Shown piece by piece: positions 1-64,000 of a DNA stretch of 64,000 bases. Every line of letters starts with the position of its first letter. Within the stretch, counting starts at the first letter, position 1. The notes under the pieces are model-generated. The model searched no databases and was not told the origin of the DNA. It worked only from the letters and a program-made list of their open reading frames with translations. The DNA comes from Haplosporangium gracile (lineage: Eukaryota > Mortierellomycota > Mortierellomycetes > Mortierellales > Mortierellaceae): positions 1 through 64,000 of the forward strand of contig JAAAUF010000021.1 in assembly GCA_015499985.1 (NCBI GenBank), written 5' to 3'. Both the position numbers and the translations under genes were made by a program.

Positions 1-139
1 TTTTTTTGGGTTGCGATTTCACAGCGCTAAGTCCTTTTGTCAATACTTTTTTTGCACAGAACGTATTCTTTTTTTTTTTTCTTCTTACTTTTATTTCTCA
101 TTCAGCAACTCACTCCTCTCCATTCTCCTTCATTCCCTC

Positions 140-3100
140 ATGCAGTCCGCCTCAATCCCATCAGACAGCCTCGATACCATCGCATTCGAGAATGCTGCCG
201 TCGACTACCAGCTCTCGCAGTACATCGACGAGATGCTCCCCTGTGGTACGCCCCCTCCACTTCCCTCCTTTTTTTTGCCATACCGCAGAGAAATAATCCG
301 ATCTGCATACATCTCTTCCTTTTCGTGTAATCCTCCAACCCGCTCTAATCGTCTCCCTTTCGTACCTTCCTTCGATATCCACTCTCGTCTCAACGTGTAT
401 TAGAGGTCTCCAGGGTGTTGGTGATCTATACCGGAGGCACCATCGGAATGAGTAACACAAAGCAGTTCGGCTATGTCCCTGTGCCAAACTTCCTCGCTGA
501 TACTCTGTCTGGTCAGGCTCGATTCCACGATCTCCCTTCGCTGAATACAGTGTTTGGACGACTCTCTCGGACAAATTCCAGCGTAGACCTCCAGTTCAAG
601 CCCCATACTTCTGCTATGAATGGACTCTTCGCCCACCATACCATCCCCCCTGATCACGTTACCCTTAACGGAACCGCGTCCGGCGCCACTCTCCCTCCCA
701 ATACCCCAGTGAACAAGATCCGTATCCCATGCTTCTCGCATCTGCCCAACAGTCAGGGCAAAATCCCATCCTTGATCACACCACCTTCGCTTTACGGCAA
801 GCGCATCCGATACTCAATTCTGGAATACGACCCTTTGCTGGATTCGTGCAATATGACCATGACGGACTGGGTCCGAATTGCGACGGACATTGAGGCCAAC
901 TACGAGCTCTACGATTCCTTCATTGTCTTGCACGGCACTGACACGATGGCTTACACTGCGAGCGCGCTGAGTTTTATGCTTGAGGATCTTGGGTAAGTCA
1001 AATGAGTCAGATGAGCAGCAGCACCATAAGTTGCGGGGGTGGCGTGAGCGGCGGAACTTGGAGGGAAATACATAAGTAGAAGCTCAAGAAAGGTATTGAG
1101 TAGTGTGTGGATGGATTACTGGCTGGGTGGTCGTTTGTTTGGGTTTGCTGCTCTATTTACGATTGTTTTGTTGACATTTCTGTTCATCCCTTTTAAAATG
1201 TCAACATGGACACAAAATAACAAAAACAATGTCAGGGCGGAGCGGAGCGTGGAAAATTTTCATTCACCCTCCGCACCTTAATTTTTTTCTTTCTTTTTTT
1301 CACACGGAGACCTCTGTTTCGACGAGAACAACAGCAACAACAGCAACTGCAACAAACTGCTCTTTAGGGAATACTCTGGACTCAATTGTCCACTGCATTC
1401 TGCAGCTCTAGCTCTCCTTCCATTTCGAAATTTACTAACAAGGACATCCTCCCCCCTTCCCCGCCCCCGCACTCGATCCCTGCGTCGTTTCTCCGTTTAT
1501 AGAAAGACAGTCATCATCACTGGTTCTCAGGTACCCATCACCGAAATCAGAAACGATGCCATCGATAATCTCCTCGGCGCACTCACCATCGCAGGCCATT
1601 TTGTCATCCCCGAAGTCTCCCTTTATTTCAGTAACAAGCTCTTTAGGGGCAACCGCTCCTCAAAGCTCGACGCCATCGACTTTAACGCCTTCGAGAGTCC
1701 TAATCTGCCACCCCTTGTTAAAGTCGGCATTAACATCGGTACGAGATCATGATCGCACTTCCGCAGCTTGCCTTTTTCTTTTTTTATTTTACCCTTTTGT
1801 TGGGGAGGCTGGAATGTTAACACATATATATTTTGATGTACACCCTCACTGAATGCTAGACGTGAATTGGTCCGAGGTCACTCGTCCAACTTCCCTTTCT
1901 CGATTCCGTGCTCACAAGTCGATGAACTCCAATGTAGCCAGCTTGCGTCTCTTCCCCGGCATCACTGAGACTACCATCAGGACCTTCCTGGCACCTCCCA
2001 TCCAGGGAGTGGTCTTGGAGACCTACGGCGCCGGTAACGCACCTTCGACTCGCGCCGATCTGATTGCTGCCCTGAAGGAAGCCTGCGACCGCGGTGTCGT
2101 CATTGTCAACTGCACTCAATGTACGTGGAACTACCGTTTTCTAGTTTCTTTGGTTCGATTTGGCCTGCACTCTGCCGTTGTGCCCTGGTTCGCAATCTTA
2201 ACCCTTTTTTTCCCTCGTTAAAATTTAGGCAAGCGTGGTTTGGTGACGGATGCATACCAAACAGGCAAAGTCCTCTACAACGCCGGTGTTATTCCCGGAA
2301 ATGATATGACGCCCGAGTGTGCACTCACAAAGCTTTCCTACCTCCTGGGACACAACCTGCCCATTTCCAAAGTTCGCGAGATGATGACAAAGAACATGCG
2401 TGGTGAACTGACAGTCATCCACCCTCGTACCCGGTTCAGCTACATCAATCGCACCCACTCGTTGCTTCAGCTCCTCTTCAGAGCTGCCTCCAATGGACTG
2501 TTGGCACAGAATGGTCAGTCTCGTCTTGGCAAGGCGCCTACTGAGGGTCAATTGATGGAGAAGCAGATCGAGCAAGTTGCCCAGCAGTTAAAGCAAAAGA
2601 CGTTCCACCTTGCCAGCAACGAGTCTGACACGTCGTCGGATGCTGGATCTGGGGCGGATGATCTCACCCTCTCCCCCGGTGCTGACTCGCAGCTGGGCGC
2701 TGGGTCTTTGTCCCAGGAGGACCAGCGCTGGATCGAAAGGAGCTTGTACCCCTTGCTGATCTGTGGTGCTGCTGGAAGTGGAGATCTTGAGGGTTTGAAG
2801 AAGCTGTGGGAAGTAATGGCCGATGGACAGGAACCCAACAAGTTCTCCCAGAACCTTCGACCAACCAGCGGTGACAACACCCGGTCCTCATCTCCCAGCT
2901 TCTTGGGAGGAACGGCTGTCATGGGAGGCGATGGTATTGGCATGAACAGCGGAGACTGGGAAGGACGCTCGCCCCTTCATATTGCCTGCAGTGCTGGTCA
3001 CTTGGACGTTGTCTGCTTCCTGTTGCGCCATGGAGCGTCGATCCATGTCCGTGATCGTTTGAACCACACCCCTCTTTACGATGCTGTGACAAGAAGTAAC

Positions 3101-3442
3101 AGTCTAGAGGTTGTCAGCGTCCTTCGTGAGACTGGCGCTCACTTTAACGACTCGGAAGTCTCTGACTTGGGATGGAAGCTGATGATTGCTGCCACCGAGG
3201 GTGACTTACCCCGTGTGTCCATGATTGCTGAGGCGGGCTATGACCTGAACCGACCTCTTTTTGACCAGCGTACGGTGATGCACATTGTCGCGGCCGAGCA
3301 TCGTCATGCGGTGTTGAACTACCTCCTCAGCAAGTTCCCTGAGATTGACGTGACCATCAAAGATCGTCTCGAACGCACCTGTGTCGATGAGGCAGGCGAT
3401 TGCGAGTCCTGCCGTGCATCTTTCCTTGCCAAATCTAATTAG
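140..3442 (+). CDS. ASPG: L-asparaginase, type I, with C-terminal ankyrin repeats (60-kDa lysophospholipase/ASPG family)
   Basis: Hydrolyses L-asparagine to aspartate and ammonia, presumably in the cytosol since no signal peptide is visible. Five exons: 140-245, 404-992, 1503-1738, 1860-2120, 2229-3442, giving 801 residues in frame throughout. The first catalytic Thr lies in YTGGTIGM (residues 44-51) and the second in HGTDTMAY (from residue 212), both diagnostic of the family. [10 protein letters not shown] begins exon 3. The C-terminal part (about residues 640-780) has ankyrin repeats such as [17 protein letters not shown], matching animal ASPG. A low-complexity Ser/Asp/Gly linker (about residues 500-640) joins the two halves. 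The ATG at 140 opens a short exon that splices in phase into the catalytic core. Intron 2 (993-1502) is 510 bp, much longer than the others (108-158 bp). Lysophospholipase activity has been claimed for the family but asparaginase is the safer call. Very confident on family. Confidence 0.93.
1169..1206 (+). other. 11-bp perfect inverted repeat inside asparaginase intron 2
   Basis: The arms are TGTTGACATTT (1169-1179) and AAATGTCAACA (1196-1206), separated by a 16-nt loop. It sits inside the unusually long second intron and would form a hairpin in the pre-mRNA. No function is assigned. Confidence 0.6.
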
Positions 3443-3607
3443 TGTTATCATTCGCAAGCATCGACTCTCCCATAGATTCATCTTTTTTGTAGATTTTTCT
3501 TCCTCTCATTATTTTTGCATTACATTTTTCACGACAGTTTTGAGATGATGCACGTTTTAATTAGGTCTAGGAAGGGGAGAGTAGGGTAATGGATAGATGA
3601 TGGGGAT

Positions 3608-5604
3608 CTAAAGTCTGGCAACGATTTCGGACTTCTCGGACGTTGCTGCTGCTGGGAGCTCCTTCCTCTTGAGGGGCTGGATCGAGTAACTAGCGCCACC
3701 GACGGGACGGACGACATTCTCCTTCAAGATAAACGCATGGACACCTGCATTGTAATCCTCCATATACCGGTCCCAATCCATCCCGCTCCTCAACCCGCTC
3801 TTCAATTCCACGGGTGCAGCATCATCCAATGCCAACGTGTTGCTGACATCAAAGAACCACTGATTCGACGCAAACGTCTTGAACGTCATAGGGACTGCCA
3901 TGGCCTTGGAGATCCGGACCTTGAGCTTCTTGCCATCCTTGTGTTGAGCCAGCGTCCTGATCTGTTCTCCGAACCGCTGATCAAATCGTTTCTTAAAAAC
4001 AGGCAGGTCGTACATTTCGAAGCGGATGTCGTCTGAGACGCGACGGCGGGGTCGGTCGACGGCGAGCCAGTAGTCGGTCAGGCAGGTTCCGAAATGACCC
4101 CAAGTGATGGGGTTGATGCTGCTTGTCCCGACATGGTAGATGTTTGGGCGGAGTTGGGAATTGGATGCGGTTGTAGCGGCGAGGAGGATGACTTTTGCGA
4201 CAATGTCTACTGGGATCAAATCCGTCTTCTTTGACTAGATTTTTTCAATTAGGGTTATTATCGTTCATTTTTGTCGTCATATGCAATGTAGCATCTTTTT
4301 TTTTTTGCAAGCTAAAAAAACCAAAGGGTGTAAACTTACGTCATCGCCGATCCACTCTTGGACTTGACCGAGTGCACACGAAACGACCGCCTTATTAGCA
4401 GCCGCAACGCCCTCAACCCACCCAGGGACAGGCTCCGCCTTGGCTGCAGTAACAATCGAAGGGCGAACAATGACAATAGGCAAACCCATTGTCTTGTACT
4501 GTTTTTGGACCAAATGTTCCGTCAAGGACTTTGAGAACGTATAAGTGTTGGGGTAGGTCTTTAGGACGACGGAGCGTTCATAATTTCGGATCTCTTCATA
4601 GGACATCTTAGTCAATGACTCGTAGATAGCCTCGGGTTCTCCTAGAGGATGGGGGTAGACGATTTCGTCGATGTGGGCGTCGAACATGGGGGCGTTGACG
4701 TAGCAGGTGGAGATATGAACGAATGTGGCGAGGTTCTTGATCCCCTTTGCGATTTCGAATGTGCGGAAGGGGCCTCTGGTGTTCATCTGGATAAGAAGTT
4801 GGTGGCAAATGGATATTATTTGTCTCATATTAATATCCCTGATCAGTTATCAACTGGCGTACCTGGATTTGTTCCCAATTAAGTTAATCGACAATAGTGA
4901 TGTGGTAAATAAGCTCACCTCAAGGGCATTGTTCAGGGGATCATCAAAACTGACAGAGGCAGCGCTATTAATCACCACCCGAGTATCCTCATGGATCATG
5001 CGCTGGTCAGCCTCAGAAAGACCCAACCGATCGACCGTAATATCGCCCCGGACAGGGACAATCTTTTGAATGATCTTCTCATGAAACTCTTGAGGGGTCG
5101 AGAACTGGGATCGGAGGGTGTCAAAAATCCTGCTGGCAAAGACATCGTTCTCTACACGGTCCTGAAGAGTCTTTGTCCCTGATATCCTGACTAGCAAGTA
5201 CACCCTATTAGAAGGTACATATGTAAAAAAGTAGGTGTGTGTGTGAGTCTCCAGGCCACTTGATTTTGTCATTTTACCCTCATGTTTGAGAGATGAAATA
5301 CATCTGTTGCACGGCATGTGTGTATAAGTGGAAAGACCCTGATGGGAATCAAGAAAACGGCAGACGGACGAAAGGGGTACCCGTCAATAATAAGGGAGGG
5401 GGGCTGGGAGAGAAAATACAAAGCATGGGCCATGCTAAAATAGAAGAATGCTACTTACTTTGTGATCTGAGGGAACGAGCGGAGAAGTTTTTCGAGAATG
5501 GTCTTGCCGACGAATCCGGTGGCTCCTGTTAGGAAGATGACATCGTTTTCGGTGTAGAACTCCTTGGCCTTGGCAGGACCAAACTTGTACTGTTGTGATA
5601 ACAT
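3608..5604 (-). CDS. FAR: Fatty acyl-CoA reductase (alcohol-forming, male-sterility/NAD-binding_4 family)
   Basis: NADPH-dependent reduction of fatty acyl-CoA to fatty aldehyde/alcohol, feeding wax or ether lipids. Four exons on the minus strand: 5604-5459, 5204-4919, 4786-4340, 4234-3608, giving 501 residues, the usual class size. The Rossmann glycine motif TGATGFVG is at residues 26-33. YTFSK at 226-230 is the YxxxK active site of extended short-chain dehydrogenases. Also visible are VVINSAASVSFDD, VRPSIVTAA and LIPVDIVAKVI, typical of FAR proteins. The C-terminal half is the Sterile/FAR_C-like region; no clear terminal membrane helix is seen. It converges with the asparaginase gene, leaving 165 bp between stop codons, so the 3' UTRs may overlap. 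A carboxylic-acid reductase is excluded because there is no adenylation or carrier domain. Confidence 0.9.
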
Positions 5605-8148
5605 GGTAGTAGTAGACGGTAGCGGTATGGCTGTTGAGGATGTGGTTATCGTTGCTTGTTGTGGTGTGTAATGTGCCGAGAGAAATTGGTGTTTCGGGAT
5701 GAAAGAATGTGAAGGGTTATAAACAAAATGCAAGTGAGAGAGGGGAGAGAAAGAATGCAATAGAACTAAATGTGAAAGAATGAAGTGAAAGAAAAGACGG
5801 GAGTATGAGTAAATTGGCTTGCATGGGCAAAAATGAACTGCCTATTTTTTCCAGGTAAGAGTCCTTTGTCTCCTTGAGGAGCTCATTTGTGTTTCCATGT
5901 GTCTCGACTAATCGACTTGCTTACTGTACCTTTTGATTCGAATGAAGAAAAATGAAATTGTGGTGAGCACAAGAGGACGAACGGATGGCGGTGGAGGGTG
6001 ATGTCAACAAAACTCCAATCAATTTGAGGGAGGACCGAGTGTCAAAAAAGGCCTTGGTGAGAAGCAGCGAAGGAATAAAAAATCGAGCGACAGAAGACGC
6101 GAAGTAGGAGAGCAGCGAGAGAAAGCGGTTGGAGAGGGGTGGTGGGTGGGATAGTAGTACGGAAATTTGAAAGTTTTTTCCCTTGGCTTTTTTTATGCTT
6201 TGTGTTTTTTTGTGGTTGCCGAGAGGAAAAGGGAATCGAGTCCCTCTTTTTATTTGTTTTTTTTTGTGTTTAGTTGGTGTGGTCCTTCTTCATGGGGGTA
6301 TCACACGCATGCACACACGCACGCACGCAAACGGTCGAGTAAGGTTCATTTTGCAATTCTCTGCTCTCACTTGTTGAATTGTCTGCCATGACCAGCTTGA
6401 GTTTGGTCGAAATTTGGGTTGGTTGTTTCCCAAGTTCATTTTTAGTTTGAGGTAAACCATAGTCTAACAATGACAATTATCGCCCGACGCTGACATTTCA
6501 TTCTCACACGCCTCACCTTGATATGTGGGATGGGTAAGTAAATGCGAGTAATCACCACATATTCCGATTTTGAATGAATGAATGAATGAAAGGAAGGACG
6601 GACGGGCGGGATAGGATGAGCTTGCGTGATGATACCCCATTAAAACAAACCTGCGGCTGTTTATCCCCCGACCAAGAGAAGAGGAGACTGTAGGGTGGGG
6701 ACTTGTCGAGAGATAGGGATTACAAGTGGGTGTGTAAATGCCTCAGCTTTCCTTTCAAGCTGAACATCGATCGCTCGCAGCGAAACTTGACCGACAGGCG
6801 AGTAATGAAACAGATGAGTCGAGTCAACCCGCCAACACGTAACTGAATGAACGAATGAATGACATGGATAATGAATGAATGCTGTTGGTTTTCTTTGGTT
6901 GGGCGCAAGTATTCGCATACCAAAACAAAACACATCGTTCTGGCCATGGATCGGGTTTAGGTTAATGGGTAATGTATGAACCGATGAAACAATAGAAATG
7001 ATGAAAGATGAAAGCCTGGATCCCTTGAAAAAAACACAATGACCTTTGGCAAGAAACAACAACAGGTAACAACAAAAGACGAAAGATAAAGGAATGGAAT
7101 AGAACAGAACATGTGCAAGTGAGCCGAGAAGCGGTGTCTTTTGGATGATGTATTTCTTGAACCGTTTCTTCCATCCCGATCCTTTTTCATCTCGTGGCCC
7201 CCGGCTTGGAAAGACGACGACTTTATCGTAATTGAGTGCTTAGAGTCTATCTCCGCAGGTCTATGAGTGGGGTAAGAAACAAAGAGGAAGGTCGGTCCGT
7301 TGTTTTACGGTCCGTTTCGTGAAGGACACCGACCGTTGAGACGCTCTCAATTTAGAACAAATGTGTTGTACTTTATGTGTTGTAGTATTCTTGTTCCTCT
7401 TTAATCAATAGAGCATTCAATTAACTCAATCAGTTAAAAATTTCTGCAGTCGTAGAGCTTAAGTCTGATGGACGGTTTACGTTAATTTGCGATGTTAAAA
7501 TTATTCCTGGAATAAAAATAAAAACAATCGAGCATTCTAAACAGCCCATTGTGTTGTTTTTTCTTCTCTTTGTATTATAATGTCCATCCGATGTCATTTC
7601 TTTTTGTTTTGTTTTCTTTTTCACTTTTTCGCGCTTCTCATTTCCTTTTTCTTCATTTCTCTATTCATTATTACACATGTGCTTTATTGCGCACCAAGGT
7701 AAAACATAACCGCCCTTCAAGTCTATTCTTTCTCTACTTCAGCTACCATCTTTTTGAAGACAAAAATCTCTCTGTTAACGGATAAAAAAATAGCACCAAA
7801 GTCAACCGCAAGATCTTTCGGCCTCTGCGCAAAAAAAAAGGAGACCAATGATGGCAACATTGCATCTGAGACGGACGCCCAATGGACCTGGTCTAATTCC
7901 TCATCTTGTCGACGCCTTGTCTCTCCCCCTCGGGCCATTTGTCTTCATCAGCATACCCGTGTTTGAACTCATACTCGCCGGCCTACTTTTTCTTCATACT
8001 CTTTTTTCTTTATTTTTCAGGGTCTCTTTCGCACTAGTTTCTTCCAGTCCAACATAAAGCGGGCACTGGCATTTTCGCTTTCGGCATTTTTTTAATTTTT
8101 ACTTCACTCCCGTTACACACTCAACGCATCAACAACATAGATACAACC
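5605..8148. other. 2.5-kb intergenic region between divergent FAR and P450 genes
   Basis: No coding region supported. Short open frames are Phe/Ser/Lys-rich and lack recognisable motifs. It holds a CACACG-type microsatellite near 6305-6330, GAAT repeats near 6573-6592 and 6847-6880, and many poly-T/poly-A runs. It must contain both divergent promoters. No tRNA seen by eye. Confidence 0.6.
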
Positions 8149-9920
8149 ATGACTCTTGTGGCCTTAGTTGAGAAGGCAACCCACCAATCTGCCGCCTCAT
8201 TGGCAGTGACCCTGTCCGCCATCATTACTTACGTCTTCTACAAGTCCTGGCTTTACCCCTACTACCTCGATCCGCTCTCCAAGATCCCCGGCCCCATACC
8301 CTCAAGGATCCCTTTCCTCGGAAACATGCTGGCCCTGACCAAGAAAAAGCCCATGATGGCCCTCTACGACTGGGCAATGGAGTACCCCGGATCGATCTAC
8401 CGCTACTATTGGTTCTCGCGACTGACCCTCATGACCTCGGATCCCGTCACTGTCGGCTATGTCCTTGGGAAGGGCAACGATAACTGGTTAAAGAGTAAAG
8501 GGACCGAGGAGATGTTTGAGCAGAACTTGGGCCATTCGCTCCTGTCGATGAAGGCGGGTGAGCACGCGTCGCACCGCAAGTACCTTGCAAAAGGGTTCAA
8601 GCACAATTACCTGAAGTCCATGGCTACGGCCTTCCATAGTGTTGCCCAGGATCTTCTCGAAGTCTGGAAGGAGAGGCTTGACGACAAGGCTGAGCAGAAG
8701 AAGAATAAGGGAGAAGTGGTACGATGGGAGCGTCATGACAAGATCTACACCACTATCGATCTCGAACCCTCGTTCTACTGCTTGACTCTGGATTCCATTG
8801 GCCAGTTTGCTCTCGGACGCGGATTCAATGCCATCAAGTCCCCCATCGGTTCTGATTTCGACAACTACAGGATCATTGTCGACTCTTTCCAGGTGACTCT
8901 GCTGACTATGCTGCCCCTGTCCAACTGGATCCCGACAAAGACCAACCGCCGTGCCTGGAGCGCCGTCCGAGAGTTCAACTCATCCATGGAGGGCATTGTC
9001 CAGGAACGGAAGCAGAGGCTCCTTGAGGAGATCAAGGCTCACGACGGAGAGTTCTCACAGGAACAGGGGGCGACCAGTCAAAAGAAGGATATGCTGACGA
9101 TGCTTTTGGTCGACCAATTTCTTGGAGAAGGCAGTACTGATCTTCAGATCCGACATGACGTCTTTACTGCCATTTTTGCGGGGCATGAGACTACCTCTGC
9201 GGCTCTGTCGTGGGCCTTCTACCAGCTTGCTTGCCACCCGGAGGTTCAGACCCGACTTCGTGAAGAGACCCGCGAGCTCTACAAGGACCATGAGGGTGCT
9301 CCCTCTTATGACGAGCTCAACTCGCTCCCTTACCTGAACGCTGTCATCCGTGAGAGTCTCCGTCTTTGGTCCCCCGTCCCTGTAAGTCCCTGGATCTGTT
9401 ACTTTGATGGACAATCTCGGAGGACGAATTAATTGTAAAGTTCATTTATTTACCAATCGCATTTCAATTTTTCATTGCATTCAACTAGCTCAACCTCAGA
9501 GTTTCGGTCGAAGATGACCACCTCCCCCGCAACAATGGCCTTGCACCCCTCTTCGTCCCCTCAGGCACCAACCTCCAGATCCCCATGTTCATCCTCCAAC
9601 GTGACCCGAAGATCTGGGGCTCCGACTCTCTCTCTTTCAAACCCGAACGCTGGCTCACCACCGACAAGGCATCGCCTTGTCCACCGTACTCTCCACCAAA
9701 CGGCCTCTGCTATTTCCCTTTCTACCACGGAAAACGCAGCTGTGTCGGCAACAAGATCGCGACACTCGAGATGAAGACTCACATTGCCAATCTGATTAAT
9801 ACGTTCGAGTTTGTGGAGACACCCGAGTTGAGGGCGAACCGGAGTGAGATTGATTGGAGATGGTCGATTAGTTTGAAGCCTTGTCCTGGAGTCAGGTTGG
9901 GTGTTCGACTTGCTGATTGA
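8149..9920 (+). CDS. Cytochrome P450 monooxygenase
   Basis: Heme-thiolate monooxygenase anchored in the ER by an N-terminal hydrophobic helix (about residues 15-35), followed by a Pro-rich hinge (KIPGPIPSRIPFLGN). Two exons, 8149-9381 and 9489-9920, give 554 residues. The I-helix oxygen-binding motif AGHETT is at 344-349, the K-helix ESLR at 402-405, and PERW at 463-466. The heme loop FYHGKRSCVG is at 489-498 with Cys496 as iron ligand. All catalytic motifs are intact. The general look is that of CYP4/CYP5xx-type fungal enzymes acting on fatty acids or hydrophobic substrates, but subfamily and substrate cannot be told from motifs. A polyadenylation signal lies 47 bp after the stop. Its neighbours are the UbiA-like gene and, further off, an ABCG exporter. 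Confidence 0.95.
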
Positions 9921-9966
9921 GGAGTCTACAGTTTGTTATTTTTTACTTCCCTTATAACTTTGCAAC

Positions 9967-9972
9967 AATAAA
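9967..9972 (+). terminator. AATAAA polyadenylation signal of the P450 gene
   Basis: Canonical hexamer 47 bp after the P450 stop codon. Confidence 0.6.
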
Positions 9973-10203
9973 CGTCTTCATATAATCTCATTGACATCTG
10001 CATGCATGTATGCTTGCTTTCTGGGGCTGTGAAACTAGACAGGATATGTGTCTTGAACGAACACAAAAAAAGAGACGAATTGACATAAGTCCTAAGGACC
10101 ATCAAGTCTCATACCTCTGATCGCATCCCAAAGATCTCATCCAAAGTACATACTTGAATATTGCCTCAGGGTGATACCAAGTTGAGTGGAGATATTAAGT
10201 GTT

Positions 10204-10209
10204 TTTATT
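10204..10209 (-). terminator. AATAAA polyadenylation signal of the UbiA-like gene
   Basis: TTTATT on the plus strand, about 66 bp beyond the stop codon of the minus-strand UbiA-like gene. Confidence 0.5.
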
Positions 10210-10274
10210 TGCAAAAGCGTGTCGTTAGAAAGAGTAAGTAAAATAAAGTTTCATCAAAACGTAAGCCGAAGAAA

Positions 10275-11406
10275 TTAAGAGAAGGTGCGCATGGCAGTCT
10301 TGGGGACGCCGCTCCAGACCTTGATAGGAACAATGTACATGGTAAGAAGAGTGATAAGAGTGCAGATCAACTCTACAGTCTTGTGCCCCTTGGGTGCAGT
10401 CTCTCCCTCGGCCAAGGGGGTGCCGGGGGCACGCTGCTTGGCGAAAAGGACAATGACGGTGAGGAGCAAGAAACCCAAGAAGGGCCACATGATGATCTCA
10501 ACAGCCATCACATACGAAGCCCAGGCACCAACGACGACCGCGAAAAGGATCATCAAGAAAGTCTTAAACTTTCCATAGGCGATCAAGTAGGTACCGAGGG
10601 CAATGTGGGCAGTTGGGTCGAGCTTGCGGCAGACCTCGAAGGTAAACGAGCCTCCAAACTGCAAGAGAGCCGCGTGCCAGGCGAGGATGTTCTTGAGGGA
10701 TGAGGCGCCGTGGAAGGCAGCGATGGGGAAGAGGATCATGAGGAGCACGACGAGTTGGTGGGTGATGACATAGAGAATTGGACGGGCGCTCAACCAATGC
10801 CCACAGCCAAACTCCTTGAACATGGCGTAGTAGTAAGCGGTGGTTGCGATGCAGAGGAGACCGCAAGCGAGGTTCTCGACGATAGCGAGGACAACGCCGT
10901 TAATTAGGAGGATCGCGACGAGAGTGTGAACAACAATGTTGGCCTCTCGGGCTGTGACGAGGCCTCGTGGCAAGGGGCGTTCAGGGTGAGCGAGAATATC
11001 CTATTCAAGGGTAAGAAGCCAGCATGGGGTTAGTTGGTAAATTCAGTGTACCACAAATATTGTTTCGCTGTACATGGGCGAAGAAGGGAAAGGAGGGGTA
11101 TAGACATACAGTATCGACATCCTTGAGATCGTCCATGACTCTGAGGGTGACCAAGAAGAGGGTTTCGATGACCAAGGTCCAGAAGAATTGACGGAGAGGA
11201 AGGTCCTTAGATCCGTTGGTCAGACAGTAGTTGGCGGTGAGGACATATCCTGCTGCCGTTAAGAGGTAGATAAAGAGGGCGATGCGCTCCGAGAAGAACT
11301 TGAACCAGGCCTTGTACCCTGAGAACTGGACAAAGATGTCGACCTGCCGGCTGCTGGCCGTGGTCGAGACTGAAGTCTGGGATTTGTTTTCTTGTTCGAC
11401 TTTCAT
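10275..11406 (-). CDS. UbiA-superfamily (prenyltransferase-like) integral membrane protein
   Basis: UbiA proteins transfer prenyl or related groups within membranes using Mg2+ bound by Asp-rich motifs. Two exons, 11406-11110 and 11000-10275, give 340 residues with about eight or nine hydrophobic segments. The first Asp motif runs MDDLKDVDTD (residues 91-100) and is followed by HPERPLPRG, a hallmark of one UbiA subgroup. The intron splits this motif between Thr99 and Asp100. The second Asp-rich motif is not canonical; FEVCRKLD (220-227) sits about where it would be expected. The substrate is unknown: polyprenyl quinone, terpenoid or lipid head-group chemistry are all possible. It converges with the P450, with 354 bp between the stop codons. 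I am confident on superfamily, not on activity. Confidence 0.8.
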
Positions 11407-13492
11407 GGTTGTTGTATGTGACGTGTCGTTTATGTTGATCGGTGTGAATCAAGATTCAGGTACGAAGAAAAAAGAAAGAAGAAATACAAAAGAAAAGAGG
11501 AGCGACGAGAGGAAGGAGGGCGAAAGAAGTCAAAGAGGAGAGGAAGCTTGTTCAAAAACAATTGCAAGATTGGTCATGAGAGTCGATTGATCCAGTCGTA
11601 AGTACGGATGTGTGTGTGATCGTTAACGCTGTGGGGGCGCTGATGATGTATGCAATGATGACAGACAAGGGACAAAAAAAGAACGAGGATGTTTGTCAGC
11701 CGATTGAAGAAGGACGGATTGCGAAGGATATGAGTGAAACTGAAGAAGGAGGAGAGTAAAGGAGAGTAGAAGAGAGGAAGAGAAGGCGAAGGAGAAGGAG
11801 ACAAAAGAGAGGAGAAATAATCGCCGTACTCTTGTCTGATCGCATAAAGCAGGCCGACATGCATGCTGTTGATTCATTCATTCATCGCAGGTACTCCAAG
11901 AGGACTGTGGGCAGGGGAACTCCTCCATCAAGCTCATCCTATTTCAAACAAGGCAAGTCTGAAATCGATAAGTCCAGTCAACAGGAACAAACAGCTCACA
12001 GACATTTTGATTTTTTATTAGGTCCGGACTGAACGGTGAATGAGTGCATTAAAGTAATGAATACGATGCACGTCCGATATTCAATATAAACATCATTGTC
12101 GGCAACATCAACAACAAAAAACAAACAATTTTGAGAGCAGACAAGAAAATTCAACAACAGAAGGAAGCAACACATAACATGCACATGTTTGTGGAAGAAA
12201 AACAACTTTGAATAGACTGTATTATCACCAACCCCTTACTTAACTTAACTAAGCAGAGTGCATTGGGCTCTAATTTGAAAGTATGCAGACAGTTCGTTGT
12301 TTTTGTTGTTCTTCACGAATGTGCTAAAAATTGGACAATTCAATTGTTACTCTTATTTCTTTATCAGCAACGTGGTACCTTGGGTCAGTGTGAAGCTAGT
12401 CCGCAGTGTGTCTTTCAGCATCATCACCAGTCTCTTAACCCGTTGGAAATCCCTTTTTCATCATTTTCTGTCGCTCGTTCTTGTTTTCAAAAAAAAAAAA
12501 ACAATGCAAACGCATGTGAAGCGATTAATATTTGACGTAGGCACTTCTGCTGACAATTAATCATTCATTCGTTCATTCGTGTCCTCGTCATCGTCCAATC
12601 TTCGAAGCTATTGGCGCCTTCATATCACTTCCAGATACTTCTTTACATCTTGTTCATGCTCTACAAGCCCGGCGACATTTCCTTCTGTTTTTATTGCATG
12701 ACGGAAATGTTGGCAACGCCCAAACACACGAGTTAAATGGCGCAAGAAAAAAAAGCCCCATCATTCAAAGTCCATTTCATGTCGCCATTGCGGCAGTCAT
12801 CTGGCCAGTCTAGTAGCGCATGCATTGGATGATAAGAGAGGCGATTGAGAGGCTAACAGCAGTGTGTTGTGGCCAGGGTGTGTGTGCGAATAATGTTTGA
12901 TGGAATGGGGAGTTTTATTCTCTTTGGTTATTCTCTCTGGTTATGCTCCCATGAGCCACCATCATTTGCTCCTTGATAAGGATGTTCATTGTTTTTTAAA
13001 GTTCAGTATTCTCATTTTTTCATGCTTCTCAGCGCAAGAACTGCCTGTACATGTATATGGGCTGAGAGGCAGTACCGTGTTACAAGATTACACTTGTCCA
13101 AAGTACGGACTTTGATCTTTATTTTCTTGACTGTTCAAGATAGAGGGAATTAGGGGACACTGACCATTCATATTTTCAAACGACCGCTCCTTTTGCTCCT
13201 TCGTTTCTTTTTCTTCTCTTCTCCATCCTTCTTTCTCCACCTTTTCTTTTTCTTTCTTTTTTTTCTTCTCCTTTCCGACTCTTTCTCACTTTCTCTTCCA
13301 TCCCTTCTTGCTACTTCTCCACACAGTAGTCGTCCTTCTTATTTAACGAGTCCTGTTCCATTTCTCTTCTCTCTTTCATCGACCAACTTCAACTCTCCTC
13401 CTGCGCTCCTCTTTGTCTTGTAAATACACCGTCAGTCCTTCCTTTCTCATCGCACCTAATATTATACCCTCACACACACAACAACAACAACG
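11407..13492. other. 2.1-kb intergenic region between divergent UbiA-like and ABCG genes
   Basis: No supported coding region. Purine-rich stretch at about 11460-11560 and 11720-11815; long pyrimidine-rich stretch at about 13180-13480. Small open frames here are low-complexity. It should contain both promoters. Confidence 0.55.
13180..13492 (+). promoter_or_regulatory. Pyrimidine-rich core promoter/5' UTR of the ABCG transporter
   Basis: Strongly C/T-biased for roughly 250 bp on the coding strand, then a short ACACACAACAACAACAACG leader directly before the ATG at 13493. CT-rich blocks followed by CA-rich leaders are common upstream of well-expressed fungal genes. No TATA box was identified with confidence. 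Confidence 0.4.
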
Positions 13493-15828
13493 ATGAACAC
13501 TGAAAAGATCACCAACGGGTCGAATGCATCCATCTCGACTGGCTCGTATGTCCAGGGTGACGCCAATGTCCCCTTCATCCCTGCTTCGCTCACTGTCTCC
13601 AAACTTCAATATGAGATCACTGTCAAGCAGGAGCTGAAGGAGGGCGAGAAGAAGAGCCTCTTCAAGAAGCAGCCTGATGTCCAGCGTGCCATCCTCTCCA
13701 ACATCGATGCCAAGGCCACTCCCGGCCGTGTCCTCGCCATCATGGGTCCCAGTGGATCAGGTGTGCCTCTTTGTCTTCTCGTCTCTCTTTGCCAGTCAAT
13801 GATAATAATTTCAGATTTTACTTATCCTTTTCCTTGCTATACCCCTTAAACAATAATTTTACCTCATAGGCAAGACGACCCTTTTGGACCTGCTTGCTGA
13901 TCGTCAGGCACGCAACGTCGGCAAGATTCAGGGCGACATTCTCCTGAACGATGTCCCCGTCAAGCAGTACGGCTCCATCCGCAAACGTCTCGTCGGCTAT
14001 GTCACCCAGGAGGATGGTAACTATCTGCGACTCATCACGTACACGTTTCATCTCTCATTTTTATCTTATTCTTATAACAGCAACACACTGACATCCAATG
14101 TATCAATCACTACCTAGACTTCATCGAGACGTTGACGGTCTTGGAGACACTCACGTTCGCCGCCAAGATGAGACTCCCTCGCGCAATGTCCGTCAAGGAC
14201 AAGCTTGCCCGTGTCGATGCCGTCATGGAGGAGCTCAACCTGACCCACATCAAGAACACCAAGGTCGGAGGTGCCGTTATCCGCGGTATCTCTGGAGGAG
14301 AGAAGCGTCGCGTCACCATCGGTATCGAGCTTCTCTCCAGCCCTAGTGTCTTGCTCCTCGATGAGCCCACCTCCGGTCTCTCCTCGACCGATGCCTTGAA
14401 CGTCGCCAACGCCATCAAGGAGCTCGCTCGCAAGGGCCGCACTGTCATCCTGACTGTCCATCAGCCTCGCTCTGACATCTATGAGCTCTTCGATGACCTC
14501 TTGTTGTTGTCCAAGGGAAAGGTCGTCTACTTCGGGAAGGCTCAGGAAGCCGCCTCGTACTTTGAGGCCCTTGGCCATGAAGTCCCCGTTGGCTGGAACG
14601 TTGCCGATTACTTCTGTAAGTTTTATCTCACATCGTTTGCACATCATAATATCCGTCTTCAAGTTATGATTAATCTGTTATTAACACTCCATACTTTGAT
14701 GTTTTGCTTTGATCGTACGCAGTGGATCTTATTACTCTGCACGAGGATAAAATCCCCAACGAGGGATCCTCCTCGTCTCACGAAGACTTTGCCCAAAAGT
14801 ACGCCAGCTTCCTTGCCACCAACCCCAGGGCATACTTGACCGAGCTCCTCCAGAAACACCAGAATGACTCTGAAAAGAAAAAGGACGATGCTCTCTTGGA
14901 TCAGTTCAAGAAGGCCTACACAACCGAGTACGCCACCACTACCTTGACCCAGACTTTGTTGCTCACTCAGCGTAGCTTGACCAACTTGGCCCGTCACCCC
15001 ACCATCTTCCAAGCCTCTGCTTTTATCCATATCGTCTTTGCGCTAGTCATTGGTTCCTTGTTTTCAGGACTCAAGGATCGCCCCGAGATGGGTGCCACCA
15101 GCTTCAACAAGTCTATTGCCTTGTTCTTCATCACATCTTTCCTCGCCACCATGACCTTCTCCGCTATGCCTCAGTGTAAGTTGTATACCTCCTTGGAAGT
15201 TGATGCATTCCTCAACTGGTAATAGTACCTGTTCTAACCTGTCATCTTCTCTCCTTATTTTACAATAGTCATTATCGAGCGTAGCTTGTTCTTGAGAGAG
15301 CGTGCCGCAGGAATGTACAGAACCTCATCTTACTTCCTCGCAAAGACCATTGTCGAGACCCTTTCCTACACCGTCCTCTCTGTCATCTTTGTCGTCATCA
15401 CCTACTTCCTTATCGGCCTCAAGGGGTCGCTGATCTATTACTTTGTTGCCGTCGCCGTCTTTGTCAACGTTGCCCTCTCCCTCATCGCTGCCATTGGTGC
15501 CGGTGCCGAAAACGCGGAGGTCGGCATGAACCTGCTCTCGCTCATCAACACCATGGCCATGTTGTTCTCAGGCTTCATTGTCAGCAGAATCGATATTCCC
15601 CGCGGCTGGATCTGGGCCTTCTGGGCCTCGTACTACCAATGGGCTTTCTCGGGCATGCTTGGCAACGAATTTGATGATGGCTCAGTAAAGGGTATTGCTA
15701 CCCTGCAGTACTTTGGCATGGCTGACTTGGACTGGTTGACCAAGTGGAGGGCTGTCATTATCCTTGTCGGATACTACATTTTCTTTCGTATCATCGGCCT
15801 CTTGCTCCTCCTTGCCAAGAAGGCTTAA
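13493..15828 (+). CDS. ABCG (White/WBC-type) half-transporter
   Basis: ATP-driven exporter, probably of lipids or hydrophobic compounds, working as a dimer in the plasma or an internal membrane. Five exons: 13493-13760, 13870-14016, 14118-14615, 14723-15175, 15269-15828, giving 641 residues. The order is nucleotide-binding domain first, membrane domain second, the reverse topology of the G subfamily. Walker A GPSGSGKT is at 85-92, signature ISGGEKRRV at 196-204, Walker B LLLDEP with Asp220/Glu221, and the H-loop His253 in VHQP. The membrane half has about six helices; the hydrophobic segments from about residue 410 onward are clear. ERSLFLRERAAGMYR is the typical ABCG intracellular loop. At half size it is not a full-length PDR pump. 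All ATPase residues are intact. Confidence 0.95.
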
Positions 15829-15920
15829 ATTGTCCCTCTTCTTTCTTTACACATATCCTCCTGCCCACTTTCTCCTTTTATGATAGCTTCGCCTTCACCG
15901 TAATACATGGGCTTCCACCA

Positions 15921-15926
15921 AATAAA
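15921..15926 (+). terminator. AATAAA polyadenylation signal of the ABCG gene
   Basis: Hexamer followed by an A-run, 93 bp after the stop codon. Confidence 0.55.
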
Positions 15927-16605
15927 AAAAAAATAGCTTTTGTCACTTTTTGACCTCTTCACTTCTCATATGCGATGTAGTAATGAAAAGAAATGGCTGA
16001 TATACATGCAAGAAACACAGAAAACGTCGTTTTATTACTACCTATCTTCCTAAACTAGACAACAAAAACCATGCTTCGACTGGCAAGACCCTGGGCCAAT
16101 GACAAACAGCCCAAGCAATCCATACTCTTGCCTGTTCACATATCCTGACACTGAAATTGGGCCCTTCGAGAAACTCAACCTTTTGATCCCGCTTTCCATC
16201 CTAATCCAGTCACTAGAGTCTCGCATGTCTGTCCAGTTGTTTTCCTGTTCATTGTCTTCCAGGTATCGGCGGAAAGCAGAAAAGAAAAAAAAACCCCTCC
16301 AGGTGAAAAGGCAAAACGTTTGCAGCCCAGAATAAAAAATCTGCTTGTAAATAACCAATGCCTGCAGTGATTTCACGTTCCTTGTCCTTGAATTCGAAAG
16401 ATCCCAATGCCTTGGCTAAGTTTGTCCACGTGTTTGATACAAAGAAAAAATCTGAAAGAGAACATTGACTATTAGGTTGGTAAGCCCAGCGTTCCCCTTT
16501 GCAAACAATCGTTGCTCAAAAAGCAAGAAGCAAAGCAAAAAATAAGACAAGAATATAAAATTCAGTTACTTTTTTTGTACGAGCTGTTTGAATGTGAAAA
16601 AATAA

Positions 16606-16611
16606 TTTATT
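16606..16611 (-). terminator. AATAAA polyadenylation signal of the fusion gene
   Basis: TTTATT on the plus strand, about 100 bp beyond the minus-strand stop at 16710. Confidence 0.5.
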
Positions 16612-16709
16612 GTTACAGTTGAAGGGGAATTGCTATGTATATGTTATGATATGTGTGTGTTCGTAATGTGTATATGTGCTGGTTCGTTTTAAAAGTCGTC
16701 GCCTTAAGC

Positions 16710-19700
16710 TTAAACAGCAACGGGAGCAATCTCAGCCTGATCTGTAGCCTCACTATCAGCCGAAGCAGCAGCAGCACCCTCCTTCTCCAAGGCCTCGAGC
16801 TCGTCTAAAATGTAGACTTTACCCTTTCCAGCATCCATCTTGATGCGCATTCCCGTCTTGAGACGTTTCATCAAGCCACCCGAGATGCCAACAATAGTAG
16901 GTAGACCCAACTCACGAGCAACGACGGCCGAGTGACTGAGCAACGACCCACGCTCGATCAACAGACCCGAGCACATCGGGTAGAGAGGAACCCAACCGGG
17001 ATCAGTTCTGGCAGTGACCAAGATCTCACCATCGAGGTCCTTAGTTTCGGAGATATCCTTGGCGACACGGACGACGCCTTCTACAATTCCGGGGCAGCAC
17101 GAGACACCCTTGAGGACACCGGGCTCTGGCGGTCCGTTTGAGTCTTCGGCATCCTTGAGGAGATCCAGGTCAGCGAGGATGTGAGGGTACCACATGTAGA
17201 CACCAGCGGCACCACGGGTAACAAAGCGCTCGGGGGGTGCGTTGGCGTCGGCTACATAGCCTGCAAACTCAGTCTTGCGGAGCTGGGTCAAGGCCTTGAG
17301 GTCACGCGAGACTGCACGACCATCGACGTACGAGAGCAGCTCCTCGGTGGTGAGATAGAAGACATCGCTCTCGGCGTCGAGGGCACCCAGGGCGACGAGA
17401 CGATTGCCCATACCGCGGAAGATACGACGCATGACACCGAAGACTTTGGAGCGGGCGAAACGGAGGTTCTCGCGATGCTTGACGACACGGCGGGTGTTGC
17501 GGAGGAGCCAGAGGAAGAGCTTGAGCTGAGTGCCCTTGAGCTTCTGGTGGACCAGAGCCTCGGCGGCGGCACGGATCGCCTGCTCGCGCTTGTCGAGATC
17601 GTCGACCTCGTAGGCCTTGGTGCGGACATATCCAGCAATAGCGTTGATCACAAAGTCTATTTTGGTACAAAAGAAAACAATGATGTTAGTCTGTGCGTTA
17701 GAAATAATCAGAAAAAAAAAAAGAACGAGAGAGAAAGGATGATACATACCAGGATCGTCATTCAAGTCTTTCTCTTCGAGCTTGAGCTCGTTGATGCAGC
17801 GGAATCCATAAGAGTCCAAGAACTCGAGGATCATGGCCAAGACATCCGCCACGACCTGGACAGGAGGGTGAGGCTTGTCAGCTTCGGTGACTTTCAATCC
17901 AGCTAAGAGCTCGCTGGCCTTGACAAACGAGAGCTTGAGGATGGTCGAGCGCAAGATCCACTGGTTCTCCTCGGGCTTGATGGCTTTGAGGACCTGATCC
18001 TTGTGTCCAATGAACCAAGTGCCCAGCTCGGGATACTCAATCGTGGTGTCAATTGTCTTTGCAATCTCCATCAACATCTTGGTGGGCTTGGCCGACTCGA
18101 CATCCTCACCGCAGAGAAGATCGTTCTGGAGAGAGTCGACAGCAGCGGTATCGGCAGCGGCAGCAGCAGCCTCGGCGGCAGTGGGGGCAACAGCATCACC
18201 AGTCGCAGGGGCGGCCTTGGCATCAACAAGGTGCTTGGCAATGAAGGACTTAAGGGTACCAAAGAAGCCCATGACCAACAAGTCGTTGATGACAGGGGCT
18301 TTCCAGTCGCGCAGGAGAGCACTGGCGTTCTTCTTGTAGTAGAGGGAAATCTCCTCCAAGGACATGGAAGTAAAGTTCATCTCGCGTCCGGCGCTGTAGA
18401 AGGCATCAAAGTTGGCAAAGAACTTGTTGACGATGCGGTCAATGTTGCGGTAGGCCGAGATGTACTTGAGGACAAGATTGGTACGGTGCCAGGCGTTAAA
18501 CTTAGGGCGAGCCTCGAGAATCTTCTTGAACTCCTTCTCCATGTCGGCGTTACCATCCTGACCCTGCTTGACACCCATCATAGTCTCCATGTGTTTGGGA
18601 TCCGAGAACTTTCCAAGGGGGGCGAGCAATAGGAGGCGGTACCAGTTCATGAGGTTGTAGTAGACGTTACCACGGACGTAACCGAGCAAGTTGATGAGAG
18701 CATCCTCGTTGGCCTGGACGAGCTTGGTGGGGGTACCCAAAAAGGTGAGCATGGTCTCGTAGACGATGCGGTAGTTGTACGAGGCAAAGGAGAAAGTCAA
18801 GGGGGTAGTGACTCCAGAGTAGGACTCGACAATGTTCGAATTGTCCCACAAGGTGACGTTCATGCCCTGAGGAGCAGCCAGAGAGTCCATCGCACGGTTG
18901 GCGATTGAGGAAAAATCAATCTCGTCGCCCTTGTTCTTGCCCTTGAACTCGGTACTGGAAGCAGACGTCTGGACCGAGATGTGAGACTCACCTAAAGTCT
19001 CGGATGAAGCCTCAGACTTGGAGGCAGGGTCCGTGGCGGCAAAGAAGGCAGCTGGAGGAAGGTTGACGATAGGACGGACCTGGAGACAATACAGCATACC
19101 GTCTTCCTCCTGGAAAGCCCACTCGAAATCAACAGGCGTGCCGATCAAGGCCTCCAATCCACTGACGGTGGTTCCGACAGCTCTGGCACGGTCGTGGGTT
19201 AAGGCCGCAGCACTGGCTTTGGGCTCGGGGACATCAACAGCGACTAATCCAGTGGCATCAGCACCGTCGGCATCACCACCGTTGCGAACCCACATCTTGG
19301 GTTTGGGAACCAGCGTCTCCTTCACCTTGCCCTGGAATCCGCGCTCGACCTCGAACGAATCTGGCTCGGCAGCACCACTGACAAGAGCCTCGCCTTGACC
19401 CCAGACAGCCTCGACTAAAGCGACGTTGGCACTAATAGGGTTCAATGGGTGACGAGAGAAGGCAACACCGGCGCACTCAGAATCAACCATGATCTGGATA
19501 ACAACACCCATGCGGACATTGTTCACGGGGAGACTGCAGGCAAGACGATGGGACATGACACGAGGAGCAAAGGCGGACAGCCAGCACTTCTTAAGGGCAG
19601 TGATAATGTCGTCCATAGACTGGCGATACAGGAACGAGTCGAACTGACCGGCAAAGGAGTGCGAGACAGAGTCCTCATCGGCACCAGACGAACGAACGGC

Positions 19701-22554
19701 AAAGTAGGGCTTGGAACTGGAAGCAGAAGTCGAGGTGGAGGTAAGGAACTCGACCAAGGCAGTGATCTCTTGGGTCATCGTGGGCGACAAGGGAGCAGCC
19801 ATGACCTTGCTTGTCAATGCAGCATGGAAGGCATCCAAACCCTCGGGGGTGGTGATATGGGGGGAGATCTGAGAGTCGAGGTGATTCTCGGCCAAGAAAG
19901 CCTTGAAGGCCTCGGTCGAGACACAGAACCAGGCAGGGACAGTAGCGCGGACTCCAGGGACTCTGCTGACCAAGTTGGTGAGTGTAGCCATGTTCTTAGC
20001 CTTTCCTCCTCCATACTGGGCCAGCAAGGGGGATGGGTGCCAGGCAAACAAGAAGTGGTTCTGCTCTGGGTTCGAGAACTTGAAGCGCTGCTCAACAGGG
20101 ATCGAGGAAGGAGCGACTGCATTGGCGAGGGCGTTGCGGGCGTTGAGGTCATGGGCGCTGGCAGAGTATTTGAACGAGGTCGAAGTCATGCCACGACGGA
20201 GACTGTCGTTCACGGATCCAGTAATGTCGCCACGCTGAACGATGACCTTGTCTGAAGCCTTCTTGTCCTTGATCATCTTGCTCAAAGCCATGGTGTTGAT
20301 CTTGGAAGCATGGCGCTTGTCCCTGGGGAGCTTGCGGAAGACGTGAAGTTCATCAACAGGGACATCAAAAGTTTCCTGAAGATGCTCAAGAATGAATGTA
20401 TGAGCAGTAAGAGCAAGACCGTTGGGTGCCTCAACAAAGAGGGCAGGCTTCTTGGCAGCTCCAGATGGCATGAAGACGACGTAGGTGACGCCGTGAGAGG
20501 CACCAAAGGTTTCGAGAACAGAGCGTTCGATAGCGATGGGCCAGTAGTGGAGCGAGTTCAAGCTGCCCTCGACGCCTTCCTCGGCATTCTCTTTGATGAC
20601 CCACGAAGCACGTCCGACCAACCACAAGCGGTGGGCAGAGTCCAAGTATCCACAGTCGCCAGTGCGGAGCCAGATCCTGTCCTTGTTGCCGTTCTTTTCA
20701 GAGGGGAGCTCATGGACAATGCGATCATCATCGGAGGTGGTAGTGATATGGACATGGGGGCCCGAGACAACGATCTCACCGATGTGACCAAGCTCCAAGA
20801 ATTGCTGTCCCTTGATTTCCTCACCTTCCAAGGGCACAATAGCGGTGTGAGCAAATCCGCCATCCAGGTTGACATGACCGACGCAGAGAGCATGGATGTT
20901 TCCTCCCTCGAATTCGGATCCTGACTCTGCAGGGACATCGAGCTGTGTGATCTTGGAGCCCTTCAGCTTGGGAGCGGAGGTAGGGTTGGCCTCGAGGAGA
21001 ATGCGCTCCTCGACACGGATCTTCGAGATAGGCTCGGCCTCACTGGCACCGTAGAAGATGAACGCAGCACCACGGACACCTCTGCGCATGATATCGAGCT
21101 CTGACGAAAAGACAGGGGCTCCCCCTAAGCAGAGCACACGGACGGGGAGAGGGTTGGTAAACTTGCCATACTGATCGACACCGCTGGTGGCCTCGAGGTG
21201 CTGCAAGAGACGGAGGAAGAAGGCAGGCGAGCCAAAGGCGACCTGGACGTTGTGACGGATCATTGCCTGGAGGAGTGGGCCAGGGTTGACGCCGGCAGGG
21301 TTAAAGTTGTCGGGGATGAGAGTGGTGTATCCAAGCATAATCTGGCCAAAGATGAAGACGGGCAGGTTGGTCACCGCCTTGACGGGCTTGTGCGAGGCGA
21401 CTGTTGCAGGTGTTGCTGTTGATGCGGGGTCGGACTTTGATGATGATGATCCTTTTGCAGCGGCGGGGAGTTCTACACTGGAGGCCTTAATTTCCTTTTG
21501 GCAGAAGACGGCGATGGTCTGGGCGCGGAGGTAGTCGTGGGAGCGACGGATGGGCTTTGGGTTGCCGGTCGATCCTGTGGTGAACGAAAGAAGGGCGGCG
21601 GTATCTCCAGGGACGGATGTCACAGGGATGGTCTTAGGCACCGAAGCCAAAATCTTTTTACTAAGGAGGAGGGAAGTGGTGAAGGGAGGAAATAAAATCA
21701 GAGCTTATTAGCAACTGCACGGCCACAGCACTCGGGCAACAATTAAACAAGAGGTAAGAGGACTTACTCGACATTGACAGGGATCTCGACAACGTTAGGA
21801 ATCTTCTTGAGGGCAGGTACCGCTCTCGAGAGGATCCACTTCTTGAACGCCGTCAGTTTCATGTTGGTGACAATGTGGCTGATGGGCAAGACAGACTCAA
21901 TACAGACATTCATCTTTGCTCTTTCCATGAAGGGATCCAACAGGATCAAAGTAGCGCCCAACGACAGACAGGCAATAGATCCAACAAAGAAATCAACTCC
22001 CAACGAAGACAAAATCAAGACTTTGTCTCCCTGAGCAAGGGGTTTGCTGCCCTTGGACTTGAAGGCCCCCTCCTGAGCCAAGACCTGGGTGAAATGACTG
22101 ATTCGACTACAGAGCTCATCAAATGTCACTGCAGACTTGCCAGGTTCTGTAAAGATGAAGCAGTCAGGGGAGGGTTCATTGACTGGGAGGCTGTTGCGGA
22201 AGTGGACAAACATGGCGTTGAAGAGACTACACAGGTTTCCATTCAGCTCTTCTGCGGTCGGTGGGCGGTGGAGGGTCCATCGAAAGATATCTGGGAATCC
22301 TCCTGAGAGAAAGTCGTGAAGTTGTGAGATGGCGATTGTTTTTGCAGCTGTAGCAGGGCCCGATGCGGATGCGGGGGTGATCTATGTTGTTCCATGGTAT
22401 GAGATTAGGGTGAGATGTTTGTTAGTCCTTGCAATACTTTGGCGGCATTGATGATGGTAACAAGGTGCCAGGAAAGGAGGTGGAAAAAAGTGACTAGTGT
22501 TCCACAAAAGATCAGAGATGTATGTCTTCTTACCTCATTGACGGAGGGGCTCAT
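16710..22554 (-). CDS. Adenylate-forming (ANL) domain fused to a PEP-synthase/rifampin-phosphotransferase-like module
   Basis: Four exons, 22554-22534, 22381-21768, 21660-17750 and 17656-16710, give 1830 residues; the first exon encodes only seven. Residues 1 to about 670 form an AMP-binding adenylating domain: TTGSTGNPK (239-247), YGASEAEP (415-422), LRTGDCGYLD (543-552) and a candidate catalytic Lys665 in HASKIN. The layout resembles OleC/fatty-acid-CoA ligases more than NRPS domains; no carrier domain is seen. Residues from about 735 form an ATP-grasp PPDK_N domain: GGGKAKNM (762-769), AVRSSGADEDS (866-876), AGVAFSRHPLNP (942-953), LQVRPI (1071-1076). A central region starts with NIVESYSGVTTPLTFSFA (1154-1171). 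The C-terminus is the PEP-utilizers swivelling domain with catalytic His1757 in SLLSHSAVVARELGLPTIVG. The PEP-binding TIM barrel of true PEP synthase is absent, as in rifampin phosphotransferase. Substrates are unknown. Confidence 0.88.
17657..17749 (-). other. 93-nt stop-free, frame-preserving intron in the fusion gene
   Basis: Bounded by GTATGT and ATAG on the minus strand. It is a multiple of three and has no stop, so an unspliced transcript would still encode the whole protein with 31 extra, mostly hydrophobic residues. Splicing joins NDDP to DFVINAIAG. I favour splicing because the sites are good and the inserted peptide is low-complexity. Confidence 0.75.
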
Positions 22555-22610
22555 GATAGTTGTGAACAAATAAGTGATGTATAGGCTGCTTCTCTTTGGA
22601 CTTGGAGGGT

Positions 22611-22635
22611 ATTATTATTATTATTATTATTATTA
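22611..22635. repeat. (ATT)n microsatellite upstream of the fusion gene
   Basis: About eight uninterrupted ATT units, 57 bp before the start codon of the minus-strand fusion gene, so probably in its 5' UTR or core promoter. Confidence 0.9.
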
Positions 22636-23598
22636 AGAAAGATGATGAGGATGGACGAAAGGGTGAAGAGTGAGTTTGTAGCGGTGAATGCGAACAGATG
22701 GGTGTTGGGAGGGAGAGAAAAAAAAGAAGAGAAAAAAATGAAAGATGCACAAGTGATTAAATGGACGCTTGTGCACAACGAAGTGGGACAGCAGGGAGAG
22801 CGGACTGTCTTTTTCCAACTTGACCACGATCGACGTTCATTTCCTTCCTTCCTGATGGAACAGGCTTGGAGATGACTAAAGTGCGCAACTGCAAAGTCAA
22901 CATCAACAGAGAATAGACATAATTGCTGTTGTTTCTTTATTCTTCAAACAGGCTCAAAAATGAATGACCAGAAATAAAGAAAGAACGACGAGTATCAACA
23001 ACCATCCATTCATTTACTTTTATTACTATTTAACGTAAACCATTTCATAGTTAACTTAACAAACCTTTTCCCTAACTGATCAGAAAAATAAGCTCTTTAC
23101 TTCATAATTACACATTGGGTAAATGCGTACCTTTTTTTTATTCTCAAGCTAACACTCCCTTCCAATTTTTTAACGGATAAGAAGAATGAGGAAATGGCAT
23201 GTGTATATCCGTCGGGCTCACTTTCTGTTTTGTTGTTGCTCTTTCTTCCCTCTTTGTCTGTCTCCTCTCGAATTGGACAAACCTTGGACGGCGGGAAAAC
23301 AAGCTGTTGGTTGTTCGGACACACGTGCCACAACAAGCTAGCTCCAAACTGAAAATAGAGCAAGAGAGAGAATCCGGCTTTAACCTTGTAGGTAAACCTT
23401 CATTCCCAACTTGGTATGAACATTCTTTATCAAATGTTGACATGAAGCAGCCTGATGGAAAAGGACCTATGTTCTTCGTCCCTCAAAGTGTAAAAATGGA
23501 GAGCTAATAACGGGCGTGCGGTTGTGATGGTGTGAGAGCAGAGAACGAATATCAACCTCCGTTTAGATCTTCAAAACAGTCAGACCGACAAAACACAC

Positions 23599-23600
23599 AC

Positions 23601-23633
<33 letters not shown>

Positions 23634-23634
23634 T
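23599..23634. repeat. (ACATAC)n microsatellite
   Basis: Five to six near-perfect hexamer units within AC-rich sequence. Confidence 0.85.
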
Positions 23635-26138
23635 GCCACAGTGGCAAGGGTTGTTGCTGATGGTTATCGGCAAAGAGTCATACGCTGGTGAGCAGGAAGA
23701 TCAAATATTTTTCTTTGATCCTCTCCTACCTTTGTCAATAAGGTTGGAGGTTTCTGTGGGTTCGACCAAAAAATGTATTTGCTACCCGGCGATAGTCAGA
23801 AATGCGCCATAGAAAATCAAGCAGGCTAGAAAGGTTATCAATCCCCTTCATCAACCGGAACGCACCTCTTCCCTCATGGAAGGTGGGCACTTCTCTTTTT
23901 CTGAAGTAGAACACACGAGGAGGACACAAGAATGGCTCACTTTCGTGTTTGCTTCTTTGTTGATGTTATTGTTATTGTTGGTGTTGTTTACTAAACGTTG
24001 ACTTTTTTTTATTCTTAATATGAATGATGGTGGCACTTCTTGTTGTCGTTGTCGATGCTTCCTTCGTGATCCCAAACAAAACGATCCGGACATGATGTTG
24101 CTTGGGTAACTAGAAAGAATGCAAAAAGACACCGGATAATAGATGACATTTACTGAAAACCGGTTACACGTTTGATTGCTAAGCGTTACTTGGTGCCCTT
24201 GTCTATGCAAGACGAATGAGAAGAACACAAGGTGCAGCATTGGTCTACCTCGCACCAATAGCCTGCAGGTATGTCATTTTCTACACATTTCTGAGTTTGG
24301 ACACAGAAAACCATTTACACAAAAAAAAAATCCATCTGTGGATACACGAACTCAGTATCCATGGAAGGTAGACCGCTTGTGACACTCAAACCTTGCCTTC
24401 AGCTCACTCTCTCTACGCTCGCTGGAATATTAAAAAAAGTTCATTCTTCGCTCTTGCACTCTTATGACCGAGAAGGAGCGTGAGAGCGCGGAGAGAAGGT
24501 GAGAGAAAAGAAATGATAAATGGAAAAAAAAATTATGAGCTTGTTTTGTTGCCTTTTCTGATTGTTTGCGTCTTTGCACCAGCATGGAGCGCCCAGAATT
24601 GCTGATTATCAAGTCTTGTTTGTTTTCTTAATTTGTTCACTAGTTTCCACCCCCGACTAGCGTCTTGCCCGCTTTGCAATGCGCAATGAGAAGACAGAAA
24701 AACAAAAAGACCTCACTACTAGTGTTGTAGCAAGAAAGCCTTGGGCTGTGAAAGTCTTATACTTCGCATGCTCTCACTGCCTTTTCTTTCCATTCGACCA
24801 ACAACGCATCCAATTTCTTCGTTTGTTGTTTTTTCTTGTAATCCTTTTCTTTTACAACTCGCTCGAAGGTACATGCTCGTTAAAACTCGTTAACACAAAT
24901 AACGCATACATCTGTTCAGTACTCAGTAAAGAACGAACACCTTTTGACTTTCCGGTTTAGAAAATGGTCTGGTTGTTTTCGTTATTTTTCTTGTAATCAA
25001 AATTACAACGTATGCATGCAGCATTGGTGTATTGCGACGGCATTTGTACTCAGCTCGTTTGTTTTATTTGTCTCCTTTTCTCATAACGAGCTTTCCAAGA
25101 AAAAAAAAAAAGAGTAGGAAAGTGCGAGTAATCATTGAACCGCAAACCACCCAGTGAACCGTCGCCGCCAATCCTGTTTTCTTCTTCCCTTTCCATTGGT
25201 GAAAAAAAAACAAACGGACGTGGCCTTCAGACAGGCCAATGTACCTTGGATGGTAGTGGACAGCTCTCAACAAACAACGATCAACAAGGAAACAACAAAA
25301 CGAATTCATACTCCTCATACTTGAAAAAAAGATAACACTTCTCCGACAAACACGTAAGAGTCGAACAAATAACAACAATAACATACCCGCAAAAAGTATC
25401 TTGCAACAGCATGTTTAGGTGTTGTTTGTTCTTTACATCAACTCTGGATCTTTCGTAAGATCTTTTTGTCAATTTTGTCAACAAATGTTTTTTATTTTCT
25501 TCGTGTTTGCTCCAAGAAAACAAACACTACACGGACTAAACATGAGAACATGAGAGAAAGAATATTTTACAAACACGCGAAAACCAAAGAACAAAACAAA
25601 AGATCTGGAGGAGTAGATGTCCTTCGAGCTTCCTAGGGACACTGTTTTTTTTACTCACTTTTTCTCAGAAAGTATACCATCTAAGGCTCTTTTTTTAACT
25701 CGGGCGAGAGGGTACTTTGTTCACATATGTTGTCTAGAACCAAGTCCTCCTCTTGCTCACTGAAAGTCAGTCTCCTTCAACTAAAAAACGAAATCGAGGG
25801 AGACGAAGCATTCGTTACTGATGGGTTCTTACTCGGAAGTGGCGCAATGATCAGCAGAGAAGTACTGTCTGCGCTCCTCTATTATTATCTTGCACTGTAC
25901 TCAGGGCAAAAGATACACACCTGCCATTGCTTGACAATGACAATAACTTATGTTCAGTTACAAGAACTGAACTTGAAGAAACAAAAAAAAATGAACAAAC
26001 AAGTTGTTAAAGATGCTAAAGATGGAAGTAACTCCTTCATTACCTACTCAAAAGTATATCCTAACCTCATGATCATAAAAAACTATAGCACGACTTTGTA
26101 AGAAGCATCTGACAAAACAAAAAGGAAACGGAGCATCT

Positions 26139-26188
26139 TTCGCGCCATGATTGGAACCCACCACTAACCTCCGACTGAGCCGCGCGAA
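26139..26188 (-). other. tRNA-like inverted repeat (possible tRNA/SINE relic)
   Basis: On the minus strand a 7-bp perfect stem (TTCGCGC with GCGCGAA) encloses GGCTCAGTCGG, which looks like a pol III A box or D arm, and GGGTTCCAAT, which looks like a T-loop/B box. At 50 nt it is too short for a tRNA and has no anticodon arm. It is either a deleted tRNA-derived element or coincidence. Confidence 0.25.
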
Positions 26189-29100
26189 GCTGCATGACAC
26201 AAATGCCCCGCACCTTTGGCTTTGCCCTTTCTTCTTTACCACTTACCTTTGACCTTGGCTGGCTTGGCTTGACTGCGCGGTGTATTTGTTCATCATCATC
26301 ATCGTGTCTTGCAAGATTTAGCCGTCAGCCCTTGGCTTTGCTGTAGACTATACACCAAAGAACAATGTCATACGATCCGAGGAAAAATAAAAGAGACACG
26401 TTTGCCTAATATCAACATAGACGGCGCGTTCACTTTTCTTTGTTCCATGACCACCCCTCAACGATCCTGCGAAGAAAGAACGATCGAGTAACGGCTGTTT
26501 TGATTAATCTCCGAGACGAAAAGAATAGAAGTCGAAAGATCTCTCTCGCCTCTTTCGTTGTCTTGGTCTTCCTCCCCTTTTGTTGTTGTTGTTGTTGCGC
26601 TTTCTTGTGCACAGCCCATTTAAGCACGACACAACAACAGATAACAAACAACAAACAGCCAAAAATGCGAATGTAGCCTCCCTAGCATGAAGAAACGCGT
26701 TTGGCTGCGCCAAAAAAATAATTTCTTACTGAGACCGAAGCAGCGAGGCTAACAACGGTACCAAAAAACCACACTTCGATGTATCGTCTGACAAGCAGAC
26801 CAAGACAATTACGTGGATAAAGAAGTATTCATCCGCACACGATCGATTCAAAGGGAGTGTGCGCAAAGGGAGAACGTAATAAAGACAAAAGGGCAGTGCT
26901 CTGGTTCTTAATCTTGCCTTTGTAATTCAGCCCGCTCACTTGATCTCCCCAATTAACACCTACAAAGTGGAGGCAAAGAGGGGAAAATGCAGATGAGGGC
27001 TTAGTTCACATAGAACGTCGGCAGTTTTCTATTTTGGAGTGAAATGAAAGGGAGCGGAAGCACCAACCACCCTTACCATTTCGCCCTTCTGCCACCTACG
27101 ACGAACGTGGATGGCTTTGTCCAACTGTGTCGATGTTTCCTTTTTTCCCTCCCTTGTTCTTCCTTAGCTCTTGAATGCAGCATTTTGAAATTATGAGATG
27201 ATCGTTACTTGCGCGCATTGGACCTTTGTATCTCCTTATTATCTGACCTAATCATCGACCTAAGGGGAACACATGTTTCTGTAGGAGAAAATGATGACAC
27301 CTCAAAGGTACCCTTGCGAGATTACATACAGGTCCATCACCGCCTCTTCCCTTCCCTTGCTACTTTTTTTCATACATTACCTGTTTGCATATGCAAGTCC
27401 CATAAGATGATATGCGCCCGATACAAGAAGGATACGCCTTCCCTCTCTCCCCGAGCGAGATCGAAACTCATTTACAACGAACGAATACTCTTTTCAGGAT
27501 GCATGCAGCAGAGCTTGGATGGATGGGTCGGGTTAGAAATAAAAAAATAGCCCCTCGATGCCATACCTTGCGCATGGTAAAAGGAACACCAATGGCAATT
27601 GTCGAAAACCCATGAAGACAAGAGCTTCAAGAGAGGACTGCGCTCTTTTTTTATTTCTAACATGAGCTTTTTTTTTTTATATTTGCATGCTCGTTTTTGT
27701 TTTTCTTTTCATGCACATGTAGTTCCCAAGAGGTATTCGTCCGTTGACAAGTCTATTTTTTAATTTTTTGTTTTTCGTTGTGTTTCTTCATTGTCACGCT
27801 GTGTGGCAAAAGAACAAAGGGAGAAGAAAGGAATTAGCAAGAGGAGCCCTTGGTGACAAAATGATGATAAGCACCACAAAACTAACAATTGACGCCGGAA
27901 TGAAAAAAAGGCCTTTTTCGCTCTAGGCTCTCCCTCTCTTTGTCATCGTGGCAAAATGCCGCGCCTAAAAGACAATTTACTTTACAGGAAAAACAAATGA
28001 ACAAACAGAGAGATATTGAACAAAAACAAGAGACAAGGCGTAGCAATAAGATTTTTTTCGACGTTAAAGGAATTAAGATGGTAATTACGACGTTTCGGTT
28101 ACAAAAGGCAAAGCGACAACGTCTCAAGTCCGATGTTAAGTAAAGGTTCGAGGACTTTGAAGCTTGAGTCAGCTACAGTAAGAATCCTGGACAACTTCAT
28201 TGGCTTGTGATGATGACTTCTTCATGACGAGAGAGCAAGTCTCCTTTCGAAAGCAGAAGGCGCTTGTTGCATTGGTTCTGCGGCATACATACAAATGCAA
28301 GGCGGGAATGACACAGTACCCATGGCCAAATACATGGAGTGCTTAGATAGTCGGTCCGAGTAATAGACTCCGCAAGCTGTCTCGAAGACGAAGCCCCTCC
28401 CACCCGTCCGTCACCCCGATGGGTACACTTCGTCGGTCTTGTGAATGACAAGGTCTGTCCGCCCGTGTGTACGATACGTGTACCGGTACGTACTTAGGTC
28501 TGATGGGAACATTCTTGACCAACCCTCTCTCCTTCTACTCAGTTTGTTAAGGGCGAATGATATCGGGTCGGGGATCAGAAAAGAATTTTTTTTCAGGCAC
28601 ACGAATCGAATCAGGCGACTGAGACCAAATAGCTCTCCGTCGCTGTCAACTCGTTACCTTGGTCTCAGCTAGTGATTCAGGACGAGGAGCTCACGGGATC
28701 AAAATATGACGGGCATCACCGAGGGGGACGTGCAAGAGAGAGAGGGAAAGAGGTTGTGCCATCTCCGGTCTCACTGATGATTTCATACACACGTACACGC
28801 ACAGCTTGTTTAAGTAGGTGCTACACACCCATACATGTGTAAACACATATAGCCGGCTAAGGAGAAGACCCGAATCTCCCGCTGTATGTCGTTTGACCCG
28901 ATCAACGAGTGTTCATCATGTGATTTCATGTCAGGTGATGAAAGAAGGACGTTTCTAGGAGACTGCAGGATGGTTGCTCCTCTTTATTGCACCATTTTTG
29001 TACACCTAAACAGAAGCATTGCATCTGTTTTTGTCAAGAAAAGCAAACAAGCAAACAAACAAACAAACGCAAGCACCTCCTTCAAAGAACATACGATATA

Positions 29101-29219
29101 CACAAATAAACATTCCACGCACCAACGCACTGCTCATCACTTTTCTTTTGACAAAGAAAACAAAAGAACAGCAAAGCGGCGGCAAATGGGCAAAGTAGCA
29201 TAAAACAATTGGCATGGGC

Positions 29220-29229
29220 NNNNNNNNNN
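29220..29229. other. Assembly gap (10 N)
   Basis: Ten consecutive undetermined bases, followed by an A-run. The true gap size may differ. It lies beside CAA-rich and GTT-rich tandem sequence that could explain the break. Confidence 1.
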
Positions 29230-29399
29230 AAAAAAAAAGAGTTGAGGACGTTCTTAATGACAAACGAGGAAAAAGAATAAAGAGAGATATAGAACCAAAA
29301 CAACAACAACAATAAACAACAACAAACGTATCATTTTCGACGCAACACCAACAACAACAATAACAAACAAACAACATCAGCACAAAAGACTAGCTGTTG

Positions 29400-29446
29400 G
29401 CTGGTTGTTGTTTGGTTGTTGTTTGGTTGTTGTTTGGTTGTTGTTG
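29400..29446. repeat. 11-bp GTT/GTTT tandem repeat facing a CAA-rich block
   Basis: Unit GGTTGTTGTTT repeated about three to four times. The preceding 100 bp (about 29295-29375) is rich in CAACAA, roughly complementary to it, so the pair could fold into a long imperfect hairpin. Confidence 0.8.
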
Positions 29447-29925
29447 ATCGGCTCGATTCCTGTGTTTTTGCGAACATAGTCCCTCCGTTTATTCATTCCA
29501 GTGTGTGACATTCCATGCAAATCCACCAACCCATAACAAAATCACATTCCGGCTCACTTCTCCCTCTTTGTCTGTCTTTTTTCATTTCCTTGAGCAAGTC
29601 GAAAAAATCTTTGTCATGAAAAATGAAGTCCGTGCTCCTTTCTCCCCTCATTCCCTCTCATGACAACTATGCTATCAGAACATAATGCCACGCCTCCATT
29701 ACCTCTTTTGTTTTTGTTTTTGCTTCGACCATGAGAGTGTAAAGAAGATGCGGTTCGTTTGTTTGTATTAATATCATTTGTTTGCTCATGTTTGTTTGGA
29801 CTAGTCTGCATTATGTGTGTCTGCAAGGAGAAATAGGAAAACTCTCTGATGGTGTCAAAGCCCAAGAGTGTCGTTGAGGTATCGTTCATTAAACATAAAG
29901 ATGGAAGAGACGCATTTGTACGTAG

Positions 29926-31453
29926 TTAGAGGCGGGCCATGGCTCGGCCATGAGAGCGATGGGCAAGCACTTTTTGGCGCTGTTGGTCCCAGCACATCTG
30001 TGGACGTATATTCTGTTGTCGTTGCTGTAGGGAGTCGGCGTTGAGCGATGGTGATGACGATGCTGAAGCAGGATGCGCTGTTCTGCTGTTGCTACTGCTC
30101 TCTGTCGACCTGAGTGATGCCCCAGGAAGAGTGTGTGCCTCGGCAGCTTGTATTTGTTGTTGTTGTTGTTGTTGGCTTTGCGCAGAGTGGACAACAGTTG
30201 GTGCGGGGTGGTGTATGTAGAGACGGTAGACATGACGAACGCTCTTTCCTCCGACGCGTTCAGAGATTGATGCCGAATTCTCGTTCATGAGGGCACAGGC
30301 GACCTTGGTGCATCCCCAGACATCGCGGGCACGTTTCATCGTCTCCAGCAGTGCAAAAGCAAACACTTTGGATTTTCTGACCCGGGGCACAAAGCCGACA
30401 GTCTTTAGGACAAGCGTATCATTGTCCTCTACCCAGCATGCCATGTATCCAACATCCTCTCCGTTCTGCGGGTCGACAATGAAAGAAGAAAGATCGAGGA
30501 GGGAGGTGTTGTCAACTTGAAGACGAGAGATCATGTCGTTGAGGACGATCTGGCGATGGTTCTGGCGTGTGAATCCTTCGTCAAAGAGCTCCTTTCCTCG
30601 GAAGAGCTCGATCGTGAGGTCATAAATGCGTTTGGCAACATTGTCCTGGGGTGTCAAGTAGGGGTGTCGCTCAGGGCTGAGGGAGGATGCAAAGTCGAGG
30701 GTATTCCAGAACTGCATACCGAGGTGGATGTTGTCGAGGGTCTCTCCGCGGGTGTAGTTGATGTATCCGTTGATGATGCTATCAATGTGGAAGAAGGTTG
30801 AGTAGTAGTCTGCAGCCTTGACAAACCCAGCCTATGTGTTTTGATATGTTCGATGTAAGGCAATGTCAGTGCTGTCACTAATGCAATTTGATCACAACGA
30901 GAGCCTTAAGGGTGATTTAAGCAAAATAAAAGTACTAAGCAGTAAAAATTACCTGCGCAAAGCACGCCTGGTAAAACTCTGGGTGTCTGGGCTCAAAGGA
31001 CATAGAGGGGGCCTCATCGGTGTCGACACGAAGTCGGTACTGAAGCCAGGTTGTAAGGTTGACAGGTCCAAGAATCTGGCGCACAGGCTCAAACTGGCGC
31101 ACACCCCCGTGTCTCAGCCACTCAATCGCGGCCTTGAGGACAATGATTCCTGCCCTCTCGTTTTTGGCCTCAAAGAGGCCCACATAGCCGACAGAGGTGT
31201 CTGACATGACTGTGTTGGCACCTGCACAAGCGACAGGGCGGTTATTGTCGTCATAGAGGATCCAGTACTCTGCAAAGACGTTGGGCAGAGCGGTGGTGAG
31301 GAGTTGGGTGACAAGGGTCGGTTGGGTGCTGTCCCTGTGAAGCGAGATAAACTGTGAGACGAATTGAGGCTTGTTGTAGACGGCTGACATAGGCAGAGGC
31401 ATGACGATGCGCTCGCTGTGGTTATTGATGGTGTATCCAAGGTTGGTCAACAT
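29926..31453 (-). CDS. GNAT-like N-acetyltransferase-fold protein with Gln-rich tail
   Basis: Two exons, 31453-30953 and 30831-29926, give 468 residues. The central part reads as a GNAT-like fold: NNRPVACAGANTV and VGYVGLFEAKNERAG resemble the beta-strands and acetyl-CoA loop. GPVNLTTWLQYRL, then EPRHPEFYQACFAQAGFVKA followed by YYS, matches a bacterial-type GNAT-like family that I recognise only by general pattern. A second region (residues about 330-390) has VGYMACWVEDNDTLVLKTVG, V-R-K-S-K and ALLETMKRARDVWG, suggesting a second GNAT-like half. The last 90 residues are low-complexity with a seven-Gln run. Substrate and role are unknown. The start at 31453 is chosen because it directly precedes conserved-looking sequence. 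The long spacers on both sides leave its context uninformative. Confidence 0.75.
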
Positions 31454-33309
31454 GCTGTGTTGGTCGTTATGCGTGTATGTGTGTCGTGAAAATGAAAAGA
31501 GTTGATGAACTGAAAGAAGCAAAAAGTGTGCAGTAGGTTAATGAAGGTACTGATTGAAGAAATAGTAGGCTTAGCAAGGTCATTAAAAGAAAAGTGGGCG
31601 AAGTTGGTTGAACTGACAAGACATTAAGGCGAGATGCTCGGCGACTTTGATGTTTGCTGCGTTTTGGTGTCAAAGTTCTTTGGCGGATGTGTTTTTGTTG
31701 AGTTGGTTGGTTGGTCGTTAAAAGGTAGGCGTTAAGAGGCGTAATGAAAGAAGAGACAAAGGGTAACGTGTATTGGATTAAGAGAGCAAGGGTGATAAAA
31801 AGGTTGGGACCGGACAGTTATTGTTTGGAATAGAAGGAGAAGTGGCGTTCAATCGATATGCAATAATGCGCAAAAAAGTAGGCGTGACGACTGGATCCAA
31901 TGGCCTGAGTGATATGAATAGGGATGATGCGGCAATGCAGATGAAGGCGGGATGGTCGTTAATAAATCTGCCGAAGCGAGGGATGAAAGGGGAAGGAGAT
32001 TGAGAAGGGAAGGGAGGGAAGAGTTGAAGTAGCAATGGCTATCCTTGAAGCTGAATGAGGGGGGTTGAAGTGAGAGAGAAAAGAGGGAGAAGGAGAAAGA
32101 GGAGGAAGGGAAAGAACGAAGCGAGTGGGCATCGGTATCAGATGAGGGGAGTGTGCATCAGTGTCGGAAATGAATTTCGCCGTTGCATTTGTCCATCACA
32201 TCACCATCACTTCCTCTGCGTTATCTCGCTCTCTCTTGTCACCTTGCAGTTCTTGTCTACTTATTTGACTTCATTATACTCGTCATTATCATCGAATAAA
32301 AGGCAGAGCGAGCTCTCATTCTCAGTCGCTTACTTCTCTCTCTCCCTTGTCAGCTTGTTTGAAGGTGCGAAAATGGATCGTGGACCTGAACATGGTTCTG
32401 TTTTTTACTTTCATTGTTGATGTTCACTTGCGAGAGAAGCTAGCTCGATTTATTTGTTTACATCTTGCCTTACGTTGTTTGTTTGTTTGTTTGTTTGTTT
32501 GTTTGTTTGTTTGCTTTTTTTTACTTCAGAGAACAAGACCAAAGGAACGATCCATACTGTTGTCTGTGTGGCCATGGTCAGTGTTTTTTTTTAGTTGTTG
32601 AAAATTAAAATTAATGCAGTCGAAAGTTGAATGAGGATCGACTCGATGACCAATTTAGAATGACTTTTTCAATTAGTTTTCTTTATCTCATTTAGTTCAT
32701 ATGAAACAAACAAACAATCAAAACATTTTTCGCATGCAGTCAACTGTCTGCAGTTAACACACACATTTTCAAAAAAAAGTTAAGCAACTTTCTCTTAACT
32801 CTATCGTGCTTTTCACTAAAAAAAAAAAAAATTAAAAAATCAGGACAAAAGCTAGTACGGAAATAAAATATGAAATGTCAGGTCGCACCATAATAGACAA
32901 AGGAGGAATGCGCACACAAAAACTAAATAATCCTTACTCTAAAACACTAATTCGCTAAATGAAAGAATTGGGTGAAAAAAGTGAGAGGCAGAAGAAAGGC
33001 CGACCAGTCGCATGTGAGTCCTTTACACTCAAAGCAATGGCGACAGGGGAAAAAAAAAGTATGAATGAACCTTTGCTTGAACACCGACGTTGAGTTTCAG
33101 CAAAAGGAACGAAAAAGAACTTGTCGTACTCATTTATCACACGGATGTTTTTTCTAATAAATGCAACGCACTTCCTTCTTTTTTTCTTTCTTTTCTCTTT
33201 CTTTCTGTTACATTAATCACCAAGTCTCAAGCCAAATCATCTCTCTCAAGTTAACGCTCCCAAGCAACCAGCCAGGCAAAAGTCGATCCTCTCATATTAT
33301 TTTCATAAG
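31454..33309. other. 1.9-kb divergent spacer between GNAT-like and DUF3419 genes
   Basis: Purine-rich at about 31990-32125, a GTTT microsatellite at 32477-32512, many A/T runs. No coding region supported. It contains two promoters. Confidence 0.55.
32477..32512. repeat. (GTTT)9 microsatellite
   Basis: Nine perfect tetranucleotide units. Confidence 0.95.
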
Positions 33310-34668
33310 ATGTCCTCAGCAACAACAACTGCAGCGGAAGCTCAGACTTCTCTTCCTCTTCACATCCGCATCTTCTCGTCTTTCATTCAATTTTACCACC
33401 AGTCCTTGGGCCGCAAGACTGTCCAGTCCGGCAAGGATGCCACTGTCGAGGCTACCGTTGACTTTTCCAAAATCAGATACTCTCAGGTCTGGGAGGATAC
33501 CCGCCTTCTCCGTCAGGGTCTCCATTTGAAGCCCCAGAGCCGTGTCCTCAGCATTGCCTCTGCCGGTGACAATGCCTTTGCCCTCTTGCTCGATGATGCA
33601 CGCGAAGTCGTCGCCATCGGTAATCAAACCAAGCAATGTTCAAATTACCAAGACAAAAAAATGTTTTCAGTGAGCATGACGCAGTTTGCTAACTAATGTC
33701 AAATATACATGTACCAAATAGATTTCTCTCCTGCTCAACTGGCTCTCTGCGGGTTGAAGATTGCAGCATACAAAACATTGAAATACGAAGAGTTCACCCA
33801 GCTGCTTGGATTCGAGTTTGCTGGCGAGGACATTGGCGCCGATGGTCGTGTTGCTCTTTACCAGGACAAAGTTCGCGCTGCGATCGTCAACGACGACCAC
33901 CGCACCTACTGGGACGAGAACCTGGACTTGATTCGCAACAAAATCATCCACATTGGCCGTCTTGAAAAGTTCTTCAGCATCTACCGCAAGTACGTTGTCC
34001 CTCTGAGCCACTATAAGTCCACCGTCCGCACCCTCCTCTCTGCCAAGGACCAAGCCAAGCAGATCAAGTTCTTTGACTCTGTCTGGAACAAGTGGATCTG
34101 GAGGGCCGGCACCCGCGCCTTCTTTGGCCAGATGTCTCTTGGTCATCTCGGTCGTGATCCCAAATTCTTTGAGCATGTCCGCCTCGACGTCGGGGCGTTC
34201 TTGCTCGAAAAGGTCAGCAACGGTATCCGCAATATCCCCATCTGGGATAACTACTATGCCGAGTACGTCTTCACAGGGCAGCAAAGCGGCAACAACGGTC
34301 TTCCCGACTACCTCGTCAGGGAGAACTACGAGATCATCCGCTCTAGGATCGATCGTGTCAAGCTGGTCCATGCCGATGTCTTGAAGTATCTCAACTCGGA
34401 GGAAAGTGGTCACTTTGACGGATACAACCTCTCGGACATCTTTGAGTGGATGAGCGAGGACCTCTTCAAGACCTTCCTAACCGCCATCCACAACAAGGGC
34501 ACTCCCAATGCCCGCATCTGCTACTGGAACCTGTTTGTGCCCCGAGAGAGGCCTGAGGACTTTAAGCACTTGATCCACTCCGAGGTCGACCTTGCTGATG
34601 CTGCCACCGCCAAGGATCGCACATACTTTTACCGCCGCTTTGTCATCGAAACCATCTTGAAGAAATAA
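33310..34668 (+). CDS. DUF3419/BtaA-like S-adenosylmethionine 3-amino-3-carboxypropyl transferase
   Basis: BtaA-type enzymes move the aminocarboxypropyl group of SAM onto diacylglycerol, the first step to the betaine lipid DGTS, at the ER or lipid-droplet surface. Two exons, 33310-33619 and 33722-34668, give 418 residues. Family signatures are IRYSQVWEDTRLL followed by VLSIASAGDNAF (SAM-binding region) and VVAIDFSPAQLALCGLK. Near the C-terminus, NLSDIFEWM and ARICYWNLFVPRERP also fit the family. In many fungi and algae the BtaA half is fused to a BtaB N-methyltransferase in one Bta1 protein. Here it stands alone and no methyltransferase gene is in the window, so the product could be an unmethylated or different lipid. 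No membrane helix is obvious. Confidence 0.85.
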
Positions 34669-35050
34669 CTTCTTCTTTTGTACAACATCCCAATACCACA
34701 TTTTTATGATAGACAATAACGAAAAACCAACAAATCAATATGAATATGCATCATTACATCTTCGGTTCTCCTTTGTCTTTTTCTTCTTTTGTGTGCCTCC
34801 TCTTTCTTTTCGTCGCCTTGTTTTTCTTCCTGCTGATTTCAACCACCAAGAGCGTCAAGTATCTCAAGTTGGGTCCAAGCATGACAGAGATGATTCGTAC
34901 TTGTCATTTCTTTGTGAAGTACATGCGCAAAGTTAACAAGGAGGACGAGTTTTCTGAATGCAAAATGATTTATTACTTTAGATATAATGCTTGGGGGGAA
35001 ACTAGCAGAGAAGATTAATGAACTCTAATGCTGTAGGGGGGTGCTGCTTA
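34669..35050. other. Convergent spacer between DUF3419 and APH-fold kinase genes
   Basis: 382 bp of 3' UTR-like AT-rich sequence. A 92-codon frame with a hydrophobic segment is present at 34740-35018 but I do not support it as a gene. Confidence 0.5.
34969..34974 (-). terminator. AATAAA polyadenylation signal of the APH-fold kinase gene
   Basis: TTTATT on the plus strand, 77 bp beyond the minus-strand stop codon. Confidence 0.5.
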
Positions 35051-36669
35051 TTACAGTTTGGATTCTTGAAGGACCTTGTCATTCGATGCACGCATGGACC
35101 CCATGCGCTTCAATTGTTCTTCGATAGTGTTCAGGATACGAGGTAACCAATTGACCTGCTTGAACGAATTCGAGACACCATACATGGCAACACGAAGGGC
35201 AGCAAAGTCCATGAGCGCAATCTTGGCCATCTCCATGTACTCGCGCGGCGAGGGGAAGACGATCGCTGCTGATCCGGAGGCGCGGGGTTGAGACTTGTAG
35301 GCGGCTTTGAGGGCGAGGCGGTGGTACTCAATGTAATGAGCCCATTCGTTGGAGCCGGGTGGGAGGACAAAGGAGAGGAACTCGACGACGTCTCGTTGTG
35401 GAAGGTGGCAGCATGCCAGTTCCCAGTCATAAGCACACAGCTTTTGAGCGCCGGTGCTTGGATCCAGGCGCAGGCAGATGTTACGTGTGTTGAAATCACC
35501 ATGAATCTAGAGATGAAAAAAACAATGGAAGATTAGTCGATGCGCGATGCTTCGCTAACAACAGATTTTTTAAAAAAAGGGCGGCAACTTGATGTGTAAC
35601 TTACAAGGGTCCTTGGACTTTTCTCGACCTTGGCCCAGTATTCATCCGAGTGCTTGAGAAAGTCAAGCATGCTGTCGGTGAGTAACTGAGAGAACAGCGC
35701 GGGTTCGTTCTTTCGGTTGGTCCTGACCATGGCCTCGTATGCAGGTCGCAACAGCTTCATGAGCGATCGGGTAGGTGTCTCAAGAAAAGTCATCCCCAAG
35801 ATACGATCCTCTTGACCCAAGAACTGAGCATGGAACGACGCCAGATCGCGCAGGACTAAGTGGATGTCGTTTGAAGACCAAGTCGTAAGGGCGGTGTCGG
35901 TGCTGTTCATGTGTGTGATGTTGCCCAGAGAGGGGTTGAGGTATTCGAGACAGAGGGCGTAGAGTTGTTGAGAGTCGTTGCGGAGGACGTTATAGACTTT
36001 GGTCGAGATATTCTCCATTGCGCCGCCAACCTGCCATGATAACTCTGCGAGCTCGATTTCCCGGATGTGGCTGTTGCGGAACCCTGTTTGATCCTTGACC
36101 AAGTCGTATTCTTCTGCAAATTCGCCGCCCTGAAGTTGGGCCATGATGTTAGTGAGTTCGATCAGGGCAGTGTCGATGGGCTTGGATTTGATGACGACGT
36201 AGAGCTGGCCGTCGTTGTGATTGTTGGATGTTGATGTGTGGTAATAGTTTTCGACACGACTAGTGGTCGAGATGGAGAGGGAGTCATGGGACTGTGGAGA
36301 GGAGGACGAAGAGAGGATGGATGGATGTATGCGGGCCTCGAATTCAATCCGGTAGAGAAAATGACCGGTCATATCGTTCATCGGGCACGGTTCCTCACCG
36401 TGACCGCTGTTGACGCTTGTACTGACGGCTGAGAGGGAACCAGCATGGTGATCATCTTTTTCACTGGAGAAATGCTCGTCGTCTTCATCCTCATCGTCGT
36501 CGCCAGAGATAATATTGCTAAGGATACTGGCTGAAGAGTCCAACTCTTCCTCACTCCAGCTCTTGGTCAGGGCTCTGTTGGGACCGTAGGCACGGTCGAG
36601 GATGGTCTGGAAAAAGTCTTTGTTGAGGAGGGACCTGTTCATCCCGGTCTTGAACATTGCGGTCGTCAT
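35051..36669 (-). CDS. APH-fold (aminoglycoside/choline-kinase-like) small-molecule phosphotransferase
   Basis: Two exons, 36669-35605 and 35506-35051, give 506 residues. The Brenner motif HGDFNTRN (357-364) supplies the catalytic Asp359 and metal-binding Asn364. AYDWELAC (381-387, Asp382) is the second metal Asp, replacing the DFG of protein kinases. RDVVEFL follows, as in APH/EcK-type kinases. The N-terminal lobe is interrupted by an acidic and Ser-rich stretch (about residues 45-150) that is probably disordered, making the protein longer than typical members. The substrate could be choline, an amino alcohol or a xenobiotic alcohol; the sequence does not say. The ATG at 36669 is the first in the frame. 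It converges with the DUF3419 gene, and a choline-like substrate would fit a betaine-lipid neighbour, but that is speculative. Confidence 0.82.
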
Positions 36670-36819
36670 GATGAGTTGTAAAAATTAAAAAAAGGAGTCG
36701 TTTTGAGAAAAGAGGATGATGGTTGGTCCAGGGGGAGAAAATGGTACTTGAGCTTGAGAAGGTGGTGAATGCACGATAGATGACTCGACACTTTAGGCTT
36801 TGTTAGATTTCAGAGTGGA

Positions 36820-36905
36820 GAAGAGAAGAGAGAAGAGAAGAGAAGAGAGAAGAGAGAAGAGAGAAGAGAAGAGAAAAGAGAAAGAAGGACGAAGAGCGAA
36901 AGAAG
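36820..36905. repeat. GAGAA-rich polypurine tract
   Basis: Imperfect AGAGAAG repeats about 150-235 bp upstream of the minus-strand kinase start; on the coding strand it is a polypyrimidine promoter-like tract. Confidence 0.8.
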
Positions 36906-37590
36906 AGAGAGGAAAGAGAACAAAAAAAATATGAAAGTAGTTGAAAATTGGTTCGACCTTGAAGCTTGCAGAGGGTAGAGAGGCACACCAATCCTGGCAA
37001 ACATCATCATCTAAGCAAACACACTCTTAGCTTGGCAACAGTCAACACCCACTCCCCGGACTCACCCATGGGCACACACATACACAAGACCAACTAACTG
37101 CACAATATTTATTGTTTACCTTTATTCATTTATCTGTTCAAGGCTTCTTTATATATTTGAACATGTAGTATCATCAATGTCAACAGAGTGAGCTTATCAA
37201 TTCTGATGTAATTCCAAACATTTCAAACAACCGATTAACTTATCTTTAAATTTTTATCGCGAGAATAAAATTCCGTGCCTGAACATTGTTTCTGATCAAG
37301 AGAAAAGAGTATTGAACCATTTTAATATTCAACGATGCGGCAGGTTTTTCCGTCTGGACATGTGTGCACTCTTCGATTTCTTCGTAGCTCCTCTTATATG
37401 AGGCACAGTAGGCTAGTTTACTAATATGAAAGAATATGTCTGCATCGGTTCATTAGTGTAATCATTACGAGAACAGGTAAACCCATGTGTATAGTAGTCA
37501 TCCTCATGGCATTAAGAAAGAGTACTGTACCCTCGTTCGACAGCGCGCAAAGAGGGATTATCTAATCGTTATATTATACGATGATGAGAT

Positions 37591-37610
37591 GTGTGTGTGT
37601 GTGTGTGTGT
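37591..37610. repeat. (GT)10 microsatellite
   Basis: Ten perfect dinucleotide units. Confidence 0.95.
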
Positions 37611-38079
37611 GGAACGGGACCGTTATCTAATACTCGAGTGACCCAAGCAAAGGGAGTCCAGTTCAAAGGAATGAAAGAAAAAGTAGCGTGACATGGAACG
37701 GATCCCCTTCCCGTTTCCAAAGAACGCACAAAGAATTATGATAGTGCGCCCATTTTGCGCCCCATGCGCAGAGGTGGGCTGGAATTGCATTTATTCCTAT
37801 CCGCACACATTCCTGAATCGATCAAATCAAAAAGCTGCTGCGGTCCTCGAGCCGATGAAAAGAGAGACACCTGACAAAAAGAACGAGAGAAGCAAATGCA
37901 GGTGGTTCGGGCTAGTCTCGTATGCCTCCTTGATAATGACAAGCCCTCGCTATTCCATTTAGAGGAATTGGTATCAATCAAGGGAAGAGGCAGTGTATGA
38001 AGTATCTCCGCACCGTTTGACATGAGTACTAGCAGCGAAAAGTCGTAATTGTTCGCATTATTCGTCAGTCATTGTCTTG

Positions 38080-38129
38080 CTCTCCTAATCCACAAAATGG
38101 ACTCTCCTAACCCGCAAAATGGACTCTCC
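38080..38129. repeat. 22-bp tandem duplication
   Basis: Two 22-bp units (38080-38101 and 38102-38123) differing at two positions, plus six bases of a third. Confidence 0.85.
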
Positions 38130-39436
38130 AATGAATAGCCGCCGAGCCTCGCTTCATCTCTTCTCATATCTTTCATTTCGTATCGTCTCTTCTCTCATGC
38201 GGTTTAGCATGCTCTATGGGCTTGGACTTTGCCTAAAGTCAATGAGTCCTTAGGAGGGTTTCCGAGAGTTAGCCCCATCCGTCATCGTTATGTTCCTCAC
38301 TCAGAGATAATGACCATGCTTCGCATATTCGCGACTCGTACTCGAGGCCGAGGAGACGCCCCGGCGTTGTCATCATACTGTTTTTTCATACTTGAAGGCA
38401 GGGGACGTTTTTATTCCTTTTTTTTCGGAGTCCTACTCAGCAACGCCAGTGATTTGAATTGAGCACTTTCTTCTCGACCTTAAGACTGAGGAACAAAATG
38501 TACATAATGAATTAAGGTAAACACCTCCTCATTTCAGCACTATTCATTATGCAAACTAAGAATCGTGTGGTAACACAGCGACCGACCGTTGCGAGATTTT
38601 TTAAATTTTTGGTTTCTGGTTGTTTGCTGCTTTCTTCCCGACTTCAATTGCTCACTTATCTTAACACACAATGGTCAATAACAACGAGAAAGGAGAGCGA
38701 ACTGGCAGAGACCACGGAACAAACTTGAATAACTTTGTTGCTGCACTGGCCAGAGAGCCGCTATTAGAGCATGTGAAGCTACTTTTTTTTTTTTTTTTTT
38801 TAGTTTGAGTTGTTGTTGCCTATCTGAGTGAAGGTACCCCATTTTGTGTACCACACAGTTACCTTATGAGGGAAGAGGAAAAAGGCCTTCCCCTTCGACA
38901 TGCGAAAAAAAGAAGCTTCATGTTTTTTAATTTCTCAGAACCAAGCTGACAATGAATTAATGGGAAACGACTCATTCTTTCTCAAACACAAGAAGCTCAA
39001 TCAACTCCCGCCATCGTTCAAATAAAAAAAAGATTAGTAGTAAAAACTGACTTTTTGACATTTGACAATCCCACGAGGTATTTAGGAAGGCAGAAGGGAG
39101 GGCGCGCTCGTCTGGCTACTTGAGTTCTCTGACTTGTTGGCCGGGACCTTTCTTGCTAAAACGTTTTATGAGCTCATGATAAGAGGGGATAGAAAACTAG
39201 CTGGACAATTCATGACTATTGTAGTTTGTGGCAATGCTAAAGTGATACATGGACTACAAAAATCGTTGGGGAGTGCGGTTCAGAAAATGAAATGAAATTC
39301 GATCTTGAAAAACATTTGGTGATATTTCATTACGTCGCCTCGTCAAGGAGGAGACACATGTGTTCCCATGAAATCATTGCAACAAGTGAACAAAACGTCT
39401 TGGCATGGATGATAGTTATTACTTTAGTGGGCGTTG

Positions 39437-39442
39437 TTTATT
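39437..39442 (-). terminator. Possible AATAAA signal of the MBL-fold hydrolase gene
   Basis: TTTATT on the plus strand, about 150 bp beyond the stop codon. Confidence 0.35.
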
Positions 39443-39590
39443 TGTTTGTTGTCGTTGTGTTTTGCGTCCTGCTCGTTTGGGAGGGGGGTATCGGTCGGGT
39501 GTTTCCAACATACACACTATATAATAACGACGGCAAGGCATCGACGTCAATCCTATGTTTATGTTACGCCTGTCTTTCCAACCTGCTTTT

Positions 39591-40524
39591 TCAAAGGCTC
39601 GAGGGTGGGAAATGGAACTCGTGGACCTTCTGGATATGGATTCCATCGGGATTATAATCGTGGGCAGGAAAGACGGTGTCGACTTCTTCCTTCAGGGTCG
39701 TGATCTTCTCGATGGCTTTCATGGCATTGCCCCAGTGACAGGTCGACATGGCCATGGGTCCAGAAATGCAGGGAATTTTGGACAGCATTGGGTAGGCTGC
39801 AATGTTCATAATGGCGTCGCCCACCATGAGCGATCGGGAGGGGATATGCAAGAACGAGACTGAGCCTAGTAGGCAAACATTCACATGAATAAAAAAGCCA
39901 ATTAGTCGGTGTACGAGCAAACAAAGAAGCAGCACGCCGCCTTTTTCATCCACAAGCACGAGTCCTGTTTGACCCCGGATAAGAAACCTGTCCTCTCTTA
40001 CCTGGAGTGTGTCCCTGGGTCTCAATCAATCTGAGGACATGCTCAAACTCCCACCTGTTACCATCGCGGAGGGTGAGGGTGCGGTCTTGAGGCAACTTGA
40101 CATTGGACTCGTGAGAAAAGTGCTTGAAAAGTGTAAAAGACCAAGTATCGGATGTGCAGGAACGGAAGCTCTTTCCATCGCAGATGAAGGGCTTCTCGTC
40201 CTCATGAATAACGGCCTTGGAGCCGGGGTACTTTTCCAGAAGGGCGGGGGCAGCACCGGTGTGGTCGATATGAGCATGGGTGATGCAGATGAATCGGATA
40301 GAGTCCTTCTCGTGGGTCAGGACCTGGTCAATGGCCTTCAGGAGGGTCTCGACCTGCATGGGAGCGCCCGAATCGATCAAGACCCAGTCGTGGGGGACGT
40401 CGCCCTTGACCAGGAAGGTGGAAACAGGGACGGCGACTCCGGGGGCGATGGTCCAGATAATAGTGCAACGGTAGAGTCCAGGACGGACTTCAACAAAGCG
40501 GTTGAGGTCAGGGAGGTCGTACAT
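39591..40524 (-). CDS. Metallo-beta-lactamase-fold hydrolase
   Basis: Two exons, 40524-40002 and 39865-39591, give 265 residues. The zinc motif THAHIDHTG (82-90) is the family's HxHxDH; His172 in GHTPG, the Asp in MVGDAIM and the later AHD supply the remaining ligands, so the dinuclear site looks complete. The intron falls inside the GHTPG-S motif. Members act on thioesters, lactones, phosphodiesters or beta-lactams, and nothing here fixes the substrate. No signal peptide is visible, so a cytosolic location is likely. A lactonase-like or glyoxalase-like detoxifying role is common for fungal proteins of this size. (CAA/GTT)n lies just upstream of the start. Confidence 0.88.
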
Positions 40525-41460
40525 TGTCGTTGAGTGCTGTTATTGTCGTTGTTGTTGTTGTTGTTGTAGTTGTTAAAAAGGAGTGAGTGAATGCGGAGGA
40601 GTGGTGAATGAAAGAAAGGAATGAAAGGAATGAAAGAAAGGAGAATGGAGCGTGGCGGAGGCTCTCTTTTTATGTCAGTCAGCCAGTTTCGTGGCGTAAA
40701 CGTTGGAGAGGGGGAGCCAATTTGTGCATGAATCCCCTCTGTCACAAGTCAAGTGGAGAAGTGGAGAAACGTTTTTCTTTTTTTGATTTTTCGATTGTTA
40801 GACAAAATTGCTTCTTTAGGCGGGAGGATGAAAAGAATGTGCATATTCCTACTGCCGTGTCAATTCACTGGCTGTAGGATCACAGTAGACGCGCTTGCGC
40901 ACCAATAACATACGCCTACAAGAAACAAACAAAAAACAAAGAGCTACCTCAGTCTAGGCATTGTTATCAAATGCGTTTAAACTTCAAGCCATAACATCGG
41001 ACCTGCTCTAGGATCCCGGAGAACAGTGTTCCATGTTTGTCTTTGACTGACGGCAAGAACAACTTTGAAGTGGCTGAAAACGCGAGAGATACAGGGAGAA
41101 GAAGACAGAAACAGGTAAGAGGGAAGGTAGTAGCGTAGAGATACCGGTTGAATGGAGTATCAAGCTATGTCTGCTGCCACGTGGATTACTCTAGCCTTGA
41201 CCGCGGGGAAGCCAGATGGGACCTTGTATTTTGTCTTTTTTTTATCTGATCCACGGTTCGCACGTGATATGACCAATCAAAATGCAGCATCGAGTCATCG
41301 TCTGCCCACTTTGATAAAGAGTAAGAGACGAAAGAGAGGGAACAGATACTTTTTCTTTCCTCGAATCACTTTTCTTCTGCCTCATTCTCTCCTCTTTCTC
41401 TCCCTCACTCGATTCGACACTCGACATTCAGCAAATCGGATCTACAGGGACCAGCCTACC
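40525..41460. other. Divergent promoter region of the MBL hydrolase and MMS19
   Basis: 936 bp. A (GTT)n run near 40545-40570 borders the hydrolase start. A pyrimidine-rich block (about 41340-41415) precedes the MMS19 ATG. No gene supported. Confidence 0.5.
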
Positions 41461-44400
41461 ATGGACAGACTCATCTCGACCTATATCCTCGCCCAGACTG
41501 ACTCGCAGGAGCAGGCAGACGCAGCCATCCAGGACATCGTCAAGGGTATATTACACATACATACAACGACAACAATCACTTCTTTTTTTTCTTTTTTTTT
41601 CGACTCGACAAGTCCCAATCCTCCTTTTGAACAACAAAGCATGATAGAGAAGAGTAAACACCAACAACCTTTGCCTGATATCTTTCCCCTCATCCGTCTG
41701 GATCGTCATTAGATGTCGGATCCAACCCTACCAAGCTGCTTATGCTCGTTCAGAGCCTTGGTGAATACCTGACCAGCGACGAGGCCTTTGTTCGTTCTAA
41801 AGGTAAAAAAAAAAAAAAACAGCGCAACAAAGATACAAAGGCTGATCACGCAAGAATATCATCATCTGGTCCTAAATCGAGTTTTGTCTAACATGAACTA
41901 CCCTGTTACACTTTCTCACGCACCTGCACATTGTAGCTACCGCCCTTTTATCCACAACTCTCGCCACTCTTGATCAGTCCAAAGTCAATGCTAGCGCAGG
42001 TAATAACAGCGGCTCGATCTTCTGTCTGCTCTTTTCTTTCGTTCCGCTTGCGCACTGGCTTTTCGATTCTAATTTTTTGTAATCTCTTGTATATCTTTTC
42101 TACTGTATTTAGTGACTGTGCTGGTAGAGTTTTATTGTGATCGTTTGACAGATCAGGCTTGCGTCCCAGAACTCCTGAAGGGCTTGCTCGCCTTGTCAAA
42201 GTTTGACAAGTTCACAAGCGTCGACTGCATCAAATCCGTTAAGGCGTAAGTATTACATGCTCTATGTCAGGCAAGAGGGCATCGAAGATTAATTACTCAG
42301 GAAGTCTTTGTAGTATGAGTCAATTGCTTACTCACTCTGTCATTTACTACTACGTTTTCGATTAGTATTCTTGCACTCGTAAACGTCCAGACCTATCAGC
42401 AGACAGCTCGCCACTATGTGTTCTTGTTCTTCGAGTCGGTGATCAAGAGATATTCTCAAAGTATGGATTTTCTCAAGATGGACAAGCGACTCCAGGAAGA
42501 GTCAGGTTTCAAATTTCTACAATGGCGACTAACACTCTCTTTTTTCGTTATCAGATCTTAAGGCAATGTCGTCGGATTTCGTCTTTGGATTCATTCAGTG
42601 CCTCGATGGAGAAAAGGACCCCCGCAATCTCATGCTCGCATTCACACTCATCAAAAACATCATTCAGGAGTTCGATATCGCTCAACATGTCGAGGTGAGT
42701 CAACGCAAAAGATGACAGGAATTAACAGGACCGCGACCTACAGGAAAATGCCCCACAGGATAATCTCAAATGTATGTTGCTGACCAAGGAGAAACTCTGC
42801 TGGATGAACTCTACTCTTCGAATCATTTTTCACTTTTAGGATTTGTTTGAGGTGACATTCTGCTACTTCCCTATTACATTCCGACCCCCTCCAGACGACC
42901 CATACGGCATCACCTCAGAGCACCTAAAGGTCGGCCTCCGGGATTGTCTCGCTGCCACGCCGTACTTTGCCAAGTTTGCCCTGCCACTCCTCCTCGAAAA
43001 GCTCTCTTCCAGTTCTGGATCTGCAAAGGTAAAATGACACTTCCTGGGGCTGCGCTTGATTACTTTTTTTTTTTGTTGCCCTTGAATTTTTCATTTCGAT
43101 CCGATCCATTCTCGTACTGACTTAAACCTTAATTCTGATATCCCTGATGAATCCGATAGAAAGATTCCATGGAGACGATCGCTGCCTGCGCTCCCGTCTA
43201 CGGTTCATCAGCGCTCACACCCTACGCTGAGGAACTTTGGAGTGGGCTTCAGAACGAAGTAAGAGCGCCACCATGCAATATGCTGTGCTCTGCTCAATTG
43301 TTGTGTTTCATGCAAGAAGGAACACTATCTAATGTGAGCTGCACAATTTGAAACTAATTTTTCGAATAGATCTTCCATGCTACAGGAGATGAACTGGAGC
43401 AGGTTGCTTTGAACACATTGCAGGTCATCACAACAGAGCTCTCAATGGGCGTCAGCTTGGGCGGATCCAACGACCCCGTGGAAAAGTTCCTGCGCCCAAT
43501 TATTTCCGACTGTATGACTCAGCTCCAGAAGCCAGAAATGAAACTCGCTAAGCCCAGTGGAAAGATTCTGAAGGCCTGCGCCATGGCTTCTGGTAAATTG
43601 GCAATGTCCTATTGTTTACTTTTCATCAATGTATGAAAAAGACCCTCAGTTTACTCACTGTTGCTGGCTGTCATGTCGTGATTGTTCGTTTGAATTAGAT
43701 CCTGCCTGCACCGCCATTACCCTCGCTACCATCCCTACTCTTCTCTCCCAATACACCAGCAGCGATCAGTCGACACGGAAGAAGGCCTTGTTGGATGTGC
43801 TCCTTGACTTTTTGGAGGCAAGCAAGGTGCTTTACGGATCTGTAGGAAATCCAACAGAGCGTAAGTTAATAAGTATTTATCATGCTTGGAAGATGAACTG
43901 GCCTATATTGCGCAATGCTAGTTGACTAAAAACTGGACTTTGATCTTCGCCAATTTATAGACGACACGGACTTTGTCACTCCTCTTCTCACATTCAAGGA
44001 TCGCTTCTTTGAGCTCTTCACCAACGCGCTGTTATCTTCCAACGAATATAATGCGCTGAGACTGGCAGGAGTTAAGGGTCTTCACGGTATGATCTTGCTT
44101 CGCGAGTTCCTGTCTGAGACCGAGATATCTTATGCAATTCAGTATTTCGTTCGCATTGTCCTCGAGGACCCCGACGTCGAGCTTCAGTACGTGTGCACCT
44201 CCCCCTCAAATATATCTAAACATTGGATATTGTACAACGCCGTTGTTGCGCATTTTGCTCTAACATAATCTTTTTGCAAAAATAATAGGGAGACAGCATT
44301 GAACTCATTGTCATCATTGGCATTGATTATGCCGGGTGTTGTTCGGTCGATGGCGCTTCCATCTTTCTTCGAGATGCTCCCCACCTCCCATTACGACATG

Positions 44401-46306
44401 GACGTGGATACTGTTGTTCAGAAGAAGAGCCCTGAGTACATCTTGAATGCCGTCACCAAAATTGGAGCTGAGCCTACATTGTTTGCCGATGTTGTCCCCC
44501 AGATTCTGGAAAAACTTGACTTGATTGCCAACGATTTCAGCAGCACTCACGCTACCTACCCTATCGCCCTCCTCACAACACTTTTGGTCCTTCTCCGCTC
44601 TAAGGCTTCTCAAGGACATTCAGACCTCCCTCAGTACTTGGATAACCTCGTTCCTCGTCTCATTGGCCTGTGCATTTATCCCACTGTCAACTTGGATGAT
44701 GGCGACAGTGTCATGAAGAACTCGGAGATCCTCGAAGTTGTTGCCGGAATCACTCGTGTTGTCATGATCCATGTTGATACCAGGTAAGTCTGTTGCTACC
44801 ATTTTAGCTCTAATGCTGCCTTTTTTATCAAACACCCTAACTAACTTTTTCGTCGCACATATACGAACGCTATAGAGCACAGCAGGAGTTTGTGAAGGCT
44901 ATCTTTAGATTCTTTGTTTCAGAAGACCTCTCTACTTTGGCCATGATCAAGGACACGGCACAGCATGTTCCATTCACCCCGCTTCGCCACGATTCCAGAG
45001 TTTCTCAGCAGAATACATCCGTGCTATTCTCGACAGTCATCGATGGATGCCGTCAACAGGTACATAGCAACAACATTGGCTTCTTGAAGCAAAGTATGAT
45101 CAGGCGGACATGAAGACTGACGTTATTTGAAATTTCTTGATAATTCCGCAGACTGTCCTCCCAGTCGACAACTTGCAACAGTTCACAGGGTCCTTGGTTG
45201 ACGTTGCCATCAAGACTACCAATGATACTCAGCGCACAGCGCTCTCTAAAGCCGTCGCCACCATTTTGAACAAGTACAGCAAGGGTGGCGTCATGGATAA
45301 TTTCATCGGCCAAACATTGATCCCCGAGCTGCACAACATTATCCGACAGGAGCAGGCTGCGTTTGAGACAAGGGAGGCTGCTTTGATCATGTACACCTGG
45401 ATCACCAAGGCCATGGTTCTAAGCACGAGCGCGATTGGATACGACATGACTGGAGAGTTGATGACCATCTTCTCGGTGCCACGTCTGGGCAAGATTGCTG
45501 CCGATGGATTCAACCTGGTCATTGGCGAGCAGCGAGATGTCTTGACCAAGGAGAGCTTTGCTGTCCTTAGAGTATGTACCATTTGCCTCTGTCTCCGAAG
45601 GATGAGTTTGTTTACATATATAACATGAACTTAACTAACATTGGTGCTTCTTTTTCATTTTAGCTGCTGTACAAGCAAAGGTTCTTTAACCACTGTATCC
45701 CTGTTCTTGTCAAAGGCTTTGAGGGCTCAGCTGACGAGGTCCGCCACAACTTCTTGATCGCCCTCTCTCATGTCCTCCGGAACATTCCCAAGCAGGTCTT
45801 GCTGACGGAGCTCCCTCCTGTATGTTGCCTACTATTTGTTGCATATTCGTATGACTATTGCTCTTAAGCTTTCGTATCACGCTTTGATATTTACAATAAT
45901 TTGTTTTATCACCCATTTTTGATATCTGTAGTTGCTGCCAATGTTGGTGCACTCGATGTCATTCCCAGACCCAGAGCTCAAGGCCTCAACGATTGAGACG
46001 TTCCAGATCATTACCAAGGATGCTCCTGATCTGATGGCAGAACACCTGTCAACCTTGACACCCTTGCTCGTCAGTCTCACAAGCGCAAAGGACCCTGCCA
46101 ACACGATGAAGGTTAGGAGCACAGCACTCAAGTGTTTGAGCGCTCAACCTAAATCGCTGCCCTTCACTGTTCTTCGCCCTTATAAGGCTCAGGTCTTGAA
46201 GGAGCTCGAGAAGTGTCTGGATGATCGCAAGCGTATTGTGAGACGCGAGGCTGTGGAGTGCCGAAGCCAGTGGTTCACTCTCAATGGAAGCATTGCTAGC
46301 GCGTAG
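41461..46306 (+). CDS. MMS19: MMS19, cytosolic iron-sulfur assembly targeting factor
   Basis: HEAT-repeat scaffold of the CIA targeting complex that delivers Fe-S clusters to DNA polymerases, helicases and XPD. Sixteen exons: 41461-41545, 41713-41802, 41937-41999, 42113-42245, 42366-42460, 42555-42694, 42840-43028, 43160-43258, 43370-43592, 43699-43860, 43961-44186, 44289-44783, 44876-45059, 45152-45571, 45664-45819, 45932-46306. They give 1044 residues, close to human MMS19 (about 1030). Recognition rests on FDKFTSVDCIKSVKAIL, YFPITFRPPPDDPYGI and DPACTAITLATIPTLL, characteristic of the MMS19 N-terminal and C-terminal domains. No frameshift or missing part. It converges with UBP2, leaving 124 bp between stop codons. 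It is the most intron-dense gene here. Confidence 0.95.
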
Positions 46307-46396
46307 ATAAACCTTCCTCTCCTCACTTTCTCTCCACTTTTATGATTGACACAATATTAGAATTTTTTGTTTTTTTGTCCACTTTGTCTCTTTCAT

Positions 46397-46402
46397 TTTA
46401 TT
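46397..46402 (-). terminator. AATAAA polyadenylation signal of UBP2
   Basis: TTTATT on the plus strand, about 29 bp beyond the UBP2 stop and inside the short spacer shared with MMS19. Confidence 0.5.
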
Positions 46403-46430
46403 GTTGATACATGAAAGAAAGCATGCATAT

Positions 46431-49400
46431 TCAAGATATCATTCTGTGGACTGTTTGGACAGCGTCTGGTTCGCTGGCACGCACGTAGACACAAAAACAC
46501 GCAGTTGATCCCTGGTACCCATTGAACACTTCATTCTCCTGCGCCTAAAGCAAAGGGGGAAAACAACGGAATGTTAGTATACGAAACGCGGTGTACAAAT
46601 CAGACAAAAGCTTTGCCAGCATAGAAGGAAAGCAAAACTGTCAATGAACGAAACGTACCACGCCAACTTCAGAGACAGTATCGTCGCTGTACTTGAGCCA
46701 GCGAGGCGCCTCTGTCTTGTCGTCATAGATATAAACCCAGTAATGTCCAAAATTGGCCACACCCTCGTGGTGGAACACGGCGTGGATCTTGTATTCGGCA
46801 TCGTTCAAACCGACCATTTCGTTCTTGAGCGTTTCAGTCAACTCTGAGATCCTTTCTGTTTTTTTTTTTTTTTTTTTTTTAGAGCAAACAAAGTAACGAT
46901 TTTTCATGCAAGCATTAGCAGGTCTAGTTTTCATTGTTCTCATTGACAACAAAACAAGGGGTAGATAATGATAGACTTGAAACATACCAAGATCTGCATG
47001 CCGTGGATCCACTTCAGGAATAGATGAGGGGCTCACTTGGTCGGCTGGCGGTGCAGTGGCATCAGCTTGAGGTGAACCGTTGGGTTCGGTGCACCCACTC
47101 AGAGAGGGGCTGCCATGAGGGTAGAGAGGCCGCTTTTTGAAATCAAGCATTTTCCGACACACACGCCGTTCCTTTTTCCACAACTTCATCCGCTTGAATC
47201 GGACGGCCTGTTCCTCTTGATTTGATTCGAGGTACTGGTCCAGGAAGATCCGCTTCGAGAGAGTAACCGTGGCGTTCGACTTGTACGAGGTTTTGTCGCT
47301 CTTGTCAAATTGAGTTCTGAGTAGGTGGATTTGGAGGACTGGTGGTAACTCTGTCACTGTGATATCGCTCATCTGTGCATCCTTTGCGTCCTTGCTCCCT
47401 GCTTCTCCGGTTGCTGCTGCTACCGAGGTCGAAGAAAAGGATTCGGGCTCTCCAGCGTCAAAATAGTCGTCCATCAGCTCTTCCAAGGATGTGTCGTCCT
47501 TGACGTTCAAAAGTAGCGTGCTGAAATCCTCCTGGATCAGTCGCTTCTCTCCCTCCTCAGCCTTCTTCTTGTTTGCCTTGACGTAGAAAAGTCTAAAATA
47601 ATTTTTGATTAGAATTGGTGGCGTGAGAAATGTGCTTAGATATAAACTTGATTTATCGCAGAGAACATATAAAAGTGCCTTACCTGCTGAAGCGGTCAAT
47701 GGGTTTGGCACCCAGTTCGGAGATGATAGGTTGGAAGGCGGCCGAGAGGCGATACATCAAAATGGCCATTGTTTCTAAAGAAAAAGAACAGTGAAGGGTT
47801 GGTTAGTTTCAAAACACAAGCAAATTAAAACCTTGACTATTATGATCACCTACCCGACACGTCCTGTTGCTGGAAAAATTGGTTGGCTCTATTTGGAGTG
47901 CTGTCCGCTGCATTCTCGACACCGCCTGTGGAAAGGAGCAATTCCACCAGCCTACTGGAGGGAGCTACAGATCTTGATTTGGCAGACTGCATAAGGTTGA
48001 ATAACTTGTTCAGCTCAACAACAACTATTGGTAGAGCAACCGTTATGATAAGTTAGCAATATTCATTGGGGCCAAGGTAGCATTGCAGCACTGTCAAGGG
48101 GGATCACCTACTCTCTTTGGCTTCGGCAACGTCACTTTTAGTCAAGATCCTTCCGTCGATGACCTTTTCCTTCCAGCCTTCCTCGTGTTCGTTTTCAATA
48201 TACGCCTCCATGTTGAGCACAGTCTCGCGAATGTCCTTGACGGTATACATGTACTGGAGTAGCGAGTTGAGGTAGCAGGTGTTGCCAATGTTGGAGAGGC
48301 CGACTGGATTGGATGCATAGTACAAGTCCAAGATTGGGTCGTCCACGGAGATATCTTCTTCTGGCTGCTCGAGCAATAGGTCGAGTTCCGGGTCGTTGCG
48401 CGCCTTAGCGATAATCCTGAGATACTCCTTGGATCCCGACTTAAGCGACCCTCTAATCAGTCCCAACAATACGTCCGTGCTAATACCCTCGCCATTGTCT
48501 GGGATCTCGAAATGCCGATATGCGCTCCTGAGCTCTGCTGTGGTGACGATGCCTTCGGACTTTTGGCAGATGATCTCGATCTCCAGCTTCTCACTCTTTC
48601 GCTTTTTTTGAATCGTTGAAAGGACGTCGACAAGAGCGTGGGATGTTGAAACGTCGTGTGCAATTTGTGCCTTAAATGCCTCGATGATGAGATCGTCGGT
48701 CATGTTGCTGACACATCCAAGTTTCCCGTGATCAGAGTCGCGTTCTTCCAGGAGTGAGGCCTTCTCCGACAGGTTGACATTTTTTTCGCCCTTTTCTGAC
48801 ACGTCTAATACAGCATGCAAGTATCAATAGTTGAGTGAGTATGTAGAGCCACCAAGACCATTGTGATATGGAGGCGTGTAGTATTTGTGCTTACATTGGG
48901 TAGCTCCGAGTCTCTCCAGTAGAAGTGTATGTGCTGGTATCAACCCTACAGCGCAGAGTGACAACATGGTTAAATTTTGTCAATGATCTATGCCTTTGCC
49001 GTGAGGGCGTGTGGAATTTTGTATCGAGCGGAACGCAAGTGGCCATACCATTAGCTTCAGATGGTTTGTCTTGCAATAGCACCAGCTGCAGCTGAAAGAT
49101 ACAACGATTCAGAAATTGGACGTTGTCCGGAGTATACTCTGGGGGCTGGAGACGACCATCGACCAGAGAAAACTTGGTCTTCTCAAAGAACTCCTTACTA
49201 TTGAAAGAATGAGGAAGGGTGAGTGACTTGCATTTGCAATGATTGAGTTCATTCTTTCTAAGAATCATAGGGTCAGAGTAAAAAGGGAAGTGCACACGAT
49301 CAAGGAGCTAGTAAGACGGTACCTGAAATCGTCCAGACGGACCTTGGCATTAAACATGTTCGAGCCCGTATTCACACTGCCACAGTCGGGCTTGGTCGCA

Positions 49401-49918
49401 TTCTCGAGGATCCGGAGGAGGACGCCGAGGGTATCGTGGAAGTGAGGCAGGTTCAGGTTATTGTCCTTGGGTCGTCGGTTTGTCCGGATTCTGTAGACCA
49501 GACTCTGGGGAAGTGCGGATTGCTCAAGGAACGCATTGACAGATGTACCACAGTGGCAGCACTCTGCAGCCACTAAGTCTGAATCGAATCGGGAGTGGAA
49601 ATGGTGCAATTGACTTGGGCAGTGCCCTTGTCCTGCTGTGATCACGATATTGTACTGTTTGAAGCAGATTGAGCAGGCAATATTAACGGGCCCGTAGTTG
49701 TCGCCGATCTCGTTGAGGTTGAGGTAAAAGATATGTGGGTGTGGGTTCAATCCGATCTCGTGAAAGGCCAGATCGACAAACCACCTCTGAGGCGTCAACC
49801 CTTTGGATGACAGACTGAGGGCGCGAGCGAGTGGTCCAACGTCGTCGTCGGGTTGTGTTACTGAGATATTGGACGTGGGGTAGAAGGGAGTCGATGCTTC
49901 ATTGCTGAGCACTTCCAT
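46431..49918 (-). CDS. UBP2: Ubiquitin-specific protease, UBP2-like
   Basis: Cysteine protease that removes ubiquitin, in yeast mainly K63-linked chains together with Rsp5. Nine exons: 49918-49323, 49197-49049, 48945-48895, 48804-48112, 48024-47854, 47774-47684, 47592-46988, 46855-46659, 46544-46431, giving 888 residues. The Cys box NIGNTCYLNSLLQ holds Cys442. FFQQDVSE is the second conserved USP block. The His box GHYWVY holds His823, followed by YSDDTVSEV with the third triad residue. The N-terminal region (VDLAFHEIGLNPHPH, and Cys/His pairs in ACSICFKQYN and ECCHCG) matches the UBP2/RRM-type N-terminus. It is shorter than yeast Ubp2 (about 1270). The last coding exon (38 codons including stop) was found by splicing GTG to GCG and ends CFCVYVRA, as UBP2 proteins do. 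Exon 3 is only 51 nt. Confidence 0.9.
46859..46880 (-). repeat. 22-nt homopolymer next to a UBP2 3' splice site
   Basis: T22 on the plus strand, so A22 on the coding strand, immediately before the CAG acceptor at 46856-46858. The normal pyrimidine tract is missing at this site. Confidence 0.9.
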
Positions 49919-50588
49919 GATGCTATATCGATTAGTGTTCTTGTTGTTGCTGTTGAAGAGTCTGTAGTCTAGGAATAAGCAGGGTTTAAGGGTTTAAGAT
50001 GGAGTGGACTATTGTCTAAAGGATGCTGTTGAATGCAAACGAGGGGTAAGGTTGGCGACAGTGGAATGAATCTGAAAGAGTGCGAGGCTAGCTGTAAGGG
50101 AGAATGAGTTGGAATGAGAGAGTGTGAAGGTGAGAGAAGTGTGCGAGAGGAGTGACGGTAGAAGTCTAATGGGAAGAAGTGTGTGCATGTGTGTTGGAGA
50201 AGGAGAAGAAGAAGAAGAAGAAGAAGAAGAAGAAAAACAACTATGGCAAGATATACAAGGAGGAATTGGGCGAAACTAGTTGTGGCGTGTGTCTACGACT
50301 CAGGAGTAGCGTGGGCGCTGGTCGTGCTTGCGTGCACCTTCTTGTCACTACCTCCTCAAATGGCCAATCAGAACTGTGCGCAGCGCGTGCGATCACAGGA
50401 AGGTCTCTTTCAGCCTCTTGACCGTTCATACCTTCGCGAGACGAGACTACTCTCTATCATCCTCCTTCTTTTGACTTCTTTATCCTTCACCTCTTCACTC
50501 CCGTTCCCCTACCCTACACTTTTCCTGTTCGCCTACAGCCTCACACCCCTTTACTCTTCTTTTTTTCTTCTATACTTTTTCATTCACC
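49919..50588. other. Bidirectional promoter region of UBP2 and CAND1
   Basis: 670 bp. An (AAG)n tract lies at about 50200-50234, and a C/T-rich block (about 50450-50585) leads into the CAND1 ATG, which sits in CACCATGG context. No gene supported. Confidence 0.55.
50200..50234. repeat. (GAA)n microsatellite
   Basis: About ten AAG/GAA units in the shared UBP2/CAND1 promoter. Confidence 0.9.
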
Positions 50589-53500
50589 ATGGTTGCAAAC
50601 ACAAGCGCCTACTTGGTCGCGTCGTTGTTGGAGAAGGTATTCACACGGCTTTCTGTCCTCCCTCTTCTCACGCTGCTAGTCATTAAAAAAAGGAAAGAAC
50701 GCGACAACTGACTTTGACCGTGCCTCCATGCAAATAGATGGGCTCCGAAGACAACGACTTCCGTTTCATGGCCCTAAACGATCTCATCACTGAGCTCCAG
50801 AGTCCCACCTTCAGCCTCGAGGAATCGACAGAAAAGAAGGTTGTCGACAAGGTCCTTCTTTTGATGAAGGACAAGAATGGAGAAGTGCAGAACCAAGCCG
50901 TCAAATGGTAAATGGTGGCTCGAGGCCTCTGTTTTTGAGCTTGTTGGGCAACCCATGTCGCTGTGTGTTTTTTCTACCTTATTCTGACTGCCACCTTTCT
51001 TTACCTTTCAACCCTCTTCTTTCATGTGCGTAGCCTGGGTTCCCTCGTGAAAAAGGTTCAGGAGTCGCAGCTGCAGCAGATTGTCGATAACTTGTGCGCG
51101 TTCGTGTCTCAGGATAAGGAGGATCTTCGGGAGATTGCCAGCATTGGTCTCAAGACTGTTATTGTCCAGGTCCCCACCAACTCGGTCGTCGCCGTCAATG
51201 TCTGCAAGCGCTTGGTTCCCCGGTTACTCGCAACTCTCGAGAATGTAATCATCAAAATCGACATTCTTTTTTGGCAACCCTAAGAATCTGCCAGAACAAA
51301 AATTCAAAAAAGGGCCAAGGTTAACCGCAGTTCAATCTCCCTCCTGTCGTTGCTAGGCCAACTCAAGCTACGATGCCCAGATGGATTCACTTGACATTCT
51401 TAGTGAAGTCCTCCTCAGATTTGGAAACATTTTCGCCACCATCGGTCTTCAGAAGCAAACCGCCAACACTCTCTTTACTCTTTTGAGTCATGCTCGCCCC
51501 GCCTTGCGTAAGCGTGCCACCACAGCCATTGGCCACCTCGTGGCTCATATGCCCGATGATATTTTTGAGGATCTTTTGAAGAAGATTCTCAATGGACTTG
51601 AGACCTCCAAGAACTCACCCGACCGCCTCCGCACATATATCCAGGTTACTGGCGCCATCAGGTAAGGCGCACACAGCCGCATTCAATTGGCGTTTCACGG
51701 TGTTGTATTGTCAATTGCGTATGCAAAAAAAAAGTATAAAATGTGTTCACCAAGCTGCGCCACCCCTAACTTTATCCTGGTCGGTCAACTTGCTTGTTCT
51801 TTTTGGTACAGCCGCTCAAATGCCCCCCGGTTTGGCAAGTTCCTTCCCGGAGTTGCCCCCTCAGTCATCAAGTACACGGATCTGGATGACGACGAACTTC
51901 GTGAGAACGCCTTGCAAGCACTGGAGGCTTTCGTTCTTCGTTGCCCCGGCGAAATTACACCATACATTGATACCATCATCGAACTCGGCTTGAAATTCCT
52001 GCGCTACGACCCCAACTATGATGATGGCGAGGATGATGAGGACGACGAAGATGAGGAGATGGGCAGCGATAACGAGGATGAAGAGGATGAGGATGACGAC
52101 GGGTAAGGAGTGCCTTCGTGATATCTGTTTGTGTTATCACTTCTCTTTCGGGTCTGTGAACATGAACTAATTCATGAATTTGACGCCTTTTGTAGTGAAT
52201 ACTCTGACGACGATGATATGTCTTGGAAGGTTCGTCGCACATCCGCCAAACTTCTCGCTGCCATCATTGGAACTCGTCAGGATCTTCTCGGACAGCTCTA
52301 CTCCACCATCGCCCCTACTCTTATCAACCGCTTCAAGGAGCGCGAGGAGACTGTCCGCCTCGAGATCTTGCAGACCTTTATTACCTTGCTTCGCCAAACC
52401 AACACCTACGGAGGAGCAGAATACGAAATAGACGCCACCCTCGAGAACCTGCACAAGAAGAGAAAGGGCAGCCGCCCTGGTACTCCCATCGAGACCGATC
52501 AAAGGTATGCCCAATTATAAAAATGTCATCATTGTTATCGGAGGCGCGTGATCAATTGATATAGAACACTCACACGACACTCAACATCATATCCACAAAC
52601 ACTATTCTCAAATATTAGCCCGAAGGCTCTTTTGCGCGGACAGGTCCCTCGTTTGACTAAGAACTTGGCTAAGCAGATGGCTTCAAAATCGGTTCAGACC
52701 CGCGTTTTCGGATACGTTCTTCTCAAGGAGCTCGTCACTGTCTTGAAGGGCGGTTTGGAGGCCAACTATATGCTCTTTGTTCCCTCCATCAAGCAGTCGC
52801 TCTCGACCGCTTCCCAGTCCGACCACCACCACTTGGGCACCAACTCCAACTTGAAGATTGAGGCTCTTGGATTTTTGCGTAGCCTCTTCCGCACCCATGC
52901 TCCCGAGGTCTTCCAGAGACACCTTGACCAGCTCTGCCCGCCCGTCATCTCTGCCATTCAGGACAAGTTCTACAAGATTTCCTCGGAGGCATTGGTCTGC
53001 TGCATGGAGTTGATCAAGGTTGTCCGTCACATGGACCTTGACGAGGATGCCCAAAAATACTCGTTCGAAGCCCTCGACACTGAGGCCAAGCCATACATTC
53101 TCCAGATCTATCAGGTTATCCTTCAGCGCGTCTCGACCGCCGATGCCGATCAGGAGGTCAAGGAGCGCAGCATTCTCTGCTTGGGCGTGCTCCTGTCGCG
53201 TGTCGGTGACGAGCTCAAGGCTGAGTTGGCTACTTGCTTGCCCCTGTTGTTGGAGAAATTACAGAACGAGCTCACCCGCCTTATGGCCGTCAAGACCCTC
53301 TCCCAGATTGTCGAGAGCCCTGTCTGTGCTGAGGCTGACATCAAGGAACCCATCTTACAGGCCATTCCCGAGGTCGCTTCCCTCTTGAGAAAGAGCAACC
53401 GTCCCCTTAAGATCGCTAGTCTTCACTTCTTGGATGTTTCCATCCGTCGGTAAGAACCTCCACCTCGTCGTTTCTATGACATGTGGAACATGCTCGACTG

Positions 53501-55518
53501 TTTAATTTGATTCTAATTATCTTGTTTTGTTTTTGAAATATAGCTTCGGAAAGGTTCTTAGCGTCCAGACTTACGATGAGTTGCTGAATGATTTGAAGCC
53601 GTTGATCACAGAGGAGGACCTTCACCTTTTGCCTCTTGGACTGACCTCTGTTGTATCGATCTTGCACGCCAACCCATCCAGCGTCAATATTGTCAAGCAG
53701 GGTATCCTTCCCTTGGTCTTCAAGCTCATTCGCTCCCCTCTTATCCAGGGACAAGCTTTGGAGAGCCTTTTGGCATTGTTTGCTGCTCTCGTTCGCACCA
53801 ACGACAAGGAGTTCCCCGTTTTGGTGAGCAGCCTTGTTGAACCCGCCAGCGTTCCTTCGCCCGAAGGTCAACTCGCCTTGTCCAAGCAGGCTTTCTCGAC
53901 AATTGCTCAGTGCATTGCTGTCCTTTGCTTGAACTCTCAGAAGAACTTGGAGATGACCGTTGCCGAGTTTGTCCGTAAGATCGAGGAGCCTCGTACCTCT
54001 GACTCTCTCAAGTACCTCTCTCTGATTACCTTGGGAGAGATTGGTCGTCGTGTGTCCCTGAGCAACCATGCCACTCTTCATACCTCGATTCTTGCCATGT
54101 TCAACGTCCACTCGGAGGAGGTCCGCTCAGCTGCTGCCTTTGCCATCGGAAACGTCAGTGCAGGAAACGTGGGCGTTTATGTTCCTATCATCATTCAGGA
54201 GATTCAGAAGGACCCCAAGAAGCGCTATCTTCTTTTGCACGCCCTCAAGGAGGTCATCACCCGTTACACTCAGAAGCAGGGTGGTCAAGAGTTGGAGGCT
54301 CATGCTTCCCAGATTTGGTATGTTTGAAAAATGGATATGATGATAGACTATGTACTAGAAACAAAATATGAGTCGTTGCTCTAACCTTTTGTTTAATCTT
54401 TTTTAATGCATAGGGTTCTTTTGTTCGATAACTGCGAGAGTCAGGAGGAGGGAACTCGCAACGTCGTTGCCGAGTGTCTCGGAAAGTTGACTTTGACCAA
54501 CCCCTACAAGTTCTTGCCCGAACTCCAGGTAACTACCATTATCATAGGTCTACAAAAGTCATTTTTGATTTTAGTTTTTCACCTTGATTTCGGTTACTCA
54601 CATCTTTTCTACATTGATATATGAATAGTCCCGTTTGCACTCAGATTCTCCTCAGATCCGTGGTACTGTTGTTTCGGCATTCAAGTACACGTTCACTGAC
54701 AACGCCCGCAGCTATGATGAACTTCTTCGCCCCCTTATTGTCGAGTTCTTGTCGCTGATGAAGGACAAGGATCTCAACGTCCGTCGTTTGTCTCTTTCGA
54801 CTTTGGACTCTGCTGCCCACAATAAGCCTTACTTAATTCGCGATGTTCTTGGCCAGTTGTTGCCCTTGTTGTACCAGGAGACAAACGTTGTGGAGGAGTT
54901 GATTCATATTGTAGAGATGGGACCCTTTAAGCATCGCGTCGACGACGGTCTCGAGATTCGCAAGTCTGCATTCGAGTGCATGTACACCTTGCTCGAGAAG
55001 TGCAGAGACAGAGTCGAGATTTTTGCGTACATTGACCGTATCCTTGTTGGACTCGTTGATCAGCCTGACATCAAGATGCTCTGCCACTTAACCCTTGTCC
55101 GTCTGTCGATCGTCTCTCCAACTGCTGTTGCACAAAGTAAGTCTGCCTTTCATTTATGCGTGCCGGTACTCATTTGGTTTGTTCACTGCAGATAACTAAT
55201 TAGTGTCTCTTACTTTATTGTGTAGGATTGGATGATATGGTTGAGCCTTTGCACGCAACTCTCAGCTTCAAGATGAAGCCCACGGCGGTGAAGCAGGAGT
55301 TGGAAAAGAACCAGGAGCTTGTCCGGTCGGCATTGAGGGCAATTGCCTTCTTGTCGAAGCTTGCTGATGCTACGTTGACTCCCAAATTCGCCGCCTTCTT
55401 GAACGAGGTGCGCGCTGGGCCCAACGCCTACGATCTGAACCAGTATATTGCCGAGAGCGAGAGCCGCGATGACCTGTACAACAGCAACCTCAAGCTCGAC
55501 TCCATGGACCTTAGCTAA
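50589..55518 (+). CDS. CAND1: CAND1 (TIP120), cullin-associated NEDD8-dissociated exchange factor
   Basis: HEAT-repeat protein that wraps cullin-RBX1 and exchanges substrate receptors of SCF ligases. Eleven exons: 50589-50636, 50738-50907, 51034-51244, 51357-51661, 51812-52102, 52196-52504, 52619-53449, 53544-54317, 54414-54528, 54629-55136, 55226-55518, giving 1284 residues (human CAND1 1230). Landmarks are [16 protein letters not shown] near the start, [20 protein letters not shown] (the acidic loop found in CAND1), [34 protein letters not shown] and LRKAAFE-like ValAsp-rich C-terminal TIP120 domain sequence. All splice phases agree. The acidic loop is somewhat longer than in animals. The next gene, LTA4H, follows on the same strand after 281 bp. 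Confidence 0.96.
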
Positions 55519-55558
55519 AGAAGACGACACTAGCTGTCCTTCAAAAAAAAATGGAATG

Positions 55559-55564
55559 AATAAA
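55559..55564 (+). terminator. AATAAA polyadenylation signal of CAND1
   Basis: Hexamer followed by A-run, 41 bp after the stop codon. Confidence 0.6.
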
Positions 55565-55799
55565 AAAAGTTTGTCAGTTTCTCACGGTTCGAAACTGCCG
55601 AAGGAGATGTAATTGGCTGGGAAAACTACACTCAGCGTGAGGATTGTGAGCGCAAGTGTCCAAAAGGGGCAACGATCGCTCTTTGTCGCTCGTTACACTT
55701 TTTAAAGTGATTCCCACGTCCAATCGCGCCTTCTCTTCTCTTCTTTTCTTTTCTTTTCATTCACTTTCACCCTTCACTCTTCACACTCACAAATTCACC

Positions 55800-58161
55800 A
55801 TGCCATACGACCCTACTTCGCAGTCGAACATCGACGAGCTTAAGACGAATCACATTCACCTCGACCTCACCGTTGACTTTAGCGCAAAGACGCTGACTGG
55901 GTCTGCCGAGCTCGAGCTGGAGGCCATCGCCGACAACGTCTCCATGGTCGTCCTCGACACCAGTTACATCGACGTCCGCTCTGTGACTTCCAACGGCAAG
56001 GCACTCCAAGTAAGATCAATACTCTGGAAGCATCTTGTCACACCAATTGATGACAACGTAGAGATTAACCCAACTGTGGACCTTTCGCGCATCCTTTTAC
56101 CGCTGTAGTTTAACTTGGCCAAACGCCATGAAAAGTATGGATCTGCATTGACGATTGAATTGGGAACGACACTTTCCAAGGGCAGCAAGACCAAGGTGAT
56201 CGTAGGGTATGCAACCACTCAGGATTGCACCGCATGCCAGTGGCTGGAGCCCAGCCAGACTGTGGGCAAGAAGCATCCGTACCTTTTCACACAGTGCCAG
56301 GCGATCCACGCGCGATCGCTCTTGCCCTGCCAGGACAGCCCCTCGATCAAACTGACCTATAGCGCCAACATCACCACCCTCCTGCGCGCCGTCATGTCTG
56401 CTGTCCCTACTGGAGAGGACAAGCATGCCGGCGATAAGACTACGTTCAAATTTGAGCAGAAGCAGCGAATCCCTTCGTATCTGATTGCGCTCGCTGTCGG
56501 AAACTTGGAAGGACGTGAAATTGGACCGCGTTCGACTGTTTGGACTGAGCCTGAGGTCTTGAAGGCGGCCGCTTGGGAGTTTGTCGATACTGAGAACTTT
56601 ATCCAGACGGGAGAGGCGCTTTTGACCCCGTACGATTGGGGTCGGTATGATCTTTTGGTCCTCCCTGCTTCGTTCCCTTATGGTGGTATGGAGAATCCTT
56701 GTCTGACATTTGTTACACCTTCGCTGTTGGCTGGTGATCGTTCATTGGTTGATGTTGTTGCTCATGAGATTGCACACAGTTGGATGGGTAACTTGGTGAC
56801 CACCGAGAACTGGGAGCACTTCTGGTAAACTATTGTCTGCTTCTTTGCGACTATTGCTGTGTTGTCGTGTTCTTCGCTGAAGAGTCTGCATTGTGGTTAA
56901 CATTCAATTTGATCCTGTTGCACTTGCTTAGGTTGAACGAGGGATTCACTGTGTTTGTGGAGCGTAAGATTTTGGGACGCATGAAGGGCAAGGAGCACAG
57001 CGAGTTCAGCGCCATTTTGGGCAAAAAGGCCTTGCAGGAGAGCGTTGACCTCTACGGACAGGATCATCCCTTCACCGCCCTTCGTCCTTGCCTCCGCGAT
57101 GAGGATCCTGATGATTCTTTCTCTCGTGTCCCCTATGGTAAAGAGCCGACAATTTACTTACAGCGAACCACGACTAAACTCGCGCTGAGGAATATGATGA
57201 CCGACCAACTGACTGACTTTACCACTCTTTTCAATACGTTTTGACGTGAAATAGAGAAGGGATTCAACTTGTTGTATTACTTGGAGAAGCACTTGGGAGG
57301 CGCCGAGGTCTTTGAACCTTACCTGCGTGCTCATGTCCAGGAGTTTGCAGGACGATCGATCAACACGGATGATTGGAAGGCGTTCCTGTACGCCTTTATG
57401 GAAAAGAATTTTGGTCAAGAGAAGGTCGATCTCTTGAACGAGGTCGATTGGGAGGGTTGGTTGGCCGGCACTGGCATGGTAATTATCTCTTACCCTCCAT
57501 CAGCGCGGTTCTTGTTTTTTTTTCCAGAAACAAAGCACTCATTAGTCCTTTTTTTAAAATTTTATTTTATATCGTGATAGCCCCCAGTGGACAATAAGTT
57601 CGACGACACACTGGCAAAGGCATGTACGTGCCTTTGCAAGAAATGGGACGACTCGCGCCACACGAAACCACCTACAGGATTCACAGCCGACGACATTAAG
57701 GACTTTTCGTCAACCCAAAAGGTAGTCTTTTTGGAAAAGGTCTCAGAATTGGACCCCTTGCCCCACGGACACTTGGATACAATGGACAAACTTTATGAAT
57801 TGACGAACGTCCGCAATTCGGAGATCCGTCTGCGCTGGCATTTGTTATGCCTCAAGGCCAACTATGAGAAGATCTATCCAGAAGTTGTAGCTTTTGCATC
57901 GTCTATGGGGCGGATGAAGATGTGTCGACCCCTTCTTCGGTAAGCTTATTCGTCTTTTCTTTCTCTCTTTCTTTCATTCTTTCGAAAACTAACTCTGATG
58001 CGACTTGCTAACACAACGCGACTATCCAAAACACCTCTAGGTCGTTATACAAGGCCAAGAATGGTGCAGAACTGGCACGAGAAACATTCATCAAGCACAA
58101 GTCGTTCTTCCACCCCATTGCTGCCGCCATGATCGCCAAGGACCTCGGTGTCTCCAAGTGA
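55800..58161 (+). CDS. LTA4H: Leukotriene A4 hydrolase/M1 aminopeptidase
   Basis: Zinc aminopeptidase of the M1 family; fungal members trim peptides and may have epoxide hydrolase activity. Six exons: 55800-56009, 56109-56824, 56932-57137, 57255-57478, 57581-57939, 58041-58161, giving 611 residues, the length I recall for human LTA4H. The zinc site [10 protein letters not shown] has His289, Glu290 and His293, with Glu312 (in LNEGF) as third ligand at the standard HExxH-x18-E spacing. The exopeptidase motif GGMENP is present. The C-terminal helical domain of the LTA4H subgroup is complete (ends [13 protein letters not shown]). A C/T-rich promoter block precedes the ATG. It converges with POM152 with 101 bp between stops. 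Confidence 0.95.
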
Positions 58162-58186
58162 AATATCTCAAAAATAGTGGTGTAAT

Positions 58187-58192
58187 AATAAA
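58187..58192 (+). terminator. AATAAA polyadenylation signal of LTA4H
   Basis: Hexamer 26 bp after the stop codon, within the 101-bp spacer shared with POM152. Confidence 0.6.
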
Positions 58193-58262
58193 TCTGAATG
58201 CAAATGTTTTAATTTTTTTTCCTTTCCAACATCGTCCTTCCACATAACCCCCTTCTTTATAA

Positions 58263-61200
58263 TCAGAACTCCTTTCCAAACTGGCAGTACTTGTCCTTGA
58301 TCCAAATGGGCACAATGGTACCTAAAAATGAATGAAAGAAGAAATAACGCGATAGAGATGTCAGTAAATATATAGCTCGACGCGCGAATGCAACGCAGCA
58401 ACAGCACGAAAACAAAAAAAAAAATGCGTTACCTTCTGTAAGGGTGGTGAAAGTATCAGTGTGACCTTGAATATTCCTTTCGGTGTGAGTATCCAGAATC
58501 TTGGGCCGCTTGCCATGCTTGGGAAGGTGCTTCTCGTCATAGACAGCCTCCATGCGCGCGTACCGCCACGAAAACGGTGGTTCGCCCACAAAAGTAGCCA
58601 CCACTTCCGCTCGGTCTCCTTCCCGCAGGTCTGTGATCAAGTTGCGACCATCAGCCACCTTGACCGTCGGGATCGCCCAGAAGTGGGCCTTCATCTCGTC
58701 CTTGGGTTGTGTGCAGCATTCCTTTTTGGATATCGTCTGACAGACCTTTGTGATCCTGAATAATCCAGGCCGAGCTGCTTGATACGAGAATAACTGCCCA
58801 GGTTGAAGAGACTTGGTGTGCTTGGACTCATCCAAACTGTACGACACCTCGATCCTGAAGTTCATGCAAATTGCAAACACGATTTGTTAGAATCTGATGA
58901 TGATAGCCTTGAATACATACAAAACGAAACAGTTTAAAAACTTACGGAGTGTTCTTGCCGTGGACAAAATATTCGATCTTGTCGCCGACACAGTTATCGG
59001 GAATGTGTTTCACGGGCGTGATGCTCGGAGTATCCAAAACGTCGAAATCCACCCTGCTGACGTCTCCTCCTGAGCATCCACTAGCATCCGCCACCCGGAC
59101 AACAGACACAGTGTACCTTCCTAACATCGCAGGCAAAGTCCACTCGTAGAGTCCGTTACGGGGCACAACGTCATGCTCGTAAATCCTGGCCACAGGCTGA
59201 TCCGGCCGCAAGATCTCAATAGCCAACGAATAAGGTCCTGAACCTCCCTCGATCTTGATTGCAATCTTCTCTTTGACGCCCGTAATCTCGTTTATGCAGT
59301 ACTCCTGTTTGGCGGTGTTGACGAGCGTGGCTCTGGGCGGTGACCGGACGACGTGCTTGAAAACGACAGGCTTCTTCTCATGGCGGACCTCGACGTTGGA
59401 GTAGGTCGCATCCGAGAGGGTCACAAACTGGTAAGAGACGGTGCCAGATTTCTCAGTCATAATGGGAATGCGCATGGTTGAATGTTGAGATCTCTCGACC
59501 AACTCTACCACCTCATCGTTCTTCCTGGGTGCCCGATGAATCCTCTTATAACGAAGCTCGAACGGTGCCTTTCCTGTCAAGCGCAACTCCAGAGTACGGT
59601 CAGCGTCCAGGCAGACAGCTGGGAGGTCAAAGTGATCGCCATCACGCGAAATTCTCTCGGACGGTGCGACCTCTCCCTCAGGAACGTTCTCGCGGGGACC
59701 ACCACGGAAACGGATAGAGTCGATCATCAGGTTCATTGTAGGGCGCTTGCTGTAGACGACCTCGCACCGATGAGCCTGCTCGACAACCTCTCCTTCACAG
59801 AAAGAATCACTAACGGTCTTGAGCTCATAGATACCAGGCTTGCTGACCGTGACAAGGGCGTTCCTTGACTCTGACTTGGCCGCGCTCACCGTCTCTTCTC
59901 CTTCCAACTTGTAGGTCAAGTACCAGGGAGAGCCTCCTGTAAGGTGTATAGGAAGATCCACCTGATCGCCCTCGGCAAATTCAATGGGGGTGTCGCACTG
60001 GAATGAGGCTGTTGGGGGGCCGTTGGAGACCTCGATCGCCACATCCGCCACCTTGAGGTCCTTTTGACAGCTGTTGGCCAAATCTGTGACGCGCCCGAGA
60101 TCCTATAGCGACAGAACATAAAGTGGAGTTAGTAACACTGAGTATTGAAAGACAAAATATCATGATGGAACCAGCATAAAGTGCACATGAACTCAATCGA
60201 ATTTAACTTACAATAGAGTATATGCCCTCGCGCTCAAAAGGAGGCAAGGCCAATGTAGTAGTCTTCTCGGTGATGTTGTGTTGGCTGTAAAGCTGACTGG
60301 TGGTGCCACGAATCACACGGTATTCGATATCCCAGGGTCCAGTTCCAAAGAGTTCGACATCCAACTTTTCTGAAGAACCTCGGCAAGTCTTCAATCCTGT
60401 CTGGCCATTGACAAACGCTGCAGAGGGTTGAGGGTGGATGTTCTGGAGAACAGGAGGGAGATTGACCTTGATGGGAGGGTAGTTCTTGTCGCTGACGGTC
60501 TTGAAGATGTACTTGAAGTTGCCAGACAGGTCAGGCTTCAACTCGAGATTGAGACGAGGCTTGGGCGAAGAGTGACAGACATTTTGTTTCTTGAGCTGAC
60601 CGTTGCGCCAGACCTCAAAACAAACTTCCCATGGACCTTCGCCAGTGAATGTTGCATCGACGGTAACTCCAATAGCACCGACACAAGAGTCGTTGATAGG
60701 ATGAGAAACAATGTCGACTGTCGGAAGGGTGGCGACGGTAACAGAGCAATCCCGAGGAAGTTCGATCTCACCCTCACAGTAGGCATCCTTGATATGTGAG
60801 AGGGTGTAAAGCCCTGGCTTGGTTGCAACAATCCGTGGCTTGGTGTTGTCCTTGGTGACCTGGATATCCTTCATTGCATGAGGCTCGTCCAAATCCGTTT
60901 TTTGGTAGACGTATCCGATCTGGAAAGGCGCCGACCCACGCTTGACATGGAGTCCAATGTCGACGGACGGAGAATCGCCCATGTCGACAATCTTGATAGG
61001 CCGCCTTGGATCGCACAACATGGCAACAGAGGGTCTCTCGCGAACGTGAACATGTCGAATCTCCGGTTCTCTGAGGTTCCTGGCGACAAGACCCTGAAGA
61101 TCGATTACGTTGCCGCAGCCGTCCTTGACCATGGTCACTTGGAAACTATAATCTCCAGGGTTGGAAAGTCCCAGGCTGACAGAGAGATTCATTTCGTGCT

Positions 61201-62951
61201 GCTTGGCCCATGAATAATTAGGGGTTTCAGTTTGAGCCCATCCCTTGAGAAAAGGAGACGAATAGCCCTCGGGTTCCGATTCAATGAGGAGTTCCTGGGT
61301 CTCCTTCTTGGGCGATCGGCGTCTGTAGGTGACAGTCCATGGAGGCAGTCCTCGAACAACGATGGGGATGTCGACGTCACCCTTCCCTGAACAGCGATCC
61401 AATGTGTTCTTGTGATTCTCGATACGCGCCTCAGGGCAGTTCACGACAAAGACCTCCCTGTCATGATAAAAGCGAATATCCACGCGCTCCTTGTCGCGAA
61501 TTTTGAGGAGCTTGTATGAACCGGGAGCGTTCGCCCTGAGGTTGTAAACCGTCTTTGCGCCTTCCTGGTTTGCGCGAGCTTTGTGGAGGACAGTGCTCGA
61601 TTCCTTGAAAGGTCCAGTCAACTTGTGCAATGTCGTTTGTCCGGTCTCGAAGGATGTTATAGTGTACTCCAGATAATGGGGCTCGCTTCCGTTGAAGACA
61701 ATGGGGATTTCCGGCTGATCGAGGACGGGAAGGCTGACATCAGGCACACAGAAACACTGCTCATCAGGGTTAAAAATGGCTGAGCTATATGTCAAAGGAT
61801 AAACAAAATCGAGCGTTAAGCACGTCAAAGTGCGAAGAGGAGAGTACGTAAATATAGTGTAACATATAATCTTGATATCGTACCTGTAAGGCTTGAAAAG
61901 TACAGTGTGTCGTCCTTGCAAATGCTCGTCATGATCTATTGCGACAGTCGAAAAATAAGAATGTCGGTCAGATCACTTGATATGCAGGCCATGTTCGTAC
62001 GATCCATATTGCAGCTATTCCAAATGATCCATACTTCTGAAAGAAAGGTCTTTGCCCCTGCTCCATCCTGGCAATCCAACGTAGCCCCACACTAATAATG
62101 AAAACATAAAATGAGGAATCGATTTGTTACTAACACTGTGTCGCCACTTTTCTAAAGTTGCAAAGTTAATCTATGGATCTGATCAATGATATACCTTTGG
62201 ATGCGGAAGAACGTGCAATGGCCGTTGGTGATATCTATAGAAGGTGAGTTAGTAGGAAGGCCTGGTCAAAATATATCCTGGTTCAGCAATAATTCGATTT
62301 TTTTATCCTGATCGTAATAATAAATCCCGATCCTTCGCCAATTGTTCAGCGTGTTTTTTGTTCTTATTTACAATACCAATGTCCTGATCCAGGCTCGGTT
62401 ACTTTCTCATCGCGTTCCTGCATCAATAGTTCAGCGCGTTTTTCGTTCCTGTTTACAGTAAATCATGTCTCGATATAGTACTAGCTCTCCAACTAGCGTG
62501 TTGTTCCTGTTCACAGCAGTACCCTATGCCAGCAGCAATTGTCCAGGAAGCAATTTTTTTCGTTCCTGCAGAATGATCCCACAAAGTCCTGAAGAGTTTT
62601 TACCTCGCGCGCGGTAAAGAGGACAAAGTTGACGATAGCGAGGATGAAGAGGGCAATGATCATGCGGATGACAGGTAGTTCCAGCCAAGGAATTCTAAGG
62701 TAGTTGAGTGCCATAAGGAATGCCACGTCAAGAGTGAGCCAGAGAATAAAGCCAAAGAACTCTGCCGCGTAGTCTGAACGCGCGATCCCGAGCCAGTAGT
62801 AGAGTTTTAGGGCTTGGAGAAAGACGAATGCCGAGACGGCGTAGATGCGCTGAGTGGGGCCATCGCAGTATTCGAGGGGTATGCGTGCGTTTGATTGGAA
62901 TGCGCTTTGCGGACGCGCTGCCGATGACTTTAGTGGCACAGGCGTGGACAT
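58263..62951 (-). CDS. POM152: Nucleoporin POM152 (pore membrane protein with Ig-like repeats)
   Basis: Transmembrane nucleoporin of the pore membrane ring; its C-terminal part forms a lumenal chain of Ig-like domains. Eight exons: 62951-62604, 62234-62195, 62091-62035, 61935-61884, 61784-60212, 60102-58946, 58854-58433, 58321-58263, giving 1235 residues (yeast about 1337). Three hydrophobic helices lie within the first 120 residues. Then HLQGRHTVLFKPYSSAIFNP matches the conserved post-membrane segment of the family. After it, repeated units of about 100 residues show PPWTVTYR, GPWDIEYR, GPWEVCFE and SPWYLTYK, typical of POM152 repeats. Exons 2-4 are small (40, 57 and 52 nt); their phases agree, but exons 2 and 3 are the least certain part of the model. 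Confidence 0.9.
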
Positions 62952-63764
62952 GTCGATAGAGCCAACGCCGCGCGTGTTTGTGTGATTGAGATGTCTTTTT
63001 TAGTTGAAGGCTGCCTCAGTTGGATGGTCGGACTGTTGAGGTGATGCTTTGTCTGAGTGTGAAGACGTTGTGTCGGTGACAATGTCCTGCTGCTACTACT
63101 ACTGCTGCTGCTCCTGCTTGGTTATGTTGGCTGGCAAGCTGGTTGACTGGGGTGTGAAAAGAAAGAATGACAGGAGAGAAACCGTTGGGTGTTTCGCTTG
63201 GTCGTGATGTTCACAGCGTGTGGAAAAGTGTGTATGTGTGTGCAAGAGTGCAGCAGAGGAGAGTGGCAGTCACATAAATGTTGATGTTAAGGGGTATGCT
63301 TGCTCACTAACATCCGGCAGGCACGCTCGTTTCGAACTTTTGCCACTCTTTTTTTTTTGCCAGCTGAACTTCAAAGTTGACTCTGAGGCGAAGAGGAAAT
63401 GTTCTCTGTCCGCATCTAAGTGCTCTTTCTTTGTCCTCTTTGCTTCTTCTTCCTTCGTTCCTCCTTCCCCCTTTTGAATTCGTCCATCTGCGACGTTCCC
63501 TTCTGGTCGACTCCTTCTTCCCCCTCTCTCCCTTCCTTCACGCCTCACTCCTCACTCCCTTACCCCTCCCTCCCCATCCTTGTTCCCTTTTTCCTTCTAG
63601 TCGCTATTCAGACACACTTCACCAGTTGCCCTCACACCCTGTGTGCGTGTCTCTAGGTCTGACCTTGCCGGTCTTGGCCACCTCCTCCCCTTCCCTCACT
63701 CCCGTAGATATCAACCTACAATCCATCCTCAACTGCTGGCGTCTCTCTGATCTCTCTGGTGACC
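62952..63764. other. Divergent promoter region of POM152 and the right-edge gene
   Basis: 813 bp. C/T-rich from about 63430 to 63760 on the plus strand, leading to the ATG at 63765. No separate gene supported. Confidence 0.5.
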
Positions 63765-64000
63765 ATGGAGTCCAACCCCGCTGGCTCCTTGCCGCGTCAT
63801 AACCACCATCACCACCAACACCACACTTTCAGCCCCGTCCATCCCCTCAACCAGCACCAGCACTCTTCCTTGCTTCAGTTCCCTTCCAACCAGTCGCCAT
63901 ACCCTCTGCACCAGCAGCAACAACATCTCAGCCGAGGACTACCGCAGCAGCAACAGCAGCAGCAGCAACGGCAACAACAACACCAGTCGACTATGGATGG
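63765..64000 (+). CDS. Partial His/Gln-rich protein, 5' end only
   Basis: An open frame starts at the ATG in GACCATGG context and runs off the window with no stop, giving 78 complete codons. The peptide begins MESNPAGSLPRHNHHHH and continues with His, Gln, Ser and Pro-rich stretches, including an eight-Gln run. No domain is visible. Long N-terminal Q/H-rich segments of this kind are common in fungal transcription factors and signalling proteins, but no function can be assigned. The pyrimidine-rich leader just before it supports the start. Confidence 0.6.
   Translation, partial: MESNPAGSLPRHNHHHHQHHTFSPVHPLNQHQHSSLLQFPSNQSPYPLHQQQQHLSRGLPQQQQQQQQRQQQHQSTMD

Follow-up and report, generated by a model that had tools for sequence, protein, structure and literature searches.

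ANL enzymes form acyl-AMP; OleC makes beta-lactones, and the OleC and PRK09274 models are the nearest curated ANL models to the N-terminal half of the protein described here. PigC and RedH, relatives of the rifampin phosphotransferase (RPH)-like dikinases, act in biosynthesis as prodiginine ligases and phosphorylate a carbonyl or enol oxygen to drive condensation; to our knowledge, they carry no ANL domain and lie in another gene context. RPH and the two-component dikinases HpeHI, CreHI and PpsAB have ATP-grasp, substrate and His (swivel) domains in common with the C-terminal half of the protein. For HpeHI, an RPH-like dikinase, PMC12167813 reports AMP as the predominant nucleotide product, a required conserved His and phosphorylation of aromatic hydroxyl compounds, i.e. 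ATP is converted to AMP and phosphate goes to a hydroxyl. No description of an ANL-RPH fusion, or of the operon and gene cluster reported below, was found in the open-access literature, in line with an earlier note on this DNA that knew of no characterised enzyme with this domain order.

The analysed stretch (the window) comprised 64,000 nt, positions 1-64,000 of contig JAAAUF010000021.1 (assembly GCA_015499985.1) of the soil fungus Haplosporangium gracile. Whole-genome searches used a genome of 37.5 Mb in 1157 contigs. Features are listed in Table 1. Splice sites of the fusion gene were picked by eye; its introns of 152, 107 and 93 bases are all GT..AG, and homologues of equal length support the gene model. 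The earlier note had placed a single in-frame gene at exactly these coordinates, and the four-exon model and the length of the homologues bear this out. Since exon 3 (3.9 kb), which holds the joint, is part of a 1664-codon open frame, no intron could split the fusion into two proteins there. With order and length conserved as well, two separate genes or a splicing error were ruled out, and the same order in 31 of the 48 protein matches shows that the fusion is not an annotation slip. The contig also carries exons matching the fungal housekeeping families MMS19_C (MMS19), CAND1/TIP120, POM152 and M1 peptidase; from these and the introns we infer that bacterial contamination is ruled out. The best-named relatives of the fusion are Linnemannia and Mortierella proteins, which fits a Mortierellomycota origin of the genome.

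Table 1. Positions of the fusion gene, its domains and neighbouring genes in the window.
Feature	Position	Strand	Details
ANL-RPH fusion gene	16710..22554	-	4 exons: 22554-22534, 22381-21768, 21660-17750, 17656-16710; 1830 aa
AMP-binding (ANL) domain	21018..22132	-	aa 91-426; Pfam PF00501, 1.3e-22; interrupted by intron 21767-21661
Joint between ANL and RPH halves	20013..20294	-	aa 668-761, within exon 3; coordinates from the exon model
ATP-grasp domain (PPDK_N)	19062..20009	-	aa 763-1078; Pfam 7.8e-60
Phosphohistidine swivelling domain (PEP-utilizers)	16821..17033	-	aa 1724-1794; Pfam 7.8e-18; His1757 at 16934-16932
UbiA-family membrane prenyltransferase-like gene	10275..11406	-	340 aa; intron 11109-11001; Pfam 3.4e-12
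GNAT acyltransferase-like gene	29926..31453	-	468 aa; intron 30952-30832; Pfam 1.2e-5; tandem GNAT fold of bacterial relative
DUF3419 (BtaA-like aminocarboxypropyltransferase family) gene	33310..34668	+	418 aa; intron 33619-33720; Pfam match
EcKL/APH-like small-molecule kinase gene	35051..36669	-	506 aa; intron 35604-35507; matches kinase half of the bacterial L007 fusion
Cytochrome P450 exons	8038..9917	+	Pfam 1.5e-50 for 8038-9429; possible cluster member
ABC-2 type (ABCG-like) transporter exons	13460..15828	+	Pfam match for 14078-15825; possible exporter and cluster member

The N-terminal half scored 80.5 bits with PF00501 (cut-off 29.9). The motifs named in the earlier note are all present, TTGSTGNPK at aa 239-247, YGASEAEP at 415-422 and LRTGDCGYLD at 543-552, and a C-terminal Lys motif follows at aa 657-667 (D.RH..K at 659-665), beyond the Pfam match. 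The half thus contains the AMP-binding domain, P-loop, TGD and C-terminal Lys motifs of the ANL superfamily; the catalytic meaning of these and of the RPH motifs is presumably that known in general for these enzymes. As claimed before, a carrier protein is missing: the Pfam list for the 1830-aa protein contains no carrier-protein domain. The proposed OleC resemblance holds in that PRK09274 (9.8e-57, 192 bits, cut-off 478) and the two OleC models NF045786 and NF045785 (97.5 and 85.1 bits against cut-offs of 900 and 850; 6e-28 and 4e-24) were the best NCBIfam models, yet all scores fell below the curated cut-offs and the half was not assigned to either kind. Further differences from these enzymes are the fusion to RPH and the gene neighbourhood, in which no oleA/B/D-like genes were recognised among the scanned neighbour ORFs (a part of all ORFs). 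Among solved structures, the ANL half had remote matches only (best 1.4e-12).

In the C-terminal half, Pfam and motifs show an ATP-grasp domain (AVRSS from aa 866), a central domain and a C-terminal catalytic His (His1757 in ERGSLLSHSAVV), the order typical of RPH-type dikinases in the wider sense. The order ANL, PPDK_N, central region and His domain given in the earlier note agrees with these positions. PPDK_N had a single match in the whole genome, the fusion gene. By phmmer, the half matched 5fbs and 5hv1 (about 4e-51), entries titled phosphoenolpyruvate synthase; PMC12167813 calls both RPH structures. Pfam, motifs and phmmer thus agree with the earlier description of this half as rifampin-phosphotransferase-like. 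The best NCBIfam model was the RPH-like subfamily PRK06241.2-2 (NF004881, 'phosphoenolpyruvate synthase'; 1.8e-201), with 672 bits for the fungal half, under the cut-off of 883, and 770 bits for the RPH of bacterial locus L023. The fungal half also differs from this subfamily by its fusion to ANL. A C-terminal PEP/pyruvate-binding barrel is absent from the Pfam list for the fusion protein, and the name of the model is therefore misleading here.

Homologues bear database names such as 'Phosphoenolpyruvate synthase', 'pyruvate phosphate dikinase' and 'hypothetical protein', and going by database names the protein would be a PEP synthase or a rifamycin-inactivating enzyme. Scores far under cut-off for PEP synthase (TIGR01418, 234 bits, cut-off 739.75) and rifamycin phosphotransferase (NF041857, 246 bits, cut-off 999), the missing barrel and a gene context that looks biosynthetic make either identity highly improbable, and both were rejected. 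By cut-off, the half is neither a PEP synthase, an RPH nor a member of PRK06241.2-2; by its anatomy, as read from the sequence, it is predicted to work like these kinds. From RPH, HpeHI, CreHI and PpsAB it differs by the ANL domain in front, a sequence far below the RPH cut-off and the biosynthetic context; by analogy with HpeHI, it would convert ATP to AMP and transfer phosphate to a hydroxyl. The PigC and RedH models also matched the fungal half (1e-69 and 5e-69, far under cut-off) and, more strongly, the RPH of L023 (1e-97 and 4e-101), as would fit a ligase that phosphorylates a carbonyl or enol oxygen for condensation while the ANL half supplies the acylated partner. RPH and PEP-synthase models score equally well on the fungal half, all far under cut-off, and no pyrrole chemistry was seen in the cluster, so that we regard such a ligase as unlikely.

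The order ANL P-loop, ATP-grasp motif, His motif was found in 31 of 48 homologues, namely P0001-P0028 (26 of them named Mortierellomycota) and the chytrid-type proteins P0036-P0038 with 39-41% identity (two named ones, Blyttiomyces 41% and Chytridiales 40%; P0037 39%). Orthologues of the same order in related fungi, part of the support that the earlier note had sought, are thus at hand in Mortierellomycota and chytrid-type fungi. The remaining 17 are partial models, RPH-only or more distant proteins, or have the opposite order (P0040, P0042-P0044). Among the best 120 rows listed, the sponge proteins (Sycon, Oscarella, Dysidea, Corticium, Halichondria, Geodia) lack the ANL part and comprise RPH alone. 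A quick tree computed from 57 selected RPH rows placed the Mortierellomycota together with the chytrid-type rows in one group (support 99) and the sponges in the next (100; P0049 and P0050 inside). Fungi and sponges grouped together (100), nearest to bacteria including the operon RPHs of Bdellovibrionota and Caldilineaceae. This topology may reflect either ancient inheritance with losses or transfer.

For bacterial relatives, prokaryote genomes were scanned with the RPH alignment; at least 489 relatives were found and the best 80 loci kept. ORFs of these loci were clustered by blastp into families named from scanned genes of L023, L021 and L006. A recurrent operon emerged: among the 80 loci (the best of at least 489), RPH (C0) occurred in 73, DUF3419/BtaA-like proteins (C1) in 52, ANL (C2) in 52, UbiA (C3) in 50, GNAT (C4) in 49, a membrane protein (C5) in 38, HMG-CoA reductase (C6) in 24 and cytochrome P450 (C8) in 9. 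In the subset of 44 loci measuring at least 22 kb, C0 to C6 were counted 42, 32, 34, 31, 29, 22 and 14 times. The compact Caldilineaceae-type operon of L003 comprises DUF3419, ANL, UbiA, RPH and GNAT. None of C1-C6 was present in 11 of the 80 loci, i.e. on contigs of less than 6 kb (L014, L020, L056, L059) and in the actinobacterial L033, L034, L045, L051, L052, L057 and L081. With a profile derived from P0131-P0148 and three fungal rows, ANL was detected in 55 of the 80 loci; C2, as a blast cluster, includes a few weak profile fits (L019, 90 bits; L041, 77 bits). His and ATP motifs, as defined here, were present in 58 and 66 of 75 bacterial C0 proteins, respectively, and D.RH..K, found also in the fungal ANL half, in 43 of 53 operon ANLs. 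C4 of L023 had no Pfam match at 0.001; C4 of L003 matched Acetyltransf_1, and its predicted model (mean pLDDT 90.9) matched tandem GNAT enzymes (best Foldseek E 8e-14). C5 is predicted to be a helical membrane-type protein. Its model (mean pLDDT 85.4) had no fold match at E 0.001, and no Pfam family was over cut-off in four rows; a dolichol/phytol-kinase-like reading made by eye was dropped, and no function is claimed for C5. Cytochrome P450 genes are also found near RPH, UbiA and ANL at L004, L006 and L060, and ABC ATPases at some bacterial loci. At L007, an HMG-CoA reductase-EcKL fusion lies beside RPH and GNAT.

Members of several of these families also surround the fungal fusion. With operon proteins as tblastn queries, the window gave matches to UbiA at 10.3-11.3 kb (-), GNAT at 30.2-31.4 kb (-) and DUF3419 at 33.4-34.7 kb (+), and P450 and ABC matches of common families. 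Against the whole genome, the L018 UbiA query (2.8e-29) and the L003 GNAT query (1.2e-8) each had one match, on the fusion's contig. The L016 DUF3419 query had its best match there (3e-54) and its second at a copy on C481 (8.9e-12), which was taken for a putative Bta1 from score and length. The cluster DUF3419 is 37.5% identical to the L016 protein over 373 aa (258 bits), as against 53 bits with the other fungal DUF3419. Among the neighbour ORFs, the fungal kinase has a single relative, the C-terminal half of the L007 fusion (35% over 346 aa, 3.5e-59), and this kinase half in turn found only the cluster kinase in the fungal genome. The best genome matches for UbiA, GNAT, DUF3419 and EcKL, obtained with one bacterial query per family, thus all lie 5-13 kb from the fusion; with these on its contig, the fungus carries a counterpart of the bacterial operon in which ANL and RPH are fused. 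If gene places were random, the chance that three selected best matches fall within 25 kb would be near 2e-9, a value to be read as a guide only, since real genomes are less random, one query was used per family and the kinase entered the analysis only after inspection of the window. C5 and HMG-CoA reductase had no match in the window with 38 C5 and 24 C6 queries at 1e-3, and a single C5 protein searched against the whole genome gave none at 0.01; for HMG-CoA reductase, the search covered the window. Cluster membership was examined in this one fungus.

Like RPH, fungal UbiA and GNAT were nearest to the Caldilineaceae and Bdellovibrionota operons, GNAT also to L007. Because DUF3419 and ANL were nearest to other operons, the cluster may not have come as one block. 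The fungal branches are long (1.8 to 2.6), with a long-branch warning for UbiA, and the placement of UbiA, GNAT and DUF3419 is unsure. The ANLs of the nearest operons (L003, L004, L006, L018, L054) are without the [RK]TGD and D.RH..K motifs, and the L018 ANL query at E 1e-3 gave two weak matches elsewhere in the fungal genome and none to the fusion. Other operon ANLs matched its ANL half by blastp, up to 1.5e-38.

We consider it fairly probable that the fusion is bifunctional, that both of its activities turn ATP into AMP, and that it serves a single biosynthetic pathway together with the products of the adjacent genes. The ANL half would adenylate a carboxylate and, needing no carrier protein, transfer the acyl moiety to a nucleophile. 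The ATP-grasp domain would load His1757 with a phosphate from ATP, and the His domain would then swing to the central domain, where the phosphate would go to a hydroxyl (or an enol or carbonyl oxygen) of a small molecule. The fusion would hold these two steps together; the two-step activation of a single substrate suggested in the earlier note is a hypothetical case of this. In bacteria, relatives of the two halves are encoded by separate genes of one operon that also contains UbiA, DUF3419, GNAT and, in some hosts, HMG-CoA reductase, which argues that the halves serve one pathway; the cluster and its bacterial counterpart are the stronger argument for placing both activities in one pathway. 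The context of the fusion points to an apparently undescribed pathway common to very distant organisms.

DUF3419 includes BtaA, which transfers 3-amino-3-carboxypropyl from S-adenosylmethionine to a lipid. GNAT suggests N-acylation and UbiA a prenyl or similar lipid chain; taken together, the three families indicate that the product is probably a membrane-associated, lipid-like amino compound. As a tentative extension, the fusion might be the hub of an unrecognised pathway for a new class of membrane amino-lipids, aminocarboxypropyl-bearing, N-acylated and containing prenyl or hydroxy-acid parts, in many bacterial phyla, early-diverging fungi and perhaps sponges, with the ANL half activating an acid and the dikinase phosphorylating it. 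This would be a coupled adenylation and phosphorylation of an acid in a single protein, of which no description was found in the open-access literature searched. An oddly named protein of a fungal phylum becomes a testable pathway: five genes of the window are supported cluster members and about three more are candidates. The wider reach lies in operon counterparts in many bacterial phyla, sponge dikinase relatives and two modes of fusing a dikinase to an adenylating enzyme.

The role of HMG-CoA reductase was surveyed in 25 genomes (24 loci with C6, and L007), many of them MAGs, by searching for mevalonate diphosphate decarboxylase and IspG. The decarboxylase was over cut-off in 3 of the 25, with four more weak matches like those in control genomes, and IspG was matched in 20 (19 over cut-off); the three decarboxylase genomes, that of L007 among them, fall among the five without IspG. 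This distribution makes the reductase an unlikely isoprenoid supply in most of the 25 hosts, where it probably makes a building block. Mevalonate carries the carboxylate and hydroxyls that both halves would need. One could accordingly picture the ANL half as a beta-lactone synthetase of the OleC type whose substrate is mevalonate or another 3-hydroxy acid, with RPH and, in some hosts, EcKL phosphorylating a hydroxyl of the same acid; the reductase would then supply mevalonate or a similar acid as a building block and not as an isoprenoid precursor. The ranking of PRK09274 and OleC as best ANL models, the reductase in 24 of 80 loci, its fusion to an EcKL-like kinase at L007 and the survey fit this proposal. 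We nevertheless hold it improbable: the OleC scores are far under cut-off, no OleB- or OleD-like gene was recognised among the scanned neighbours, the reductase, its substrate presumed from the family, has no match in the fungal window and is absent from most of the 80 loci, and the survey, confined to two enzymes, included many MAGs, four weak sub-cut-off decarboxylase matches and an L007 host that has the decarboxylase.

A second kind of fusion was found in some Clostridia. At L030 and L040, the RPH frame extends through an ANL to a carrier-protein motif (1421 and 1444 aa), and at L031, the RPH and ANL-carrier parts are overlapping separate genes. P0040 likewise has all motifs in opposite order (Pfam PPDK_N, PEP-utilizers, AMP-binding, PP-binding); P0042-P0044 are without the ATP motif and look incomplete in front, since their Pfam match, where scanned, begins inside PPDK_N. 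The clostridial fusions (P0040, L030, L040) combine an RPH-like dikinase with an ANL in a single chain and lie in operons of the same type, but differ from the fungal fusion by the reverse order, another ANL, the carrier protein and a separate C2 ANL, which L030, L040 and L031 all retain. With the ANL profile, the added ANL reached 125-153 bits and the separate ANL of the same loci 343-435 bits; being of another type, the added ANL indicates that the dikinase was joined to adenylating enzymes at least two times, in both orders. RPH thus accepts different ANL partners. Fusion may amount to no more than tethering, and the two fungal halves might act in one pathway on different molecules at separate steps, the fusion serving stoichiometry or location. 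The clostridial fusions and the RPH-only sponge relatives would fit such a tether, which we regard as rather unlikely next to the bifunctional enzyme proposed above. The surrounding cluster, the bacterial counterpart and the clostridial RPH-ANL-carrier fusion of opposite order are additional to what the earlier note had described.

For the operon UbiA proteins, the first Asp-rich motif was retained as DE.KD...D, and E..RK occupied the usual position of the second (alignment A6, 14 rows). With E..RK in place of this second motif, the UbiA reaction may be other than ordinary prenyl transfer. In bacterial loci L003, L004, L006, L018 and L054, the RPH genes nearest to the fungal RPH adjoin short ANL genes (471-472 aa), from which the [RK]TGD and D.RH..K motifs were absent. 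The chemistry of these ANLs may differ. For the membrane protein C5, Pfam and fold comparison gave no trusted match; E..RK..H, D...AL.G and K..EG were invariant in 15 aligned rows.

The clostridial arrangements (Table) were located in the same operon type, with the order reversed relative to the fungal fusion. MAG records L019, L028 and L048, titled Klebsiella pneumoniae or Akkermansia muciniphila, also carried operon genes. These titles may be wrong, and title-based taxon counts are therefore unreliable.

Of the 80 bacterial loci (best 80 of at least 489 relatives), 24 carried an HMG-CoA reductase gene close to UbiA and RPH, mostly in genomes with IspG and without a mevalonate diphosphate decarboxylase match above cut-off. 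In L007, an HMG-CoA reductase was fused to a kinase and convergent with an RPH-GNAT pair; the kinase half is a relative of the fungal kinase (36669-35051).

Coordinates of bacterial loci and further window genes
Feature	Location	Strand	Remarks
HMG-CoA reductase-EcKL-like kinase fusion	L007:13948-16707		
C5 example	L023:13649-14977		440 aa, membrane-type, conserved, operon member
RPH relative, another ANL and carrier-protein motif, fused	L030:9956-14221		Clostridia
Same, fused	L040:9956-14290		Clostridia
RPH relative overlapping another ANL and carrier-protein motif	L031:9215-13598		Clostridia
Fatty acyl-CoA reductase-like exons	window 3611-6289	-	PF07993; PF03015 below cut-off
Asparaginase domains, then ankyrin repeats	window 349-3439	+	

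The reductase-like exons, which are close to the cluster and may belong to it, matched PF07993 at 4280-4846 and, below cut-off, PF03015 at 3611-4234.
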